A DNA stretch of 64,000 nucleotides from Desulfomonile tiedjei DSM 6799. GTDB taxonomy: Bacteria > Desulfobacterota > Desulfomonilia > Desulfomonilales > Desulfomonilaceae. Position 1 is the first letter of the stretch, and every line of letters starts with the position of its first letter. Below, piece after piece: positions 1-64,000 of this stretch. A program made the translations under genes and the position numbers. The stretch covers positions 6,142,001 to 6,206,000 of the forward strand of contig NC_018025.1 in NCBI RefSeq assembly GCF_000266945.1, in the 5' to 3' direction. Below the pieces are notes generated by a model, which searched no databases, had not been told where the DNA came from, and saw nothing but the letters and a program-made list of their open reading frames with translations.

Positions 1-438
1 TTTGCCGCAAAGGCCGATATCCGGTCCGGATTTCTTCCCTTCGGATTGAAGGGTACGATGACAGCTCACACATCCCTCGTGATATGCATACATGATTGCA
101 GTCTTGTCGGTTGGATCGAAAGCGCTTTTCGGAAATTTGAAGACTTTGACTTCAGGATTGGAAAGGCTGGCACTGGCATCCTTCACAATGTGACATATTG
201 CACAATCCTGACCTTTAGACTGTTTCAATGCTTTCGTATGCATGTCATGATCGAACACTACAGGCGGACGCTCTAATCGGGGAGATGACCCCAAATGCGA
301 TATAAGAATCGGCGGATTTGTACTACTGTTTTGAGTTGAACTTTGCGGAGAGTTGTCCGAGAAAGCCGGTACATTTGGAAACAAAGTCCACAGGAAACCC
401 GAAAGAATTATCAAGATCGTCCTTGTAGTCGCTTGCAT
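1..438 (-). CDS. tmcA: TmcA-like tetrahaem cytochrome c3, partial (C-terminus cut by window start)
   Basis: The first 146 codons read from ATG at 438 and the frame is still open at base 1. Residues 1-26 form a hydrophobic Sec-type signal peptide ending near PAFS. After a low-complexity Ser/Asn/Pro linker comes FDHDMH, the usual pre-haem histidine segment of cytochrome c3, then haem motif CAICH (about residue 73) and CVSCH (about 124). Two haem sites are visible; a full cytochrome c3 has four, so the rest lies outside the window. It follows tmcB on the same strand with a 37-nt gap. In the Tmc complex TmcA is the periplasmic cytochrome that exchanges electrons with the type I cytochrome c3/hydrogenase pool. 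The assignment rests on the haem motifs plus the tmcBCD neighbours. Confidence 0.8.
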   Translation of the reverse strand, partial: MQATTRTILIILSGFLWTLFPNVPAFSDNSPQSSTQNSSTNPPILISHLGSSPRLERPPVVFDHDMHTKALKQSKGQDCAICHIVKDASASLSNPEVKVFKFPKSAFDPTDKTAIMYAYHEGCVSCHRTLQSEGKKSGPDIGLCGK

Positions 439-475
439 GAGTCTGCCCCTTTTTGCACCCGAGTCGCACATTATA

Positions 476-1822
476 TTACTCGGCTCTCAGTTCATCGGGA
501 ATTTCCATTACCTGCATGAGTATCTCACTAAAGAATTTCACATGCATGCCGAGTTTGTACGAACCGATGATATCTTCAATCCCACTGTGGCAGTTGTGGC
601 ACGGCGTTATTACCACATGTGCTTTCGTTGCCGCCAATTGTTCAGCCTTGACGCTGTTACCCTTGACACGCGAGGTTTTCCACGGAGGACCGCAGTTGAT
701 GACTCCGCCTCCGGCTCCACAGCAGTAGTTATGCTCAAAGTCAGGACTGGGAGGTACAAAATGCGAACAAGTAGCTTGAACGATTTCGCGCAACTTGGTT
801 CCGAGCCCTCTGCCTCTCACGATGTTACAAGGTTCTTGAACAGTGACCGGCTCATCGAATTTGCGAGCAATCTTGATGCGGCCTGAAGTAATAAGCTCAT
901 GGTAGAAGTCCACTGCATGAATCACCGGAATCGGAGGTTCACGCCATGCGAGCCACTTGGGGCCGTCGTACACTGCTCCTCTAAATGCATGACCGCATTC
1001 GCCCATCACAATTCGTTTGCACTTCAGCTTCAATGCAGCCTCGTGATGAGCGCGTTCAACTCGTCCCATGATCTCGAAATCGCCGGAGAACATGGCCATG
1101 TTGCTGTTATCCCAGCCATCGAACGAAGGCATGGTCCAATCGATCTTTGCTACAGCCATGATCTGAGCAATATTGCCGATGAGTTGCGCAAGAATTTTTG
1201 GTTCAGGAGCTATCACCGAGTAAAAGACTTCGGCACCTTCTTTGTCCAACGGAATTCTCGCCCCTACGACTTCAGATCTGGCATCTTCCTCTTGCCACTG
1301 GAGCGTATCGATCCACTCGTCCTGCTTCACCCACATCTGGTTCAGGGTGACAGCGTGGCTGTTAACAGTGTCTTGCATGAATTGCGGCACCATGTGGAGC
1401 TCATGGCAAATCCGCCGCACTACCAGAAGCAAATAGGCAATGTCGATGCCGAAGGGACAGTACATGCTGCATTTTCGGCAAACATTGCACTCCGTCTGGG
1501 CAATTCTGGAGCACTCCTTGATGAAGTCGGAATCCACATTCCCTTTCTTCTTGAGTATTTCCCAGAGCGTCTGTTTGACCTTGCCAACTGGAGAGAACCT
1601 GGGGTCACGATCGTTTGAAAGAAACCAGTGGCACGCGTCCGAGCAGAGTCCGCAATGTACGCAAGTATTTAAATATACGTTGAATCTGGCTGCCGTCTCT
1701 TTATCGATCACTCTGTTTATGACCTGGCTTATCTGCTCACGAGTGAGTTCCTTTGCATTGAGATCTAGACCCGGGTCGGAAACGGCCGGTAATTGTGGTA
1801 AATAGTATGCCGGTAAGCCCAT
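476..1822 (-). CDS. tmcB: TmcB: HdrD/DsrK-like CCG-domain iron-sulfur protein
   Basis: A 448-residue cytoplasmic iron-sulfur subunit of the Tmc transmembrane complex, related to HdrD and DsrK. The N-terminal third has two [4Fe-4S] ferredoxin motifs, CVHCGLCSDAC and CNVCRKCSMYCPFGID. The C-terminal half has the CCG features: a MGECGHAF segment, EPCN, CCGAGGG and a terminal ITPCHNC. CCG proteins of this type carry a noncubane [4Fe-4S] cluster in HdrB/HdrD. The frame is open to an ATG at 1849, but the ATG at 1822 is preceded by CGGAGGCGAAT, a strong ribosome site, so 1822 is chosen. It lies 27 nt after tmcC and before tmcA. It probably passes electrons between membrane haem b (TmcC) and a cytoplasmic acceptor. 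Confidence 0.85.
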   Translation of the reverse strand: MGLPAYYLPQLPAVSDPGLDLNAKELTREQISQVINRVIDKETAARFNVYLNTCVHCGLCSDACHWFLSNDRDPRFSPVGKVKQTLWEILKKKGNVDSDFIKECSRIAQTECNVCRKCSMYCPFGIDIAYLLLVVRRICHELHMVPQFMQDTVNSHAVTLNQMWVKQDEWIDTLQWQEEDARSEVVGARIPLDKEGAEVFYSVIAPEPKILAQLIGNIAQIMAVAKIDWTMPSFDGWDNSNMAMFSGDFEIMGRVERAHHEAALKLKCKRIVMGECGHAFRGAVYDGPKWLAWREPPIPVIHAVDFYHELITSGRIKIARKFDEPVTVQEPCNIVRGRGLGTKLREIVQATCSHFVPPSPDFEHNYCCGAGGGVINCGPPWKTSRVKGNSVKAEQLAATKAHVVITPCHNCHSGIEDIIGSYKLGMHVKFFSEILMQVMEIPDELRAE

Positions 1823-1849
1823 ATTCGCCTCCGTACGGTTTGATGGCAT

Positions 1850-2497
1850 CTACCAATCCCTGGCATGACGGACTGCGCCGAATTCGGATCCCATGTACGC
1901 CCGGGTAAAGGGAAAGAAGAGCATATGGCTAAGTCTCGTGAACGGTATCGCCATAAGCATTGCTGACCCGCAGATGATGTGAAGGACAATGATAGTATCG
2001 TAATCAAACCACTGATTACGAGCTGCGAAACCTGTTAGAAAGGGAGCCGCGACGAGAGCTAACAAGAGATAATCCCCTATTGAAGTGACAAAATGCACTT
2101 CAGGAAGCATCCATCGTCGCACAAGAAAGAACAATGCAGCGAAAATCACAAGCACTGTGAGCCAATCTGCCGCCCTTTCCGAGATAGTCGGCCACTTGCC
2201 TCCCCATGCATACGAGAACATAGCCACGTGTGCCGTGAGAAAGATCGGTACCAGGAAAAGGCAAATATGGAATGCGAAGGTCACCAAAGTCGTCTCGTAG
2301 CGCATGCGCATGTTCCTGGAGGCAAAAGGCACGAGCCAATGGACAAGCGAACGCAAACCATATTTTAAGCTCATATAAGGGAGCACAACTTTATCCTTTT
2401 GAGCCATCCTTACCATTCTGAAAAACTGATAGAGCATCCCACCGATGAACACAGAGAATGCAATCCAGACGAGCGGTCCGCTCACGAGGTTGTACAT
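1850..2497 (-). CDS. tmcC: TmcC: integral-membrane cytochrome b subunit
   Basis: 215 residues with five predicted membrane segments (about 5-27, 69-94, 103-127, 137-160 and 168-192). It is related to NarI/DsrM/HdrE-type dihaem cytochromes b; His residues in or next to segments 2 and 5 (FAFHICLF, VLHIICG, RLSHML) are candidate haem b ligands. GGAGAG precedes the ATG. The gene sits 17 nt after tmcD and just before tmcB. Within Tmc it is the membrane conduit between periplasmic TmcA and cytoplasmic TmcB. The family call is strong from topology plus operon context; the exact haem ligands are inferred. Confidence 0.82.
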   Translation of the reverse strand: MYNLVSGPLVWIAFSVFIGGMLYQFFRMVRMAQKDKVVLPYMSLKYGLRSLVHWLVPFASRNMRMRYETTLVTFAFHICLFLVPIFLTAHVAMFSYAWGGKWPTISERAADWLTVLVIFAALFFLVRRWMLPEVHFVTSIGDYLLLALVAAPFLTGFAARNQWFDYDTIIVLHIICGSAMLMAIPFTRLSHMLFFPFTRAYMGSEFGAVRHARDW

Positions 2498-2514
2498 GGC
2501 TGTCTCTCCTCTAC

Positions 2515-3798
2515 TCAGCGCAGAAGTTCTCTGAGGGGAAGAAGGTTGCGATAAAGGCGACCGAATTGAACCGCCTTGACCAAAATCTTCTCACCATCAG
2601 GACTGAAGATTGGGTCCCACATTTGAACGTAACCTAACGACGCAATTTTGCCGTTGACTACAAGGAAATATTCCTGCCCTTTCGCCGCTCTTGCAGCTAC
2701 CTGTCTCCCATCGGGACTGAAAACCGGGTCCCAAATCATGTCGAATTCCTGGTCCCACGGGGTGCCGTCTACAGCGATAGTCCATTTATTGTGATCTTTT
2801 ACTACTGCCGCGATTCTCCCTCCGCTTTCACTGAAGACTGGTGGCAGTACAGCGTCGCCGAAAGTGCTTTGCCATGGACTACCATTTACTGCTACGGTCC
2901 AGCGCCCGAATGAGGGCGCAACCACGGCTGCAAGTCGTTTTCCATCAGGGCTGAATGTCTGATGCCAGAGTTGCGCGAAGTATTCATTCCATAAAGGCTC
3001 GCTGTTCAGAAGCAGCCCCCATCCTTGCGGTGTCAGACACGGAGCTATAACATCGTGCTCACGGGGAACAAAGAGAGGCTTCCAGACTGCTTTGAAACCA
3101 TTTTTCCAGGGCAGGCCGTCGACACAGATCGTCTGAAGACCGGATTTTAGTCGCACTTCCGCAGCAACTTTCGATCCATCATCACTGAAGACGGAATCCC
3201 AGACATTAAGAAAATTAGTGTCCCAGGGCTCTCCGTCCACCGCAAGGCTCCAGACTCCCTCTCGAAATTTCCAGATGTCACCTTCCGATACAGGCTCCAA
3301 CTGCACGTTGCCTGCCGTGCGAGATCCATCAGCGCTGATTTCGCAAGCCCTCATTTGGACAAACGTACTCTCCCAGGGCTCTCCGTTCAAAACTATACCG
3401 TAGCCTTCAGATGTCCTGATGTTTGCAGCCACTGCGGCACCATCGCGACTGAACCTCAGATTCCAGACATACTCGAATGTCTCTTCCCAGGCCCGATCGT
3501 CCTGAATAACAGTCCATTCATCCTCGTTCATTCCGAGACAGGTGAGCTTGCCATCGGGTGCAAACCTAAGAGACCACACTTTTTCAAACGTGCTCTCCCA
3601 GGGTACTCCGTTAACGCAGACTGTGAACACATCTTCATCCGACTTGACAATGGCAGCTACTGTTTCGCCATCCTCACTGACCGTTAATTCCTGCACTTCG
3701 GAATACTCGTTGTGCCAGTCATCCACGTCTGCCACGGCTTTAGAGGGGATATCCCAGTCCCAAATATTACAGGGTATAGATCGTTCTGCTTGTTCCAT
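2515..3798 (-). CDS. tmcD: TmcD: tryptophan-rich beta-propeller-like repeat protein
   Basis: 427 residues made almost entirely of about nine repeats of roughly 45 residues. Each carries a pattern like G.PW...F..VW...FSPDG..VAA, so the protein is very rich in Trp. There is no signal peptide, membrane segment or cofactor motif. In Desulfovibrio TmcD is likewise a Trp-rich soluble subunit without cofactors. The repeat rhythm suggests a WD40/TolB-like propeller, probably a structural or docking subunit. Here tmcD is the first tmc gene (order D-C-B-A), 38 nt after the histidine kinase gene, whereas the Desulfovibrio order is A-B-C-D. Confidence 0.8.
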   Translation of the reverse strand: MEQAERSIPCNIWDWDIPSKAVADVDDWHNEYSEVQELTVSEDGETVAAIVKSDEDVFTVCVNGVPWESTFEKVWSLRFAPDGKLTCLGMNEDEWTVIQDDRAWEETFEYVWNLRFSRDGAAVAANIRTSEGYGIVLNGEPWESTFVQMRACEISADGSRTAGNVQLEPVSEGDIWKFREGVWSLAVDGEPWDTNFLNVWDSVFSDDGSKVAAEVRLKSGLQTICVDGLPWKNGFKAVWKPLFVPREHDVIAPCLTPQGWGLLLNSEPLWNEYFAQLWHQTFSPDGKRLAAVVAPSFGRWTVAVNGSPWQSTFGDAVLPPVFSESGGRIAAVVKDHNKWTIAVDGTPWDQEFDMIWDPVFSPDGRQVAARAAKGQEYFLVVNGKIASLGYVQMWDPIFSPDGEKILVKAVQFGRLYRNLLPLRELLR

Positions 3799-3836
3799 GA
3801 GCCCCTCCGCTGTAAGTTACTAATCCTTCAGAGAAA

Positions 3837-6242
3837 TCACGCCTCGAAAGATTTCTGTTTCGACTCGATTGATCCCACCGGGTTCGTCTGAACGCCAGGG
3901 TCTGCTGCAGACTCCTTTTTGTCGTCAGAAGAGTCGAATAGATTGTGTTTCTTTTCTTTGGGTTTGCCGGGAGGCAGTACGACGGTAAATGTCGTTCCTG
4001 CTCCTTCCTTGCTTTCAAACGATATCCGACCACCATGCTCGGCGATGATTTTGCTGGTCACAAGGAGACCGAGACCGGTTCCTCTGCTTCCCTTGGTCGA
4101 GTAAAACCTCGAGAAAAGTTTTCGCTGGATGTCATCGCTCATTCCCACGCCGTTGTCGGACACTTCGTATGTGAGGAACCCCTCCGGATTCAGTCTTGTT
4201 CGCACTATGATGTGGTGTTCGGATTTTGCACTATCGAGAGCGCAGGCATCGATTGCGTTCGCAATCAGGTTTGACAGGCACGTGTGAATGCCCCGTTGAT
4301 CGAGATAGATTGCAAACATCCTGTTTGCTTGTGCATCGAAATCCCTGCGGATCTCTATGGACTTTTCCTGAGCACTCATGTCGAAGAGGGCACAAACTTC
4401 TTCTGCCAGGAGATTTGGATCGGTTTCTTCATACTGAGGCGCTCGCTCCTTACTGTAACTGAGAAGATCCTTCACGAGAGCCGACACTCTGCTAATATTG
4501 TTTCGGACCATACTCCAGCCGCGGGGGAGCAGTTCATCGTCATGATCTTCCATAGCCGTTTCTACGACGAACACTCCACCCTCCAAGCCGGTGAGAATAT
4601 TCTTGATACCATGAGCGAGACCCGCCACAGTCTGGCCTGCAACCGCGAGCCGGTCAGAAGCCTGTTTCTCACGTTCCAGTTTCTTGAACATGCGGAGATC
4701 CTGAAGAAATCCTACTGCACCGACTATTTTTTTGTCGTCGAAAAGAAGGAATCCGGAGAAGCGAACGGGAATGGATTCTCCTTCCTTTGATGTAATAACC
4801 ATTTCCTGTGCGATCAAACGAGTCTGCTCAGTCTCTCGTCCCAGATGTGCAGTAAGGACCATCTCAACGAACGGTTTCGGAAAATATTTCTCCAGATCGC
4901 CGTCGCCGATCACTTCTTCAGGCGAATAACCGAACATATTTTGAGCCGCAATGTTGTAGATGTTTATTTTTCCATCTTCATCGGTTGCTATAATGCCGTG
5001 GATCGAGTTCTCGATGAGGTTGGCCTGAAAATCCTCCGAAGCTCGCAGTGCCTTCTGCAGCTCGATCCGGTCACTGATATCGACTGCTATGAGCATCGCA
5101 TAGATAACTTTGCCTTTTTCGTCGAACACGGGTGTCGTGTAACTCAAGTAATTTGTTTCTTCACCCGTGATCTTGAGACCGCAATGCTCCCGTCCCGAAG
5201 ATTTTCCTTCCTGAAATGTCACGTCTACATGACAGTCGTCGCATTTTGACTTGCGCTGCTTGAAGACTTCGTAACATTTCATTCCTATGGTGCCTCTGAA
5301 CAGTTCCTGCATATGTGAATTCTGGCGGACGATATCGAAGCGATCGTCAATTAAACAGATGAAGCACGGCACTTGCTCGAAGAGATTCTTGTACTCCCAC
5401 CGGCTGCGGACAAGCTCGAGAGTGCGCCGTCTGATCTGATCCCGCATGACATTGAATGACTGTGCGAGTTCACCGATCTGATCCGTCGACTCCACCGGCA
5501 CCTTGTACGTATAATCTCCTGCTGCTATCTTTTTTGCTCCCAACCGCAATCGACCTATCGGTCTGTTCACTTTAGCTGCTATATATACGCCAATGATCCC
5601 GAAAATCGCAGCGAATGTGCCTATTCCAATGATCACTATGTTCATTACAAGGGACTTAACCCGATCGTCAAACCACTTCAGGGACATACTTACATCAAGC
5701 ACCCCCAGGATTTGTTGATCCTTGGAATGAACATGACATGCCGCGGTATAGCAGCTTTCTTGTATGAATATTGGAGTGATCATACCAAGGACTCTGTAAC
5801 CTTCGTGATAGTGCACTCGAGCTCTTTGATCGGTAACTACTTGATCGAACGGCTTGTCAACTGAGTGGCACACGAAACAGGCTTCGGACTGCTTATCTAC
5901 CCTGGAGCCGACTTCACGCGGTCGATTTGAAAACTTTATCAAACCGTCATGATCGTATATCCGAATGGCTGAGATCCCCTCCTGCTGCCCCATATTGTTG
6001 ATGATGTTCCGAGTCGCGTCCCGGTCGTCTTCCAGCATGCTGTGGTTGGTAGCATTGATCACTGAAGAACTGAATCTGTCCGCTTCTCGCATCACTTGCT
6101 CGTAATAGAAGTCCTGCTGAATGTTTAGCAGGAGAGAGACGAAAATTATGAAGGAGCCAAGAAGAATCAGCCCCACCATGGAGGCAATCCTCAGACCCAG
6201 GCTTCTTGAGAGGGCAGCCCATTTTTGCTTAAGCCAACCCAC
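3837..6242 (-). CDS. Membrane sensor histidine kinase with periplasmic c-type haem motifs
   Basis: 801 residues. TM1 is at about 20-42 and TM2 at about 198-222, enclosing a periplasmic sensor region. This region contains CFVCH (122-126), a classical haem c motif, and CYTAACH (164-170), a CX4CH variant. A HAMP domain follows (about 223-275), then two PAS domains (about 287-395 and 405-515), a HisKA domain with the phospho-acceptor His in AGLAHGIKN (H544) and a HATPase domain with N-box NLIANAIDAC, DNGVGM and GTGLGL. The cytoplasmic PAS1 also has a Cys-rich CDDCH (334-338). It probably senses periplasmic redox state or a small ligand through haem. It lies between a receiver-only regulator and tmcD in the same direction, so it is probably co-transcribed with Tmc. 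Confidence 0.88.
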   Translation of the reverse strand: MGWLKQKWAALSRSLGLRIASMVGLILLGSFIIFVSLLLNIQQDFYYEQVMREADRFSSSVINATNHSMLEDDRDATRNIINNMGQQEGISAIRIYDHDGLIKFSNRPREVGSRVDKQSEACFVCHSVDKPFDQVVTDQRARVHYHEGYRVLGMITPIFIQESCYTAACHVHSKDQQILGVLDVSMSLKWFDDRVKSLVMNIVIIGIGTFAAIFGIIGVYIAAKVNRPIGRLRLGAKKIAAGDYTYKVPVESTDQIGELAQSFNVMRDQIRRRTLELVRSRWEYKNLFEQVPCFICLIDDRFDIVRQNSHMQELFRGTIGMKCYEVFKQRKSKCDDCHVDVTFQEGKSSGREHCGLKITGEETNYLSYTTPVFDEKGKVIYAMLIAVDISDRIELQKALRASEDFQANLIENSIHGIIATDEDGKINIYNIAAQNMFGYSPEEVIGDGDLEKYFPKPFVEMVLTAHLGRETEQTRLIAQEMVITSKEGESIPVRFSGFLLFDDKKIVGAVGFLQDLRMFKKLEREKQASDRLAVAGQTVAGLAHGIKNILTGLEGGVFVVETAMEDHDDELLPRGWSMVRNNISRVSALVKDLLSYSKERAPQYEETDPNLLAEEVCALFDMSAQEKSIEIRRDFDAQANRMFAIYLDQRGIHTCLSNLIANAIDACALDSAKSEHHIIVRTRLNPEGFLTYEVSDNGVGMSDDIQRKLFSRFYSTKGSRGTGLGLLVTSKIIAEHGGRISFESKEGAGTTFTVVLPPGKPKEKKHNLFDSSDDKKESAADPGVQTNPVGSIESKQKSFEA

Positions 6243-6298
6243 CTTTGCCTCCCGGTTTTGACGACAACTGTTGTTAAGTAAGGCCGAGAAAGCTCCGA

Positions 6299-6694
6299 TT
6301 ATTCCTGGAGAACCTCTTTTACCGCCTTAAGAAAAAGTTCCCTGTCAATCGGCTTTTCGATATACCCTTCCGGAGCAGGTAAAGATCTTTCCTGGATGTA
6401 CTGCTTGAATCCTTTGAAGTCCCAGGGATCCGCTGCTTCAATTCCTGTGACCATGATGACGGGCAAATGCTTGAGACGCTCGTCCCGCCGCATCTCTCGA
6501 TACATTTTGATGCCTGTTTTTTCCGGCATCAGCAGATCGAGACAGACTAGATCGGGCTTCTCTTCGATGACTTTCTTCATCCCTTCCACTCCGTCACACG
6601 CTTCACACACGGTGTATCCGTTCTTTCTCAGGAGTGTTCCGATAAACGTTAGGATATCGGGCTCGTCATCGATAACGAGAATCTTCTTGGGCAT
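6299..6694 (-). CDS. Receiver-only (CheY-like) response regulator
   Basis: 131 residues, a single REC domain with no output domain. The acidic pocket (DDEPD near residues 9-13), the phospho-acceptor Asp in CLDLLMPEKTG (about 53), the Thr of VTG and the conserved Lys in EKP (about 113) are all present. It is the first gene after the sigma-54 promoter at 6797-6812 and is 56 nt upstream of the haem-bearing kinase, its likely partner. Without an output domain it may act as a phosphate sink or phosphorelay member, or bind another protein. Similar regulators sit near tmc genes in Desulfovibrio, from memory. Confidence 0.88.
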   Translation of the reverse strand: MPKKILVIDDEPDILTFIGTLLRKNGYTVCEACDGVEGMKKVIEEKPDLVCLDLLMPEKTGIKMYREMRRDERLKHLPVIMVTGIEAADPWDFKGFKQYIQERSLPAPEGYIEKPIDRELFLKAVKEVLQE

Positions 6695-6796
6695 GACCGG
6701 TCCCTCCTTTGTTGTTGGCTCCGGTTATGGAGAGGGTGAACGGAGAATATTCCCCGGGATCACCCCGAATCTGCGTGCTTGACGGTTTCTTACTTG

Positions 6797-6812
6797 AGCA
6801 AACACCATGCCA
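6797..6812 (-). promoter_or_regulatory. Sigma-54 (-24/-12) promoter for the regulator-kinase-tmc operon
   Basis: On the minus strand the sequence reads TGGCATGGTGTTTGCT, which matches the TGGCAC-N5-TTGCW consensus except one base. The invariant GG and GC are 10 nt apart as required. Transcription would start near 6786, about 90 nt before the response regulator ATG. No better promoter is visible in the gap. Confidence 0.65.
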
Positions 6813-7065
6813 AAGGACACTAACAGGATACTTACTCACAACCAAAATGCTTGCATAATGGGTTAGAGAGGGAGAACACAAAACGGGAAGTAGTCGGAAT
6901 AGCTATCGGGAGAACGATGCTAGAGCTATTGCTAAATTAATGCTGGATTGAGCATAAGAGTGCTGGTGGGTGCCGACCTTCGTGCCTGCACATCTTAAAG
7001 ATGATCAATTATATCAACAGAATGTACGGGTAGGGAGAAACTGTCTCAAAAATCGAAATTTATCC

Positions 7066-7221
7066 CAGATCGTGGTACGTATTTCTCATCATCTTCCTGG
7101 CATGATTGTAGGGGCGGACCTGCGAGTCCGCCCAAATTAGGGCAGACACTACAGGTCTGCCCCTACTCGGATGAGAATCGTGGCACGATGTTTTGTCCAT
7201 TCATGAATTTTTGGGACACTT
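7066..7221. repeat. GTAGGGGC palindromic repeat, copy 1
   Basis: The core at 7108-7166 begins GTAGGGGCGGACCTG and ends with its near-perfect inverted complement CAGGTCTGCCCCTAC. It encloses the smaller hairpins GGGCGGAC/GTCCGCCC and GGGCAGAC/GTCTGCCC. Flanks on both sides (for example atcgtggcacgatgtttt after the core) are shared with copy 2 at 11980-12135, so the repeat unit is about 155 bp. It is noncoding and lies between the sigma-54 activator and the tmc operon promoter. Confidence 0.85.
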
Positions 7222-7316
7222 CCGGGACGCCGGTCCCCACTAACATCGTCAAAATGTTTCGGTTGCGCGACGCTTTTTATGAAACAGTGGTGAGGGTGAC
7301 ATCTGGTGGGAGTTAA

Positions 7317-7346
7317 GAGACCGTTTCACACTTGAAACGTTGTCTC
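7317..7346 (-). terminator. Inverted repeat just after the sigma-54 activator gene
   Basis: GAGAC-CGTTTCA, loop CACT, then TGAAACG-TT-GTCTC forms a 12-bp stem with a two-base bulge, starting 10 nt beyond the stop of the activator gene. There is no run of T after it, so it may be a weak terminator, an mRNA-end hairpin or a protein-binding palindrome. The core CGTTTCA-N4-TGAAACG is perfectly symmetric. Confidence 0.4.
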
Positions 7347-7355
7347 ACTGCCGGA

Positions 7356-8687
7356 CTACTTTGCGATACCGTATTTGTCCATTTTTCGCCAGAGTGTGGC
7401 GCGGCTCATACCGAGTCGCCGCGCTGCCAGAGCTTTCTTCCAGTGAGCGCGTTCCAGTTCCTTGACAATTAACTCTCTTTCGACGAGATCGAGCTTTCCC
7501 TGGGCCCGCTGCGCGCCCCGGCTGACTGTGACGGGAGGTGCGGAAGCGATATTCTGCGGAAGATCGGAATGATGAATCAACACTCCTTTGCAGTGCACAA
7601 AAGAGTGTTCAATTGCGTTGGCCAGTTCCCTGACATTGCCGGGCCAGGGATAAGCTTCCAGGATCTCCAGAACCTGATCCGCTATTCCCTGAATACTCTT
7701 GCCCATTTGTTTGTTGAATTTTCTGATGAAATAACCGATGAGGAGCCGGATATCTTCTTTTCGTTCTCTTAAAGGAGGTAGGTTCACGGGAAAAACACTC
7801 AGTCTGTAATAGAGGTCATCGCGAAATGAACTATCCAGCACTTTCCTGTAAAGGTCCTTGTTCGTAGCTGTTATAAGGCGGACATCCACCTTGATGTTTC
7901 TGTTGTCTCCGATTCTCTGGAATTCTCGTTCTTCGAGAACCCTCAGCAGTTTGACTTGTATGGCAGGGCTTATTTCACCAATTTCATCCAGGAAGAGAGT
8001 GCCTCCATTGGCGAGTTCGAACTTGCCGGCATGATTGCGAATTGCGCCTGTGAACGCCCCTTTGACGTGTCCGAACAACTCTGTTTCGAGAACTCCCTCA
8101 GGGAGGGCAGAGCAGTTTATGGCGACAAACGGTCTGTCTTTCCGAGGGCCGTAGAAGTGCAATGCGCGAGCGATAAGTTCTTTTCCCGTCCCGGATTCGC
8201 CTTGAATGAGAACGGTAGTGTCTGTCCCAAGCAAGGATTCCAGGATGTCGTACACAATCTTCATGGGTTCGCTTCGCCCCACGATATTGGCGTACCCGTA
8301 TTGCGCCTTCAACTCTTCCCGCATCCAGTAATTCTGAGAAACGTCACGGAAGGTTTCGAGTCCGCCGATGATTTGCCCATTCGAATCATAGAGTGGCGCA
8401 GCATTGACCATGAGGTGAATCAGCTCATTGCGTTTGTTATGAATCGCTATTTCTACGTCGTGATAAGGGTGGCCGCACGAAAGTGCCTTGTCCACGGGAC
8501 AGTGCTCCCGGCACAGGGCCGCACGAAAAATGGTCATGCATTCCTTTCCCAGGACTTCTTCTCTATGAAAACCGGTTATATGCTCAGCGGCCCGATTCCA
8601 AGAGGCAATTCTCCAGTCTCGATCCAGCGTCATTACGCCTTCTGAGATGCTGTTGAGAATGGCCTCGCAGAATTGGTTATTTTCCAT
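7356..8687 (-). CDS. PAS-containing sigma-54-dependent transcriptional activator
   Basis: 443 residues from ATG at 8687, preceded by GGGGTGAG; the frame is open upstream to 8750 but that start lacks a ribosome site. The order is an N-terminal PAS domain (about 5-125), a sigma-54 AAA+ domain with Walker A GESGTGKE, the GAFTGA sigma-54 contact loop and Walker B GGTLFLDEI, and a C-terminal Fis-type HTH ending near AARRLGMSRATLWRKMDKYGI. The PAS domain contains a Cys cluster (C.......C...CPVD....C) typical of a subset of deltaproteobacterial activators and possibly a metal or redox site. The gene has its own sigma-54-like site and neighbours the sigma-54-driven tmc operon, so control of tmc is likely but inferred. 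Confidence 0.9.
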   Translation of the reverse strand: MENNQFCEAILNSISEGVMTLDRDWRIASWNRAAEHITGFHREEVLGKECMTIFRAALCREHCPVDKALSCGHPYHDVEIAIHNKRNELIHLMVNAAPLYDSNGQIIGGLETFRDVSQNYWMREELKAQYGYANIVGRSEPMKIVYDILESLLGTDTTVLIQGESGTGKELIARALHFYGPRKDRPFVAINCSALPEGVLETELFGHVKGAFTGAIRNHAGKFELANGGTLFLDEIGEISPAIQVKLLRVLEEREFQRIGDNRNIKVDVRLITATNKDLYRKVLDSSFRDDLYYRLSVFPVNLPPLRERKEDIRLLIGYFIRKFNKQMGKSIQGIADQVLEILEAYPWPGNVRELANAIEHSFVHCKGVLIHHSDLPQNIASAPPVTVSRGAQRAQGKLDLVERELIVKELERAHWKKALAARRLGMSRATLWRKMDKYGIAK

Positions 8688-8864
8688 GTTTATCTCACCC
8701 CTGATTGCGTGCTCGAAAGCTGTGTAGCGAGCGGCAGGTTTGCCCGGCATGTGGGATGCCCGATTGAGATAAACTAATGCTGAATCAGGGAACTCTTCAT
8801 TTTCTTATCATAGCCGATCATCGATTGTTTTGCGAGAGGAACTATTCCTCAGGGGACAAAAAGA

Positions 8865-8880
8865 TGCAAATTTCGTGCCT
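8865..8880 (-). promoter_or_regulatory. Sigma-54 promoter-like site in front of the activator gene
   Basis: The minus strand reads AGGCACGAAATTTGCA. Apart from the first base this is a full match to TGGCAC-N5-TTGCA, with GG and GC 10 nt apart. Transcription would start near 8854, leaving a leader of about 165 nt before the activator ATG. It suggests that the activator controls its own synthesis. Confidence 0.55.
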
Positions 8881-9206
8881 CTCCCCAAAAAAATCACCGT
8901 GGGTTGTCAAATTTTCCCGCTCCTTCCTTGGCACGGGAAACAAGGACGACATCTCCCGGTTCGTTGATGACTTCCCTGCAGATTCATGGCTTTGTAAGGA
9001 AGCCGATAGGTCATTCATGTCTGAGGCTGTATTTTTCAGGCGTCGTATTGGGTCTCGGGGAGAATCCGTCAATGAGGATGTATCAAGAAAGTCGCTCCTC
9101 TGTGACGTTGCGGCGAAATTCCCCCCGAGAAGAAAGAGTTGTCAGGCATTCGGATCAATCCGTGGGGCTGAGTTCATCTCACCTCTAACGTTAGATCAGG
9201 ACTTTC
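8881..9206. other. Intergenic gap between stress protein and activator genes
   Basis: About 325 bases with no convincing gene, repeat or RNA. It would hold any upstream activator-binding sites for the sigma-54 site at 8865-8880, but no clear palindrome was found by eye. An open frame crosses the gap on the plus strand, but its product is low-complexity and resembles no family. Confidence 0.5.
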
Positions 9207-9653
9207 CTAATCTTGAGACTTAACGGTAAGCACAGGGCATTTGGCCATTCTAACCACATGCTCCGCAGTGCTTCCCACAAGCAAATGGCTCAGGCCGGTC
9301 CTGCCGTGAGTGCCCATTATGATCAGATCGACGGATTGTTCTTCTGCAAGTTTCAAGATTTCTTCGCCGGGGATGCCTTTTCTTGAAAACGTTTGAACAG
9401 CAGGCATCTGACGTTTGAATCTTTCACTAATTTCTCGCAACTGTTCTTCAGCTCTCTTTTCCACTGAATCAACTGCGTCGCCGTATACCGGAAGACCAAT
9501 CAACGCCGGATGTTGAAGAAATCTGATGTTGATGACATTGACGACCAGCAAGTCTGCTTCAAAGGTTCTAGCGTAGCTCAATGCAATTCTCCCGGCTCGT
9601 TCGCTGTTTTCGGAGAAATCTGAGCAATACAGGATTCTGTTTGGGGTCAACAT
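9207..9653 (-). CDS. Universal stress protein (UspA family)
   Basis: 148 residues, a single Usp domain of standard length. It has the N-terminal beta strand NRILYCSDFSENS and the C-terminal nucleotide-binding signature GTHGRTGLSHLLVGS (G-2x-G-9x-G-S type), so it is of the ATP-binding class. It is soluble and cytoplasmic. Usp proteins are often encoded near redox operons in sulfate reducers, and one occurs near the Desulfovibrio tmc locus as I recall it. It is not obviously co-transcribed with the activator gene, which lies 519 bases downstream. Confidence 0.92.
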   Translation of the reverse strand: MLTPNRILYCSDFSENSERAGRIALSYARTFEADLLVVNVINIRFLQHPALIGLPVYGDAVDSVEKRAEEQLREISERFKRQMPAVQTFSRKGIPGEEILKLAEEQSVDLIIMGTHGRTGLSHLLVGSTAEHVVRMAKCPVLTVKSQD

Positions 9654-10652
9654 TCGAATCTCCTTAAGTCGTAGATCGGTGATACCGAGTTAGAGTGTAC
9701 ACAAGGCAATCCAAAAAAATCAAAATGGTTTTCGAAGAAGCACTTCATTCTATTACCATCAAAGATGAAGAAGCGTAGTGTGAGGCGGACCCTTCTGTCA
9801 AGACAAAAAACAGTCTTTTTGTAGGCTTTCGAGTCGATCCTCTCTGGATTTTTCAGAGTGGGGTCCGAATTGCCTCATGCATCTAAACAACGATCTCTCT
9901 TGTTTATGGGAGTAACGTCCCATGGAAGACCCGGAAGATGTGAAGAGACGCCTTCGAGTGATCTTACGCAATCACGATGGTAAGAGGCGTGCCGTTTTCG
10001 TTGAACCTAACCAGAACATTTGAGTTGACTCACGGGTTGATAGTGAGTTACCTTGAGGAACACTACCACAGAGGCTTATTCAGAGATATGACCACAGCTT
10101 TGTCTGGTAAGGTCTTGTGGGAGACACATGGGAGCCTTTTTCCGAATAGGTGAAACGGTCCTCTAGACGGGACTTGAACCAAAGGACCTCGAAGAAAAGG
10201 ATACCGCAGCGTGAATCCCCTGAAATGAGATTTCTCGCGAGAACATTCTTTTCCGCCAGCAGCTCCCACAAAAATCATAGTTGGCTTATCGATTCATCAT
10301 ACCATGATGGAGACGTCGGAATGTCGAATAACCGTTGGACCGGAGATAGGAACCAAGCGGATATTCACCATCCTCCCTCTCACAAGTCGAATTGAGGCTT
10401 ATTGCCTGGATTCGTTCCGGTTCGGAAAGACCGACGACCCGGGACAAGAGAAGAAAGGTCCCCAAAAGAGCCTTACAAACGGGAAAGTCAGCGGAGTGAC
10501 GACATCGAATTTTTCCGTTTTAAGCGGCTGAATCGAAGTTGGACCCAGGGAACGCTTGGGTTGATATGTGGTGCGATTCATTGTTGCAGGAGATTGCATG
10601 ACATCGTTACTGCGAGTCACCCAAAGAAAAATCGAGTGAAAGGAGAGTCAGT
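9654..10652. other. Long intergenic region, about 1.0 kb
   Basis: A gap between the divergently oriented stress protein gene (minus) and the binding-protein gene (plus). Open frames here are short, overlap on both strands and have no recognisable domains. Small inverted repeats occur, for example CTCTG...CAGAG near 9841 and GGTCCT...AGGACC near 10157-10187, but none resembles a known RNA family. It probably contains the two divergent promoters. Confidence 0.45.
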
Positions 10653-11873
10653 ATGAAAAGATCATCCTTTTTGGCTATGATCATGCTGTTGATCCCAGTC
10701 TTTGCATTCGGTGACACTGTGAAAATCGGTCTGGCCCACGTCTTTTCCGGCCCCATGGCCACATTCGGAGAAGTGGCTGAACAAGGGGTGCGCCTTGCAG
10801 TCAAACGAGTAAACGAGAAGGGTGGATTGCTGGGACGAAACCTGGAAGTAATCAAGGCTGATACGGAAGCGAAGCCGGATGCAGGCCTGAAAGCAGTCGA
10901 AAGACTGGTTACAAAAGACCGGGTAGACGCAATAGTGGGAATAGTGTCAAGTGCCGTGGCGCTCAAGGTTACCCCTGAGATGGATCGGCTCAAGACACCA
11001 CTAATCATCACACATGCAATGGCTGACCAAGTTACTGGCTCCAAATGCAGTCCGTGGGTCTTTCGAATGACCTGGTCTACAAGAGAGGCGTTAAAGGGTG
11101 CAGCCCTGTTGGCAAAATCGGAACTTAAGTCTGACACATGGACCACTCTCGGTCCTGATTACGGGTTCGGCCAGGAGACATGGGATCTTTTTCAAAAGTA
11201 CCTTGGCGAACTTGGGCCCTATAAGTTTGTCAATCCTAACTTTTCCCCTATGGCAACCAAGGATTGGAAGCCGTATATCGAGAAGCTTAATGCCGCGGGA
11301 GCCAAAGGCGTTCTGGTCTCTTTGTGGGGAAACAACTTGCGAGACTTTATCAAGCAGGCCAACGCCGAGAAGTTCTTCGAAGGTAAGGACGTGATCTGTG
11401 TAGTGGGTGGAGGAGTCGAAGTATTCTGGGCCTTGGGATTCCTTGATATGCCTGTTGGTGTATGGTTCGGTACACCCTATTGGCAGGGAGCCAATGAGAG
11501 CCCCACCAATCGTGAATTCATTGCCGAGTACATGAACCTCTCTTCTTCGCAGGTTCCTCCGTCATATTCGGCTTATACAGCCTATGCTTCTGTGATCATG
11601 TACGCTGAGGCCGTCAAGAAGGCCGGCACAACCGACAAGACTTCAGTTGCAAAGGCGCTGGAGGGATTACGAGTTGAACTACCCGGAGGACCCACCACAT
11701 TCAGACCGGGCGATCACCAGGCTGTGTTCCCGTTGGTGTTCGGCAGATCGTCAGATCAAGCCTCAAGAAGCGGAAAGAGATATCGACGGCTGACCCCGTT
11801 GAAGATATTCCCCGGTGAAGATCTCTTGCCTAAGCCGGAGGACACCGGTTGCGTCATGAAATCGTTGAACTAG
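10653..11873 (+). CDS. Periplasmic binding protein of a Liv-type (branched-chain amino acid/amide) ABC transporter
   Basis: 406 residues, with AGGAGAG 7 nt before the ATG. A short signal peptide (1-20, ending AFA-type FAFGD) precedes a Peripla_BP_6 fold: VKIGLAHVFSGPMATFGE is the usual first strand and ligand loop, and GPDYGFGQ marks the hinge. No permease or ATPase gene is adjacent, so it is an orphan binding protein that would use a transporter encoded elsewhere, possibly the one at 44-47 kb. Its sequence differs clearly from the binding protein at 42666-43919. The ligand is unknown; the family binds amino acids, amides, urea and aromatic acids. Confidence 0.88.
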   Translation: MKRSSFLAMIMLLIPVFAFGDTVKIGLAHVFSGPMATFGEVAEQGVRLAVKRVNEKGGLLGRNLEVIKADTEAKPDAGLKAVERLVTKDRVDAIVGIVSSAVALKVTPEMDRLKTPLIITHAMADQVTGSKCSPWVFRMTWSTREALKGAALLAKSELKSDTWTTLGPDYGFGQETWDLFQKYLGELGPYKFVNPNFSPMATKDWKPYIEKLNAAGAKGVLVSLWGNNLRDFIKQANAEKFFEGKDVICVVGGGVEVFWALGFLDMPVGVWFGTPYWQGANESPTNREFIAEYMNLSSSQVPPSYSAYTAYASVIMYAEAVKKAGTTDKTSVAKALEGLRVELPGGPTTFRPGDHQAVFPLVFGRSSDQASRSGKRYRRLTPLKIFPGEDLLPKPEDTGCVMKSLN

Positions 11874-11979
11874 GATTTCATGCCGTTTCATAACAATTGC
11901 CATAATTAACGTCCGATTAAGGATAGGAGAATTGGTGGGTGCCGGCTTCCGGAAAGTGTCTCAAGACCGTATTGACGCT

Positions 11980-12135
11980 CAGAATCGTGCCACGAAATTC
12001 TCATTATCTTCCCTGCCTGAGTGTAGGGGCGGACCTGCGAGTCCGCCCAAATGAGGGCAGACACACGGGTCTGCCCCTACTCGGATGGCGAATCGTGGCA
12101 CGATGTTTTGCCCATTCATGAATTTTGAGACACTT
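11980..12135. repeat. GTAGGGGC palindromic repeat, copy 2
   Basis: The core at 12023-12080 begins GTAGGGGCGGACCTGCGAG and ends GGGTCTGCCCCTAC. It is nearly identical to the copy at 7108-7166, and the similarity continues for about 40-55 bases on each side. It lies in the gap between the convergent binding-protein and AIR-synthase-like genes. Shared tgagacac-type motifs at the edges suggest that the repeated unit is longer than the palindrome. Confidence 0.85.
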
Positions 12136-12317
12136 TCTTCATTGCCGGGAAGAAGGATGTCGTGCCACGACTTTTTTACATATACGACTTTTGAGACAGT
12201 TTCTGACACCCACGGCTACCGTCGGGTTGCCTCTTCAGGGCTGCATCGCATTCCATACGTAAGCAAACGGTTACTGTCACAGCAAGTTTTTTGTGGATTA
12301 TTCTCGATTCTTCATTA

Positions 12318-13328
12318 TCAATGTGCAGACTGTGGTTGATAGACAATACCGGTGATTCTGTCTTTCGTAAAATCAAAGAGGGTTTCCACGTCCGATCCCT
12401 GTACGATCGTGATTTTGGGTTCCTCAATTACTTTTCCGATTACTGCCGCGTTTATTTTCCTTTCATGAAAGAGCTCAATCACTTGATCGGAGTGACGGGG
12501 AGGAACGGACAAGATAAAGCCGAAACTTTGAAAAGAAAACAACCAGTCCGAGAAAGCGATTTCCAAGGGAGTCGGAATGGAATCGAGAATAATCTCAGCG
12601 CCTTTCCCCGAGTTTTCCATCATGATCGAGGCGGTACCCACAATACCTGCGTTGCTGACATCTTTTGCCGCATTTGCCCAATTCCTTTCCGAGATCATGG
12701 GCAGGCACTCCAGCCGATAGATCAGCTCCTGCGGACTCTTTCCGGAATTAGCGTCCCAACTGGTTACCGAATGACACCCGGCCTTGCCGCTAAGATCGAC
12801 TGCGAGAATCAGGTTATCTCCTGTTTGAGCTGTATAGCCATGCAGGACTTTGTGCGCCCAACCCAGAATAGCGACAGCTAAAGCGGGAGCTTCGGGAGCG
12901 GCATCCGGGTGCAGATGTCCGCCCAGCATAGGAACCTGCAATTTTTCGCAGCCCTTTCGGATGCCCTGGACTATCTTACGACGATGATCTTCATCTCCGC
13001 TGGCGAGTACGTTGACCATACCCAAAGGACGGCCGCCCATAGAATATATGTCGTTTACCGTAACCATTACCGAGGCTTTACCTGCCGCGTACGGCTCATT
13101 CATCAATAGCCTGGGCATGATTCCGTCAGCAGCAAACAGCAAGAAACCGTCTTTCCATGGAATTACCGCGGCATCATCGCCGAAATTAGGGGGTGCGAGC
13201 CCGGGTTGTCCTTTTAAGACCAATTCCGTAAAGACATCTTCAATGGGTTGCTTGCGAAGAAGTCCACTGTAATTGCGTATTCTATCAGCAAGGAGGGCGA
13301 TCGGTGTTTCTCTTGTCATGTGTTCCAT
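12318..13328 (-). CDS. AIR synthase-related (PurM-like) protein of the Nit1C/sll0787 type
   Basis: 336 residues with the PurM/ThiL/SelD fold. The N-terminal metal- and ATP-binding segment NFGDDAAVI and the later FAADGIM and VNDIYSMGGRPLGMVN motifs are typical of AIR-synthase-related proteins that bind ATP and Mg. It starts 20 nt after the radical SAM-GNAT gene and so is co-transcribed with it. In Nit1C clusters (nitrilase, radical SAM, GNAT, AIR-synthase-like, flavoprotein) this is the AIR-synthase-like member. In Pseudomonas the cluster is linked to cyanide/nitrile assimilation. The biochemical role of this subunit is unknown. An ATG three codons in (13319) is an alternative start. Confidence 0.75.
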   Translation of the reverse strand: MEHMTRETPIALLADRIRNYSGLLRKQPIEDVFTELVLKGQPGLAPPNFGDDAAVIPWKDGFLLFAADGIMPRLLMNEPYAAGKASVMVTVNDIYSMGGRPLGMVNVLASGDEDHRRKIVQGIRKGCEKLQVPMLGGHLHPDAAPEAPALAVAILGWAHKVLHGYTAQTGDNLILAVDLSGKAGCHSVTSWDANSGKSPQELIYRLECLPMISERNWANAAKDVSNAGIVGTASIMMENSGKGAEIILDSIPTPLEIAFSDWLFSFQSFGFILSVPPRHSDQVIELFHERKINAAVIGKVIEEPKITIVQGSDVETLFDFTKDRITGIVYQPQSAH

Positions 13329-13348
13329 CTTCTGTGGAGTTCGGTCGA

Positions 13349-14869
13349 TCAGACTCTGTCGAGATCCGCTTCCATGAGTCTATGGGGCTTACCATGGTAT
13401 ATCTCGACGGGTCCTATGGCTTTCCAGCCAAGCAGTGAGAAATAACGCACGTTCTGTTCTTGTATATGAGCGGTGAATCGTGTGCAACCTCGGTTCTTCA
13501 CGTAACGCATCGCTTCCTGGATCAGCAATGTTCCAACATGATTGTCCCTGTGTTTCTTCCGGACTGCAAGCCTTCCCCCAATCCACTGATTGGGGCCGCC
13601 TTTTTCGGGAAAGACTCGTACGGTCCCAAGAATCCGATCGTCATGTTCTACGATGATATGAGTGCTCGATGCATCATTCTCATCGAGGTCCGAGGTTTCA
13701 AAGAGACCCTGTTCCTTCACAAAAACATCGTTGCGAATTTGCAGGGCTACGGTAAGTTCGTCGTCGGTTACAATCGGCCGGGAGGTGAACTCTTTCCTCG
13801 TCTCCAGTTCATAAGCCTGCAAGGCAGAACATGCTCCGCATCGTACACAACCCGCCAAAGACCTCGCAGCAGAAAGACCTTTTTTTCTTAAAATTCCAGC
13901 AATGGAGGTGTACAAGCGCTTCATGGTTTCGTGGTTCGGCGTCTCGCAATCTTGCATCAATGAACCGGGTATTGGACGGAATGGCACGACGAATGGATAG
14001 ACTCCTCTATCTGCAAGAAACTCGCTTCCCTCAATTACAGAGTCTTCCTGTTCACCCAGACCCACAAGCAAAAAACTACTCACCTGGTTGAACCCGAAAA
14101 CGTCCACTGCCCAGTTCCAGGCTTTTTCATACCGTTCAAGACCGATAGCGGATTTCACGGGAGCTAACCTGGCGAGTACTCCCATGTCAAAACTTTCTAT
14201 ATGAATGCCTGCAGTATCCACTCCGGCTCTTTTCAGCTCATGGAGTCTGCTTGCATCGTCAGGTGGAAGAAACTGAGCATGGATAGGCAGATCGCAAACT
14301 TTCTTGATGGCCGTTGCGCATTTTCCGAGATAAGTAATTTCTTCTCCTGACGGGAGAAATGCTCCAGTAGTCAGAACGACGTGAGATGCCGAATCCAGCT
14401 CCATTGCTTTGTGGATTACTTCAGCCAATTGGGCGGGAGTTTTTATTCTTGTGGTCTGGGCGGCGGTCAGGGACAACTCTATGCCGCAGAATTGACATCT
14501 CTTGTCAGAATTCCAGTATATGCAAGTCTGACGGACCGTCGAAGCCACGCAATTCTTTCCGTGAAATAGGGCAATGCTGGAATAGGGTACCTGATCCTGC
14601 GTCTCATAGTCATAGAATCTGGGTCTTCGCTTGATCGTTGCGGGCAGGATCAACTCTCCGTTTTTCACAAGCCAGGATTCTCCGTCAAGTAAGCGTAAGG
14701 CGTACGGAGATCTTGATACAAAGTTGCCGCTGCAAGGCACATGAGCCGGAATGCCGTCGAGTATGATCGTACCGCCTTCCGCCGGTCCTGCTCCGACCTT
14801 TCTGTTTTGCGACTCTATGGCGACTTGAACCCCGAGGCTCTGGATTTCGGTTATTGTATGGGCAAGCAT
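13349..14869 (-). CDS. Fused radical SAM - GNAT protein of the Nit1C cluster type
   Basis: 506 residues with two modules. Residues about 95-370 are a radical SAM domain; its cluster cysteines C116, C125 and C128 have CX8CX2C spacing rather than CX3CX2C, and this module ends with CVRCGACSAL. Residues about 378-506 form a GNAT acetyltransferase fold with GGRLAVRKKHRDNHVG, the acetyl-CoA loop. In actinobacterial and cyanobacterial Nit1C loci these are, from memory, two separate genes (MSMEG_0568- and MSMEG_0567-like); here they are one polypeptide. It precedes the AIR-synthase-like gene in the same transcript. The reaction is unknown; the family is predicted to modify a small molecule that is handled by the nitrilase pathway. 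Confidence 0.75.
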   Translation of the reverse strand: MLAHTITEIQSLGVQVAIESQNRKVGAGPAEGGTIILDGIPAHVPCSGNFVSRSPYALRLLDGESWLVKNGELILPATIKRRPRFYDYETQDQVPYSSIALFHGKNCVASTVRQTCIYWNSDKRCQFCGIELSLTAAQTTRIKTPAQLAEVIHKAMELDSASHVVLTTGAFLPSGEEITYLGKCATAIKKVCDLPIHAQFLPPDDASRLHELKRAGVDTAGIHIESFDMGVLARLAPVKSAIGLERYEKAWNWAVDVFGFNQVSSFLLVGLGEQEDSVIEGSEFLADRGVYPFVVPFRPIPGSLMQDCETPNHETMKRLYTSIAGILRKKGLSAARSLAGCVRCGACSALQAYELETRKEFTSRPIVTDDELTVALQIRNDVFVKEQGLFETSDLDENDASSTHIIVEHDDRILGTVRVFPEKGGPNQWIGGRLAVRKKHRDNHVGTLLIQEAMRYVKNRGCTRFTAHIQEQNVRYFSLLGWKAIGPVEIYHGKPHRLMEADLDRV

Positions 14870-15011
14870 CTGTCTTTACCTCCGACTTGCGGAAACCTGA
14901 AAGCGCTGGAACCTGTAGGATGCGCTGACCAGTGGACTATTTTCTCTGTTCATCAATTAGGAATTCTGGCAATGGGTTTCTGGTCTCGTGACCACAGCCG
15001 ACGCCCATCGG

Positions 15012-15097
15012 TAGGGGCATCCCTTGTGGATGCCCAGTAGCGACCGGCCTCCGTGCCGGTCATTTCGGGAAGGGCAGGCACGAGACCTGCCCCTACT
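15012..15097. repeat. GTAGGGGC palindromic repeat, divergent copy 3
   Basis: It starts GGTAGGGGCATCCCTTGTGG, with an internal GGGCATCC/GGATGCCC hairpin. A middle hairpin GACCGGC/GCCGGTC follows, and it closes with GGGCAGGC/GCCTGCCCC-type arms ending ACCTGCCCCTAC. The architecture and termini resemble those at 7108-7166 and 12023-12080, but the internal sequence differs, so it is a related subtype. It occupies the roughly 360-bp gap between the radical SAM-GNAT gene and the ABC importer. Confidence 0.7.
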
Positions 15098-15227
15098 GAG
15101 GCTGTTCGCAATGCAAAGATCACATATGCCACTTTATGAACCGATGCTTTCAATTCGGATTTGAGCTAACGATATAACCCCTTTACAGAAAAGGCTCCCC
15201 GCTTTTTGCCTCGATTGCGAATCGGTA

Positions 15228-16013
15228 TCAGTTCCTGATGGGAGAATGGCTATTCCTCTCTTGTCTGAGGATTCCAATCACCTCTCGCCTGATATCGTTG
15301 GCTATTTTACTCGTCCGATCCCTCGGATGCGGAGCAGTGAGCTCGAATATCCGCAAGATTCTCGCCGGTCTTTTGGACAGAACGACAATCCGGTCACTCA
15401 AAAAGACTGACTCGTCAACATTGTGAGTGACGAATAAGATGGTGTCGTTTCGTTTCTGCCGCAAATCCATGAGAAATTCCTGCATATCGTTGCGAGTCTG
15501 GCTGTCAAGGGAGCCAAACGGCTCATCCATCAGAACCAATTTGGGATTCATGATGAGAGTGCGCGCTATCGCAACTCGCTGCTGCATGCCTCCGGAGAGC
15601 TGGCACGGATATCGATCTTCGAACCCTTGCATGCCGAACAAGTTAATATATTTCTCTGCGATTGTTCGTCTCTCCTCTTTGACCATTCCCATGATCTCGA
15701 GTCCAAACTCGATGTTCTCGCACATGGTTCTCCACGGGAATAAAGCGTATTGTTGGAAGACGAGCCCAATATCGTTAGAAGGCCTTAGTACCTCTTGTCC
15801 GTCCAATAGGACTTTGCCCTCGAAAGATTTCTCCAACCCCGAAACGATCCTTAACAGAGTAGATTTTCCGCATCCGCTGGGTCCGACGATGGAGACGAAC
15901 TCGCCTTGCTCTATCTGGAGATCGATAGAAGAGATGGCAGGGATTTTTGTGCCCTGTGCTGCATCGACGAAAATCTTTCCGAGTCCGATTAGTTCAAGAT
16001 GCACTGTTCTCAA
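15228..16013 (-). CDS. NitT/TauT-family ABC transporter ATP-binding protein
   Basis: 261 residues with one ABC domain: Walker A GPSGCGKST, Q-loop VFQQYALFPW, signature LSGGMQQRVAIAR, Walker B LVLMDEPFGSLD and H-loop VTHNV. It resembles SsuB/TauB/NrtD/CynD, which energise uptake of sulfonates, taurine, nitrate, cyanate and similar small organics. It is the last gene of a set of three (binding protein, permease, ATPase), 6 nt after the permease. The substrate cannot be told from the ATPase. Confidence 0.92.
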   Translation of the reverse strand: MRTVHLELIGLGKIFVDAAQGTKIPAISSIDLQIEQGEFVSIVGPSGCGKSTLLRIVSGLEKSFEGKVLLDGQEVLRPSNDIGLVFQQYALFPWRTMCENIEFGLEIMGMVKEERRTIAEKYINLFGMQGFEDRYPCQLSGGMQQRVAIARTLIMNPKLVLMDEPFGSLDSQTRNDMQEFLMDLRQKRNDTILFVTHNVDESVFLSDRIVVLSKRPARILRIFELTAPHPRDRTSKIANDIRREVIGILRQERNSHSPIRN

Positions 16014-16019
16014 CCACCT

Positions 16020-16781
16020 CTATACACATCTTCTGGTCTTGGATTCCCATGCTTTGAATAACCAGTCGATGATAAAACCAATCATACCGATAACCAACAT
16101 TCCCGCCAAGATCTGGTCGGGTCTTTGTATGTCGCGCGCGGTCATAATCATGAAACCCAAACCGTATCCGTCCTTGACCCCGGAAAATTCTGCAGCAACC
16201 AAAGTCATCCAGGCCACGCCCATTCCTACTCGCATGCCGACAAAAATGGACGGTAACGATGCGGGTACCAGTACTTTGAAAAAAATGTCCTTTTGGGTAG
16301 CGTTGAGTGTCCTGGCTGCGTCTATCAAAATTGGACTGACGGACAAAACGCCGGACGCGGTGTTCAGGAGGATAGGGAAAAATGCGCCAAGAAAAATTAT
16401 GAATGCTGCCGATCTCATCCCTATGCCCAGCCACACTATGGCAATGGGAATCCATGCAAGGGGCGGAATTGGGCGGATGACTTCGATAATTGGGCTAAAT
16501 ACTCGATGAAACCATGGAAACCAACCCATGAGCAGCCCCAAGGGGATGCCCAGAACGCAGGCTATTGAAAAGCCCCAGCCTACACGATAGAGGCTATACA
16601 GAATATGGTTATAAAGCAGATGACCCGGCGGCATCCCTGTAGTCAGGAGTGTCCCGAGGCCCTGCACGATCTCAATGGGCGACGGAAGAACGTAATTCGG
16701 AACAGTTCCAAGGGAACACAGGATTTGCCAAAGGCATAGCAGAAGCAGAACCGGAAGATAACGCCACATTATACATCTCAA
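16020..16781 (-). CDS. NitT/TauT-family ABC transporter permease
   Basis: 253 residues, about six membrane segments, BPD_transp_1 family. The EAA-type loop that docks the ATPase is visible near AARTLNATQKDIFFKVLVPA. It is related to SsuC/TauC. It lies 22 nt after the binding-protein gene and 6 nt before the ATPase gene. The ATG at residue 5 (MWRYLPVL) could be the true start. Confidence 0.9.
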   Translation of the reverse strand: MRCIMWRYLPVLLLLCLWQILCSLGTVPNYVLPSPIEIVQGLGTLLTTGMPPGHLLYNHILYSLYRVGWGFSIACVLGIPLGLLMGWFPWFHRVFSPIIEVIRPIPPLAWIPIAIVWLGIGMRSAAFIIFLGAFFPILLNTASGVLSVSPILIDAARTLNATQKDIFFKVLVPASLPSIFVGMRVGMGVAWMTLVAAEFSGVKDGYGLGFMIMTARDIQRPDQILAGMLVIGMIGFIIDWLFKAWESKTRRCV

Positions 16782-16803
16782 CTTCTCTGGAAGTCTCGAA
16801 CAC

Positions 16804-17745
16804 CTAATAGACGATCTTTTCTATGAAAGACTCGAGATTGTTCAACTTGATGTAGCCTAATCCATTGAGGAATTTAACATATTCTCTGAGACCCTCAACA
16901 TTGAGGCTTGAGACATAGGTTACATTCTTCATTGCGTTTCTGATGGTTTCTTCATCCAGACCAGTATATTTGACGGCGATGCCGACGGCTTCATCTTGTT
17001 TTTCACGGATGAAATCGATGGATTTCTGATGAGCCTCAACAATCTTCTTTATTCTTGCGCCATTTGTTTCCGCAAATCGCTTGTCTGCGACTAAGACACA
17101 GCAAGGATGATTCTTCCATATATCACTGGAGGAAACGAGTACTTTGCCTATCCCCATTCTTACCGCCTGCGCAGGATAAGGTTCCCAGGCGATGAAGCCG
17201 TCTATCTGGTTTGTTCTCAACGCCCCTAGCATTTCAGGCGGTTTGATCACGGTCACTTTGGTTCCGTTTCGGTCTGAACCGGGATCGCCGAAAGCCTTTC
17301 GTAACAGAAAATCCTGAACAGTGGAATATCCGGGAACAGCGATCTGTTTTCCTTTCAAACTCGATATGTCCGCAATCGGGGAATCTTTTCCGACGACGAT
17401 GGCCGAGCCTTCAGTGTTGACTTGTGCCAGAATGGCCACTTTTACAGTGCCGTTGGCGGCTGCGGTAACCGTTGGAGCTTCACCTACATACGCCATATCA
17501 ATGGCACCTGCGGAAAAAGCGCTCATCACCTCAGGCCCGGAACGGAAGATTCCCGCTATGTTAACCTTAAGGCCCTGTTCGTTGAAGAATCCCTTGTCAA
17601 TTGCGATCCAAAGAGGAAGATGATGAATGTCGTTCTGTAAGTATGCCATTCGTATCGGTTGGTCTAACTTGTCTTGCGAATTAGCCGTGCCGATAGCGAT
17701 TAGGCCAAACCAGAGGGAAAAAAGAGCGAGGGCGACTCTTTTCAT
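16804..17745 (-). CDS. NitT/TauT-family periplasmic substrate-binding protein
   Basis: 313 residues from ATG at 17745, preceded by GAGGAACAATACT; a longer frame to 17817 would overlap the upstream gene and remove the signal peptide from the N-terminus, so the shorter start is chosen. A signal peptide (1-24, cleaved after TANSQ) is followed by the SsuA/TauA/NrtA-like fold, with IRMAYLQNDIHHLPLWIAIDKGFF and FIAWEPYPAQA as family landmarks. It is the first gene of the importer operon. Possible ligands are sulfonates, nitrate, cyanate, thiamine precursors or aromatics; none is favoured by visible residues. Confidence 0.9.
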   Translation of the reverse strand: MKRVALALFSLWFGLIAIGTANSQDKLDQPIRMAYLQNDIHHLPLWIAIDKGFFNEQGLKVNIAGIFRSGPEVMSAFSAGAIDMAYVGEAPTVTAAANGTVKVAILAQVNTEGSAIVVGKDSPIADISSLKGKQIAVPGYSTVQDFLLRKAFGDPGSDRNGTKVTVIKPPEMLGALRTNQIDGFIAWEPYPAQAVRMGIGKVLVSSSDIWKNHPCCVLVADKRFAETNGARIKKIVEAHQKSIDFIREKQDEAVGIAVKYTGLDEETIRNAMKNVTYVSSLNVEGLREYVKFLNGLGYIKLNNLESFIEKIVY

Positions 17746-17801
17746 AGTATTGTTCCTCGATTCCGCGACTTTTATTGATGGGTCGTGACAGTGTGGCGCC
17801 G

Positions 17802-18527
17802 TCAAGTGGAGGCGCACTGCGTGACCTCATAGTAACGGTTTGTTACAAGCCCTGCAAACAACACCGCCCCAGGGCAGGGCACAACGAGTTTTTTCCGGAA
17901 TGAACCTCCGATGATATTGTACCATTCCATACAGGCAGAGCAGACATGGGAGGTCTTACAAATCGAATAGGGGACGCGCTCGTCTCCCTCAAGAACAAAA
18001 TAAACGGGTTCTATGAAGTTTGCATGATTTGCGGAGTGTGACACAAATAGGTCTTCAAATTTCACACCCCTCAATCCCATCACCTTTAACCAGCGCTCTT
18101 TCTCTTCAATTTCTTGTGATTCGATGTTGTTCCACTCGTCCGGCCGAGCGTTTTGGTAACTAAGCCTTTCAATCAGTCGAGCCTTTTCCCCAGTCAATGG
18201 AAGCGACGAGGGTTTGAACGCGCTCCGGCGTATGATAATTTCAGCGCTCATTGCAGAGTCATTGAGATCATGGGAGCTAACCAGCAGAATTTTGCCGTAG
18301 TAACTCGATGAACGGTACCATGACAACTGCCTTTTGCACAGCTCGAAACGCCCCCAGGTTTCCGGTAAGACATAACCAGCTTGTACGGATTTTGATAATG
18401 GAATACAAACCGCTTTCTTGGTTTCACGTAAGGAAATCCCGCGAGCCTCGATCTTTGTCTTCACATCACTAAAGAGGGGCTCTTCAATCCAGTAGACAAA
18501 TTTCCGATAATCATAGCCGCTGTTCAT
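17802..18527 (-). CDS. Conserved-looking hypothetical protein with a C-terminal cysteine cluster
   Basis: 241 residues, soluble, with no signal or membrane segment. I do not recognise the family. The C-terminal quarter holds a Cys/His-rich stretch (ICKTSHVCSAC, then CPGA and a final TQC), which could bind metal or an iron-sulfur cluster. It lies 40 nt after the HdrD-like gene and 56 nt before the importer binding-protein gene, in the same direction, so it links the redox operon and the importer. No clear ribosome site precedes the ATG. It is probably real because it fills the space between two operon halves without overlap. Confidence 0.6.
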   Translation of the reverse strand: MNSGYDYRKFVYWIEEPLFSDVKTKIEARGISLRETKKAVCIPLSKSVQAGYVLPETWGRFELCKRQLSWYRSSSYYGKILLVSSHDLNDSAMSAEIIIRRSAFKPSSLPLTGEKARLIERLSYQNARPDEWNNIESQEIEEKERWLKVMGLRGVKFEDLFVSHSANHANFIEPVYFVLEGDERVPYSICKTSHVCSACMEWYNIIGGSFRKKLVVPCPGAVLFAGLVTNRYYEVTQCAST

Positions 18528-18567
18528 TGAAATGGACGGCCTTTCCTCAGGATCACGCTCTCGGGAA

Positions 18568-19902
18568 TCATTCCTCTTTCTTCAAAGCGCTTCTCACCAG
18601 GTGCGTCATATCTCTCATCACCAGGGGTGAACTCAAAGCGCCGATACCGACTTGAAGACCGGCATAGCAAAAAGGACACGCGCTGACCAATTCACTGGCC
18701 CCGGTCTGTTCGGCTTCCCTGATCCTTGCCTGCGCCATTTTGTTCTGCAGGTCGGGAAAACCGGCCTTGACTCCTCCGCCGGCACCACAGCATCTGGAAT
18801 ACGGACCATGTCGGGGCATTTCGACCAGTTCCAGGCCTGGAATGGCCTGGATGACCTCTCTGGGTTCATCAAAGATTCCCGAGGCTCTCCCGAGATGACA
18901 TGGGTCATGGTAGGTTATTACTTTTTCAACGGGAACCTCGAATTTGAGTTTCTTCTGCTCGATCAGCCGACGGAGAAATTCAACGGTATGCAGTACTTCA
19001 AATTTTAGCTTACCCACTTTCGGATAATCCTCTTTTATGGTCTTGAAACATCCCGAGCACGAAGTAACAAGAGTATCAATGGAGAGGCCGTTCAGAAGTC
19101 TAATGTTGTCCGACGCGATTCGCTCGTACTCCGGATCTCCCATCCGGAGAAGAACACTCCCGCAACATTTCTCGTTCTCTCCCAGGCAGCCGTAGTCGAT
19201 GCCCAGAATGTCCAGGACGTTGACGGTATCGATTGCGATCTGACGGATGTTTAAATCGTAAACTGCCGTACAGCCGAAAAACAGAAGAATCTTGCTCTTG
19301 GTTTTCTTTATATCGGGTGGCAGTTCGGGTATGAGATTATCCTTCTTTGCGCGGCGAGCCCATTTGACCCGCCCCTGACGAGGTTGCTGCCATGGGTTAT
19401 CGTACGATTTCACACTCTTGGCCAGTGTTTTTTGTGGCTCAAGAGGGCCGTACCCCGCGGAAACCATCAGTTCACGAATGTTCTCCCAAAGATTGACCGT
19501 ATCAATATTGGCGGGGCACACTACCTGGCACTGCCCGCACGTCGAGCATTCGTACAGATTAAGTGCGAAACGACGTACATCATCCTCGTTAATTTCATCG
19601 AGCCTGAATACTTTTCTTATGAGCCACTTGGCCGGTTCAGGCAGTTTCCCGTTCTTGAGTATGGCATTCAGAAGACTTTGCTGGTTTCTTACAATATGGA
19701 GAAAATCGAGAATCTTTTGACGGGGAAGAATATCTTCTCGGCCGTCCTGGTCAAATACCGGACACCATCTCAAGCACTCTCCGCAGCGGGTGCAAGCGTC
19801 CAATTGGACCAGACGCCTCATCTCCAGTCGGTCCAAGGGGATAACGCGAGCCGGTACAATTGAGTTTTCAGGGGTTATTTCTGTGGAATCCGTCTCTACC
19901 AT
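18568..19902 (-). CDS. HdrD-like CCG-domain iron-sulfur oxidoreductase subunit
   Basis: 444 residues. The N-terminal part has two [4Fe-4S] motifs, CTRCGECLRWCPVFD and CSTCGQCQVVCPANID. Two CCG domains follow: CCGSVLLRMG with SCSGCFKT, and CHLGRASG with CCGAGGG and SACPFC. This is the HdrD/GlcF/DsrK architecture that binds noncubane [4Fe-4S] clusters at a thiol/disulfide or quinone-linked site. It follows the cytochrome c-b fusion by 23 nt and matches an HdrDE-type pair, with the fusion's b domain as HdrE. Electrons would pass between periplasmic haems and a cytoplasmic partner. It is cytoplasmic, facing the membrane subunit. Confidence 0.88.
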   Translation of the reverse strand: MVETDSTEITPENSIVPARVIPLDRLEMRRLVQLDACTRCGECLRWCPVFDQDGREDILPRQKILDFLHIVRNQQSLLNAILKNGKLPEPAKWLIRKVFRLDEINEDDVRRFALNLYECSTCGQCQVVCPANIDTVNLWENIRELMVSAGYGPLEPQKTLAKSVKSYDNPWQQPRQGRVKWARRAKKDNLIPELPPDIKKTKSKILLFFGCTAVYDLNIRQIAIDTVNVLDILGIDYGCLGENEKCCGSVLLRMGDPEYERIASDNIRLLNGLSIDTLVTSCSGCFKTIKEDYPKVGKLKFEVLHTVEFLRRLIEQKKLKFEVPVEKVITYHDPCHLGRASGIFDEPREVIQAIPGLELVEMPRHGPYSRCCGAGGGVKAGFPDLQNKMAQARIREAEQTGASELVSACPFCYAGLQVGIGALSSPLVMRDMTHLVRSALKKEE

Positions 19903-19925
19903 GTTACATTCTCTTTCTTTTATAC

Positions 19926-21368
19926 CTACGCTTTTTTGTAATTAAGCAGAAGGCTCAAGGGAGTGGTGAAAATGTGTTTCAGCTTGCCGAAAGGCAGGTA
20001 CGCGATGAACAGAGCCCATAGCAGAGCGTGAATGTACCACATGTATCCGAAGATCGACTCCCAGCCTACGTTCATAATTGAAAACAGCCTTGACATCACA
20101 TAACCGGCGAAGGCTGACAACGTGATCTGTGGCGGGATTTGTCCCATAACGAATCTCATCCCTTCCAGCATGAAGCCTGACAATGCAACAAGTCCGATGA
20201 TCACAAGCGCAGCGGTATCCTGTTCCTGTGTAGACACATATTCAGGCTTCGTAATGAAGCGGCGAACCATTGCCCAGACAACACCCACAAGGATGAAGAC
20301 TCCCGTCAGATCGTTGAACGTGGCGACGAAGGAACTGTCCTTGTTGATGAGCGTCAGTGTCCATTCACCCTCAGGAGAAAACTTTTGGAGGTAGAGAGTG
20401 AGGATGCTGAGTGCAAAACGGGCGAAAAACGAATAGAAGATGAGCGAGTGTATGAGCCAGCGGCTTACGCCGTTTGCCAGTATCCTGCGTTGCAAGAGTA
20501 TGTCGAAGAACACGGTTTTGAGTATTGAGAAAATTTCTCTGGAGAATACCTTGCTCCAAACAACCTCTGAGCCCAGTTGAATCTTTTTGTGCACAGAAGT
20601 CGTTTCGCCCTGAACACCAGCCCTGAACCAAAAGATAACAGTCGCGACAATGCCCATTAACGCTACGATGATAGCCAGTAAAAAGACCGGGTTACCGATA
20701 CTCATCGGAGAGTAATGGCAGGCAATGCAGACAAAACTCTTTGAGGGTAAAACCATGGTCGGAGCGCCCACTTGATTATTCGGTACATGGCACTTTGTAC
20801 AGAAATCCTCCCGGGTCACATCGGCTACTTTGTGCTCTGCCAGGCTTATCGGAACCTGCTTGGCGTTTGTGTGTGAAAGCTTCACCTCATTATTTGCCAC
20901 GTCGAGCTTAACGAATGGTGAATCCGTATGACACGCTTCACATCGTACACGCTGGTGTTCGGCATGGGTCCCCGGAGATCCGCTAATTTGGGAATGGCAA
21001 CCGGAACACTGGACACCGGATAAGGAACGATGCGGCGATTGGGCCACACTCGTGTGGCATTGGATGCATGCCACGAATCTATGTGGAGACTTGAGAAAAT
21101 ACTCAGGTTTCACCTGGAATGAAACTTTGGAGGCGCGGAAGTCTCCGTGAGAACCGGGGTCCTGGTGGCAATTGTAGCAGAATCGCTGGGACGATAAGAT
21201 GCCCTCGTTAGCATTCAGATTTCGTTGACGATGGCAGTCCAAGCACTCGGATGGCTGCTGGCCGGGTGGCTGCTGTTGAGCTACAGAAGACCCGACCATC
21301 CAAAAAGCCATGAACCAAAACGCTAGAGCGCATACTGCTACTGCTGAAGTTTGCATCCTTGGTTTCAT
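19926..21368 (-). CDS. Heptahaem cytochrome c fused to an HdrE/NarI-type cytochrome b
   Basis: 480 residues. Signal/anchor at 8-30. The periplasmic part has seven CXXCH motifs, starting at residues 42, 64, 101, 121, 143, 190 and 214. A membrane segment at about 227-250 leads to a C-terminal membrane domain (about 300-480) with four or five helices and His residues typical of HdrE/DsrM/NarI cytochromes b (WLIHSLIFYS, WYIHALLW). Fusing a multihaem c module to a membrane b module is reminiscent of Geobacter CbcL, although the b part here looks HdrE-like. It would move electrons between the periplasmic haem chain and the HdrD-like protein encoded next. Confidence 0.85.
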   Translation of the reverse strand: MKPRMQTSAVAVCALAFWFMAFWMVGSSVAQQQPPGQQPSECLDCHRQRNLNANEGILSSQRFCYNCHQDPGSHGDFRASKVSFQVKPEYFLKSPHRFVACIQCHTSVAQSPHRSLSGVQCSGCHSQISGSPGTHAEHQRVRCEACHTDSPFVKLDVANNEVKLSHTNAKQVPISLAEHKVADVTREDFCTKCHVPNNQVGAPTMVLPSKSFVCIACHYSPMSIGNPVFLLAIIVALMGIVATVIFWFRAGVQGETTSVHKKIQLGSEVVWSKVFSREIFSILKTVFFDILLQRRILANGVSRWLIHSLIFYSFFARFALSILTLYLQKFSPEGEWTLTLINKDSSFVATFNDLTGVFILVGVVWAMVRRFITKPEYVSTQEQDTAALVIIGLVALSGFMLEGMRFVMGQIPPQITLSAFAGYVMSRLFSIMNVGWESIFGYMWYIHALLWALFIAYLPFGKLKHIFTTPLSLLLNYKKA

Positions 21369-21393
21369 AAGACTCTTGACTCGTTTTCTTCTT

Positions 21394-22128
21394 TCAAATC
21401 GTTTGTTGGTCGCTGATAGCGGAACCCTGCTGAGGAGCGTTCAACGATGCCCACTCCCCGGGATGGGCTCTCATCATGGTTTCTTTGGTTACTTTTCCTG
21501 TAAAAATAACCCAGTCACCCGGATACACTTCCGGCCGTAAATGACGGACCGATGTATGAATAAAGAATTTGTAGAGCACTGCCAGAATCGCTTCATCAAA
21601 ATGAAGGACTTGGGCTATGTTGACGAAATAGCCTGGAAAGAAACGGGAGAAGAACTCAGGGAACCATAAGAAAACACCTGTGAGTGCCATACTCTGCATT
21701 CCCAGGAAAAGCGTCCAGTAATCGAATTTTTCCCACCATGTGAAACGTTCAAATGGAGGAGGGGTTTGGCTTTGACCTAACAAATACCCCATATGATCGC
21801 GGAAGAATCTGAGATCCTTGAGACGGAAACAGATGGAATCAGGGCCGAAGAGTTTTCCACGCAAGGCAAATTTGAAGTACATTATCCAAAGGACTTCTGC
21901 GACTACGCACAAATAGAGAACCACTGCACAGAAACGGTGCACATATCGCGCGCTGTCGATTCCTCCAAGAAACCATACGAATGTCCGAGCTGCACCCACA
22001 GGGCTGAATGCCAGGGAAAAGCCGGTCAGAGCCACCCCTACGAACGCGAACATTACGACAATATGCACTGCCCTGTGAAGGACGTTAAAGCGCCAGTAAG
22101 CTTCCGGTTCGACAGTTTGATCACGCAT
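21394..22128 (-). CDS. Membrane cytochrome b (FdnI/HydC/cytochrome b561-like)
   Basis: 244 residues with four or five membrane segments. Conserved histidines in HRAVHIVVM, VHRFCAVV, FIHTSVRHLRPE and near HFDEA fit a dihaem cytochrome b of the formate-dehydrogenase-gamma type. It begins just after the hexahaem gene ends and precedes the heptahaem fusion by 25 nt. It is probably a quinone-reactive membrane subunit that passes electrons to or from the hexahaem cytochrome. Confidence 0.82.
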   Translation of the reverse strand: MRDQTVEPEAYWRFNVLHRAVHIVVMFAFVGVALTGFSLAFSPVGAARTFVWFLGGIDSARYVHRFCAVVLYLCVVAEVLWIMYFKFALRGKLFGPDSICFRLKDLRFFRDHMGYLLGQSQTPPPFERFTWWEKFDYWTLFLGMQSMALTGVFLWFPEFFSRFFPGYFVNIAQVLHFDEAILAVLYKFFIHTSVRHLRPEVYPGDWVIFTGKVTKETMMRAHPGEWASLNAPQQGSAISDQQTI

Positions 22129-22129
22129 G

Positions 22130-23035
22130 TCAGCGCCCTCTCAATTTCCTGTGGAGCTCTCGGAGTATCCATACAAAAGTCTGCAGGGCAAAAAATACCA
22201 GCAGAATGATGGTCATAGTTTGGGCAATCGGTTTGATTGTCCCTACGAAGGCCATACTGGCCTGCTTCTCCGGATTCTTCTTTGAGATATCCTCTTTACC
22301 GGTGTGAATGACGATACCCGCAAATTGTACAGTGGCGTCTTTATGGCATCGCCGGCATGCCTCCAAGGCCTTATTTTTGTCTTTGAGGGACTCGCACGTG
22401 TGGGCTCCATGGCAATCCGTACAGTATGCCGATGCCTTCTTTTCGAGAAAGACCCCCATCCTGCCATGGATGTCTTTGAGGTAGCTGGCCTCTTGAGCTT
22501 TGTGGCACTTGCCGCAGGTTTCTATCATTTGCGTTCCGAGTTCAACTCTGGAGCGCTTGGACTGCACATAGTGAGAAGAATGGCAGTCTCCGCACGTAGG
22601 AGCCAACTTCGCCGGAGGCTGCTCTTGTCCCTCTGACTGTGCCTGCTTCTGCTTTGCCAGCTCTTTGGCGTGCTCTCCTTCAATGAAGCGCTTATAGGCC
22701 TCGGGATGACATGAAGCGCAACGCTGGTAATCGTAAGACCGAACAACAACCTTCTTCATGGCCGTTGGATCTTCACGATTGGGATGGACTTTGCCTTGGG
22801 CCGTCAATTCGATGTGGCATCTCTCGCATGTCAAAGATCCATGGGCTGATTTCAAGAATCGGCTCATATCGACAAACCAAGAGGATGAAGGGGTTGGGTC
22901 AGCGGACCATGCCGGCTGAACAGGTATCGGCAGAACCAGTAGAGCGGTGATTATCAAGCCTCGGTAGGAGTGCAAAAGCTTGGTCCTCTTTCCTATGTTC
23001 AGCCGCCGGAGAGTTAATCGTAATCGGTCCAACAT
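22130..23035 (-). CDS. Membrane-anchored hexahaem cytochrome c
   Basis: 301 residues. An N-terminal hydrophobic signal (about 25-44, ending WSA) and a C-terminal membrane helix (about 268-290) flank a periplasmic domain with six CXXCH motifs, starting at residues 70, 106, 148, 174, 205 and 227, plus extra His residues for axial ligation. AGGAG lies just before the ATG. It is the first cytochrome of the operon and abuts the cytochrome b gene. It belongs to the NapC/NrfH-like or doubled-CXXCH multihaem class; I cannot name a closer relative. Confidence 0.86.
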   Translation of the reverse strand: MLDRLRLTLRRLNIGKRTKLLHSYRGLIITALLVLPIPVQPAWSADPTPSSSWFVDMSRFLKSAHGSLTCERCHIELTAQGKVHPNREDPTAMKKVVVRSYDYQRCASCHPEAYKRFIEGEHAKELAKQKQAQSEGQEQPPAKLAPTCGDCHSSHYVQSKRSRVELGTQMIETCGKCHKAQEASYLKDIHGRMGVFLEKKASAYCTDCHGAHTCESLKDKNKALEACRRCHKDATVQFAGIVIHTGKEDISKKNPEKQASMAFVGTIKPIAQTMTIILLVFFALQTFVWILRELHRKLRGR

Positions 23036-23080
23036 GTACTCCTGTTGATAGCTTCGGAAGAAAGGTGCCGTTCAGGGGAT

Positions 23081-24373
23081 CTAAGAATCCAGTTGTGTCC
23101 AGAAGGAGTCAAAATAAATCTGTAGAAAAACCATTGTCAACCTGCGTAAAGAATCGAAAAGATCCCCTGCCAGATCCTGTGTATCCGAATAGTCGTCTAT
23201 CCTCGATTTCATCTGCCTCAAAAGATGTGTCACTCTGGAAGCGGTGGCTACAACCACTTCACATGCTTCGGGCTGAGCGCAAATCCTTCGTGAACGTTCC
23301 AGCGTCTTGATCCGCTTCCATATTGCCTCAAGGAACACTCTGATCTTTTCCGGCTCGTAGATTTTGCAGCCGATGAGCCACTGGACAGGTGCCCCTTCAA
23401 GCCCCACCGCTACAATGCGTGAATTGCTGATCTCACGTTTGATGTCGCGAACCAGTTTTTGTTTTGTCGGACCCTCAAGGATGAACTCTGAGCCGGAATA
23501 ACTCCTGCCTGTTCTTCCTTTTTTCATGTCCCAGAATATGGCCGCGGCGACCATGTGGTTGGCTATCGGAAAGAATGGATGCTCGAAATGGGGGCCGAAG
23601 AGGTAAAGGTGTCCATCTCCCATGGCTGTCCTGGCCGCGGCCACTTTGCCTAACAACGTTTCTTCCGCTAACGATTCGTCCACCAGAAACAGGGTCTTTT
23701 CAGTAAATCCGTCGTAGTAGGCTAAGACTTCGGAATCTCCGGACGTAACCATTGACGGGCCGCCGTACAAAGGGGCCAGGAAAGTGTCGAATCCAATGAA
23801 AGGTTCCTTCCCTGTCATCCGTAGGCGAATATCTTCTCGAACAGGATGGTACACAAAATCGCACCCATAACTGGTAGACGCCTTTCTCCCCATTCGCTTG
23901 GCTTCGGGTCTCGTTTTGGAGAGGTTGGCGATTTTTATGTCGACGAAGTTGAAACGATCGAGATGCTGCTTGGAAGATTTGAGTGGGAGATAGGCGCCTG
24001 CACAGGACCCTATATAAAGCCCTCCTCCTCGAATAAACGCCTCGATCGCGCGACCTCCTTCTTGGCCGAGTTCCTCCGCAATTCGGATGGTGTCTCCGCC
24101 CGACATGGCGAAAACATCCAGATGCTCCAGGACGCCATCTCTCACCATATCCTCAGTCATGAAAACGACTTCATGAAATGACATCCGGTCGAAAAGCTCA
24201 ACGAACCAAAGCCACGAGTGTGAAGTCCCTGTTCCCGCGTAAACTCCGATGCGAGGAATACGCAGTTGCCGCGAGGCGCGAGGCAGCACGCTCGCTTCTT
24301 CCTCTCCATAACGGAGTTGGATCCCGCGCGCCAGTTTCTGGTTGATGGACGCATATGAGTGGTAAAGATTCAT
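23081..24373 (-). CDS. BPL_N-type (glutamine amidotransferase-like) protein
   Basis: 430 residues. The N-terminal half is a class I amidotransferase-like fold of the biotin-protein-ligase N-terminal (BPL_N) kind: IPRIGVYAGTGTSHSW, FAMSGGDT and the nucleophile elbow GGGLYIGSCAGAYLPL with a Cys at the active position. The C-terminal half (about 290-430) is helical and has no recognised domain. It lies 45 nt before the hexahaem cytochrome gene in the same direction, so it is the likely first gene of the redox operon. A biotin-ligase catalytic domain is absent, so its role is not biotinylation by itself. Possible functions are sensing or hydrolysis of a small amide or peptide. Confidence 0.75.
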   Translation of the reverse strand: MNLYHSYASINQKLARGIQLRYGEEEASVLPRASRQLRIPRIGVYAGTGTSHSWLWFVELFDRMSFHEVVFMTEDMVRDGVLEHLDVFAMSGGDTIRIAEELGQEGGRAIEAFIRGGGLYIGSCAGAYLPLKSSKQHLDRFNFVDIKIANLSKTRPEAKRMGRKASTSYGCDFVYHPVREDIRLRMTGKEPFIGFDTFLAPLYGGPSMVTSGDSEVLAYYDGFTEKTLFLVDESLAEETLLGKVAAARTAMGDGHLYLFGPHFEHPFFPIANHMVAAAIFWDMKKGRTGRSYSGSEFILEGPTKQKLVRDIKREISNSRIVAVGLEGAPVQWLIGCKIYEPEKIRVFLEAIWKRIKTLERSRRICAQPEACEVVVATASRVTHLLRQMKSRIDDYSDTQDLAGDLFDSLRRLTMVFLQIYFDSFWTQLDS

Positions 24374-24414
24374 TTATGCGTTCCTAAGCGCAGCGACTGG
24401 TCTCGTCCGAGTTC

Positions 24415-24632
24415 ATACCAATGTGCTTTCAAAGCAGTAAAATCCGGGAACCTTTTTTGTAAAAAAGGTTCCCGACCCTTCCCAAGAACTTTTAGTACTT
24501 GCCCAAGTGCATAGTTTTTCAGTAGAAAAACTATGCACTTGGGCAAGTACTAAAAGTTCTTGGGAGGGGTCTGGGAAACACTTCTTACAAGAAGGGTTTC
24601 CCAGATTTTATCTTTTGAATGCAAATTCGTAT
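24415..24632. repeat. MITE-like foldback element with a perfect 40-bp-arm hairpin (copy A)
   Basis: Bases 24481-24520 and 24525-24564 are exact reverse complements separated by the tetranucleotide AGTA. Further out are secondary hairpins (GGGAACCTTTTTT/AAAAAAGGTTCCC on the left, GGAAACACTTCTT/AAGAAGGGTTTCC on the right) and matched termini, ATACCAATGTGCTTTCAAAG on the left and the complement of ATACGAATTTGCATTCAAAA on the right. The termini match two other elements at 26989-27156 and 50690-50856. There is no transposase inside. It sits between the BPL_N gene and the AOR-like gene and may also terminate the latter. Confidence 0.85.
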
Positions 24633-24657
24633 AAATCCGCGCGCTGCGCACCGGCCG

Positions 24658-25977
24658 TTAAGTGCAAACGTCTGCAATGACCTGGTCCACAGTCTCCTGT
24701 GACAGCTCGAGTCCTGTGCCCTTGTTGATCATCTCAAGAATGATCTCTTCCGAGAGTTCCGGTGACATATTTGCAAAAATAGGGTGAATACCGAAAAGGT
24801 AGGCAACCGCTTGTCTTCTCGTCCACCAGTCGTTGGTCGAGCTTCCACCTGATGGACCGAAATCGCCAAAAATAGGTTGCTCTGGTGCCCACGAGCTGAA
24901 CTTGGCTCCTTCCGGAATCGTAACAGTACCCTGCAATCCAACCAGAGACTGTTCGATAGCCTTGGGGTCCTTCTGGCCTGATTTCCCGACTATCTCGGCG
25001 ACAGCGGCCGGATCCACGCCGCGGCGAGAACAGGCCCTCAGAACATATCCAGCGTCCGCTGCTGAGAATCCCAATTTTTTCAAGGCCAACAGAGCCTCTA
25101 TGTCGGTGATCATGAAGCCTGGTTCGGACTTGTCGGGTTCTGTCAGCATCTTTGGATCTTCATCCAGATATATGAAAGTATTGGTCGGGTAGGGGGTGTT
25201 GTAGCAGGCGCTGTGCCGATGCAAAACAGGAGCGAGCCATTCACGGGCGTCATTTTCTCCCATTGCTATAAGAATGTCTTCAACACCGCGCTTTCCTGCA
25301 AGCGCGCTCCCTTTGATCGACTCATAGATCTCGAAACATTGGTCGACGAAATCTTCAGCATCGGAAATTTCCAGTAAGCCCATACCGCGTAGCGCCACAG
25401 CTTTCAGATTCTTTTTGCCAAAAACTTTGCCGAACCCCCAACAGTCGCCGTTTGCCCAATAGTTGACACAGACTTGCGCCAAGTCGGAGCCTTCTTCCCC
25501 AGCCTGACCGATGACCAGGGTTTGGATGAGATCGTCCCCCATACTTTTTCTCAATAAATCGGTGGTGTTCCAGACATCTTTTCCCCAGAGTTCCGACGCG
25601 TCCTGAACATCTGCAACCCCGTCATGAAGCCACAGGAAGACAGGCTTCTCCGACTTTCCGAGTATGACAACATAATCAAAGCCCGTGTACTTCAACTCCA
25701 TGCCGGCCTTTAATGTAACAGGGGAATGGGTTAGATAACCCGTCCTTGGGCTCTTGGCTGAGATGACGGCCAGAGCCGAAGCCGGGAATAGAGTTCCGGT
25801 AAGTAATCCCGAGCCCAGTATGATAGGATCTCTATCCTTATAGGTTTCGTATAGCGAACTGGTGATGCCGACGCCGCCAATTTTCTGGCTCACAAGATCG
25901 TCATCGAGTTCTTCTTCGGAAGTTTCGCCCGTATTCAAGTCAACAATCAGAATTTTATTCGATGATAGATAGTCCAT
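24658..25977 (-). CDS. Short aldehyde:ferredoxin oxidoreductase (AOR) paralogue lacking cluster cysteines
   Basis: 439 residues from ATG at 25977, whose ribosome site AGGAG overlaps the end of the ferredoxin gene. The N-terminal AOR domain is clear, including GFGKVFGKKNLKAVALRG, the pterin-phosphate-binding segment. However, where AOR proteins carry CXXCXXXC there is HSACYNTPYPT with a single Cys. The C-terminal Cys region also has no Cys (LFGIHPIFAN). At 439 residues it is much shorter than the usual 600-650. It may bind a tungsten or molybdenum pterin but probably not the [4Fe-4S] cluster, or it may be a non-catalytic partner. The neighbouring ferredoxin suggests it still functions in redox chemistry. 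Confidence 0.75.
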   Translation of the reverse strand: MDYLSSNKILIVDLNTGETSEEELDDDLVSQKIGGVGITSSLYETYKDRDPIILGSGLLTGTLFPASALAVISAKSPRTGYLTHSPVTLKAGMELKYTGFDYVVILGKSEKPVFLWLHDGVADVQDASELWGKDVWNTTDLLRKSMGDDLIQTLVIGQAGEEGSDLAQVCVNYWANGDCWGFGKVFGKKNLKAVALRGMGLLEISDAEDFVDQCFEIYESIKGSALAGKRGVEDILIAMGENDAREWLAPVLHRHSACYNTPYPTNTFIYLDEDPKMLTEPDKSEPGFMITDIEALLALKKLGFSAADAGYVLRACSRRGVDPAAVAEIVGKSGQKDPKAIEQSLVGLQGTVTIPEGAKFSSWAPEQPIFGDFGPSGGSSTNDWWTRRQAVAYLFGIHPIFANMSPELSEEIILEMINKGTGLELSQETVDQVIADVCT

Positions 25978-25978
25978 T

Positions 25979-26359
25979 CTACTCTCCTTCATCCTTCAGC
26001 GAGATAGCATTGACCGGACAAATCTTGACGCACATGGGGCCGTATTTCATGTCGCCACAGAGGTCACAGGGCTCGCGCAACAGCATGGGTTTCGCAGAGG
26101 CGTCAGCCTCCTTCTTCGGCCCGGAATCGCTTGCTTCTTCAGCCACACCGATCCTCTTGATCTCAACACCCTCGGGTCGCGCTATCGTCAAGCTCTCTTC
26201 TTCTTTTACGACTACCCCGAAGTAATCTTTCTTTTCTCGAGCCCGATAAACAACTATACACGATGCAAGCAGAGCGAAGGCGTCATCTCTGTGATAGCCG
26301 CACGCCATTTCGCAAGCCATGCACCCAATACATTTGAGAGCGTCCACGTCAATTCTCAT
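25979..26359 (-). CDS. AOR-associated ferredoxin-like protein
   Basis: 126 residues. The N-terminal motif CIGCMACEMACGYH and the C-terminal EPCDLCG.....CVKICPVNAI fit two [4Fe-4S] clusters, as in the small electron-transfer subunits encoded next to AOR-type enzymes. A central insertion of about 60 residues contains an acidic/Ala-rich linker (EEASDSGPKKEADASA). It is cytoplasmic. It ends 1 nt before the AOR-like start, so the two are translationally coupled. AGGAG precedes its ATG. Confidence 0.85.
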   Translation of the reverse strand: MRIDVDALKCIGCMACEMACGYHRDDAFALLASCIVVYRAREKKDYFGVVVKEEESLTIARPEGVEIKRIGVAEEASDSGPKKEADASAKPMLLREPCDLCGDMKYGPMCVKICPVNAISLKDEGE

Positions 26360-26988
26360 TACAATTCTCCTTCTGGGTCTCGTTGTTCCAAGCCCAACTC
26401 GATCACGTGAATGGCATTCCTCTTCATGAGAACACCTGAAACCATCTGAGGGATAAGACGAGTTGATTTACACGGCGAGTTCTCAGTCGGCGCCCTCCAA
26501 GGCCACAGGTCCCAGATCTTCGCCGCTATATGCACGATGTTGCTAATTGGCTCCGCTGGAGTAGATTACCTGCTTCCAGCCAGAATCCTAATTGTGACGA
26601 CTCGGCAGCAGGCTTCGATGTCTGCTAGATTTTCCTGGCAGCTAGTTTTGCAGAAGCTATATGGCTCTTCTACCGCAACCAACCTACCTTCAGTCGGCCA
26701 ACTCTGTCAAGTAAAATATCATAAAGATATAATATTATAATCGTACACCCTGGCCGGGCTTGGGATCGCATTGGGAGCCGTTCAAAGCGTTGCTTATGCG
26801 AGTTCGCATTCAAAAAAGGTGTCTCCAAATATCCCAATCTTTGAAATCCTTAGATGAACCCAAAGGGGGGAGGGGAATTCGGGACTCATGCGATTGCAAC
26901 AGGCAGGGCAGGGACATGGGGCGTCCGAGAAATGGATAGATGATCTCGCGCACCTTCCGAAAACCTGTGATTATTTTCTTGTTGGTCT
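26360..26988. other. Intergenic region upstream of the ferredoxin/AOR-like pair
   Basis: About 630 bases with no gene that I can support. The frames are short and overlapping. The region is AT-rich around 26710-26745 (aaaatatcataaagatataatattataat), which may hold a promoter. A G-rich run (cccaaaggggggaggggaattc) lies near 26862. No terminator or known RNA was recognised. Confidence 0.4.
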
Positions 26989-27156
26989 GATACTAATGTG
27001 CGTTCAAAGAAGTAATCCCGCCACTGGCGGGAGCAAGTCCGGTCCCGGCATGCCTCCGGAGCGAAGTCAGGCGGTGCCGTTCGTAGCGAAGGGGATTTGG
27101 CGAGATCGGCAAATAACAGGTTTCTCAATATTCGTTCTATGAAAGCGCATTGGTAT
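26989..27156. repeat. MITE-like element, copy B
   Basis: It starts ATACTAATGTGCGTTCAAAG and ends with the inverse (CTATGAAAGCGCATTGGTAT), so the termini form an inverted repeat of about 20 bp. The interior includes CCCGCCACTGGCGGG and GTCCGGTCCCGGCATGC. The element matches copy C at 50690-50856 in the opposite orientation along its whole length (about 167 bp). It has no coding capacity of its own, although open frames run through it on one strand. Confidence 0.85.
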
Positions 27157-27382
27157 GAGTCGGGGGGGTGAAAAACAACCGACCGGACATCAAATCTCTC
27201 CGCGACGCGGCCTGTATGGTCGGCTGTGCTTGTGGGGTCGCTATCAGAGGTGAAAAAATCACCGAGGCAACAGGGGCATACAAATGGTTTATTCATCATA
27301 AACTTGGGATATGGCGCGAACGGTCTGGAATCATACCGAATGTGTGGCTTCTATTAATTAGCATAATATTAGACGATTTTTC

Positions 27383-27412
27383 TTGACAGGTATAACCCCC
27401 GCATCCTATAAA
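27383..27412 (+). promoter_or_regulatory. Sigma-70-type promoter of the first GntR regulator
   Basis: TTGACA at 27383-27388 and TATAAA at 27407-27412, 18 bases apart. The start would be near 27419, giving a leader of about 190 nt that contains ATTGGCC three times (27509, 27553 and 27588; two of these extend to ATTGGCCGAA). The layout closely resembles the promoter at 37693-37721. Confidence 0.6.
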
Positions 27413-27609
27413 AATAAACGATCCATGTTGGCAGACTGAAATTCAGTCGCTGACGGTGTGTTTGACTGGATGCCTCGCGCACCAGGTTAGTCGCGTTTCC
27501 TAGGACGAATTGGCCGAACCGACCCAGGGTATATTGGCCACCTGACTGTCGCCGATCCGGAGGATCTGTCGACTCTCATTCACTGTTATTGGCCGAAGTG
27601 GACCGGATC

Positions 27610-28509
27610 ATGTTTAAACCGAACGAAAAGGGTCACAAAGTATCACATTATGTCGTCGAGCAGATCCGAGACGCAATCTTAAAGGGTGAATTCAAGCCCG
27701 GAGATAGGCTGGCGTCCGAAAGGGAACTGATCTCTCAGTTTCAGGTCAGCAAGGCTAGTATGCGCGAAGCTTTGAGAGTATTGGAGGGAATGGGGCTCAT
27801 TGAGACGAGAAAAGGAACGGGAGGGGGCATCTTTGCCGCCGAAGTAAACATGAATACCACCGTTCACAGTCTCACGAATTTCCTCCACTTCAAGAATGTG
27901 TCAGTCGCGGACATCACAGCACTTCGCTATTTTCTTGAGCCACGTCTGGCGCAGATAGCGGTATCCAAGATTACCGAGAACGACATTCGTATATTAGAGA
28001 TCATGACGAATGACGAAGTAAACGCCTACCCCACAAAAGATCAACGAGGCATCGGATTCCATTATTATATTGCCAGGTTCTCAGAAAACCCCCTGCTTAT
28101 TCTCATTATGGATTTCATTGAGAGCCTCCTTGCAGATCTGAAAATCAAGCTTAATCCCAGACCCGATTTCTACGATGAAGTGGGGCATGACCACTTCAAA
28201 ATCATAGAATGTTTCAGACGGAAAGACGTGAATGGTGTCAGAAAAGAGATGGCGTCCCATGTGTTACGTGTGGGAGATTACCTGGCGAAGCGAGCTGGCA
28301 GCGCGCCCTTTGACGCTTCGGAATTTCAGCTTGTGGGCCCGACCGTTCCAACGGTAGATCGTGAAGATCAACTGATTGGATCGAACCATGATCGACCTCT
28401 TCCGTTGGCAGCGCAAAAGACTCTCGAGGATTTGGGGCTTTTTCTCAAGCACGTAGGTAACGGGGATTTGTACCTCATTCAAGTCAAGAGTAACCAGCAA
28501 CCTGAATAG
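27610..28509 (+). CDS. GntR-family transcriptional regulator, FadR/FCD type (first paralogue)
   Basis: 299 residues from ATG at 27610; a TTG at 27589 is possible but lies inside a repeated ATTGGCCGAA motif. The N-terminal winged helix (about 8-75) includes ASERELISQFQVSKASMREALRVLEGMGLIETRKGTGGGIF. The FCD ligand domain (about 95-225) follows with its metal-binding His residues (HYYI, HDHF, SHVL). About 70 extra C-terminal residues have no known fold. FCD regulators usually repress catabolic genes and respond to organic acids. It heads the catabolic island and is paralogous to the regulator at 37773. Confidence 0.9.
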   Translation: MFKPNEKGHKVSHYVVEQIRDAILKGEFKPGDRLASERELISQFQVSKASMREALRVLEGMGLIETRKGTGGGIFAAEVNMNTTVHSLTNFLHFKNVSVADITALRYFLEPRLAQIAVSKITENDIRILEIMTNDEVNAYPTKDQRGIGFHYYIARFSENPLLILIMDFIESLLADLKIKLNPRPDFYDEVGHDHFKIIECFRRKDVNGVRKEMASHVLRVGDYLAKRAGSAPFDASEFQLVGPTVPTVDREDQLIGSNHDRPLPLAAQKTLEDLGLFLKHVGNGDLYLIQVKSNQQPE

Positions 28510-28741
28510 CGGAAACGCTCAGTAAGTGGTCGAGTAGCTTACTTTCGCGAGTTCGATGTAGTGAGTTTGCTTCTTCTCGACCGAAAAACCTCTCGCAAGT
28601 GATTGAAAAGATAACAATCATAGTGTGTCGTCTTGCCTTTTAGGGAAGCCGGGACAGGCATGTCCGGCTATTTCATGGAGAGATATATAAGTCAAGTATG
28701 ACTATACGGTTACAAGTATGGAAGCTTTAAAGGAGAATGAA

Positions 28742-30337
28742 ATGCATCCTATGGAATCAGCGCTTAAGAACGTCAAGTATCGGGTGGACAATGGGCAAAA
28801 CCCTTACAGGTTAAAATACTGTGTCAGTGGTGAGTGGCTGGAATCGACAACCACGAAATATATGGACTGCTACAACCCTTCAACCGGCCAGGTCATTGCT
28901 CGGGCGCCGCAATGCACGGTTGACGAAGTAGAATCCGCCATTGCCGCCGCAAAAGCGGCTTTTCCGGCCTGGGCCAATACTCCGCCGAATAAGCGCGCTC
29001 AAGTACTCTTTCACATGAAAGCACTCCTGGATCAGCACCTGGAAGAGCTTACGTACCTTCTGTGCAAAGAAGAGGGTAAATCCTGGACTGAGTCCATGGG
29101 CGACATCCTGAAGGTAAATGAAGTCGTAGAATATGCCTGCGGCATACCTCACCTCATGAAGGGTGAGTCTGTAATGAATATATCCTCCGGATACGATACG
29201 GTCCTGTATCATCATCCGATGGGAGTGTTTGCGGGCATTCCCCCATGGAATTTTCCCGCAATGATACCTCATGGTTGGATGGCCCCTCTTTGTGTGGCCA
29301 CCGGGAATACGATGGTCCTGAAAGCGGCAAGTTTTGTCCCCCAATCGGCGATGCGCATTCTTGAACTGTGGCATGAGGCCGGACTGCCCAAAGGTGTTAT
29401 CAATATTGTGACTGCCGGGAGAAATGAGGCTGAGATCCTCCTGAGACATCCCGATATAGTGGGAGTGTCTTTTGTAGGTTCTACGAAAGTCGGTCGTCAT
29501 ATCTACGCGACTGCCGCTGCAAACGGAAAACGTGTCCAAGCATTAACCGAGGCAAAGAATCACGCACTTGTTCTGCGTGACTGTAAGCTTGACCGAACCG
29601 CAAACGGCATTATCAATGCGTTCTGCGGCTGTGCTGGGGAACGTTGCATGGCCTTGCCGGTTATCTGCGCAGAAGAGGCGATAGCTGACGAACTGGTCGC
29701 AGAGCTGAAGAATCTCGCGAAACAGAGAAGGATAGGGGCTGCCTACGACAAATCTACGGAATTGGGTCCTGTGGTGAATGCAGGTCATCTAAGGTTTGTC
29801 ACCGACTGGATAGAAAAAGGCGTTCAAGAGGGAGCCGAACTCGCGCTCGACGGAAGAAATCCGAGTGTTCCACCCGAGTGCAAAGAAGGATTCTTCATTG
29901 GACCCACGATTCTCGACCACGTCAAACCGGGTATGACATGCGGCGATCAGGAAATCTTCGGCCCCGTGCTTTGCGTCAAGCGTGTGAAGGATTACGAAGA
30001 AGGTCTGGCGATTATGAATGCCAGCGAATTTGCTAACGGGTCCGTAATCTATACGCAGAACGGATACTATGCGAGGGATTTTGCGTATCGGACCCATGCC
30101 GGGATGGTCGGAATCAACGTCGGCATTCCCGTGCCTGTGGGAATCTTCGGCTTTACCGGACACAAGAACTCGTTTTTCGGCGATCTTCACGTAATGGGAA
30201 AAGACGGCATACGTTTCTACACGGAGATAAAGAACGTAACTTCCACGTGGTTTAAAGAGGGTGCAGTGATTTCTAAAAAGGTCGATACGTGGGATGGCAC
30301 TATCACCTCTTTGCCCTCGGACGATGATAAGAAATAG
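28742..30337 (+). CDS. mmsA: CoA-acylating methylmalonate-semialdehyde dehydrogenase-like enzyme
   Basis: 531 residues from ATG at 28742, preceded by AGGAG; a frame start at 28718 lacks such a site. Aldehyde dehydrogenase superfamily: the NAD region with GVFAGIPPWNFPAMIPHG, FVGSTKVG, and active-site segment GCAGERCMALP with the catalytic Cys. The GERCMA signature is typical of MmsA/IolA enzymes, which oxidise malonate or methylmalonate semialdehyde to acetyl- or propionyl-CoA. An N-terminal addition of about 25 residues is present. It is the first enzyme gene after the GntR regulator. The semialdehyde could come from the hydroxyacid dehydrogenases at 48-50 kb. The exact substrate is unproven. 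Confidence 0.85.
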   Translation: MHPMESALKNVKYRVDNGQNPYRLKYCVSGEWLESTTTKYMDCYNPSTGQVIARAPQCTVDEVESAIAAAKAAFPAWANTPPNKRAQVLFHMKALLDQHLEELTYLLCKEEGKSWTESMGDILKVNEVVEYACGIPHLMKGESVMNISSGYDTVLYHHPMGVFAGIPPWNFPAMIPHGWMAPLCVATGNTMVLKAASFVPQSAMRILELWHEAGLPKGVINIVTAGRNEAEILLRHPDIVGVSFVGSTKVGRHIYATAAANGKRVQALTEAKNHALVLRDCKLDRTANGIINAFCGCAGERCMALPVICAEEAIADELVAELKNLAKQRRIGAAYDKSTELGPVVNAGHLRFVTDWIEKGVQEGAELALDGRNPSVPPECKEGFFIGPTILDHVKPGMTCGDQEIFGPVLCVKRVKDYEEGLAIMNASEFANGSVIYTQNGYYARDFAYRTHAGMVGINVGIPVPVGIFGFTGHKNSFFGDLHVMGKDGIRFYTEIKNVTSTWFKEGAVISKKVDTWDGTITSLPSDDDKK

Positions 30338-30378
30338 CTCGGCATGATGCCGAGTGTCCAGACTAATTGTGACAGCCT

Positions 30379-30405
30379 CCGCCGGAAGATCCAAAGCTCC
30401 GGCGG
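30379..30405 (+). terminator. Hairpin after the aldehyde dehydrogenase gene
   Basis: CCGCCGGA (30379-30386) pairs with TCCGGCGG (30398-30405) across an 11-base loop, 40 bases after the stop. There is no T-run, so it may only attenuate transcription or protect the transcript end before the flavoprotein gene. Confidence 0.45.
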
Positions 30406-30539
30406 TTAGTCCTCAAAGTCGAGAGCCCCTACAGGAAGGGGAACGTTCCTCCTTCCTCGGAAACAGTGAGCGGTGAGATAAGCATCCCGGCACATAGGCT
30501 TGGCTGTTCCCCTTTCAAGAACTCAGGAAGGAGGTCAAA

Positions 30540-32015
30540 ATGTCTGAGTTGAGCAGTCCACAGAACGAACAAGTTTTCGCAGCAGCAGATGTCGGAAATG
30601 TCGACTCTGTGCTCAGGGAACTGAGAAAGATAGTCGGCGAATCGAACTGTACCGCGGCGAGACACATTCGTTATGCCTACTCGTACGACCTTAGTTTTGT
30701 AAAACCCAAGCTGCCTGACTATGTGGTCATGGCTGAGACCGTTGAGCAGGTCCAGGAACTTCTCCGGTTTGCCAATAAAGAGAAGATCCCGGTGATTCCG
30801 TACACTGCCGGCACAAATATTGGCGGTCTTACAATTCCCGAACGCGGCGGTATTCTTCTTGATCTAAAAAAGATGAATAAGATTATTGACATAGATCCGG
30901 AAGCACATGTCGCTGTTATCGAACCCGGAGTTTCCCACGCAAAACTGGCGGACGCTTTGTACCAGCACAAATTGAGATTCGGGTGGCCGGTCGGGCCTCC
31001 TTCGGCTTCAGTCCTGGCTTGCGCCGTTTCACACGGTATTGGAGGGTTGAACGCGAGGTATGGATTAAACAGCCAGGAAATTACGAGTATGGAAGTCGTT
31101 TTGCCTACCGGCGAGCTCGTGAGGGTAGGATCGTGCGCCATCAGGCACGACGCCTGGCACAGTTGTCTGCCGCTTCCTCAACTCGACGGCCTCTTTAAGG
31201 GATGGCTGGGATCCTCCGGTGTCGTGACAAAGATCGGCATCAGTGTGCATCCGATTCCCCCTCTTCTGAAAGTCTTTACCGTGTCGTGCGACAATGTTGA
31301 GGACATGTACTCCTACATGTTGAATTTAAGCAACTATGAAATCTGTGACGATCTCACAGCCGTTTCCTGGTGGCTTGCCCAGGTTCCTATCCCTTATCCC
31401 TTCAAACCCAAGCCCGATAGCGCTCCCGAGTGGTTTAGCTTTGCGACTACAACCTCATGGACCGAAAAGGAAAGAGAGGCAAGGTCGGAAATCTGGGAGA
31501 CAGTCTTTGAGGAAGAGCAGAAAAAGAATACTTCCATCAAGCGAACGGTTTATCCGGAAGAGGCATTGAAGGGAAGAACACAACTGCCCAGTCAGGTAGT
31601 GGGTTCTACCAAGAATTACTGCAAGCAGGGTGGAGCTGGAATATCGTGGCCGGGGACCTTTACTCCCGCCAAAGTCTGGGCTCCTGTCTATAATAAGTGG
31701 AAAGAGATCCTCATCGGCCACAACCTTTCACCTTCCGTCCGCATGAGCATGTATCGGGGCGTTCACTATGGAATGCTCAGAGCGATGATTCCTTTTAACA
31801 AACAGAGCGCTGAAGAGACTGAAAACGCAAGACATGCAATTGTTGAGTGCCTCAAGGTCGATTTGGACGCCGGAGGCATCCCTTATAAGCCGCCGATCGA
31901 CTTTGCCAATGAAATCAACCAGCGAGCCAGTCCAGGATATCTGGATCTTTTGAGAAGAGTGAAAAAATTCCTGGATCCCAACGACATCATGAATCCAGGC
32001 AAACTCGGCATATAA
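30540..32015 (+). CDS. FAD-linked oxidase (VAO/GlcD superfamily)
   Basis: 491 residues; GGAGG precedes the ATG. The FAD-binding PCMH domain (about 60-240) shows IPVIPYTAGTNIGGLTIPERGG and GVSHAKLADAL. The C-terminal FAD-linked oxidase domain (about 280-490) ends in LDPNDIMNPGKLGI, the usual family ending. It resembles D-lactate/glycolate dehydrogenase GlcD and 4-cresol/vanillyl-alcohol oxidases. The CCG-type iron-sulfur protein gene follows after 36 nt, as in GlcDF-like pairs, so electrons from a 2-hydroxyacid or alcohol would leave through iron-sulfur clusters rather than oxygen. It is cytoplasmic. Confidence 0.87.
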   Translation: MSELSSPQNEQVFAAADVGNVDSVLRELRKIVGESNCTAARHIRYAYSYDLSFVKPKLPDYVVMAETVEQVQELLRFANKEKIPVIPYTAGTNIGGLTIPERGGILLDLKKMNKIIDIDPEAHVAVIEPGVSHAKLADALYQHKLRFGWPVGPPSASVLACAVSHGIGGLNARYGLNSQEITSMEVVLPTGELVRVGSCAIRHDAWHSCLPLPQLDGLFKGWLGSSGVVTKIGISVHPIPPLLKVFTVSCDNVEDMYSYMLNLSNYEICDDLTAVSWWLAQVPIPYPFKPKPDSAPEWFSFATTTSWTEKEREARSEIWETVFEEEQKKNTSIKRTVYPEEALKGRTQLPSQVVGSTKNYCKQGGAGISWPGTFTPAKVWAPVYNKWKEILIGHNLSPSVRMSMYRGVHYGMLRAMIPFNKQSAEETENARHAIVECLKVDLDAGGIPYKPPIDFANEINQRASPGYLDLLRRVKKFLDPNDIMNPGKLGI

Positions 32016-32051
32016 GCACTCAATAAATTCAGATTTGAACTGTGAGGAACA

Positions 32052-33380
32052 ATGGACTGGAAGATTGCGGAGCTCAAAGAGCTAGAGGATAAAATCTGGA
32101 GGTGCACCGCATGCGGTACCTGTAAGATAGCGTATGACTACGGTCCACCACCAACGTTTGGCGAGATCTGCCCTGCTGGGACAGAATTTGGATTCGAAGG
32201 CCTCACGGCTTCCAAAGGGAAGATTGCCTTCGCTCGAGGTATTCTGAGTGGCGAACTCCCTTGGGATGAAGAGCTTCTGGAAGCCATTTACAAATGTACC
32301 ATTTGCGCTGGTTGTCAAAATCAGTGTCAGCTAGATCACAAGCCTTTCATCCCGGAAATCATAGAGGCGATGAGGCGCAAGGCTGTGGAAGAAGGCGTGG
32401 GGCCGATGCCCCTTCACAAGAATCTCCTGCAGTCTATGAAGAACTACAACAACCCATACCAGGGCCCGAGGCGAGTGAGAACAGATTGGACTCGTCCATT
32501 CAAGAAGGCCGGTAAACCCATCAAGGATCTAAACAAGGAACCTGCCCCGGTGCTTTTCTTTGTGGGATGCACTGGAGCCTTTAACACAGCGGCGAGAGCT
32601 GTCCCCACCGCAACAGCGTCTATTTTCCAAAAACTTGGGATGGATTTCGGAATCCTGGGTGAGAACGAGATATGCTGCGGCTCTACGGCAATGCGGGTGG
32701 GAGACGCTGAAGAATTCAAGAGAGTAGCCACGAAGAATCTGGAGACCTTCAAATGGCTGCGTGACGAACGCGGAGTGAAAACAATTATCAGTTCCTGCGC
32801 CGGTTGCTACCGGGCGATCAAGAAGGATTATTCGCTGTCTTCCGGATATGACGCGGTAATGGAAGGTATTGAAGTCGTGCACACGGCTGACTATCTCAAT
32901 CGTGCCTATAAAGAAGGAAAGCTCAAATTCAAAGGGGAGCTCCCCTGGAAAGTCACCTATCATGATCCCTGCCACACAGGCAGGCATCTGAACAAGTTTA
33001 TCATTGACCACGAAGGTAAGGAACTCTGGAAAGGAGCCTATCTGGATGTGGATCAGAGCGAGTGTCTTTACGAACAACCCAGAGATCTTCTGAAAGCCAT
33101 TCCTGGAATTGAATTTCTGGAGATGAAACGGAATCGAGCCAACTCATTCTGCTGCGGTGGGGGAGGAGGCGTGATGACAGGTTTTGGAGATTGGGCGAAG
33201 AAGAACGCCAGTCTGAGAGTCCAGGAAGGAATGGATACTGGAGCCGAAAGAATTGTCTCTATCTGTCCCTTCTGCCATTTCAACCTTAACGAAGGCGCAA
33301 AGAGAATCAGCTCTCAAATCAAAGTCCACGATCTGACAGAGCTGGTCGATCAAGTACTTGTCGGAAGTGATGACGACTGA
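32052..33380 (+). CDS. GlcF/HdrD-like CCG-domain iron-sulfur protein, partner of the flavoprotein
   Basis: 442 residues. The second ferredoxin motif is normal (CTICAGCQNQC), but the first is stretched: CTACGTC, then 15 residues, then CP. Two CCG domains follow: CCGSTAMRVG with SCAGCYRA, and CHTGRH with CCGGGGG and ICPFC. It takes electrons from the FAD subunit encoded just upstream and passes them on, to quinone or another carrier, probably through noncubane clusters. It resembles the HdrD-like protein at 18568 in layout, but that protein has a normal first motif. Confidence 0.86.
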   Translation: MDWKIAELKELEDKIWRCTACGTCKIAYDYGPPPTFGEICPAGTEFGFEGLTASKGKIAFARGILSGELPWDEELLEAIYKCTICAGCQNQCQLDHKPFIPEIIEAMRRKAVEEGVGPMPLHKNLLQSMKNYNNPYQGPRRVRTDWTRPFKKAGKPIKDLNKEPAPVLFFVGCTGAFNTAARAVPTATASIFQKLGMDFGILGENEICCGSTAMRVGDAEEFKRVATKNLETFKWLRDERGVKTIISSCAGCYRAIKKDYSLSSGYDAVMEGIEVVHTADYLNRAYKEGKLKFKGELPWKVTYHDPCHTGRHLNKFIIDHEGKELWKGAYLDVDQSECLYEQPRDLLKAIPGIEFLEMKRNRANSFCCGGGGGVMTGFGDWAKKNASLRVQEGMDTGAERIVSICPFCHFNLNEGAKRISSQIKVHDLTELVDQVLVGSDDD

Positions 33381-33397
33381 GCTGCAACTTAAAGAAT

Positions 33398-33436
33398 CTG
33401 AGACTTGGTATGAGCAACCTATAGGCCAAGTCTCAG
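33398..33436 (+). terminator. Perfect 11-bp hairpin after the flavoprotein/iron-sulfur pair
   Basis: CTGAGACTTGG (33398-33408) and CCAAGTCTCAG (33426-33436) are exact complements, starting 18 bases after the stop. No T-run follows. The roughly 300 bases from here to the transporter gene show no gene; a strong AAAGGAGG near 33460 is not followed by an open frame. Confidence 0.55.
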
Positions 33437-33752
33437 TTCGATAACCTATCGAATCAGGAAAGGAGGTAATTGATTCTATAGAATAAGCGAACAGAACTGT
33501 CAGAATTCCCGTTAAGCACCTTGCCATGGCTCGCATGGCAGATACCGTATCGGTTCGCAGCCCAGCGTTATTGGTTTTGATGACATTGCGTCGGTGTCGA
33601 CCGATTGCATCTTACTTTCATTGGGGGATTTTGGCTGAGGTTTTTCCAGAGGAATAGTTCGGCTCTGAGAGATCGTGGACGGCCATCATGGCTCCAAAGG
33701 GTCAGAAGGTTATCTCTAACATGTCTCGGTCTGGTAAATGAAAGGTGATACC

Positions 33753-35090
33753 ATGAGTCAATCAAACGTTGAGACGGTTGCTGGAAGCATGCAGTATTCT
33801 GATTTGGCAGCACAGATGCTCAAATACAGATGGATCTGCTATGGAATGCTGTTGCTGACCTATATCTTTGTTTACTTCGATCGCGTGGCCCCTGCAGTAA
33901 TAGCCCCGGAACTCATGAAAGAGTTCGGCTTGACGGCTACAAGCCTGGGGATCTTGTCGTCAATGTATTTCTATCCTTATGCTGCAATGCAGATCCCCTC
34001 GGGTATTTTATCGGATCGCTTTGGCCCCAGGATTTCAGTAACCGTTTTCTTTATCATCGCGGCCATCGGTACAGCGCTTTTCGGCTTGGCCTACACGTTC
34101 GGATGGATTATCGTCGGTCGTTTCCTCATGGGAGTCGGTGTTGCAGTCGTGTGGATACCCTGTATGAGAATTTTGGCCAACTGGTTTCGACCCAAGGAAT
34201 TCGCCACGCTTACCGGTGTTATGCTCACAGTGGGTAACGCCGGCGCAGTGCTGGCCGCTGCTCCTCTGGCTTTCCTTGTTGGAATAGTTGGTTGGAGGGC
34301 GTCCTTCTACTGGCTTGGAGCATTCATGGCCATTGTTGCTATCTTGAATTATATTATCCTGAGAAATAAGCCGAGTGACAAGAATCTCCCCACAGTTTCA
34401 GAGATCGACGGAGTCGATTATTATTCTGTCCAGACCACTCAAAAAGTCACTTTTAGCGAAAACGTAAAAAGGCTGTTCGGGATGAAGAACTATTGGCTAA
34501 TAGCCATCTACGCATTTGTGATCTATGGAACCGTAATGGGCTTCCAGGGTCTATGGTGCATCCCGTTCCTGCAGCAGACCTACGGTCTTCCGAAACAAGA
34601 AGCAGCTAATATATTGATGTTATGGCCGATCGGCATGGCAGTTGGTTGCTTTGCTTTCGGGTACATTTCCGACAGGATTTTGAAATCGCGAAGGAATGCC
34701 TCATTCTACGGTATCATCATTTACGCCCTGACTTGGGTACCCTTGGTGTTTTGGCCGGATAAGATTCCGGTAGGCATGTTTTATCCGCTTCTTTTCATAA
34801 TGGGCTTCTTCTCCGGAGCTTACGTTCCCAACTATGCTCACATTGCCGAGGGACAACCGCATAGCTTCATTGCCACCGCGAATGGCATGCTCAACATCTG
34901 GTATTTTGTCGGTGGAGCGCTTTTCCAGGCTGTGATGGGAATGGTCCTGGATTCTTACGGAAAGGTCGGGGACAAATTCCCGGTAAGTGCGTATCAGGCC
35001 TCTTTCATAGCATGTATTATTGCTCTAGCTATTGGTGCAATAGCGATGTTTTTCACGGCAGACAGCAAAGTGCTTCAGAAAAAAGCATAG
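33753..35090 (+). CDS. Major facilitator superfamily transporter
   Basis: 445 residues with twelve predicted membrane helices. ATG at 33753 follows AAAGGTG; an ATG at 33738 in frame is less well placed. The loop 2-3 MFS motif is visible as GILSDRFGPR, and its second-half counterpart as GYISDRILKSR. It resembles the anion/cation and oxalate/formate or hexuronate groups of MFS carriers. It lies between the flavoprotein pair and the UroD-type methyltransferase, so it probably takes up an organic acid used by the island. It is an inner-membrane protein. Confidence 0.9.
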   Translation: MSQSNVETVAGSMQYSDLAAQMLKYRWICYGMLLLTYIFVYFDRVAPAVIAPELMKEFGLTATSLGILSSMYFYPYAAMQIPSGILSDRFGPRISVTVFFIIAAIGTALFGLAYTFGWIIVGRFLMGVGVAVVWIPCMRILANWFRPKEFATLTGVMLTVGNAGAVLAAAPLAFLVGIVGWRASFYWLGAFMAIVAILNYIILRNKPSDKNLPTVSEIDGVDYYSVQTTQKVTFSENVKRLFGMKNYWLIAIYAFVIYGTVMGFQGLWCIPFLQQTYGLPKQEAANILMLWPIGMAVGCFAFGYISDRILKSRRNASFYGIIIYALTWVPLVFWPDKIPVGMFYPLLFIMGFFSGAYVPNYAHIAEGQPHSFIATANGMLNIWYFVGGALFQAVMGMVLDSYGKVGDKFPVSAYQASFIACIIALAIGAIAMFFTADSKVLQKKA

Positions 35091-35271
35091 ATGAAAAACC
35101 AACCTTTTTAGGGAGTTGCATTCATCACCTGGTGATGGTTATAGGATAAGCTCTAGGTCAACAGGGCCAGGGGATGCTGGATGGATCACGTTAGTGGCTG
35201 GTCCTCTGCCCTGCTAGAGACATCCTATCTGTCTAATGAGGGCTTATCTCAGATGATTGGAGATTGCTGAC

Positions 35272-36288
35272 ATGACGCTCAAAGAAAAATTCATGAACCG
35301 CCTTTCGGGTTCTGGTAGCGATGAGACTCTTTACGGCTGTACGACTACTTACGGAGTAGTAGATCTGATGGAGAAGTGCGGCTATCAGAGGCCACTTGCA
35401 GATACCGACCCCGTAGCAATGACGGAACTCGCCTTGGCAGGTTACCGGTATGCCGGATTCGAATGGATCAAGGCCATGGGGTGGGATATCACTGCCATCA
35501 GCGAAGCTCTCGGATGTACCCTCGGTCCGACCGAGATTGACCGGCAGTACTCCATCAAGGAACACCCTTTTGCCGAAAGTCTCGAAGGACTCGATTATCC
35601 TTCTGATTTTCTGCAAAGGGGCCGTTTTCCCGTCTACAAACAGCATTTCCAGATGCTCAAAGACAAGATTGGCGATGAAGTCGCTATATTTGGCGAGACC
35701 GAGGGTCCTTTTACCGCGGCAGCGAACCTCGTCGGCGCGGAAGAATTCATGAAGTGGACTATTAAGAGACCCGCCGATGTCCAAAAAGTTCTGGAAGTCA
35801 CTACACAGGCTGCGATTGACGCAATCAATTTTGCCTTTGACAACGGAGCTGATTACTACGTGCTGGCAGAACCGACTTCGGGTCCGGCAGTCATGAGTGG
35901 AAGGTCGTGGGCAAAGTTCATGCTTCCCCTTATGAAAGAGGTGGTCAGTAAGTCCAAGGGACCGCTGGTACTGCATATTTGCGGGAATACCGATTCTATT
36001 ATAGGCCTCATGTGTGATTCGGGTGTTGCTGGGATCAGCATCGAAGAAAAAGCTGATATGAAGAAGGCGAAAGAGATTGCCGGCCCCAAGGGTGTAAAAG
36101 TTTTCGGAAACGTTGCGACAGCGACAACGCTTTTCATGGGCAAACCGGAAGAGTGCTATCAGGAAGCAATTGCGGCTCTCGAAAACGGCACAGATTTTCT
36201 TACACCCGGATGTGGTATTGCTCCTCGATCTCCTTTGGAAAACTTACTTCAGATGAAGAAAGCAAGAGACAATTTTCATCGCAAATAG
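35272..36288 (+). CDS. UroD-fold cobamide/corrinoid methyltransferase-like protein (MtaA/MtbA type)
   Basis: 338 residues from ATG at 35272, with GGAG 9 nt upstream; a TTG at 35257 is an alternative. The uroporphyrinogen-decarboxylase fold is seen with the zinc-site pattern of MtaA/MtbA/CmuA enzymes: HICGN (His and Cys) about 100 residues before TPGCGI (Cys). True HemE lacks these Cys residues and binds porphyrin with Arg/Asp, so a methyl-transfer role is favoured. No corrinoid-binding protein gene is nearby, so its partner must be encoded elsewhere. The substrate is unknown. Confidence 0.75.
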   Translation: MTLKEKFMNRLSGSGSDETLYGCTTTYGVVDLMEKCGYQRPLADTDPVAMTELALAGYRYAGFEWIKAMGWDITAISEALGCTLGPTEIDRQYSIKEHPFAESLEGLDYPSDFLQRGRFPVYKQHFQMLKDKIGDEVAIFGETEGPFTAAANLVGAEEFMKWTIKRPADVQKVLEVTTQAAIDAINFAFDNGADYYVLAEPTSGPAVMSGRSWAKFMLPLMKEVVSKSKGPLVLHICGNTDSIIGLMCDSGVAGISIEEKADMKKAKEIAGPKGVKVFGNVATATTLFMGKPEECYQEAIAALENGTDFLTPGCGIAPRSPLENLLQMKKARDNFHRK

Positions 36289-36299
36289 TCTATACTCTC

Positions 36300-36343
36300 C
36301 CTTCCAATCCTTCCCACCTTTTGCCTCGGAAGGATTGGAAAGG
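36300..36343 (+). terminator. Long-stem hairpin after the methyltransferase gene
   Basis: CCTTCCAATCCTTCC (36300-36314) pairs with GGAAGGATTGGAAAGG (36328-36343) with one bulged A. It is followed by ATTTCTTC. It looks like an intrinsic terminator or attenuator between the methyltransferase and arginase-fold genes. Confidence 0.55.
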
Positions 36344-36369
36344 ATTTCTTCTGAGTGTGCTGGCAAGCA

Positions 36370-37464
36370 ATGACGGCTTCAGATAGGCGTCCGGTCTTTT
36401 TTGGATGTGCGTTGGATCCTGACGAAAGGGATGAATCCATTCAGGAGAAAATTCATCTGAGTGAGACAGATTCGCAAAAGAGCGACCCTTATTCCGAAAT
36501 CATGAGACTTGTTCGTCAGGAACTCGCCCCCGAGACCTGGGAGGAAAGGGGCGTAATCGATGTCCCTCCATGGCTTAGTCCAATACCTCCAACAATCGCA
36601 AGAAAAAACATCACCCTGGACAACCTCATTTACTTTATAGATGGGAATGGGTGTCGGGATTTTGCGCAAGCAGCCGGTAAGTTTGCAGAAGAATATATCT
36701 TTCCTAATATCCCTTGCATGATTGGTGTCGACCATTCTTTGACCGGCGGCGTGTTTGGTTCGTCAGTTTCATTCTACAGACCCGCGGAGATTTCTCTGAT
36801 CGTCGTCGACAGTCATGTGGATTCGTTGCCCACATCTGTAATGTCAGGAGCCATCCAGTATGATATGGCGACAAACCCTGAGTCTATGCATGATCCCAAT
36901 GACCCGTTCCTGCGAAATCGCCCTGATTCATATAATGCCAGCTCGTTTCTCCAGTATCTTCTGGAAGACGGCGCGGTCGATCCGGAAAATCTCTATCTCA
37001 TTGGAATAAGCGATTTTCCTCCAAAGCGCGCTTTTCGGATCAAAGATGACAGAATAAAGAACTATGTGGACTGTTACTCCACCCTTAAGAGAAATGGCGT
37101 TAAGATACTGACAAAGAAAGACTTATCTCTCAGCCCCGCTGCACTAAATAATTTGATCCGTCGAGTGAAAACTCCATACGTCTATATTTCCATAGATATG
37201 GACATCGGTGCACGGAATGCCCTTGGAGGCGTCAGGTTCCAAAACTATCAGGGCATAAATGAAAACCAAATATACAAGATAGCGAAATCTCTGAGAAAAT
37301 TATTGGATCAGGATATCACTCTGGCCGGAATGGATGTGATGGAATTCAACCCGAGGCGAGCCGGCTCCGGGGAGACGCAGAGTGACGATCGGACGTACCG
37401 AATAGCTTTCAACCTCATCAAGACTATATGCTTTCCGCCCGAAGCCTTCCTTAACCGCTCTTGA
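36370..37464 (+). CDS. Arginase/ureohydrolase-fold protein with one altered metal-site residue
   Basis: 364 residues from ATG at 36370 (a GTG at 36355 is possible). The metal motif DSHVD near residue 150 matches DXHXD. The later motif SIDMDIGA matches SXDXDXXD except that the final Asp is Ala. GMDVMEFNPRRA is the usual family end motif (E for agmatinase-like enzymes). The N-terminal 100 residues are not conserved arginase sequence. Arginase-fold enzymes hydrolyse guanidino or formimino groups with two Mn ions; the Asp-to-Ala change is in the second motif and could alter metal binding. The substrate is unknown. Confidence 0.72.
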   Translation: MTASDRRPVFFGCALDPDERDESIQEKIHLSETDSQKSDPYSEIMRLVRQELAPETWEERGVIDVPPWLSPIPPTIARKNITLDNLIYFIDGNGCRDFAQAAGKFAEEYIFPNIPCMIGVDHSLTGGVFGSSVSFYRPAEISLIVVDSHVDSLPTSVMSGAIQYDMATNPESMHDPNDPFLRNRPDSYNASSFLQYLLEDGAVDPENLYLIGISDFPPKRAFRIKDDRIKNYVDCYSTLKRNGVKILTKKDLSLSPAALNNLIRRVKTPYVYISIDMDIGARNALGGVRFQNYQGINENQIYKIAKSLRKLLDQDITLAGMDVMEFNPRRAGSGETQSDDRTYRIAFNLIKTICFPPEAFLNRS

Positions 37465-37692
37465 CCTCGATTTCCGTGGAGAAAATAAACCGTATGAGAT
37501 TACTTCGACTCAAGATATTCATAAATGATATCGCTATGATTGACCGCAGAGACGCCGGTTCCTACCAATATTCTGTAATTCACACGCGGGATAAATGACA
37601 GAATCTTTGGCACTGATTAGAGAGCACTGTTAGAAGACATTTGCGGTAAGTAATAGGCCAGTAGGAATTATCCAAATATTTGAATTTTCTCC
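37465..37692. other. Intergenic region before the second regulator
   Basis: About 230 bases with no gene. It is AT-rich near 37665-37690 (attatccaaatatttgaattttc), just upstream of the -35 box, comparable to the AT-rich block before the first GntR promoter, so it may contain an UP-like element or operator. Confidence 0.4.
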
Positions 37693-37721
37693 TTGACGGT
37701 TATGCCGCGCACATGTAGAAA
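37693..37721 (+). promoter_or_regulatory. Sigma-70-type promoter of the second GntR regulator
   Basis: TTGACG at 37693-37698 and TAGAAA at 37716-37721 with a 17-base spacer. Like the promoter at 27383-27412, the -10 box is followed by AT-rich sequence ending TAAACG, and an AT-rich block precedes the -35 box. The likely start is near 37728, 45 bases before the GTG start codon. Confidence 0.55.
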
Positions 37722-37772
37722 AAGTAAACGTCCTGTCGATCTCTGAGAACCAAAAAACAGAGGATTCTTGCT

Positions 37773-38546
37773 GTGTTTCGAGAAGTGCAGCAGAACAAAG
37801 TCTCATTGGATATTATCTCCCAGATTCGGGATGCCATACTCAGTGGCACACTTAATCCGGGCGACAGGTTGCCCCCCGAAAAGGAACTGGTCTGCGATTT
37901 TGGAGTAAGTAAGCACACGCTGCGTGAAGCTATGAGAGCCCTTGAGGTAATGGGGTTTATTGAGGTGCGGAAGGGAGCATGTGGCGGCGCAGTAGTGCTC
38001 GAAGTCGACCTGAAGACTGCCCGGGAGTCTATATCGAATTTTCTTTATTTTCAGAATGTTTCCATACGGGATCTTTCGGAAGTACGAAAGGTTTTTGAAC
38101 CTCATTTGGCCCGGTTGGCGGCTGAGCGGATGACTCCCAAGGACCTGGACGATCTGGCGGCCACTCAGGCATGTTGTCTGGAGTCTATGGCACGTGGCGA
38201 TTCCACATACGAACACGAGATAGAGTTTCATCGCATAATCGCCAAGGCGAGCGGAAATCCCGTGTTCATGCTCATCCAAGACTTTGTCAATAGCGGGTTG
38301 GCGGAATCCAAGAATCGCCTCAGGCCGGGTAATGACTTCCAGGAAAGACTCTTTACTGCCCACCAGCGCATTCTGGAAGCTCTTCGCTCACGCGAACCCG
38401 AGCTTACTGCCAGCCGAATGCAGGAGCATGTGTGCGAGGTAGAACACTCTCTTGAAGAGCTGCAGGAGGAGCGCCAGGAGTCCATGAGGAAAACGGGTTG
38501 CACCGACCATGACACGAGCAACGGCAGAAACGGAGAGAGAGCCTGA
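37773..38546 (+). CDS. GntR-family transcriptional regulator, FadR/FCD type (second paralogue)
   Basis: 257 residues from GTG at 37773, with AGAGGA 8 nt before. The winged helix has RLPPEKELVCDFGVSKHTLREAMRALEVMGFIEVRKG. The FCD domain (about 85-215) has His residues in EFHRII, AHQRIL and EHVC. It is clearly paralogous to the regulator at 27610: both share a pattern like ..NFL.F.NVS..D....R..FEP.LA between the two domains. It probably controls the Mo-hydroxylase/Liv operon that follows, perhaps in partnership with the first paralogue. Confidence 0.9.
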   Translation: MFREVQQNKVSLDIISQIRDAILSGTLNPGDRLPPEKELVCDFGVSKHTLREAMRALEVMGFIEVRKGACGGAVVLEVDLKTARESISNFLYFQNVSIRDLSEVRKVFEPHLARLAAERMTPKDLDDLAATQACCLESMARGDSTYEHEIEFHRIIAKASGNPVFMLIQDFVNSGLAESKNRLRPGNDFQERLFTAHQRILEALRSREPELTASRMQEHVCEVEHSLEELQEERQESMRKTGCTDHDTSNGRNGERA

Positions 38547-38695
38547 CGGAGTGACTCCTGAGCTCAGTTCTATGCCTGTTGGTAACGCATTCAAAATCCA
38601 AATCACTGTCCAACTCAGCTTGGACCGAAACTTCTTGATCTGATTCGAATAACCGCAAAACTCTTATCCTCACGAACTTAGGAGGAGGTTGGAAC

Positions 38696-39616
38696 ATGCC
38701 TCAAGCCTTTGAGGAGTTGCATTGGCGCCGGGACATTTCTCTGAAGGACTACCTGGTTCCTGAGACTCTGTCCCAAGCCCTACAGATGTTGAGAGAATAT
38801 AAGGGGCGTGCTCGAATTATTGCTGGCGGCACCGACGTCATCGTGGCGTTGCGCCGCTGCGACTACACCGTGGACGCTCTCGTAGACATTGGGAGAATTC
38901 CGGGACTGGGACTGATCGAGCAGCAGGGAGACACTATAGTCCTTGGCGCGCTGGTTACCCATGCTCAAACAGAGTCTTCGCCTCCGATCAGGGAGAAAGC
39001 TGGTCTTTTGGCGACTGCGAGTGGTGCAGTTGGTTCACCTCAAATACGCACCGTAGCTACAGTGGCGGGTAATCTCGTCAGCGGTCAGCCGGCAGCCGAT
39101 GCCAGTATACCTTTGTTGGCGCTGGATGCTCGAGTGACTGTTGTTTCCGCAGATGGAGAGCGCACAATACCTCTCTCGGATTTCTTTCTGGACGTGGGAA
39201 AGACCGTCGTTGACCCGACTCGGGAGATCCTGACACGCATCGAGTTCAAAGCCCTCGGATCTAACCGGGGTGGATGCTCGTTACGACTGAGCAAACGTAA
39301 AGCATTGTCACTTCCGATGCTGGTGTGCTCTGTAGTAGTCACCGTGGACGATGCGAAAAAGACTATTACCGAAGCAGCCATAGCATTGGGGCCAGTCGCG
39401 CCCACACCGTTCCGCTCCAGACTCGTAGAAGATGTAGTCAAAGGAAAGCCTGCGACACTTGAGACACTACAGGAAGCTGCTGAAAGTGCGTATGCCTACT
39501 GCTCCCCTCGTGACAGCCTTCTCAGAGGGTCTTGTGACTACCGTCAGGAGATGGTCAAGGTATTGGTGAAACGGGGACTTCGCAGAGCACTGGAAGATGC
39601 GGGATGCGTTTTCTAA
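38696..39616 (+). CDS. Molybdenum hydroxylase FAD-binding subunit (CoxM/XdhB-like)
   Basis: 306 residues with AGGAGG before the ATG. FAD_binding_5 fold: the ARIIAGGTD loop and ATVAGNLVSGQPAADAS motif bind FAD, and the CO_deh_flav_C domain follows (about 185-300). It is the first of three subunits (FAD, [2Fe-2S], Mo) of a xanthine-dehydrogenase-family enzyme. It is cytoplasmic and passes electrons from the iron-sulfur subunit to NAD, ferredoxin or another carrier. Confidence 0.9.
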   Translation: MPQAFEELHWRRDISLKDYLVPETLSQALQMLREYKGRARIIAGGTDVIVALRRCDYTVDALVDIGRIPGLGLIEQQGDTIVLGALVTHAQTESSPPIREKAGLLATASGAVGSPQIRTVATVAGNLVSGQPAADASIPLLALDARVTVVSADGERTIPLSDFFLDVGKTVVDPTREILTRIEFKALGSNRGGCSLRLSKRKALSLPMLVCSVVVTVDDAKKTITEAAIALGPVAPTPFRSRLVEDVVKGKPATLETLQEAAESAYAYCSPRDSLLRGSCDYRQEMVKVLVKRGLRRALEDAGCVF

Positions 39617-39628
39617 GAGAGGTTAATG

Positions 39629-40102
39629 ATGAGTCTAAACATTTCTTTCAAGCTTAACGGCGAAGCGGTTGAGGTGGCGGTCGAGCCGTCCACCCTTCTG
39701 GTTGATCTACTCAGAGAAAAATTGGCCCTTACGGGAACCAAAGCCGGTTGTCGCGAGGGAGAATGCGGTGCATGTACGGTACTGGTCGATGGAAAAGCAT
39801 ACAATTCATGCTTAATGCCGGCGATCAAAGTTCAGGGTAGGGAAGTCACCACTATCGAGGGCTTGCGCAAACCGGACGGTTCTTTGCATCCGTTACAAGA
39901 GGCATTCATGGAAGCAGGAGCTGCACAGTGCGGTTTCTGTACACCCGGGATGATAATGAATGCAGCCGCCCTTCTGAGCAGCAACCCGAATCCTGACGAA
40001 CACGAGATAAGAAAGGCTCTATCCGGAGTCCTTTGTCGCTGCACCGGCTACAGGAAGATCGTGGAAGCCGTCAAGACTGCAGCCGCCGCCAATCAGTCTT
40101 AA
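39629..40102 (+). CDS. Molybdenum hydroxylase [2Fe-2S] subunit (CoxS/XdhC-like)
   Basis: 157 residues. Two clusters are visible: the plant-type GCREGECGACTVLVDGK with Cys further on (SCLMP), and the C-terminal helical cluster CGFCTPGMIM plus CRCTGYRKI. Length and motifs are standard. It sits 12 nt after the FAD subunit gene (GAGAGG before tandem ATG codons at 39626 and 39629) and 44 nt before the molybdenum subunit gene. Confidence 0.93.
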   Translation: MSLNISFKLNGEAVEVAVEPSTLLVDLLREKLALTGTKAGCREGECGACTVLVDGKAYNSCLMPAIKVQGREVTTIEGLRKPDGSLHPLQEAFMEAGAAQCGFCTPGMIMNAAALLSSNPNPDEHEIRKALSGVLCRCTGYRKIVEAVKTAAAANQS

Positions 40103-40146
40103 GACCGGATTGGTCTAACCGATTCCTTCCACATGAGGCAGGAGCT

Positions 40147-42543
40147 ATGTCTGACAAGCACGACGACAAAAGAAAAGTTCAGGTCCTCGTCAAAGAAAAG
40201 ACCGATTTCTTACCATTCATACAATTCAAAGAGGCCGACCTGACAGTAGTGGGACAGTCCTTGAACAGGACTGACGATCCCCTGAAGGTAACCGGCAAAC
40301 TCATGTTTGGGGCTGATTACTCCCAAGTAGGTTTCCTGCATGGGAAGATTCTTCGCAGCCCGTATCCCCACGCGCTTATCAAGTCGATTGACACTGCGAA
40401 AGCTAAGGCGCTGGAAGGCGTGGTGGCGGTGTTAACTGCTAAAGATGTGCCGGGACGCAATGGGTTCGGGGCCATTATTCCGGACCAGCCGGTCATCTGC
40501 GGCGATAAAGTGCGTTTTATAGGCGACGGCGTGGCCCTGGTAGCCGCTGAAACCGAGAAGATCGCCCATGAAGCGCTTGCTTTGATAGATGTGGATTATG
40601 AGCCCTTGCCTGCGGTATTCGATCCACGCGATGCCATCAAGGAAGATGCTCCCAAGATTCACGAACGGGGCAACCTGCTTTCTTATGACAAGCTGCGAAA
40701 AGGTGATGTAGATAAAGGCTTCGAAGAGGCTGACGTGATTCTGGAACGCACCTATGAGGTTCCTTTCCTGGAACACGCGTACATGGAGCCTGATGTGGCC
40801 ATGGCAATCCCGCAACGGGACGGCACAATGCTCGTTGAGGGTCCGATGCAGGCTCCTTTTACTGTACGGCGTAACATAGCCCCTGTGCTAGGTTTGCCCA
40901 TCAACAAGGTCCGTTGCCGCCAGATCCACATGGGCGGCGGTTTTGGAGGCAAAGAAGACTCTCCCATCGATTTGGGATGCCGTGCCGCGGTACTGGCCCA
41001 ACATACCGGAATGCCTGTACGTATTGGCCTGGAACGAGAGGAAGTCACCATACAGACAGCCAAACGACACCCAATGATCATGGAAGTCAAAATCGGAGCC
41101 AAGAAAGATGGCACTCTGGTCGCGTTCCAAGGGGTGATCTACGATGAACAGGGAGCCTATGCTTCTCTGGGTCCAAAGATTCCTCCGGCAGGTGGCTCTC
41201 ACATACATTCCATGGTTATGATGCCGGGACCATACGTGATTCCCAACGCCAAGGTGGACGCTTACCTTTGTTACACAAACCATCCTTACGGAGGGGCAAT
41301 GCGTGGTTTTGGCGCCCCTCAGGTACACATCGCTCATGAACAGATAATGGACGAACTGGCTGCCGAGCTGGGGATCAGCCCCCTGGAGATTCGGCGCAAG
41401 AATGCATTTCAACTCGGGTCGGAAACGGCTACCGGTCAGGTATTGGACCAGAGTGTGGGACTGAAGGAAACCCTTGAAGCTTGTGCCAAAGCGTTTGAGT
41501 GGGATCGTCGCTCCACTGAGACCGGATACATTGATAAGGAGCGAAGCAAACGGCGCGGAGTAGGCATCGGAATGGGTTGGTACCGCACGAGCATAGGTAC
41601 GGGCGGCGATGCTTGCGGGGCAAACGTGTACGTACATGAGGACGGTTCCGTACTTCTTTATACCGGTATCACGGAAATGGGGCAGGGGGCTTTCACTGTA
41701 TTACCCCAGATCTGCGCCGAAGAATTGGGGGTTCTCCCGGAAGACGTTCGATTGGTTCAGCCCGACACCGACCTGGTTCCGGAATCCGGCCCCACCGTTG
41801 GCAGTCGCTCCACTACACTGATGGGAAATGCCATCATTCAGGCCGCCCGCCAGGTAAAACAATCGTTACTCGAAGCAGCCTCGGAAATGCTCGGAGTCGC
41901 TTCCGGGCAAGTGGAATTCCGCGACCGCAAGGTGTTTGATCGAGAGAATCCCGCTTCCTCGCTGGAATTCAGCAAGGTAGCAGGCCGCTGCATGGCCACC
42001 GGCAAAAGACTTGTCGGTCAGGGGTGGTGGGCTCCACCGGCCTCAAGCCTGGATCCCGAGACCGGTCAAGGCAATCCCTATTTTGTTTACACCTACTCTA
42101 CTCATATGGCTCAGGTAGCAGTGGACGTAGAAACAGGCGAGGTGGAGGTCGAATATTACGTCGCAGCTTTTGACGTGGGCAAAGCCATCAACCCGCGTGC
42201 TCTGGAAGGCCAGATCGAAGGTGGTGTGGCAATGGGGCTGGGATATGCGTTGATGGAGGAAGTGGTCATTCGGGAAGGTGTCATCCAAAACACTAACCTT
42301 CAAAACTATCTCATACCTACTACCCTGGACGTCCCTGATATTAATCCGATCATCCTGGAGATGTCCAACCAGTTCGGTCCGTACGGAGCCAAAGGAATCG
42401 GTGAGATGCCCAATATACCGGCAACACCGGCAATCCTGAATGCGATTTGTAATGCGTGTGGTGGAAGGGTGCGTTCTTTGCCGGCCGACCCGGAAAAAGT
42501 TTTCTGGGCTATCAAAGAGGCAGGCGGTGCGCCGGACAAATAA
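40147..42543 (+). CDS. Molybdenum hydroxylase large (molybdopterin) subunit, XDH/CoxL family
   Basis: 798 residues from ATG at 40147 (GAGG 8 nt before). An open frame runs upstream through the end of the [2Fe-2S] gene but is not used. The Mo-pterin-binding segments include MGGGFGGKED, GGAMRGFGAPQ and GAKGIGEMP, the last with the glutamate that activates water in xanthine dehydrogenase. It lacks the AYRCSFR signature of form I CO dehydrogenase, so it is not CoxL in the strict sense; hydroxylation of a heterocycle, aldehyde or aromatic acyl group is more likely. The N-terminal 30 residues form a charged extension. The following Liv importer probably brings in its substrate. Confidence 0.9.
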   Translation: MSDKHDDKRKVQVLVKEKTDFLPFIQFKEADLTVVGQSLNRTDDPLKVTGKLMFGADYSQVGFLHGKILRSPYPHALIKSIDTAKAKALEGVVAVLTAKDVPGRNGFGAIIPDQPVICGDKVRFIGDGVALVAAETEKIAHEALALIDVDYEPLPAVFDPRDAIKEDAPKIHERGNLLSYDKLRKGDVDKGFEEADVILERTYEVPFLEHAYMEPDVAMAIPQRDGTMLVEGPMQAPFTVRRNIAPVLGLPINKVRCRQIHMGGGFGGKEDSPIDLGCRAAVLAQHTGMPVRIGLEREEVTIQTAKRHPMIMEVKIGAKKDGTLVAFQGVIYDEQGAYASLGPKIPPAGGSHIHSMVMMPGPYVIPNAKVDAYLCYTNHPYGGAMRGFGAPQVHIAHEQIMDELAAELGISPLEIRRKNAFQLGSETATGQVLDQSVGLKETLEACAKAFEWDRRSTETGYIDKERSKRRGVGIGMGWYRTSIGTGGDACGANVYVHEDGSVLLYTGITEMGQGAFTVLPQICAEELGVLPEDVRLVQPDTDLVPESGPTVGSRSTTLMGNAIIQAARQVKQSLLEAASEMLGVASGQVEFRDRKVFDRENPASSLEFSKVAGRCMATGKRLVGQGWWAPPASSLDPETGQGNPYFVYTYSTHMAQVAVDVETGEVEVEYYVAAFDVGKAINPRALEGQIEGGVAMGLGYALMEEVVIREGVIQNTNLQNYLIPTTLDVPDINPIILEMSNQFGPYGAKGIGEMPNIPATPAILNAICNACGGRVRSLPADPEKVFWAIKEAGGAPDK

Positions 42544-42665
42544 GCCCCGACTCTGCGTCAAGGACCCATCTTCGTCACAGAGTCGCCTATAAGAAGGAGA
42601 TAATCGAAAAGCAAGACGGAGGGATACACTACCTGCTCAAAGGTGCAAAACGATAAGGAGGGACG

Positions 42666-43919
42666 ATGATGAAGACCAGAGGCTGTATTTTATTTATTTG
42701 CCTGACGTTGGTTTTGTTGACTCTGGGGACCATGACTCAGGGATTTGCTCAGACTCCCGACAAGATCAAGGTTGGCCTGATGTTCGGACTTACCGGCCCG
42801 GCGTCGCCGATTGGACCGGTGCAAAGCAAAGGCGCCGAGATGGCCATCAAAGAGATTAACGCTGCTGGTGGAGTGAAGCTTGGAGGCAAGCAGATCCCCA
42901 TTGAAGCGGTGGTGAGAGATGACGAGACCAAGGGTGATGTAGCTGTCCGTCGGTTCAAAGAGCTACGCAATGAAGACAAGGTGGTCGGCCTGATAGGCTC
43001 GACCTTTGCCGCCATTGCCAAAGCGTTGAACAATCAAGTCGTCAATGAGCCTCTGCTGTACATAACCACATGCGTAGCCCCAATCGAAATGTTCGAAAAA
43101 AAGGAGCTCGCTCCCTCGACCTTCGGTATTCATGGAAGCGCTTACGCCATTGGGTATTCCGGTGCAGCATATATCGCGAATAACCTGAAGCCCAAAAAAG
43201 TCTACTTTTTGGCCCCGGCTTACGCTTTTGGACGCGACCAATATGCGGGAGCCAAAGCAGCTTTCGAGAAGTACAAAATTGAAGTTGTCTACGACGAAGC
43301 ACCTGTCCAGACTGCTGACTACACCCCTTATATCCAGAAGATCGCAGAAGCGAAACCTGATGTCTGCATGATGGCACAGTGGGGCACGGGCGCCATTTCT
43401 GTTCTGAAACAGGCTCACGAACTGGGCTTGAAAAACAAAACCAAAATTTGGTTTAACTGGATGACCAACGTTTTCGGCAGCGGCGTACCCGCGGAAGCTC
43501 TGGAGGGGGTTTACTCCCTGATGTCGTGGTATTGGAACCTCGAGGGATTTCAAGATGCGGAAGTTGTCAAGGCAGGCAAGACCTTTGTGGACCAATACGA
43601 AAAGATGTACGGCGAACCACCGGATCCTTATGCCGGCATGACCTACGTAGCATGCAAAGAACTTGTCCGGGGAATCGAACTGGCCCAATCCACCGACCCG
43701 AAGAAGATCGCTGAAGCCATCATGAAGAAACCGGAATTCGCCTCGATGAAAGGCCCTGGCACATGGCGTGAGGATCACCAACCTGTTTTCAAATACGGAG
43801 CCTTCGTGGTAGTCGGTAAAGGACCCGGCGAGCGTAAGAGTAAATGGGATCTGGTGAAAGTCATCGGCGCCTACACAGGGGACGATTATCTGCCATCTCT
43901 CAAGAGTGAAGGTTATTAA
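42666..43919 (+). CDS. Liv-type ABC transporter periplasmic binding protein
   Basis: 417 residues; AAGGAGGGACG precedes tandem ATG codons. A signal peptide (about 1-28, ending GFAQ) precedes a Peripla_BP_6 fold with IKVGLMFGLTGPASPIG. It is the first gene of a complete importer (K-G-F-M-H order here) and follows the molybdenum hydroxylase. Ligand candidates are an aromatic or heterocyclic acid, amide or amino acid. It is distinct from the orphan binding protein at 10653. Confidence 0.9.
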   Translation: MMKTRGCILFICLTLVLLTLGTMTQGFAQTPDKIKVGLMFGLTGPASPIGPVQSKGAEMAIKEINAAGGVKLGGKQIPIEAVVRDDETKGDVAVRRFKELRNEDKVVGLIGSTFAAIAKALNNQVVNEPLLYITTCVAPIEMFEKKELAPSTFGIHGSAYAIGYSGAAYIANNLKPKKVYFLAPAYAFGRDQYAGAKAAFEKYKIEVVYDEAPVQTADYTPYIQKIAEAKPDVCMMAQWGTGAISVLKQAHELGLKNKTKIWFNWMTNVFGSGVPAEALEGVYSLMSWYWNLEGFQDAEVVKAGKTFVDQYEKMYGEPPDPYAGMTYVACKELVRGIELAQSTDPKKIAEAIMKKPEFASMKGPGTWREDHQPVFKYGAFVVVGKGPGERKSKWDLVKVIGAYTGDDYLPSLKSEGY

Positions 43920-43932
43920 CTCATCTCTATAA

Positions 43933-43961
43933 AGAGAGGGGAGAGCAATCCCCTCCTCTCT
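43933..43961 (+). terminator. Hairpin between the binding protein and LivG genes
   Basis: AGAGAGGGGA, loop GAGCAA, then TCCCCTCCTCTCT forms a strong stem with no T-run, just after the binding-protein stop. Such hairpins commonly stabilise the abundant binding-protein mRNA relative to downstream transporter genes. Confidence 0.55.
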
Positions 43962-43985
43962 CCATGACCGAAACAGGGCTCGAAT

Positions 43986-44756
43986 ATGGCGCAACCGATC
44001 CTATCGACCGCTGGGGTAATCAAGAGCTTTGACGGCCTGGTCGCAGTCAACGACATTACGTATGAAGTCTTCCCAGGTCAAACCTCGGGTATAATGGGTC
44101 CGAACGGAGCAGGCAAGTCTACATTCTTCAATCTGCTTACGGGCTATTACCGACCTCAAAAAGGCCGGGTAATTTACCAGGGAAGAGACATCACCCACAT
44201 GCATTCACACGAGCGGGTGATTCTGGGGATCGCACGAACCTTCCAGTTGGTCTCGGTTTTCGATTCCATGACGGTCCTTGAGAACATGATGTTGGCCCGC
44301 GTTCGCTATGGTCGGGATTACAGCTCCAAGCTTCGTTTCTTCTTCAAAAATGTGCATCACCGGGAGCTAGAAGAGGAATGCCTGCAAGCTCTGGACGTAC
44401 TGGGAATCGCCGAAAAAGCAAAGATCAAAACTTCAGATATGTCGTATGGCGAAAAACGAGAGTTGGAGATAGCCCTTGCCCTTTCCCTTCAACCGCAAGT
44501 CTTGCTCCTGGATGAACCTTTTGCCGGTCTCAGCTTGGTGGATATAGCCCATATCAGCAAGGTAATAAACCGCATAAAAGGGCAGTTCGCCATTGTCATA
44601 ATCGAGCACAAGATTTCAAAGTTAATGGACCTGGTCGACACGTTGTGCGTAATCAATGAGGGCAGGCTGATTTGCCAGGGCGATCCGCAGCAAGTCATCT
44701 GCGATCCCGAAGTATCCGCGTGCTATTGGGGTAAGGAAGAGATGAAATGCTACTAA
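43986..44756 (+). CDS. livG: LivG-like ABC transporter ATP-binding protein
   Basis: 256 residues, one ABC domain with Walker A GPNGAGKST, signature MSYGEKRELEIALALS and Walker B VLLLDEPFAGLS, plus the LivG-type C-terminal extension ending in a short Trp/Lys tail. It overlaps the next ATPase gene by 10 nt, so the two are translationally coupled. It energises uptake through the LivM/LivH permeases. Confidence 0.92.
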   Translation: MAQPILSTAGVIKSFDGLVAVNDITYEVFPGQTSGIMGPNGAGKSTFFNLLTGYYRPQKGRVIYQGRDITHMHSHERVILGIARTFQLVSVFDSMTVLENMMLARVRYGRDYSSKLRFFFKNVHHRELEEECLQALDVLGIAEKAKIKTSDMSYGEKRELEIALALSLQPQVLLLDEPFAGLSLVDIAHISKVINRIKGQFAIVIIEHKISKLMDLVDTLCVINEGRLICQGDPQQVICDPEVSACYWGKEEMKCY

Positions 44757-45439
44757 CCGTTGAGAACCTCGACGTCTGTTATGGACACGCTCAAGTTTTG
44801 CATGGCGTGTCGCTGCGTTTGAACGAAGGCGAACTGGTGTGCGTCGTGGGGCGCAACGGAGCGGGCAAGACTACTTTGTTGAAGACGATCGGGGGATTCA
44901 TGTCGCCAACCAGCGGCACCGTCGACTTCAGAGGTGAAAGAATAGATGGAATACCCCTGGAACAGGTAGCTCGCATGGGCATAAAATACGTCTATCAGGA
45001 TAAGAGAGTCTTTAGCGAACTGACTGTACGCGAAAACCTGGAACTCGCGGCCTACGCGACAGGTCAGAGCCTCGACGAGGCCGTTGCAAAAGTGGTAGCC
45101 ATACACCCGAAGATGGGAACGCTTCTCAACTCCAAGGCCAAAGGGCTCTCAGGAGGAGAGCGACAGATCCTTTTGATAGGAAGGGCGCTCGTGGGAGATC
45201 CCCAGTTACTACTTGTAGATGAACCCACAGAAGGCCTGGCGGCTATCATCATCGGCGAAATCATAGACATCCTTTTAAAGATGAAGAATCGGATCACCAT
45301 GGTCGTAGTTGAACAGAACCTTTCTACCGTAGCAAGATTGGCGGATCGAGTGTACGTGATGAAGGAGGGTGTTTTTTCGCACGAGATCGACGATAAAAAG
45401 ACCATCGCAAATCCCTCTTCGTATGAAGACCAACTCTGA
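44747..45439 (+). CDS. livF: LivF-like ABC transporter ATP-binding protein
   Basis: 230 residues, ABC domain with Walker A GRNGAGKTT, signature LSGGERQILLIGRAL, Walker B LLLVDEPTEGLA and a VVVEQNL H-loop region. It lacks the LivG extension, as usual for LivF. It overlaps LivG by 10 nt and is followed by the permease genes. Confidence 0.92.
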   Translation: MLLTVENLDVCYGHAQVLHGVSLRLNEGELVCVVGRNGAGKTTLLKTIGGFMSPTSGTVDFRGERIDGIPLEQVARMGIKYVYQDKRVFSELTVRENLELAAYATGQSLDEAVAKVVAIHPKMGTLLNSKAKGLSGGERQILLIGRALVGDPQLLLVDEPTEGLAAIIIGEIIDILLKMKNRITMVVVEQNLSTVARLADRVYVMKEGVFSHEIDDKKTIANPSSYEDQL

Positions 45440-45454
45440 GTTCTGAGGTATGGC

Positions 45455-46408
45455 ATGTTTGGCAAGGTGGAAAAGAATCCGATCTTGACATTGACATGTA
45501 TGGCTCTAGCTTTCCTGATCTACGGTTATGCAACTTCATTGCCGAAGATTACGGATTTCATGATATTCTGCATCTTCGTTATCTCTTTCGACCTGTTGTA
45601 CGGCCATATGGGGCAGCTCTCCTTCGGACACATGCTGTACCTGGGAGCAGGCGCTTACGGCTGTGGCATGTTCGCCTATCATATCTATCCCGATCCGTTT
45701 CTATCGATCCTGGCCGGAGTGCTCGTGGGAGCAACTGTTGCTGCGCTGTTGGGCACGTTGGTGGTCAAGACGTCGCATGCAGCTTTCGCTCTTTCGAATC
45801 TGGCCTTGAACGAGGTTGGAGCCTATCTGGTACTAAGCCCCTGGCATAAATGGACAGGCGGCGAGGACGGATTGTCCCTTTTTTTCAAGAAGTATGGCTT
45901 CATCAATTTCGGCCAAAGCACATTTCGGTTTTATTTTTGCCTGGCTTCCTTGCTCCTGGTGGTCTATTTGATGCTGCTTCTGGTTCGCTCGCCGTACGGA
46001 AGCCTGTTGAAGGCGATCAAGGAGAATGAGGTTCGCGTGAGGTTCCTGGGGTACAATACCTTTCTCTACAAGTACATCACCTTTATTATCTCGGGTGCAA
46101 TAGCAGCGTTTGCCGGAGCTTTGATGAGCATTAACCTTTCCTACACGAATACCAGCCTCATTTCCCCTACCCGAAACGTAGAAGTGATCTTCGCTGCGTT
46201 AATGGGAGGTGCCGGCAGCGTTATCGGGGCTGTAGTGGGAGGAACGGCTTTCATGACCATAAGCAACTATTTGGCCATTTATGTGGTTCGGTGGGAAATG
46301 TTCCTGGGGTTCGCTCTATTGATCTTCGTTTTCTGGTTTAGGGAAGGGATCTGGGGTTATCTAAGCAAGTCCGGAGGAGCTTTGGAAAAGGAGCGGTCGA
46401 ACCCATGA
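45455..46408 (+). CDS. livM: LivM-like branched-chain/amide-type ABC permease
   Basis: 317 residues with eight to ten predicted membrane helices. Family landmarks are LYGHMGQLSFGHMLYLGAGAY and GSLLKAIKENEVRVRFLGYN, the ATPase-docking loop. It overlaps the next permease gene by 4 nt. The order ATPase-ATPase-LivM-LivH is the reverse of the usual H-M-G-F. Confidence 0.9.
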   Translation: MFGKVEKNPILTLTCMALAFLIYGYATSLPKITDFMIFCIFVISFDLLYGHMGQLSFGHMLYLGAGAYGCGMFAYHIYPDPFLSILAGVLVGATVAALLGTLVVKTSHAAFALSNLALNEVGAYLVLSPWHKWTGGEDGLSLFFKKYGFINFGQSTFRFYFCLASLLLVVYLMLLLVRSPYGSLLKAIKENEVRVRFLGYNTFLYKYITFIISGAIAAFAGALMSINLSYTNTSLISPTRNVEVIFAALMGGAGSVIGAVVGGTAFMTISNYLAIYVVRWEMFLGFALLIFVFWFREGIWGYLSKSGGALEKERSNP

Positions 46409-47250
46409 CCAATTTCGTGCAATCGATTCTGTTCGGGCTTACTATAGGAGGAATCCTTTACATAATATCGATAGGTCTGTCCCTCACTTTCGGAGCAATG
46501 GGTATCGTCAATTTTGCTCACGGGCTGATTTACGCAGTGGGCGCCTACGCAGTGTACACTGTGGTAACCGTGTTGGGAGGGGGCTTTCTTGCTGGAGTTT
46601 TAGCCGCTGTCATAGTTTCGATTCCTTTGAGCTATCTTATCGAACGGTTTGTCATAAGGAGACTGTACGGCCAGTCCATAGATTATGCCATCATAGCCAC
46701 CTACGCCGTTCTCCTGATAGGAGCCGACTTGCTGAAATGGATCTTCGGGGCAAGCCCCCTACCGATCATCGATCCTATTGGTGTGCTCTGGACTTCCGGC
46801 TCATTGGTAATGCCGGTATTCCGGTTGGTCATTATCGGGACGTCGGTGCTGATATTCTTCGGTCTGCAGTTGTTATTCAAGAAAACCCTTGTTGGAAAAA
46901 TCGTGGTGGCGGGCCTTCAGGATCGAGAGGCAGTTCGCAGCCTGGGAATCAATGTAGAGAGACACTTCGCAATAGTCTTTGTAATGGGCAGCGCGCTGGC
47001 CGCTCTTGGAGGAGTCCTCTACGCTCCGCTCAGTACGTTGGACCCCTACATGGGCTTCCAGATCCTTGTTCTTTGCTTCGCCGTTGTCATTGTAGGAGGC
47101 ATGGGTAACCTCAAAGGAACTGCTGTTGCGGCGTTTTCTCTTGGAATGGTTCATTCTTTGACCGCGGCATATATTGCGTCTTCAGCTTCGGACGCAATGG
47201 TTTACGTTGTAATGGCTGCCGTGCTAGTATTTCGACCGGTGGAGACATAG
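46405..47250 (+). CDS. livH: LivH-like branched-chain/amide-type ABC permease
   Basis: 281 residues with about eight membrane helices. Landmarks are LTFGAMGIVNFAHGLIYAVGAY and the docking loop GLQDREAVRSLGINV. It starts at an ATGA overlap with LivM. The C-terminus ends in VFRPVET, as in many LivH proteins, and completes the importer. Confidence 0.9.
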   Translation: MTNFVQSILFGLTIGGILYIISIGLSLTFGAMGIVNFAHGLIYAVGAYAVYTVVTVLGGGFLAGVLAAVIVSIPLSYLIERFVIRRLYGQSIDYAIIATYAVLLIGADLLKWIFGASPLPIIDPIGVLWTSGSLVMPVFRLVIIGTSVLIFFGLQLLFKKTLVGKIVVAGLQDREAVRSLGINVERHFAIVFVMGSALAALGGVLYAPLSTLDPYMGFQILVLCFAVVIVGGMGNLKGTAVAAFSLGMVHSLTAAYIASSASDAMVYVVMAAVLVFRPVET

Positions 47251-47263
47251 ATCAGGAGCTGTG

Positions 47264-48181
47264 GTGATCATGGAAAAAATTCAAGATGCATATCTCCGTA
47301 TGGGTATAGTACATTTCATGGCTTTTCCGGAACTGGCCGGCGGCGAAGGCCCCTGGGAAGAGACTGTGAAACAGATAGCCCTGGACCCTTTTTTCTCGGC
47401 TATAGAAATCACTCACATCGCTGATGAGCATCAGCGGCGAAGAGTGCGTGACATATGTCAACTGGCCTCCCTTGATATAGGATTCGGAGCGCACCCTACT
47501 ATCTTGGGCCAGGGACTGGATCTGAATTCCCTGGAAAAAGATCGTCGCGACCACGCTGTCGCCAAGATGAAGGAGCTGCTGGACGAAGCCTGCTTCATGG
47601 GAGCTCAGAGTTTTGTGGTTCTTTCCGGCAAAGACCCCGGTGAAGACAAACGCGAAGCTGCTATCCAAGCGCTGATAGTTTCTTTGAGCGAGTTGTGCGA
47701 CTATTCCAGGAAACAAGACGGCCCCACCGTAATCATAGAAGCTTTCGATTGCGATGTGGACAAATGTTGCTTGCTTGGACCGGCTGCTCTCTGTCGAAAA
47801 GTCGCCGAGGCTGTCTCCCGTGAACACGATAATCTCGGTTTGATGGTCGACCTCAGCCACATACCGCTTCTTCGGGAATCGCCTCTGGAGGCTTTGGAAC
47901 CGGTAAAGGAGTTTCTTGCTGCCGTTCATCTGGGAAATGCTGTCCTGGACCCGAATCTACCCGGTTATGGCGACTACCATCCGATCTTCGGAACCCCGGG
48001 TAGCGCGAATGGTGTCCCTGAGATGGTGGCTTTCCTGCGCACACTTGTACAGATAGGATTCCTGGATGGAAAAAGAAGACCTATGGTCAGTTTTGAGATC
48101 AAACCCATGCAAGGTCAGGATTCGCTTCTGGTGATCGCGAACGCAAAGCGGGTCATGCAACAGGCCTGGAGCCAAATTTAA
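47264..48181 (+). CDS. TIM-barrel sugar-phosphate isomerase/epimerase family protein
   Basis: 305 residues from a GTG at 47264, with AGGAG 5 nt before; an in-frame ATG at 47270 is the alternative. AP-endonuclease-2-type TIM barrel, as in hydroxypyruvate isomerase and myo-inosose/xylose isomerases. Candidate metal ligands are the Glu of VIIEAFD, the Asp/His of MVDLSHIPL, the His of AAVHLGN and the Glu near VSFEIKP. It lies between the Liv importer and two hydroxyacid dehydrogenases, so isomerisation of a 2-hydroxy-3-oxo or 2-oxo-3-hydroxy acid would fit. The exact reaction is not determined. Confidence 0.75.
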   Translation: MIMEKIQDAYLRMGIVHFMAFPELAGGEGPWEETVKQIALDPFFSAIEITHIADEHQRRRVRDICQLASLDIGFGAHPTILGQGLDLNSLEKDRRDHAVAKMKELLDEACFMGAQSFVVLSGKDPGEDKREAAIQALIVSLSELCDYSRKQDGPTVIIEAFDCDVDKCCLLGPAALCRKVAEAVSREHDNLGLMVDLSHIPLLRESPLEALEPVKEFLAAVHLGNAVLDPNLPGYGDYHPIFGTPGSANGVPEMVAFLRTLVQIGFLDGKRRPMVSFEIKPMQGQDSLLVIANAKRVMQQAWSQI

Positions 48182-48211
48182 CAAGCAAAAATTGAGGAAA
48201 AGGATCGTCCG

Positions 48212-49192
48212 ATGATTCCCACAATATTCGTGACCAGGCGCTTGCCCGAAGGGGCTATGCAGGTTCTGGCAGACAAATTCAATGTTGAGTGCAACCCTCA
48301 CGACAGAGTGTTAACCCGTGAGGAGCTACTGGCTGGTGTAAAAGGAAAGGACGGCATACTGCCGCTTTTGACGGACCGTATTGACGACGAGGTATTGGAT
48401 GCAGCCGGCCCGCAGTTGAAAATAGTGGCCAATTACGCGGTTGGCTTCAACAATATCGATCTCTCGGCGTGCACCAGGCGGAAGATTCCCGCCACCAACA
48501 CCCCCGGAGTGCTGACTGACACCACCGCGGATCTGGCAATGACTCTTCTTTTGGCCGTGGCTCGCAAGGTAGTGCCCGCGGACGCCTATGCCCGAGCTGG
48601 GAAGTACGAAGGTTGGGCTCCGCTCTTGTTCTTGGGAACCGACGTACATCACAAAACCTTGGGACTCATGGGACTTGGGCGCATTGGATTCGCTATGGCC
48701 AAACGAGCAGCAGGCTTTGATATGAACATTCTCTACCACGATTCCGTGAGAGCAGACTCCGAGCTGGAAAATAAAGTGGGAGCCAAGTTCGTAAGCAAGT
48801 CCGATCTTCTCTCTCAATCGGATTTTGTCTCCCTGCACGTACCTCTCACACCGGAGACTCACCACCTGGTAAGCGGTCCCGAATTGGGACTCATGAAGAG
48901 CTCCGCATATATCATCAACACCTCCAGAGGCGAGGTTCTGGACGAAAAAGCTCTGGTTAAGGCACTGCAGCAGGGGCAGATAGCAGGCGCAGGGCTGGAT
49001 GTCTTCGAGTTCGAGCCCGCTATAGAAAAAGAGCTGATTTCCATGGATAACGTGGTCATCTTGCCTCATATAGCCAGCGCTTCCACTGAAACCCGAACGA
49101 AGATGGGATTATTGGCTGCGGAGAACCTGATTTCCGTGTTGGTAGAGGGCCGAAGACCTCCCAATTGTCTAAATCCTGAGATTTTTTCCTGA
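48212..49192 (+). CDS. D-isomer-specific 2-hydroxyacid dehydrogenase (glyoxylate/hydroxypyruvate reductase-like)
   Basis: 326 residues; AAAGGA precedes the ATG. The NAD(P) domain shows GLMGLGRIGFAMAKRA. Catalytic residues are visible as Arg in NTSRGEVLD, Glu in FEFEP and His in LPHIASAS. Length and motifs match GhrB/glyoxylate reductases. It would interconvert a 2-oxoacid and a D-2-hydroxyacid in the cytoplasm, next to the TIM-barrel isomerase and the 3-hydroxyacid dehydrogenase. Confidence 0.9.
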   Translation: MIPTIFVTRRLPEGAMQVLADKFNVECNPHDRVLTREELLAGVKGKDGILPLLTDRIDDEVLDAAGPQLKIVANYAVGFNNIDLSACTRRKIPATNTPGVLTDTTADLAMTLLLAVARKVVPADAYARAGKYEGWAPLLFLGTDVHHKTLGLMGLGRIGFAMAKRAAGFDMNILYHDSVRADSELENKVGAKFVSKSDLLSQSDFVSLHVPLTPETHHLVSGPELGLMKSSAYIINTSRGEVLDEKALVKALQQGQIAGAGLDVFEFEPAIEKELISMDNVVILPHIASASTETRTKMGLLAAENLISVLVEGRRPPNCLNPEIFS

Positions 49193-49290
49193 GCGCTTTC
49201 TGAAAAGCGTTCCTGCGGATCACCACCTCTGCAAACAGATAGGGTCATTCCTTGGGAATCGGTAGCAATTATTGCTGAAAGGAAGATGCA

Positions 49291-50166
49291 GTGAAAGTAG
49301 CTTTCATAGGGCTGGGCACCATGGGCTGCCCGATGGCTTCGAATATATTGAAGGCCGGTCACGACTTGACCGTTTACAACCGCACAACGGCCAAAGAAGA
49401 ACCATTGGCAACGCGTGGTGCCAGCCGCGCGGCTTCGCCCAAAGATGCCGCAGGGCAAGCCGAAGTGATAGTGACATGCCTCAGCGATACTCCGGATGTG
49501 GAAGATGTGATACTTGGTACGGACGGCGTCATTCACGGCGCCCAGCCGGGTTCTATCGTGGTTGATATGTCCACCATCAGTCCCGAGGCGACTTGCAGAA
49601 TTGCTCAAGCCTTAGAAACAAAAGGAATAAGAATGGTGGATGCGCCTGTGTCGGGTGGCTCTGAAGGCGCGGAAAAGGGTACTCTTGCCATTATGGCAGG
49701 CGGCGATCCCGAAGACGTGGAAAGAATCTTGCCCGTCCTGAAATCTATGGGCACTTCCGTTACTCATGTGGGTGCAATAGGTGCAGGACAGCTTACGAAA
49801 GCCATTAATCAAACCATTATCGCCGGCGTTTATTTCAGCGTTGCCGAAGGGATGGTTCTGGGACTCAAAGCAGGTTTGGACATGGAAAAAGTGGTCCAGG
49901 CTATCGGCGGAGGCGCGGCAAGTTCCTGGGTACTCACAAATAGATCGAAGAACATGATTGATAACAACTACCCTCTAGGATTTCGCGTAAAGCTTCATCA
50001 GAAAGATTTGAGAATAGCCCTTGAAACCGCGAGAAAACTCGGTGTGACCCTCCCAGTGGCCGCTCTGGTGGATCAGGTAGAGAATGGGATCATTGCCAAC
50101 GGGTACGGCGACGAGGATGTGTCAGCAATGGCGCGCAGCATCAGGCAACAGTCCGGTATCGATTGA
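49291..50166 (+). CDS. Beta-hydroxyacid dehydrogenase (GarR/GlxR, 3-hydroxyisobutyrate dehydrogenase family)
   Basis: 291 residues from GTG at 49291, preceded by AAAGGAA. The Rossmann motif FIGLGTMGCPMASNI, the substrate-binding DAPVSGGSEGAEKGTL and the catalytic Lys in GAGQLTKAINQ are all present. Family substrates include tartronate semialdehyde/glycerate, 3-hydroxyisobutyrate and 2-(hydroxymethyl)glutarate. The last is of interest because it occurs in nicotinate fermentation next to a molybdenum hydroxylase. It is the last gene of the island; the product could be a semialdehyde for the MmsA-like enzyme at 28742. Confidence 0.9.
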   Translation: MKVAFIGLGTMGCPMASNILKAGHDLTVYNRTTAKEEPLATRGASRAASPKDAAGQAEVIVTCLSDTPDVEDVILGTDGVIHGAQPGSIVVDMSTISPEATCRIAQALETKGIRMVDAPVSGGSEGAEKGTLAIMAGGDPEDVERILPVLKSMGTSVTHVGAIGAGQLTKAINQTIIAGVYFSVAEGMVLGLKAGLDMEKVVQAIGGGAASSWVLTNRSKNMIDNNYPLGFRVKLHQKDLRIALETARKLGVTLPVAALVDQVENGIIANGYGDEDVSAMARSIRQQSGID

Positions 50167-50195
50167 GATGAAGTTGGAGTGCACAAATTCATCTC
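50165..50195. terminator. Hairpin in the convergent gap after the catabolic island
   Basis: GAGATGAA (50165-50172) pairs with TTCATCTC (50188-50195), overlapping the stop codon of the dehydrogenase gene. There is no T-run. It lies between convergent genes and may end either transcript weakly. Confidence 0.35.
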
Positions 50196-50278
50196 TGCTG
50201 GAGAGGGTTCGCGGTAAAAGTGAGCCGACCTGATTCATTGGATGTAGTCTGTCAATCATAGCCTCTACCAGGTTGCCA

Positions 50279-50629
50279 TTAAGCGAATTTACCGCGGAAA
50301 ATGAAAAAGACAGCTCCCAAAAGACAAAGACCAGCCCAAAGATAATCTCTTTCCAACGGCTCTCCCAGATAGAAGATTGAAAATGGAATGAAAACGCTTA
50401 AAGTTATCACTTCTTGAATAATCTTCAGTTGTCCCACTGATAAGACGGTATATCCAATGCGATTAGCAGGAACTTGAAGCAAATATTCGAATAGCGCGAT
50501 TCCCCAACTGACCAGCGCTGCAATAACCCATATTTTGTTATTGAGCTCCTTGAGGTGCGCATACCATGCAAAGGTCATGAAGACATTGCTGCAAATCAGA
50601 AGAAATATAGTCAGTATTACCGGATGCAA
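50279..50629 (-). CDS. Small four-helix membrane protein (DMT/DUF486 family)
   Basis: 116 residues with four membrane helices. The sequence pattern FMTFAWYAHL, FEYLLQVPANRIGY, LKIIQEVITLSVF and GAVFFIF is typical of the DUF486/DMT small transporter-like family. It is convergent with the dehydrogenase gene and stands alone. Its function is unknown; relatives are drug/metabolite-transporter-like proteins of one EmrE-sized repeat. Confidence 0.85.
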   Translation of the reverse strand: MHPVILTIFLLICSNVFMTFAWYAHLKELNNKIWVIAALVSWGIALFEYLLQVPANRIGYTVLSVGQLKIIQEVITLSVFIPFSIFYLGEPLERDYLWAGLCLLGAVFFIFRGKFA

Positions 50630-50689
50630 TTATTGTAGCCTTTCTTGTAACAGAGTTTTGCATAGTGCCATCCCGAGAATGTGGTGCTC

Positions 50690-50856
50690 ATACCAATATG
50701 CTTTCATAGAGGGAATATTGAGAGATCTGTTTTGGGCCGGTCCCGCCAAATCTCCTTCGCTACAAACGGCATCGCCTGACTTCGCTTCGGAGACATGCCG
50801 GGACCGGATTTGCTCCCGCCGGTGGCGGGATTACTTCTTTGAACGAACATTGGTAT
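50690..50856. repeat. MITE-like element, copy C
   Basis: It starts ATACCAATATGCTTTCATAG and ends TTCTTTGAACGAACATTGGTAT, so the ends form an inverted repeat of about 20 bp. The interior (CCGGTCCCGCCAAATCTCCT, CTCCCGCCGGTGGCGGG) is the near-complete inverse of copy B at 26989-27156. No transposase is inside. It lies upstream of the DUF486-type gene. Confidence 0.85.
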
Positions 50857-50986
50857 CAGGACCTGTTTCCGACCTATCGATATCCGAAATTCTTCGATTT
50901 GGCCAATTTCAGGTACTTCAATGGAAGGCTCTTTGTCAATGCTGAAGTCGGGTTCAATGTATCCATTCAGTTATACGTGGGGAAAA

Positions 50987-51072
50987 TCCCCCCTCCCCCC
51001 CCTTTATAAAAGGGGGGGTAAAGAAGCAACCCGAAATTCCCCCCTTAGTAAAGGGGGATTTGGGGGGATTTG
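50987..51072. repeat. CCCCCTTTA-type G/C-tract hairpin repeats
   Basis: Two adjacent hairpins: C-tracts, TTTATAAAA and a G-tract at about 50991-51018, and CCCCCCTTAGTAAAGGGGG at about 51038-51057, followed by the direct echo GATTTGGGGGGATTTGG. This kind of cccccttagtaaagggggatttgggggg tract is a dispersed repeat in many bacterial genomes, from memory. It is noncoding here. Confidence 0.7.
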
Positions 51073-51129
51073 GAAAGTTGGAAGGACTGTGATCCGAGAA
51101 AAGATTCTCTCTACCCCGAGTAACTGAAT

Positions 51130-51661
51130 TGTTACGGTTCAATCACTATTATTTCAAGCAAAGCCGAGGTGAATCCGATGCCGCGTTGCCTCGAACGCGA
51201 TCAAGTTCGCGTGAGTTGACAGGACGCAACCTTCCTGGAACATACCGAACGCCGGCAACCGCCGGGGGATAAACCCCGAATCGCGAGATCGACCCGATTT
51301 TTAGTGCGCGTATCGCACTTCGAGTGAACTTTTGGGTCGCGAAAAGATTAATGAAACTGTCGAGTAAGCGAGACTCCTTTGGCAGTTTTCTTTTTTAGAT
51401 GATTTGTTACTTTTTGCAGCTACTTCAACTGGACTCATGGTATCTTATTTGTTCCGGTGCAAATCCGGTGTCGAAGTATTTCCATTCCGATTAAGATGTT
51501 GGGGAGAACATTGTTAAAAGGATGTAGTTTGGCGACGGCGTCGGGAACCAAACTCGGCCGGGTTGCCGCCGAATCCCCAAGATGGCGAATTTGAATCATT
51601 TTGAGCGATTGCCTTCAAAGTTTTCCGCCAGGGAATATCCGAATAAAAGTCGAGGACACGC
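51130..51661 (+). ncRNA. Candidate structured 5' leader upstream of the transglutaminase-like gene
   Basis: About 530 bases without a gene but with many local stems: CGGGGGATAAACCCCG near 51266, AGTTTGG...CCAAACT near 51526-51553, CGGC...GCCG near 51555-51570, and CCGGTGCAAATCCGG near 51454-51468. The last recalls one arm of the cobalamin riboswitch, but the remaining conserved box is missing. This could be a riboswitch-like or other cis-acting RNA, or only a GC-rich leader. The call is tentative. Confidence 0.3.
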
Positions 51662-52357
51662 ATGACCGTAGATTTTTCGAAGTATCTGAGCCCAACAGCG
51701 ATAATAGACAGCGATGACAAAAGTGTACGAGATTTCGCACATGATGTAGTGACTGGGGCGGACGATCCGATCGAAATGGCAGTGAAGCTTTATCTGGTCG
51801 TTCGTGACAACATTCTTTACGATCCCTACACGCCGTTCTATTTACCTGAACACTATCGTGCCAGCTACGTATTGAAACAACGCCGAGGATTTTGTGTCCC
51901 CAAGGCTTCGCTCCTGTGCGCTTTAGGCAGAGCTTGCTCGATTGCATCACGGGTGGGGTTTGCCGCAGTTCGAAATCATCTGGCTACGAGACAGCTTATA
52001 GAATTCATGGGGTCGGATATCTTTGACTATCACGGATTTGTCGAGTTCTTTCTGGATGGAAAATGGGTCAAATGCACCCCGGCGTTCAATATTGAATTAT
52101 GCAAAAAGCATAGTGTACCGCCTCTCGAGTTCAACGGACGTGAGGATTCCCTTTTTCATGCCTACAGCCTGGATAACAAGAAGTTCATGGAATACGTTGA
52201 ATATTACGGGTGTTATTCCGATATCCCTGTTGCGCTCATTGTGGCCGGATGGAAGAAAACCTATGGTGAACAGCGGGTAGACAGTTGGATAGCAGCACTT
52301 GAATCCGGTAAGAGCACCCGTCCCGATTTCGGTCGTGAAGATATCCTGAAGAACTGA
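51662..52357 (+). CDS. Transglutaminase-like cysteine protein
   Basis: 231 residues, ATG at 51662 with GAGGA upstream. The transglutaminase-core triad can be traced: Cys in RGFCVPKASL, His in FDYHGFVEFFLDGKWV and Asp/Asn in TPAFN, in the expected order and spacing. There is no signal peptide, so it is cytoplasmic. Proteins of this type are commonly proteases or amidases rather than true transglutaminases. The gene stands alone, convergent with the tandem ABC ATPase gene. Confidence 0.8.
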   Translation: MTVDFSKYLSPTAIIDSDDKSVRDFAHDVVTGADDPIEMAVKLYLVVRDNILYDPYTPFYLPEHYRASYVLKQRRGFCVPKASLLCALGRACSIASRVGFAAVRNHLATRQLIEFMGSDIFDYHGFVEFFLDGKWVKCTPAFNIELCKKHSVPPLEFNGREDSLFHAYSLDNKKFMEYVEYYGCYSDIPVALIVAGWKKTYGEQRVDSWIAALESGKSTRPDFGREDILKN

Positions 52358-52376
52358 TAAGGATTTGGACGGCGTG

Positions 52377-53855
52377 TCAGGGCGCTGATTCCAGATCACC
52401 GCAATAATCGATTCTCCCATTCTCTAAAATGAGTGCCTTTGTTATTGCCATCGGCAGTTCGCCGATCCTGTGCGTACTGTAAACCAAAGCCGTTCCCGAG
52501 CATGCCAGTGAATCAAGCAGATTTAAAATCTGCGATCCAATTCTTCTATCCAAACCGGAAAGAGGTTCATCCAGCAGTAGCATTGCCGGGTTGATGACCA
52601 TAGCTCTTAAGATCAGAAGAATGCGAAGTTGGCCGTAAGACAAAGTCTGAATATTCCGATCTGCCAGATGTTCCAAATCATAATCCTGTAGCCATTGTCG
52701 TGCGGCTCGGGACTGTTTTTCGGACACTGGACCAGGGACTCCTATGCTCCCGGAAAAACCCGAAATTACAACATCCAAACCAGTTTGCCGATACTCATGC
52801 CATGCCTGGATGTCCGCAGACACCAGGCCGATTCTACGACGAATTTCCCACAGGTTGTGAGAGGCTTCGTCCCCGAATCTTGTTATACTGCCTCCCCATG
52901 CTGGAGCCAGATCGCCAGAGATCAATTTGAGCAACGTGCTCTTTCCTGAGCCATTGCATCCTAACACCGCCCAGTTTTCGCCGGTTTTGATTTTCCAGTT
53001 GATGCTTTGCAGAACCAGTTTGCCTTTGCGAAATACATCGGCATTCTCGATCGCAATCAAAGGAATACTATTGGAGACCGCGGAATATTCAGGAGTCCGA
53101 GAAGTAAACAGTTTGGTAGATCCTTTTTTCTCCACGGTCGGTAGCATCGCTTTTCGTCCATTACCCACGATTTTTCCTTCATCCAATTCGAGAAAATGGG
53201 TTACTGCAGAAGGAAGATCTTCTTTGATATGGGTAGAGCACAAGATCTGTGTCCCATTTGCGGCCAGGTCCTCAATGATTTTCATGATCACATTATGTGA
53301 TTCCCTGTCCAATCCTGTGCCAAGTTCGTCCAATATGAGCAGTGTCGGTTTATGGACTATTGCACGGGCGATGAGAATTCTCTTTGCCTGACCCAAGGAC
53401 AGGCTCAAGAAATCTTTCTCGATCAATTCCTCGATGCCCAGAGACGCAACGACCTCTTTGGAGCGGGCCATTTCCTCCACTTTCGGCTTCTGATGAAGAT
53501 ACGCCGTGTCGAAAAAGCCGGACATTACCACATCCAGCGCCTTGATATTCCACCTGTTTCGTTTGTAGCTGTCCAGAAGTTCAGGGGAAACTATCCCAGT
53601 CTTCTCCCGAAAGCCTATTGGGCTCTCCCGAACTGTGCCGTTGACGTGGAATAAGCGAACACCGCAATTAGGGGACGGCCAGATGTCTCCCCGCACTAAT
53701 CTCAGGAACGTGGTCTTACCAACTCCGTTCCCTCCGAGGACAGCCCAATTTTGACCTGCGGAAAGCGTCCAGGTAATGTCGGACAATATGTTTGTACGGT
53801 CTCGAAATACGGACACATTGTGCAACTCTACAAGTGCATGCAATGGATTATCCAC
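52377..53855 (-). CDS. Tandem-domain ABC ATPase (ModF-like, no membrane domain)
   Basis: 492 residues with two ABC domains in one chain. Domain 1 has Walker A GGNGVGKTT, signature LSLGQAKRI and Walker B LLILDELGTGLD. Domain 2 has Walker A GCNGSGKST, signature LSYGQLRI and Walker B LLLDEPLSGLD. Both signatures lack the usual LSGGQ. There is no membrane segment or ABCF-type linker, and the domain pattern resembles ModF/PhrA, which is linked to molybdate use in some bacteria. That would fit the several molybdenum enzymes nearby, but the link is inferred. Confidence 0.8.
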   Translation of the reverse strand: MDNPLHALVELHNVSVFRDRTNILSDITWTLSAGQNWAVLGGNGVGKTTFLRLVRGDIWPSPNCGVRLFHVNGTVRESPIGFREKTGIVSPELLDSYKRNRWNIKALDVVMSGFFDTAYLHQKPKVEEMARSKEVVASLGIEELIEKDFLSLSLGQAKRILIARAIVHKPTLLILDELGTGLDRESHNVIMKIIEDLAANGTQILCSTHIKEDLPSAVTHFLELDEGKIVGNGRKAMLPTVEKKGSTKLFTSRTPEYSAVSNSIPLIAIENADVFRKGKLVLQSINWKIKTGENWAVLGCNGSGKSTLLKLISGDLAPAWGGSITRFGDEASHNLWEIRRRIGLVSADIQAWHEYRQTGLDVVISGFSGSIGVPGPVSEKQSRAARQWLQDYDLEHLADRNIQTLSYGQLRILLILRAMVINPAMLLLDEPLSGLDRRIGSQILNLLDSLACSGTALVYSTHRIGELPMAITKALILENGRIDYCGDLESAP

Positions 53856-54153
53856 TCTCTATTCGTTCTTGTTGTGACAGTATCATGCCTGTGATTTTGA
53901 CTAACGGAATATCATGTTTCCTGAAAGGTCTGCAACCCGTCCGCTTGTCACATCTTGACTTCTTATGGAAAGCCATCATAATCAACCCATTGACAGGAAA
54001 CGGTAATGCCGAAGGATGGGCATTTATGGCTCATGGCCTGTCGTGAGACCTTATAGCTGGGGGTGTGCTCTAAGCATAAGGTACCGGAAGATGTTTTGTA
54101 GTTTTCTTGCGCTCGCCGAGCCGAGCCTGAAGCCTCGACGAGGAGGATTTTTA
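53856..54153. other. Divergent intergenic region between the ABC ATPase and dynamin-like GTPase genes
   Basis: About 300 bases that should hold two divergent promoters. Nothing specific was recognised. An open frame extends upstream of the GTPase through this gap but has no ribosome site or conserved sequence. Confidence 0.4.
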
Positions 54154-56040
54154 GTGGTTTTCCCAAAATCGCGACAAGCGGATCCGGAGGCCGGGTCCTG
54201 TAAACCGGATATGGAGTTTCGGAATCTTAACAATTTTCGTCTTCTTCTCGGCGAGGCGATCGAGAAAGTCGCAGACCTTGGGGAAGGTTTTCTTGCTGAC
54301 AGAGACAGACTTCTCGCCCTTCAGAAGCGATTTGAAGAAGGACGTTTTCACCTTGCCATATTGGGCCAGTTCAAACGGGGTAAGAGTAGCTTGCTGAACT
54401 CCCTGCTGGGACACGCCCTGTTACCGACATCTGTTGTTCCCTTGACCGCAATTCCTACCTTCGTGCAGTACGGACCTGATTTGCGTATTTCCGTGCGCTA
54501 TCGGAATGGGAGACCTGCGGATGAGTTCGTGGGAAAGCCTGTAGAAGAGGCGGTCAAAATACTTGAGAGCTTTGTCACGGAAGAAGGTAACCCGAAGAAT
54601 CGGCTAGGCGTTACTCAAGTCGACATTCTGCATCCCGCACCGATTCTGCAACACGGAGTTGTTCTAATCGATACTCCTGGAATTGGTTCCACACTCACGC
54701 ACAACACCCAAGCTACACTCAATTTTCTTCCACAGTGTGATGCTGCCTTATTCGTGGTCTCAGCCGATCCGCCTCTTACAGAAGTGGAAGCGGAATTCCT
54801 CCAGGCAGTAAAGTCCAAAGTCGCACGACTGTTTTTCATTTTTAATAAAATCGACTACCTGAGCGAAACAGAGAGAGAAGCGGCTCTGGGATTCTTTAAG
54901 AAAGTGCTCGCTGAGAAGATGGAGGCCGCGGACGATTACCCGATTTTCTGTGTTTCGACTCGCCTGGGATTGGACGCGAAACTACTTGAAGACTCTCGCT
55001 TATGGAACGAGAGCGGTCTTGAAGAAGTCGAAAACCACCTCGTGTGCTTTCTTGCCTCTGAAAAGCTAAATGCGCTTCGAGAGGCATTGAGTCGGAAATC
55101 CGGAGACGTGCTGAACGATACGCTCATACGATTGAACCTCTCGATAAAATCATTGCGCATGCCACTTGAAGATCTCGAACGGCGGCTTGAGGTTTTCGCC
55201 GAGGAGCTCAAAAATGCCGATAGAGAGCGATTGACAGCTCAAGACCTTCTGACCGGAGACCTCAAGCGCTCTTTGGGGACGCTGGAGAAGGAGGCCGAAG
55301 AGCTTCGTAAGCAGTTTAGCGCCAAATTGGAACGAATACTTAAAGCTTCGCTGGATGTTAGTAAGGATAACGACGTATCGGAACAGGCGATCCTCGATGC
55401 TATGGCCAAGGAGGTCGTCTCCTTCTTCGAAACCGCTGCTGAAGGGGCGTCCGGTAAATTCAAGCTCCTTGTGACTGAGACTTTGAAGCCTCACCAGCAG
55501 CGAGCGGACGACTTGATCGATCGTGTGCGAAAAGCTGCCGTGCACCTCTTCGACATCTCGTATCATGCTCCCGATAGCTCAGAAGCCTTTGAGATGAAAA
55601 GTCGGCCTTATTGGGTGCAGAGAAAACAGGTTCCATCTCTCCCGATAGTGATTCCCGAGGAAGAACTCGATAAGCTCCTGACCAAACTTCATTCCAGACT
55701 TCATGCCAAGTTTCAATCTAAACTCTTGACCAAGGTTCTGCCCGAGAACATGATGAAGGATCGTCAAAAGCGAAGATTGTACCGTCAAATCGATACGTTG
55801 GTAAATCAGAATGTCGAGAGCCTACGATGGGCGACCCTTCAGAATCTGAGGGATGCGTTCCAGCGTTTCGGTTTACTTCTCGATCAGCGCTTCCAGGACA
55901 TTGTTGCGGCTACACATGGAGCCATTCACGCGGCGTACGTCAAGCGGAAGGAGCATTCCACCGCAATAGCCACCGACGTGTCACGGTTTGAAGCAGCAGC
56001 TACGGAGCTGGCTGAGATTTGTGCCCAGCTTCAAAGGTGA
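54154..56040 (+). CDS. Bacterial dynamin-like GTPase
   Basis: 628 residues from GTG at 54154, which has a strong AGGAGG 7 nt upstream; ATG at 54211 is the alternative and the frame is open to 54016. The GTPase domain has G1 GQFKRGKSS, the G2 Thr in VVPLTAIPTF, G3 DTPGIGS and G4 NKID. A long helical region follows (about 250-620) with heptad patterns, as in dynamin-family proteins; there is no clear hydrophobic paddle. Such proteins remodel or repair membranes, or act in stress and phage protection. It lies downstream of the divergent ABC ATPase gene and has no partner GTPase next to it. Confidence 0.85.
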   Translation: MVFPKSRQADPEAGSCKPDMEFRNLNNFRLLLGEAIEKVADLGEGFLADRDRLLALQKRFEEGRFHLAILGQFKRGKSSLLNSLLGHALLPTSVVPLTAIPTFVQYGPDLRISVRYRNGRPADEFVGKPVEEAVKILESFVTEEGNPKNRLGVTQVDILHPAPILQHGVVLIDTPGIGSTLTHNTQATLNFLPQCDAALFVVSADPPLTEVEAEFLQAVKSKVARLFFIFNKIDYLSETEREAALGFFKKVLAEKMEAADDYPIFCVSTRLGLDAKLLEDSRLWNESGLEEVENHLVCFLASEKLNALREALSRKSGDVLNDTLIRLNLSIKSLRMPLEDLERRLEVFAEELKNADRERLTAQDLLTGDLKRSLGTLEKEAEELRKQFSAKLERILKASLDVSKDNDVSEQAILDAMAKEVVSFFETAAEGASGKFKLLVTETLKPHQQRADDLIDRVRKAAVHLFDISYHAPDSSEAFEMKSRPYWVQRKQVPSLPIVIPEEELDKLLTKLHSRLHAKFQSKLLTKVLPENMMKDRQKRRLYRQIDTLVNQNVESLRWATLQNLRDAFQRFGLLLDQRFQDIVAATHGAIHAAYVKRKEHSTAIATDVSRFEAAATELAEICAQLQR

Positions 56041-56092
56041 GTATGAAGGTATCGGCGTAGTCGTTCGATGCCATTCTGACCGTACAGTCCGA

Positions 56093-56662
56093 TCATCTCC
56101 GGTGGGTTGCAGACTCTATACTTCTCAGGACTGAGAGAACCTTTAAGTCGAGCCTCAGGATGATCTTTTCGCAAATCTGGTACAGTTGACGTTCATAAAT
56201 TCCGGCGAAGCTGTAAGCGTCGAGGACGATCTCTGAAAGTGGATGTGCGTGGTCTATTTTGCCCACCACCACAGCGAAAGTGGTGTCGTAACATTCTCCC
56301 GCCTCCGGCCCTTCAGGCTGGGTGAACCAAACTCGGATCCTTAAAAGTGCATTTTCCGAGCTGACAAAACCTACGGGTTCGGTCCGTGCCAATCCTCTGA
56401 GGTTTTCCTTCAGGCAATCCTCAATGAGCGTCTTGGCTCCTTCACGGCTTTTGCCTGTTGTGCTGGCAACCCAGACTTCAATTCTGTAGGGAGGCACGAT
56501 CGATTCGGGAGGAAACATCTGTGTGAGTACGTAATCAAGGTTCTCCGGACTGGGAAACTCATCCGGCCTGGCGGACCAGGCAGAGGCAGCACCGGAACAA
56601 AACTCCAACACGAGAAATAGAATTACGAATGTTGCTGTCATGGGGAGCGCAGTTCGTTTCAT
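56093..56662 (-). CDS. Secreted hypothetical protein
   Basis: 189 residues. A clear signal peptide (about 1-28, hydrophobic VILFLVLEF, ending AWSA) precedes an exported domain with no family that I recognise. Two Cys (IEDCLKENL and GECYDT) might pair. It overlaps the upstream small open frame by 4 nt (ATGA), with AGGTG in front of its start, and is convergent with the GTPase gene. The charged C-terminus suggests a soluble periplasmic protein. Confidence 0.65.
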   Translation of the reverse strand: MKRTALPMTATFVILFLVLEFCSGAASAWSARPDEFPSPENLDYVLTQMFPPESIVPPYRIEVWVASTTGKSREGAKTLIEDCLKENLRGLARTEPVGFVSSENALLRIRVWFTQPEGPEAGECYDTTFAVVVGKIDHAHPLSEIVLDAYSFAGIYERQLYQICEKIILRLDLKVLSVLRSIESATHRR

Positions 56663-56898
56663 TTCAGCACCTTTTCTTTGATTTGTCTGATTCGTGAACG
56701 TGGTTCAGATGAGCTGACCACCGGAAGCTTTACTTTTTCGCACATTCGAATTCGATACCCGATCATTGAGACAACTCTGAGAAGAAATTCATAGAGACAA
56801 CTGTGCCCGACGAGCCGTCTTTTCAGATTTGCGGAACTTTCAGAAAGCCTTACTGTCTCTTTTTCAGAGCACAAATTAACGGTGATGAGCATTTTCAC
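56659..56898 (-). CDS. Possible small protein upstream of the secreted protein
   Basis: 79 residues, basic and Arg/Ser-rich. Its stop overlaps the start of the secreted-protein gene as ATGA, as in coupled genes, but the sequence has no recognised domain and the codon pattern is not convincing. It could be a genuine short gene or just leader sequence. Confidence 0.3.
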   Translation of the reverse strand: MKMLITVNLCSEKETVRLSESSANLKRRLVGHSCLYEFLLRVVSMIGYRIRMCEKVKLPVVSSSEPRSRIRQIKEKVLK

Positions 56899-56993
56899 AG
56901 GGCATACATATGTGTGTGTTGAGTGGTTGAAGCGGTTGAGGACTCATCAAGGGGCAACGCTCGTGAATAGAAACGGATCACAAGGCATCTGCT

Positions 56994-57701
56994 ATGAATC
57001 AAGTCGCTTTTAACAACGAACGCAAGATTGAACGACATTCCTTTCCAGGAGTGAGACTCCCGTATATTTTGGCTGCCCTTTTTCTCGTCACCTACTTTGG
57101 GGCTATCAAGAATGCCGCTGCGCGGGATACGTCCCCCAAAGCTATAGTGAAGCTGGCGGAGAAGGGAAATGCTCAGGCGCAATTCGACATGGGTGTCATC
57201 TGCCTACAGGGCAAAGGAATTCCCAAAAGCCCGGAGACTGCATTCACCTGGTTCAATAAGGCCGCCAAACAGGGTCATGCTGCTGCTCAGTACGCTGTTG
57301 GCCGCATGCTTTATTACGGCCGGGGTGTGAAACAGAATGCCGAGGAAGCGTTGCTCTGGTTTCGCCAGGCAGCGGAAAACGGAGACACCCATGCTCAATA
57401 TGCTCTGGGAGTCATTTACCAATTCGGCAAAGCAGGGAAAAGAGATCTGATGGAAGCGACCCGATGGTATCGCCTTGCAGCCGATGCAGGTTTAGCGGCA
57501 GCGCAATATGCCCTGGGAACGATGTACAGTTTGGGTGACGGCGTAGCGAAAGACGCTGTCGAGGGAATTAGATGGCTCCGGAAGGCTGCCGAACAGAATT
57601 ATCACCCAGCCAGTCAGACGCTCGTCCTTATGGAATCCGGAGACCCTAACATTGAAGTGAAAATCAGAGGGATACAGGCCCAGATTTCGTTGGCATTCTG
57701 A
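56994..57701 (+). CDS. Sel1-repeat (SLR) protein, exported or membrane-anchored
   Basis: 235 residues. An N-terminal hydrophobic segment (about 24-42) acts as signal or anchor. It is followed by four or five Sel1 repeats of about 36 residues with the pattern A...YALG..Y..G.G...D..EA..W...AA..G (for example QYAVGRMLYYGRGV). Sel1 repeats form an alpha-solenoid for protein binding, often in periplasmic regulators of envelope or signalling complexes. It is convergent with the molybdoenzyme gene. Confidence 0.88.
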   Translation: MNQVAFNNERKIERHSFPGVRLPYILAALFLVTYFGAIKNAAARDTSPKAIVKLAEKGNAQAQFDMGVICLQGKGIPKSPETAFTWFNKAAKQGHAAAQYAVGRMLYYGRGVKQNAEEALLWFRQAAENGDTHAQYALGVIYQFGKAGKRDLMEATRWYRLAADAGLAAAQYALGTMYSLGDGVAKDAVEGIRWLRKAAEQNYHPASQTLVLMESGDPNIEVKIRGIQAQISLAF

Positions 57702-57767
57702 AGCGATTGGCAACCGAAAATGCACAAAGGCTTGGCGAGTGAAGCACCCGATTGAGCCGGAGGAATC

Positions 57768-57804
57768 GTATAAGGGGGATCGCTCTATGCGGTCGCCCTT
57801 ATAC
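57768..57804. terminator. Bidirectional terminator between the Sel1 and molybdoenzyme genes
   Basis: GTATAAGGG (57768-57776) pairs with CCCTTATAC (57796-57804), and the stem continues inward as GGATCGC/GCGGTCG with two mismatches around loop TCTAT. The AT-rich outer part gives a U-tract-like end in either direction. It lies in the gap between convergent genes. Confidence 0.65.
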
Positions 57805-57814
57805 CCTTATACGC

Positions 57815-60800
57815 CTACGCAGGGACAAGGCGGACATGCGTATCGTAAAAACTGACGCTTCCTCCAACCGGATCAAGCATGCAGGTATTCTTGAGAGCCG
57901 GGTCCACCCACATGGCAGCATTGGCATGCACACCTGCGACTCTTCTCGGTTCACCCTTGATCAGGTGGCCGTCGACCGTGACGTCAGCAGCTCCGGTTGC
58001 CCAGTGGCCGAATCCTAATGCAAAGCTCATGACCCCGGGTCGCACAGTCTGAGTGAATATCACTTTGCCGACCATGAGTTTTTTGTTGCCGGCTCCCAGG
58101 TCCCATTCACCCGACGGATTTGAGGCACTTACGACTTTCGCGAGGTCTCCGTTCTTGAGTCCGAGGCGTTTGGCGTCTTCAGGGTTCACGAGGAAGCCAT
58201 TCTCAGGCATGATGGGCGTGAGCCAAGGGTCAGCGACGGTACGGCTCTTGCACTGAGAAATAGTCCGGTGAGTTATCATCGCAAAGTCGTGTCCCTTGCG
58301 CAAGGCTTCGGGTTCCTTGCCGTGGTAATCCATGATGGGAATATACGCTGCATATCCCAGGTTCTTCTTTCCTGTTCCGGAGTGTACCGTCGAAGAAGTT
58401 TTCTCCTGATACATGTTCAGCAATTTCCCATAGGGATGAGCTACTCGATCGTCCTTATATCCCTTGACCCAGTCTTCGAATCTTCCGCCTCTATTGAGCA
58501 CGTATACTACTTTTGGCCAGTTCTTTTCCCCGGCAATTTTCTTCCATCTCGCCTCATCGTAAACACTGGTGGGAAGATATCGGCGAGCTTCACGGAAAAT
58601 TTGCATTTCCGTTTCCTCTGCATCAGGTACCGCGGCCGAACCGTCGGGTTTTTCCCCAAACGCCAAATTGGCTGCCGCACGGAGATAGAAGTCGTCCGGA
58701 TGTTTCAGGTCTATCCCTTTTCCAAATGCATCTTCCCCGAATCCCGGGAGTTCGAGCCTTTCAGCTATTCCGAGAATCATCGATTCAAAGCTCATCGGCA
58801 TTTTTTGGCCGTAAACTGTGCATTCCTCGGGAATGGGGGCCATGGCAGGTTGCCTGACGGGTTGCACTTTATTAGGCACGCACGGATGGCTTCCCTGGAA
58901 CTCCCATCGTTCAAGATGGGACAAATCCGGGAATATATAATCCGCATACATGGACGTGGTTCCTATGAGAATATCATTTGCTATAAAAAGAGGGATTTTC
59001 TCAGTATCGCAAAGGATTTTGATATTGGTATGGCCGGCAGGCAATGAATAAGTCGGTGCACCCATATAGAGGAAGAGTGCCTTCGCCGGGTAAGGATACG
59101 CATCTCCAATGGATGGAACTATTTCTTCATAGATATCGCTGCTCAGAGGGTACCAATTTCGTTTAGCAGGATATCCGGAGAAAATGGTCGTCTTCTCGTA
59201 ATCCACGCCATGACGAATCGAGCTGATACCGAATGAAGCAGTTTTGCGGGGATTAGAAGCAAGTTCATAAAGTTTTCCCTTGCCCATATAATCGTACGTG
59301 CTTGCCGCAATCATTCCGCCTTTGGCATCGAAGTTTCCCAGGAGCATGTTAACCGTCATCCACGAGAGGACGTTATAAAAACCGTTTGTGTGCTGGGCCG
59401 GCCCCCTGTGGATATCTACGGCAGCCCTCTTTCCATAGCTGGTCAGTTCCCGGGCCACTGCAATCATATCGGATTCTTTGACCCCCGAGATGTCGGCCCA
59501 CTCCCTCAACGTGCGTTGCTTTGAAGACTCGAGAAGCACTTGCAGGCTGCTCTTCACCATCGTTCCGTCGGGCAGCGTTGTATCGACAAAGAGATCTCCG
59601 TTGACGGGAGTCTTGGCATCGTTGGGGTCTATCGCCACCGGTTTTCCTTGCACCATCACGAGGACAAATTTCTCCTGGTATTCTTTTCCGGCCTTGGTCT
59701 TCCGCACTTCCGGCTGGGCAAGACCGACGTCCGCTGCTCGTACGAATTTACCGGGCTTGCCGTCCTTAATCTCCACCAACCATGTCGCGTTGGACCAACT
59801 GTTTTCTCCGGCTATAACCGCCGCGGCTTTATTTGCGCAAGAAAGGAATCTTGCATCAAAGCGTTTGTTTTCAAGTATCCATTGTATCATCCCGGCTGCC
59901 AAAGCAGCATCAGTCCCGGGTTTGATGGGCAACCATTTCCATGCTTTTGATGCAAGTTTGCTGAAACGAGGGTCTGCAACTGCAATCTTGGTATAGCCGC
60001 TCACAAGGTTACCCGTGAGCCTGACTGCTCTGTTGGGCGGCCCGTAATTTCCCTCAAACAGATTGGCACCCACAAAGAAAACAAAGCGGCTATTTTCCAG
60101 GTCTGCCTGCCAATAAAACTTCTTACCATCCGCAAACTTACCGTCAACGTATTGTTCGCTTATAGCCTTGCATGTGAAATAGAGCGATCCCTGACACACA
60201 GTTGTATGCCCGTGAGCGTTGGTTGTACCAAGTCCTTCGGCCAGTCGTTTGTACAGCTCTGCTCTGCCACCTTTGAGTCTGCCCCAGGCGAGGACTATCT
60301 GATTATTTCGCGGCCCCAGGTCGGGATGATTCGGATCGATGAGTTTGTCCAGATCTGTAGCGTGCTTGGATTTGAACTCTTCGACGAGAGCTTTCTTCTT
60401 CACCTTGTCTTTTTCATCCAAAATATTCTTCACATCCCCGGCCATCTCCTTCGAGATCTTCGGATCTGTCAGTGCACGGAGTTTTTTCAGCCCTTCGACT
60501 TGACGGTTTTCCTCACCAGGTACTTCGGCGAAGAGCTTTCCGCCATCGCAAATCTCTTGAACAGCCTGATCGAATGGAATGGAGACCCATTTATTCTCGC
60601 CACGTTTTCCTGCCCTCTTGAGAACTTTTCGCAAGCGGTAAGGATCATAGGCAGTCTGAAGTCCGGCCTGACCTTTAGGACAGATCGATCCATCCACTGG
60701 TGCAGCATCCCGGGGATGAGTGGAATAGGGCAAATGGGGCAGCAGAGTCCAGGGGTTGTAGGGATTGCCGTCGATCTTGGTTATCACTCCATTCTGCTGT

Positions 60801-61039
60801 TTGCAGGTGATTCCACAACCCGTATTGCACTGCAAACATACTGAATAGATCATATTGATAGGTTTCACCAACTCGTAAGCTGCATCCGATCTCTTGCCGT
60901 TCAGTACGGCGCTTCTTCCCTCATTATTTTGCCCGGCCAATACCTTGGGACCTGAAACAAGAAGGCCTGTTCCGAGGAGTGCTCCGCCTGCCAGAAAGCT
61001 TCTTCTACTTTCTCTATGGTTGTCCTTCGTATCGTTCAT
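57815..61039 (-). CDS. Tat-exported molybdopterin oxidoreductase, catalytic subunit (TtrA/PsrA/SrdA-like)
   Basis: 1074 residues from ATG at 61039, with GAGGTG upstream; the frame is open to 61300, but that part overlaps the NrfD gene. A Tat signal (ESRRSFLAGG, residues 10-19) precedes the DMSO-reductase-family fold. The N-terminal [4Fe-4S] site is C68, C71, C75 and C120; the likely Mo ligand is C282 in TTVCQGS. An insertion of roughly 80 residues (about 165-245) lies between them. The size is larger than typical PsrA and closest to tetrathionate or selenate reductases. It is periplasmic and reduces a sulfur-, selenium- or arsenic-type oxyanion. It is the last gene of the operon. Confidence 0.85.
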   Translation of the reverse strand: MNDTKDNHRESRRSFLAGGALLGTGLLVSGPKVLAGQNNEGRSAVLNGKRSDAAYELVKPINMIYSVCLQCNTGCGITCKQQNGVITKIDGNPYNPWTLLPHLPYSTHPRDAAPVDGSICPKGQAGLQTAYDPYRLRKVLKRAGKRGENKWVSIPFDQAVQEICDGGKLFAEVPGEENRQVEGLKKLRALTDPKISKEMAGDVKNILDEKDKVKKKALVEEFKSKHATDLDKLIDPNHPDLGPRNNQIVLAWGRLKGGRAELYKRLAEGLGTTNAHGHTTVCQGSLYFTCKAISEQYVDGKFADGKKFYWQADLENSRFVFFVGANLFEGNYGPPNRAVRLTGNLVSGYTKIAVADPRFSKLASKAWKWLPIKPGTDAALAAGMIQWILENKRFDARFLSCANKAAAVIAGENSWSNATWLVEIKDGKPGKFVRAADVGLAQPEVRKTKAGKEYQEKFVLVMVQGKPVAIDPNDAKTPVNGDLFVDTTLPDGTMVKSSLQVLLESSKQRTLREWADISGVKESDMIAVARELTSYGKRAAVDIHRGPAQHTNGFYNVLSWMTVNMLLGNFDAKGGMIAASTYDYMGKGKLYELASNPRKTASFGISSIRHGVDYEKTTIFSGYPAKRNWYPLSSDIYEEIVPSIGDAYPYPAKALFLYMGAPTYSLPAGHTNIKILCDTEKIPLFIANDILIGTTSMYADYIFPDLSHLERWEFQGSHPCVPNKVQPVRQPAMAPIPEECTVYGQKMPMSFESMILGIAERLELPGFGEDAFGKGIDLKHPDDFYLRAAANLAFGEKPDGSAAVPDAEETEMQIFREARRYLPTSVYDEARWKKIAGEKNWPKVVYVLNRGGRFEDWVKGYKDDRVAHPYGKLLNMYQEKTSSTVHSGTGKKNLGYAAYIPIMDYHGKEPEALRKGHDFAMITHRTISQCKSRTVADPWLTPIMPENGFLVNPEDAKRLGLKNGDLAKVVSASNPSGEWDLGAGNKKLMVGKVIFTQTVRPGVMSFALGFGHWATGAADVTVDGHLIKGEPRRVAGVHANAAMWVDPALKNTCMLDPVGGSVSFYDTHVRLVPA

Positions 61040-61047
61040 ATTCCACC

Positions 61048-62280
61048 TCACGCTGCTGTTCCGGTCTGTAAGCCAGTATTTTGCTCGATTGAATCGCCGT
61101 ATCCATGCTCCGGGCTGGAAGCGAACGTTCTGCCCAATCGAATCCCGAGGTAAAAGATTGCCATCCCAACAGCCACCATGAAAAAGCCGATCAAGTACTC
61201 CATTGAAGTGGGATGATAACTGTAAGTGAGCCGAGCATCCTGGAATGCTTGCTGAAGGCCGGGAATATGGCCGGCGATCTGACCGGGGACAAGGATGCAC
61301 ATTCTAGCCGCAGCAAATCCCAGTCCCGTGAGAAGTGCACCGATCACCCAAAGGCCTCTGTGATTTGTAGCAAAGAGTGCCAAAGGGATGAGTGCTCCAA
61401 CCAGTAGATGAAGGATCCAGAAGACTTGCCGGTAATCGCCGAATAGCAAGAAATCAACGCTAGGTGAATGCTGTCCCGGATTCCAAAGGACAATGGAAAA
61501 CTCCGCAAATTCAAATGCGAGATAGACCAGTATCGCGACAATGGCTACAGTCCGCAGCCATCGTACAGCATTATCGTAAGCACTTCGACTGGCGGATTCA
61601 TGCCAAAGCAACGCTCTCACCAGGATGAGTCCAGCCGCACCAAGAGCAATTGCGGAGGCAAGAAACAGTACTGACAAAATGGGGCTGTGCCAGAATTCAT
61701 TGGTCCTCACGGCTTCAAAGAACACCCCGCTTTGACTGGGGAACAATATGGACAGGAATGCGCCGAATATCAGCAAGGGTTTTAGCCATGAGGAATTCAC
61801 TTTAAATGTCAGCAGCCAACTAACTGCAGCAACCACTATGAAGATGTTGTACATCCATGCATTGAACGCCATCATGCTGGTGAACGTGGGTGAAGTAAGT
61901 ACCTTGATCAGTCGCTCCGTGCGTCCGAGATCGAGCGCGACACCGATGAAAGCTGGTATCAATGCTGCGAGGCTCAGTACAATAGCAATGCGCAATTCAG
62001 ACGGTCTGCTGAAACCGGGCACTCCGAAAATATAGCCCACTGCTCCGATTATGAACGAGCCACCTGAAATGCCTACGCCAAGGAAGTAGAGTCCGATCCA
62101 CAACCCCCAGGGAACGTACGATCCGTAGCCTGCTGCGAGGTGGCCTGACCCGAAGCGCTGGAACACGCCGATTAGGCCGGTGACCATGAGGATCAGCCAG
62201 ATTACCCACAGAACTGCTTTCCACGGAGAGGCGGAAGCACCGTGTCCCGAATCTCGGGTGGATAGTGTCATATTAGCCAT
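61048..62280 (-). CDS. NrfD/PsrC-like membrane subunit
   Basis: 410 residues with nine or ten membrane helices, polysulfide-reductase NrfD family. It would bind quinol and anchor the two Tat-exported subunits at the periplasmic face. It lies between the ferredoxin gene (17 nt gap) and the catalytic subunit gene (8 nt gap). The first 20 residues are hydrophilic and cytoplasmic. The quinone site cannot be read from sequence alone. Confidence 0.9.
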   Translation of the reverse strand: MANMTLSTRDSGHGASASPWKAVLWVIWLILMVTGLIGVFQRFGSGHLAAGYGSYVPWGLWIGLYFLGVGISGGSFIIGAVGYIFGVPGFSRPSELRIAIVLSLAALIPAFIGVALDLGRTERLIKVLTSPTFTSMMAFNAWMYNIFIVVAAVSWLLTFKVNSSWLKPLLIFGAFLSILFPSQSGVFFEAVRTNEFWHSPILSVLFLASAIALGAAGLILVRALLWHESASRSAYDNAVRWLRTVAIVAILVYLAFEFAEFSIVLWNPGQHSPSVDFLLFGDYRQVFWILHLLVGALIPLALFATNHRGLWVIGALLTGLGFAAARMCILVPGQIAGHIPGLQQAFQDARLTYSYHPTSMEYLIGFFMVAVGMAIFYLGIRLGRTFASSPEHGYGDSIEQNTGLQTGTAA

Positions 62281-62297
62281 GGCGCTTTACTCTCCTT

Positions 62298-63227
62298 TCA
62301 CACGAGGTAGTAACATTGCGGTTTGTTACCGAGATGGGCAAGAAGCGCTTGGGAGTTATTCTTGATGATGAGAGTGGAAACCAGACTGTCGGGATCGTTC
62401 GAATCCCCGAAATATGTTGCTCTACCGATACATGTGGTCACACACATCGGTAATTGGCCGACCTCAAGCCGGTGAAGACAAAAGTGGCATTTTCGGGCGT
62501 TGCCAACGGGGGAACTGTGGTCTTTGCGGTTCCAGCTTTTGGCATATTCGTTATTCGGTTCATGTTCCCACTGCGCAGCAGCAGAGCCGTCAATTGGACG
62601 ATCCTTCCCTGAAGGTGCCCCAACAGCGGCTTCCGCAGAATAGTACCTTCCAAAATCCGAAGTCCTCGCTCCATAGGGGCAGGCATTCAGACAGTATCTG
62701 CATCCGATACACTTGTCGTAATCTATTGCGACCACTCCGTCCGGCCTTTTCCAGGTGGCTTTGACCGGGCACACAGGGACACATGAGGGATTGTCACACT
62801 GCATACAAGGACGCGGGAGGAAACGGATCTGCACGTTCGGATATTCTCCGGTTTCGCTGATGACCACAGGCCGATACACAACGCCGGGTGGCAATTTGTT
62901 CTCAGCCACGCAGCCGATGGTGCAAGCATGACAGCCGACGCATTTACGGGTATCGATAACCATTACCCAATGGCGTTTTTCCACTGGTTTTGCCATGGCT
63001 TTCACCAATTCCCGCTGCATGCGTACATGCTCGTCTTCGTACTGCTGTTGCTTCAGGTTCTTGAGCACGTTCAGGTCACGAACGGTTTTCTCTCCGGTGG
63101 GGTCCTGCGGAGCGGAAGGCAATCTGTCTTTCACGACAGCAATCGCCCCAATAGCGGTTCCCGCTCCGACCAACCCTCCCGCAAGGAGAAATTCCCTGCG
63201 TTCCATCTTGCTTTTGGGTTCGCTCAT
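62298..63227 (-). CDS. Tat-exported four-cluster ferredoxin subunit (PsrB/TtrB-like)
   Basis: 309 residues from ATG at 63227, with AGGAG 8 nt upstream. A Tat signal ([10 protein letters not shown], residues about 9-18) leads to four [4Fe-4S] motifs: [39 protein letters not shown] and [20 protein letters not shown]. This is the standard electron-transfer subunit between NrfD and the molybdenum subunit. It is longer than usual (about 250) because of the N-terminal linker and a loop of about 40 residues before the last cluster. Confidence 0.9.
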
Positions 63228-63304
63228 CGGCACATCTCCTCAGTTATTGAGTGAATACATCTGCGAACAATGATTTCTTGAAATCATACAAAGTGAGCCA
63301 GCGG

Positions 63305-63691
63305 TCAGATCTTGTTTCGTTTGCAACCGGCAAGATCACGAAAGATGCTTTGCACGAGATACATGATTTCCTCCAAGTCAACAGGTTTGGAAACACAGGC
63401 GTAAAGATATGACTGCATAGATTCTTTCAGTTCGGGATGAAAAGACCGATCAGAAATTCCGATCATCTGGATGAAAGGGTGCTTCGTCTTGAGATCCTTA
63501 AGCACACGGTTGGATATCATTGCGTTGTCCAAGTCCAGCACGACTGCGCAACGATCGTTTTCCTGACAGAGAGCATGCAATTCCGCCAAAGAGCGGCACC
63601 GAAGGATCTTGACGTGGCCTGCTGAGAAGGCCTCAGTAAGCTCGGTCATATCTTCTTTGCCGGACTGAAACAAAATGACTGCCGGGTTCAA
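63305..63691 (-). CDS. Atypical receiver-domain protein at the head of the molybdoenzyme operon
   Basis: 128 residues from TTG at 63691, chosen because AGGGAG lies 7 nt before it and because the frame's upstream ATG at 63742 would lie before the predicted sigma-54 start. The receiver fold is recognisable: phospho-acceptor Asp in VVLDLDN, a Ser in place of Thr/Ser in GISD and Lys in SKPVD. The acidic pair near the N-terminus is replaced by QSGKED, so metal-dependent phosphorylation may be impaired. There is no output domain. It probably acts in regulation or assembly of the respiratory enzyme. Confidence 0.65.
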   Translation of the reverse strand: MNPAVILFQSGKEDMTELTEAFSAGHVKILRCRSLAELHALCQENDRCAVVLDLDNAMISNRVLKDLKTKHPFIQMIGISDRSFHPELKESMQSYLYACVSKPVDLEEIMYLVQSIFRDLAGCKRNKI

Positions 63692-63720
63692 GATGAAGCT
63701 CCCTTTCGGTGAGATTCCTT

Positions 63721-63736
63721 TGCGAAAGAAATGCCA
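63721..63736 (-). promoter_or_regulatory. Sigma-54 (-24/-12) promoter of the molybdoenzyme operon
   Basis: The minus strand reads TGGCATTTCTTTCGCA, with GG and GC 10 nt apart, close to TGGCAC-N5-TTGCA. Transcription would begin near 63710, just before the ribosome site and TTG start at 63691. An activator-type palindrome lies about 125 bases upstream at 63852-63870. Confidence 0.6.
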
Positions 63737-63851
63737 ATGCAATAGTGTCGGTTGGATTCCTGTGCAGGTCTCTATCTTAATGGTATTGTTGGGAAAGCCG
63801 ACCAGCCTGGTATGAATTTTCTCTCAGGATAAAATGAGAGTCTTGCAGAGC

Positions 63852-63870
63852 GTGTTCCGAATCGGAACAC
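63852..63870. promoter_or_regulatory. Perfect 19-bp palindrome, likely activator-binding site
   Basis: GTGTTCCGA, A, TCGGAACAC: 9-bp arms, exact, with one central base. The distance to the sigma-54 promoter at 63721-63736 (about 115-130 bases) is typical for an enhancer-binding-protein site. The binding protein is unknown; the gene for it may lie beyond the window end. Confidence 0.6.
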
Positions 63871-64000
63871 AATTGGACTATGTGGAAATAATGAAGTGAT
63901 ATCAGTTCAGTAAGGCGTTCCGTAGTTGGGCACAAATATCAGCCGAACAGTCGGATTTATTGCAGAGTAGGTTTAGCAATACGGTATTTTCTCAACTTGG

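Follow-up and report, generated by a model that had tools for sequence, protein, structure and literature searches.

What do four tightly packed genes encoding two multihaem c-type cytochromes, a cytochrome b and an HdrD-like iron-sulfur protein accomplish in Desulfomonile tiedjei DSM 6799, and do they stand alone? The question arises from a stretch of 64,000 nucleotides (NC_018025.1, positions 6,142,001 to 6,206,000; hereafter the window), in which an earlier note had read these genes as an electron conduit. The features considered here are collected in Table 1.

Table 1. Genes of the conduit and of its surroundings, in window coordinates.
Feature	Coordinates	Strand	Evidence
c6, hexahaem c-type cytochrome, 301 aa	22130..23035	-	6 CXXCH; Cytochrome_C7 and Cytochrome_C554 over cut-off
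b561/FdnI-type cytochrome b, 244 aa	21394..22128	-	PF01292, 51.2 bits (cut-off 30.1)
c7b, heptahaem c fused to NarI/HdrE-type membrane domain, 480 aa	19926..21368	-	7 CXXCH; PF02665
HdrD-like Fe-S protein, 444 aa	18568..19902	-	PF02754, 115.7 bits, 2 stretches; two [4Fe-4S] motifs, two complete CCG sites
BPL_N (biotin-protein-ligase N-terminal-like) protein	23081..24373	-	PF09825, 40.2 bits (cut-off 24.2)
Short AFOR-like protein	24658..25992	-	AFOR_N match only, PF02730, 171.6 bits
Ferredoxin, 4Fe-4S dicluster	25979..26359	-	Fer4_7 and other Fer4 matches
241-aa protein, often adjoining HdrD	17802..18527	-	no Pfam or NCBIfam match; relatives in other loci
SsuA/SsuC/SsuB-type ABC transporter	15228..17817	-	binding protein 16804-17817, permease 16020-16781, ATPase 15228-16013
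Radical SAM + GNAT fusion (MSMEG_0568 / MSMEG_0567 families)	13349..14869	-	TIGR04043, 367.1 bits; TIGR04045, 123.4 bits; both over cut-off
AIR-synthase-like protein (sll0787 / methanogenesis-marker-2 relatives)	12318..13328	-	286.4 bits with both models, under cut-offs 321.3 and 365
Divergent GntR/FCD regulator	27589..28509	+	PF00392, PF07729; 24/25 loci
Aldehyde dehydrogenase, CoA-acylating MMSDH-like, optional	28718..30337	+	TIGR01722, 535.2 bits (cut-off 448.5)
GlcD-like FAD oxidoreductase	30540..32015	+	PF01565, 108.7 bits; 20/21 loci with at least 9 kb upstream
HdrD2, second HdrD/GlcF-type CCG protein	32052..33380	+	PF02754, 98.1 bits; 18/21 loci with at least 9 kb upstream

All four open reading frames announced by the earlier note (hexahaem c, cytochrome b, heptahaem-c/HdrE fusion and HdrD-like protein) are present, separated in that order by 1, 25 and 23 bases, and its total of 13 CXXCH motifs is borne out by six in c6 (positions 70, 106, 148, 174, 205 and 227) and seven in c7b (42, 64, 101, 121, 143, 190 and 214). 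The two b-type membrane modules it named were also recovered over Pfam cut-offs, as the cytochrome b561 domain and as Nitrate_red_gam (PF02665, 33.7 bits against 22.9), which lies on the C-terminal half of c7b, while HdrD combines its two CCG stretches with a Fer4_8 dicluster domain. Against the NCBIfam formate dehydrogenase gamma model the cytochrome b scored 57 bits, below the cut-off of 115.85. Hydrophobic peaks in c6 at 27-45 and 263-281 correspond to an N-terminal signal or anchor and a C-terminal helix. The seven haem motifs of c7b were all kept in the 10/10 window-type loci that are uncut (the window is one of them) and in 6/6 loci of a second type, and the same 16 loci retained all six motifs of c6; four of the c7b motifs are visible in the cut locus L066. 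Five histidines of the cytochrome b (His22, 64, 176, 191 and 196) were invariant in 18/18 rows. In c7b, His447 and His465 line up with a histidine pair in the NarI of the same genome (15/15 rows, NarI being one of them), and together with His307 they occurred in 9/9 fusion rows, as befits a NarI/HdrE-type domain with haem-binding histidines. His307 was found in 10/15 rows overall and its equivalent is absent from 4/5 sister NarI domains, so that the b-haem content of the NarI-type domain is uncertain. The predicted structure of c7b was poor overall (mean pLDDT 54.6) and weak over the haem domain; in a PDB fold search with this model EtfD (9ojn) and E. coli NarI ranked first, with no match at E < 0.001, and PDB sequence searches with both c cytochromes found nothing useful.

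We classed 59 loci, 45 of them as window-type, 12 as other and two as lacking the fusion (L135 and L136). The 12 others comprise nine second-type loci (L121-L128 and L130), two that are too short to class (L096 and L103) and one partial match (L134), and the window-type loci include shared contigs or isolates (L081/L082, L099/L107 and L113/L133). The earlier note had proposed a search for the four-gene order across genomes: all four genes are conserved together and in order in 35 of the 45 window-type loci, nine of the remaining ten being interrupted by a contig end, and judged from these locus counts the conservation of the order is far beyond chance. The one real exception, L097, carries the haem trio and no HdrD within 2,447 bases. 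An apparent Chloroflexi occurrence (L081) shared its length and contig number with L082 in another MAG and was treated as mis-binned. In the second-type loci the haem trio lies beside a different HdrD line, and nine named loci carry the trio without the longer cluster described below; trio and HdrD are not tied to each other.

The conduit belongs, as its membrane part, to a longer gene cluster of Desulfobacterota. What the earlier note treated as a unit is thus conserved as such but incomplete, the longer cluster not having been connected to the conduit. The order is ferredoxin, AFOR-like protein, BPL_N, conduit and HdrD, followed either by SsuABC with radical SAM/GNAT/AIRS genes or by CobW/HcyBio, with a divergent set GntR-(ALDH)-GlcD-HdrD2 upstream. 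Ferredoxin, AFOR-like and BPL_N genes were each found in 25/25 window-type loci that extend 6 kb or more beyond the fusion on its upstream side, and the optional aldehyde dehydrogenase gene in 12/21 loci that extend 9 kb or more. The Ssu binding protein (TIGR01728 SsuA_fam, 173.2 bits, cut-off 163.5) was present in 12/19 loci that reach 8 kb or more downstream; the permease and ATPase were named from position and translation. A gap of 358 bases suggests that the radical SAM/GNAT gene may belong to a separate transcript.

New here are sister clusters that share ferredoxin, AFOR-like protein, BPL_N and HdrD with the window-type clusters and in which a different membrane module replaces the conduit. 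In five of them (L139, L140, L142, L143 and L155) a cytochrome-b6 module of Rieske protein, petB and petD occupies its place, the Rieske motif being confirmed in the Rieske proteins, and in one (L152) NrfD, an FeS protein, a molybdopterin protein and a pentahaem c do so. The L152 module scored below the cut-offs of the QrcB, QrcC and QrcD models (184.2/440, 119.7/400 and 43.7/570 bits), and its best models, PhsA, TtrB and DsrP, were likewise all below cut-off. Since Rieske/b6 or NrfD/molybdopterin modules are found there instead, the slot of the conduit is most simply that of a quinone/cytochrome-c module, and the conduit appears to be an exchangeable outlet through which electrons leave cytoplasmic chemistry. 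A FastTree phylogeny, which omits duplicates, cut rows, split second-type rows, D_L141, GlpC, GlcF and DsrK and retains three second-type rows, grouped the window-type and sister HdrDs in a single clade (0.991) that excludes the other two families.

The two CCG and two [4Fe-4S] sites of HdrD are those of an HdrDE-type wire, and all 18 Fe-S cysteines, both CCG sites included, were kept in 29/29 uncut window-type rows from 24 distinct contigs (31 rows minus the cut L091 and L108). Five contigs recur in this alignment under a second identifier (L058/L080, L061/L104, L063/L111, L065/L131 and L067/L114), and row C_L045 is a different ORF. Both CCG sites are also complete in 7/7 sister-cluster HdrDs; a degenerate second CCG site that a motif scan had indicated in two HdrD families was discarded, the alignment displaying CCGGG there. 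In the same alignment one CCG ligand is absent from E. coli GlpC and two from E. coli GlcF. HdrD2 also retains all 18 cysteines and the genome's DsrK lacks several CCG ligands, although DsrC is the accepted partner of the DsrK family; the cysteine set is therefore no clean test of thiol chemistry. In a more distant c-NarI fusion family 21/24 loci have a GcvH-like lipoyl protein close to HdrD, with an ESGKW motif in these sequences (21 rows), so that a likely dithiol carrier there accompanies an HdrD built along similar lines; when a lipoyl gene was looked for in window-type and sister clusters, none was found. The cytoplasmic thiol/disulfide-type site inferred by the earlier note is plausible from the two complete CCG sites, which are not decisive.

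It is possible, if on the doubtful side, that HdrD acts solely as an Fe-S relay, as EtfD, GlpC and GlcF do, fed by a flavoprotein or ferredoxin and with no thiol substrate. GlcD and HdrD2 genes adjoin in 20/21 and 18/21 loci, in L148-L150 GlcD and CCG proteins accompany the AFOR-like protein and ferredoxin while no membrane module matched our queries, and the CCG protein EtfD is described as a wire (PMC13083937). However, the CCG sites of EtfD carry Thr and His changes (PMC13083937), and these replacements are absent from the complete sites in all 29 uncut rows; GlpC and GlcF lack CCG ligands. This contrast is not decisive given DsrK and HdrD2.

DsrMKJOP, TmcABCD and HmcABCDEF each unite c haems, a b-type membrane subunit and a CCG protein in one gene cluster, a theme that the conduit shares. 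The four genes nonetheless include no NrfD or DsrO-type gene, lie in a different context and give low model scores: HdrD reached 88.7/400 bits against DsrK, 93.6/735 against TmcB and 63.5/750 against HmcF, and c7b 20/300 against DsrM and 31/300 against QmoC. On these subunit scores we rejected equating the conduit with DsrMKJOP, Tmc, Hmc or Qmo. TfrB, the subunit of CoM/CoB-dependent fumarate reductase, was the top NCBIfam model for HdrD, though at 226.1/385 bits, and the CoB-CoM HdrB model gave 46.8 bits against a cut-off of 345.15. On this point the scores support the earlier note, which saw no named complex here. That the conduit would bring periplasmic electrons inward as a Tmc-, Hmc- or DsrMK-like complex and reduce DsrC trisulfide in sulfate reduction fits the many hosts bearing sulfate-reducer names and the shared theme, but we regard it as unlikely, given the scores far under the DsrK, TmcB and HmcF cut-offs, the genome's own DsrK elsewhere (730.5 bits), a setting of regulator, transporter and dehydrogenase genes that looks special-purpose, and the occurrence of the full-type fusion in 17/395 phylum genomes searched.

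We know of no HdrD partner for CbcL or CbcBA of Geobacter. HdrDE of methanogens and EtfD, the mycobacterial ETF:menaquinone oxidoreductase, resemble the conduit in joining an HdrD-type CCG/4Fe-4S protein to a NarI/HdrE-type b domain, to which the conduit adds seven c haems, together with a six-haem c and a second, b561-type cytochrome; EtfD (9ojn) is the best PDB sequence match of HdrD as well as the best fold match of c7b. CbcL and CbcBA combine multihaem c and b-type cytochromes like the c6 and b561 pair, CbcBA being described as an inner-membrane cytochrome c/quinone complex (PMC10553843). HotSeep-1 has a putative cytochrome c oxidoreductase, bearing HdrA and a CCG domain, that has been proposed to connect cytochromes c with a CCG site in the cytoplasm (PMC10553843); it is set apart from the conduit by its HdrA and by haem c and CCG on one protein. 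HdrF of Db. autotrophicum likewise involves HdrD-like proteins with membrane domains adjoining dehydrogenase genes, whereas a multihaem c fusion is absent from its description in the portion of the source at hand (PMC2702500). In titles and abstracts found in the open-licence PMC literature the gene set is undescribed; other print may hold it.

Class II benzoyl-CoA reductase has a BamBC core, and by analogy the AFOR-like protein could be an active tungsten oxidoreductase served by the wire. Its AFOR_N match (171.6 bits), the ferredoxin partner in 25/25 loci and PDB matches, among them AFORs and entry 4z3w (benzoyl-CoA reductase), are in keeping with this. Among the matches listed, however, window-type proteins retain at most one of the four cysteines of the canonical AFOR [4Fe-4S] motif (CxxCxxxC plus a fourth Cys), the window's own protein one and several relatives none, and the AFOR-like proteins measure 419-535 aa as compared to 602-609 aa for canonical proteins; all four cysteines occur in L147 (455 aa), L151 (499), L155 (524) and the canonical L159-L161. 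We set this identity aside as improbable, the motif being incomplete in alignments with canonical AFORs; the predicted structure (mean pLDDT 46.5) was too weak for use. AFOR neighbourhoods were regions hand-picked from 24 of the 109 genomes with AFOR matches, and in two of them (L151 and L164) the AFOR-like/ferredoxin pair has no HdrD or BPL_N match nearby.

A conduit for extracellular or direct interspecies electron transfer, which 13 c haems on membrane-anchored periplasmic proteins might suggest, is very improbable and was set aside, both c proteins looking inner-membrane anchored and no porin or outer-membrane cytochrome appearing among the conserved neighbour families identified, a set compiled with no dedicated porin search.

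The reading that we favour, with a probability of about 0.6, is that a larger redox system conserved in Desulfobacterota has these four genes as its membrane module, an HdrDE/EtfD-like wire from cytoplasmic oxidation to periplasmic haems and menaquinone. By analogy with HdrDE and EtfD, electrons would pass between the Fe-S chain that HdrD provides in the cytoplasm and a b haem of the NarI-type domain of c7b, and from there through the seven and six c haems of the periplasm, ending at the b561 cytochrome and menaquinone or at a soluble cytochrome on the periplasmic side. The direction would be outward, from cytoplasmic oxidation to menaquinone and the sulfate-respiring chain, with the GlcD/HdrD2 flavoprotein, ferredoxin and possibly a thiol pair oxidised at the HdrD CCG sites as sources, and with a substrate that neighbouring genes may import or modify. 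Counted in favour of such a wire were co-conservation, the HdrD cysteines, the EtfD/NarI fold ranks, module exchange, the HdrD clade, the GcvH-like lipoyl protein near HdrD in the more distant family and the EtfD precedent (PMC13083937). Counted against it were the poor c7b model, the loss of His307 in four of five sisters, L097, the lipoyl search that found no gene, the ambiguity of the cysteine set in view of HdrD2 and DsrK, the nine loci with the trio and no cluster, the AFOR-like/ferredoxin pairs of L151 and L164, and the divergent GlcD/HdrD2 set, which is not co-transcribed with the conduit.

More speculatively, and with little expectation that it holds, the cluster may be a bacterial redox engine running on its own small thiol/lipoyl-like carrier, imported by SsuABC or made by HcyBio or the radical SAM/GNAT/AIRS proteins and turned over at the HdrD double CCG, with an exchangeable membrane exit; sulfate reducers and syntrophs would then have a coenzyme-M/coenzyme-B-like economy of their own. 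Should the wire reading be true, anaerobes carry a redox core of HdrD, ferredoxin and a degenerate AFOR-like subunit with a variable respiratory outlet, be it a multihaem cytochrome module, a Rieske/b6 complex or an NrfD complex. To our knowledge, many cytochrome clusters of sulfate reducers have no assigned function; three very different quinone-linked modules in one genetic slot offer a direct handle on multihaem/b561 function in these organisms, with concrete gene sets for the cultured strains Desulfospira joergensenii, Desulfatitalea alkaliphila and D. tiedjei.

The genes downstream of the transporter were compared with the Nit1C cluster, which we take to be defined by a nitrilase with radical SAM, GNAT and AIRS genes. 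No nitrilase was found among the window genes scanned, which are part of those in the window, and this speaks against a complete Nit1C cluster; radical SAM and GNAT matches exceeded their cut-offs and an AIRS relative lies below its own.

The four genes of the putative electron conduit are encoded on one strand of the 6,527,027-base genome of D. tiedjei DSM 6799 (two contigs, the main one of 6,500,104 bases) and are separated by only 23, 25 and 1 bases (HdrD/fusion, fusion/b561 and b561/hexahaem, respectively). The earlier note had described these reading frames and a total of 13 CXXCH motifs (6 + 7) in the two c-type proteins, which proved right. The second half of the fusion protein matched the Pfam model Nitrate_red_gam (33.7 bits, cut-off 22.9), and hydrophobic peaks indicate an N-terminal helix followed by the haem domain and four or more membrane helices. 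Similar peaks suggest that the hexahaem protein carries an N-terminal signal or anchor and a C-terminal helix. Alignments revealed five invariant histidines in the b561 protein and three in the fusion, two of which align with histidines of NarI that we take to be its haem-binding residues.

Coordinates of the conduit genes and of other features in the window
Feature	Position	Strand	Remarks
HdrD-like protein ORF	18568-19902	minus	two CCG stretches and dicluster Fer4 domain (Pfam)
Heptahaem-c/NarI fusion (c7b) ORF	19926-21368	minus	7 CXXCH; cytochrome c domain(s) by Pfam
b561 protein	21394-22128	minus	244 aa; b561 domain (Pfam)
Hexahaem c protein (c6) ORF	22130-23035	minus	6 CXXCH; cytochrome c domain(s) by Pfam
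Third CCG/Fe-S protein	476-1849		near left edge
PAS/HAMP histidine kinase	3837-6242		same left-edge region
Arginase-like, XdhB-like, molybdopterin hydroxylase and binding-protein genes	36355-43919		next to the conduit genes
Molybdopterin oxidoreductase gene	57815-61300		1161 aa

Within the model libraries searched, the suggestion that these genes do not form a named complex stands, no NCBIfam cut-off being reached among the matches listed. HdrD remained under the cut-off of all 25 models listed of the 46 matched (best TfrB, 226.1 bits against 385). The other three proteins (fusion, cytochrome b and hexahaem c) likewise stayed under the cut-off of every model they matched. Searches of an open-licence library of papers listed none on this gene set.

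When the fusion protein was searched against 395 genomes of the phylum, 187 gave matches at E ≤ 1e-10, many of which were confined to the NarI-type half. In 17 genomes the match spanned most of the protein at ≥37% identity; 11 of these have the window-type context and six are of a second type without it. A scan of an 84,980-species collection, which overlaps the 395-genome set, with a 15-row alignment as query yielded 59 loci, 45 of them window-type. The gene order, whose conservation the earlier note had made a test of its proposal, is kept with all four genes in 35 of these 45; in nine of the ten incomplete loci the contig breaks off within 1 kb in the direction of the absent gene, and L097 is the true exception. 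The window-type cluster is present in two named isolates, Desulfospira joergensenii and Desulfatitalea alkaliphila; the fusion protein is matched at 84% in a MAG with the name Desulfomonile tiedjei. One 7,169-base contig carrying the genes (L081/L082) occurs with identical contig number in an Anaerolineales and a Syntrophobacterales MAG and is probably mis-binned.

The observation of the earlier note stands, and its conduit is best regarded as a membrane module, open to exchange, that belongs to a longer gene cluster. Wherever a window-type locus extends 6 kb or more upstream of the fusion (25 loci), ferredoxin, AFOR-like and BPL_N genes were found, and in 24 of the 25 a divergent GntR gene as well. 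With at least 9 kb upstream, GlcD was present in 20 of 21 loci, the second CCG protein HdrD2 in 18 and aldehyde dehydrogenase in 12. Downstream, the 19 loci with at least 8 kb available contained an SsuA-type binding protein (12), radical SAM (9), AIRS (8) and cobW (7) genes and HcyBio matches (6, that of L132 on the opposite strand). In nine loci (L083, L089, L095, L099-L101, L105-L107) HdrD is directly succeeded by cobW and HcyBio, in that order, and the HcyBio protein of L106 scored 512.9 bits against the 'methanogenesis marker 16' model (cut-off 363.95). Thirteen loci, on nine distinct contigs, have an FMN-reductase-like gene, placed between SsuB and radical SAM where the order was inspected, though on the opposite strand in L117.

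Among the neighbours of the conduit, the AFOR-like protein, ferredoxin and BPL_N vary least. Canonical AFOR relatives (L159-L161, 602-609 aa) contain CxxCxxxC and a fourth cysteine, and short-family members L147, L151 and L155 keep all four. Only one of the four is left in the window's protein and none in several window-type relatives, and window-type proteins are shorter than the canonical ones; the protein was therefore regarded as degenerate, not as a working tungsten enzyme.

Searching the AFOR-like protein against the 395 genomes gave matches in 109 at E ≤ 1e-30, and regions from 24 of these were inspected. Sister clusters combine ferredoxin, AFOR-like, BPL_N and HdrD 52-56% identical to the window's with a different content of the BPL_N-to-HdrD slot. 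In L139, L140, L142 and L143 (four genomes of one family; L143 ends inside the AFOR gene) and in L155 of another family, this slot holds NarI-type, Rieske (CPHLGC...CPCH), cytochrome b6-type and petD-type proteins, with a cytochrome c domain fused to HdrD in L140. The slot of L152 contains a NarI-type protein, a pentahaem c, a molybdopterin protein, an Fe-S protein and NrfD, the last two of which are also seen in L165, an incomplete locus from the same genus. L141 pairs a NarI-type protein with split HdrC/HdrB, and L163 ends directly after its NarI-type protein. CCG proteins accompany the AFOR-like protein and ferredoxin in L148-L150, L154 and L156, where the membrane-module queries gave no match; L148, L149 and L150 display the set GlcD, HdrD2-type, GlcD, ferredoxin, AFOR-like, HdrD2-type. 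Neither HdrD nor BPL_N was matched within the available stretch of L151 and L164, although both loci encode the AFOR-like protein and ferredoxin; this counts against a fixed core.

The haem trio was also found beside another HdrD in nine second-type loci (L121-L128, L130), four bearing the name Syntrophaceae, where b561 and heptahaem proteins are fused and AFOR-like, BPL_N and ferredoxin queries gave no match. This fusion measures 716 aa in second-type loci (L068-L073, L121-L128, L130), several of which encode HdrD as two adjacent genes. In a FastTree phylogeny window-type HdrDs form one group (0.898) that joins the sister HdrDs in a wider clade (0.991), outside which fall the second-type and lipoyl-linked HdrDs. 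From the sister slots and this tree we conclude that the c6/b561/c7b trio accompanies two HdrD lines, and that three kinds of membrane module are found with a single HdrD line.

Gene content, gene order, cofactor motifs and the exchange of modules are seen in the sequences themselves, whereas the mechanism is inferred. HdrD and the NarI-type domain would connect the cytoplasm to the membrane as a wire of the HdrDE/EtfD kind, HdrDE and EtfD being its closest working analogues. On the periplasmic side, the 7 + 6 c haems could pass electrons on to b561 and menaquinone or, alternatively, exchange them with soluble cytochromes. For the c6/b561 pair the closest working analogues are Cbc-type c-b modules (PMC10553843). 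Since Rieske/b6 and NrfD modules fill the same slot, its gene content supports a putative quinone/cytochrome-c role. We prefer, as a judgement, outward electron flow, because the cluster, with its regulator, transporter and dehydrogenase genes, resembles an inducible pathway for a substrate.

Of the 18 cysteines in the window's HdrD, eight belong to cubane sites and ten to CCG sites. Every uncut window-type row (29 of 29, from 24 distinct contigs) preserves the whole set, and each of the seven sister HdrDs preserves the ten of the CCG sites. E. coli GlpC, in contrast, lacks one CCG ligand and GlcF two, and EtfD has Thr and His in place of Hdr-type coordination (PMC13083937). This complete set, as judged by alignment, favours a thiol-reactive site in HdrD. 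The argument is weakened by two results of the same alignment: HdrD2 also carries the full set, and the genome's DsrK, whose family is regarded as acting on DsrC, is missing most of CCG site 1 and one ligand of CCG site 2.

More remote c-NarI fusions, which are 28-33% identical and carry 6 or 11 haems, likewise adjoin HdrD-like genes, and 21 of 24 such loci have a GcvH-type gene nearby. An ESGKW motif, taken as the presumptive lipoyl-lysine site, is readable in all 21 proteins, GcvH models exceed their cut-off for L044, and eight of the 24 loci have E1-beta, E2 and E3 matches of 2-oxoacid dehydrogenase. Such adjacency suggests that HdrD proteins of c-NarI systems can act on a dithiol; a GcvH query gave no match at E ≤ 1e-5 in window-type and sister clusters. 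One distant locus, L038, lies in the window's own genome (contig 1, 843000-862999) and encodes an 11-haem c-NarI fusion, a GcvH-like lipoyl protein and HdrD, with E1-beta/E2/E3 matches. It looks like a lipoyl-dithiol-linked membrane oxidoreductase, a second c-NarI system in this genome. Within the window itself, the cluster with the arginase-like and XdhB-like genes possibly serves purine or urea-type catabolism.
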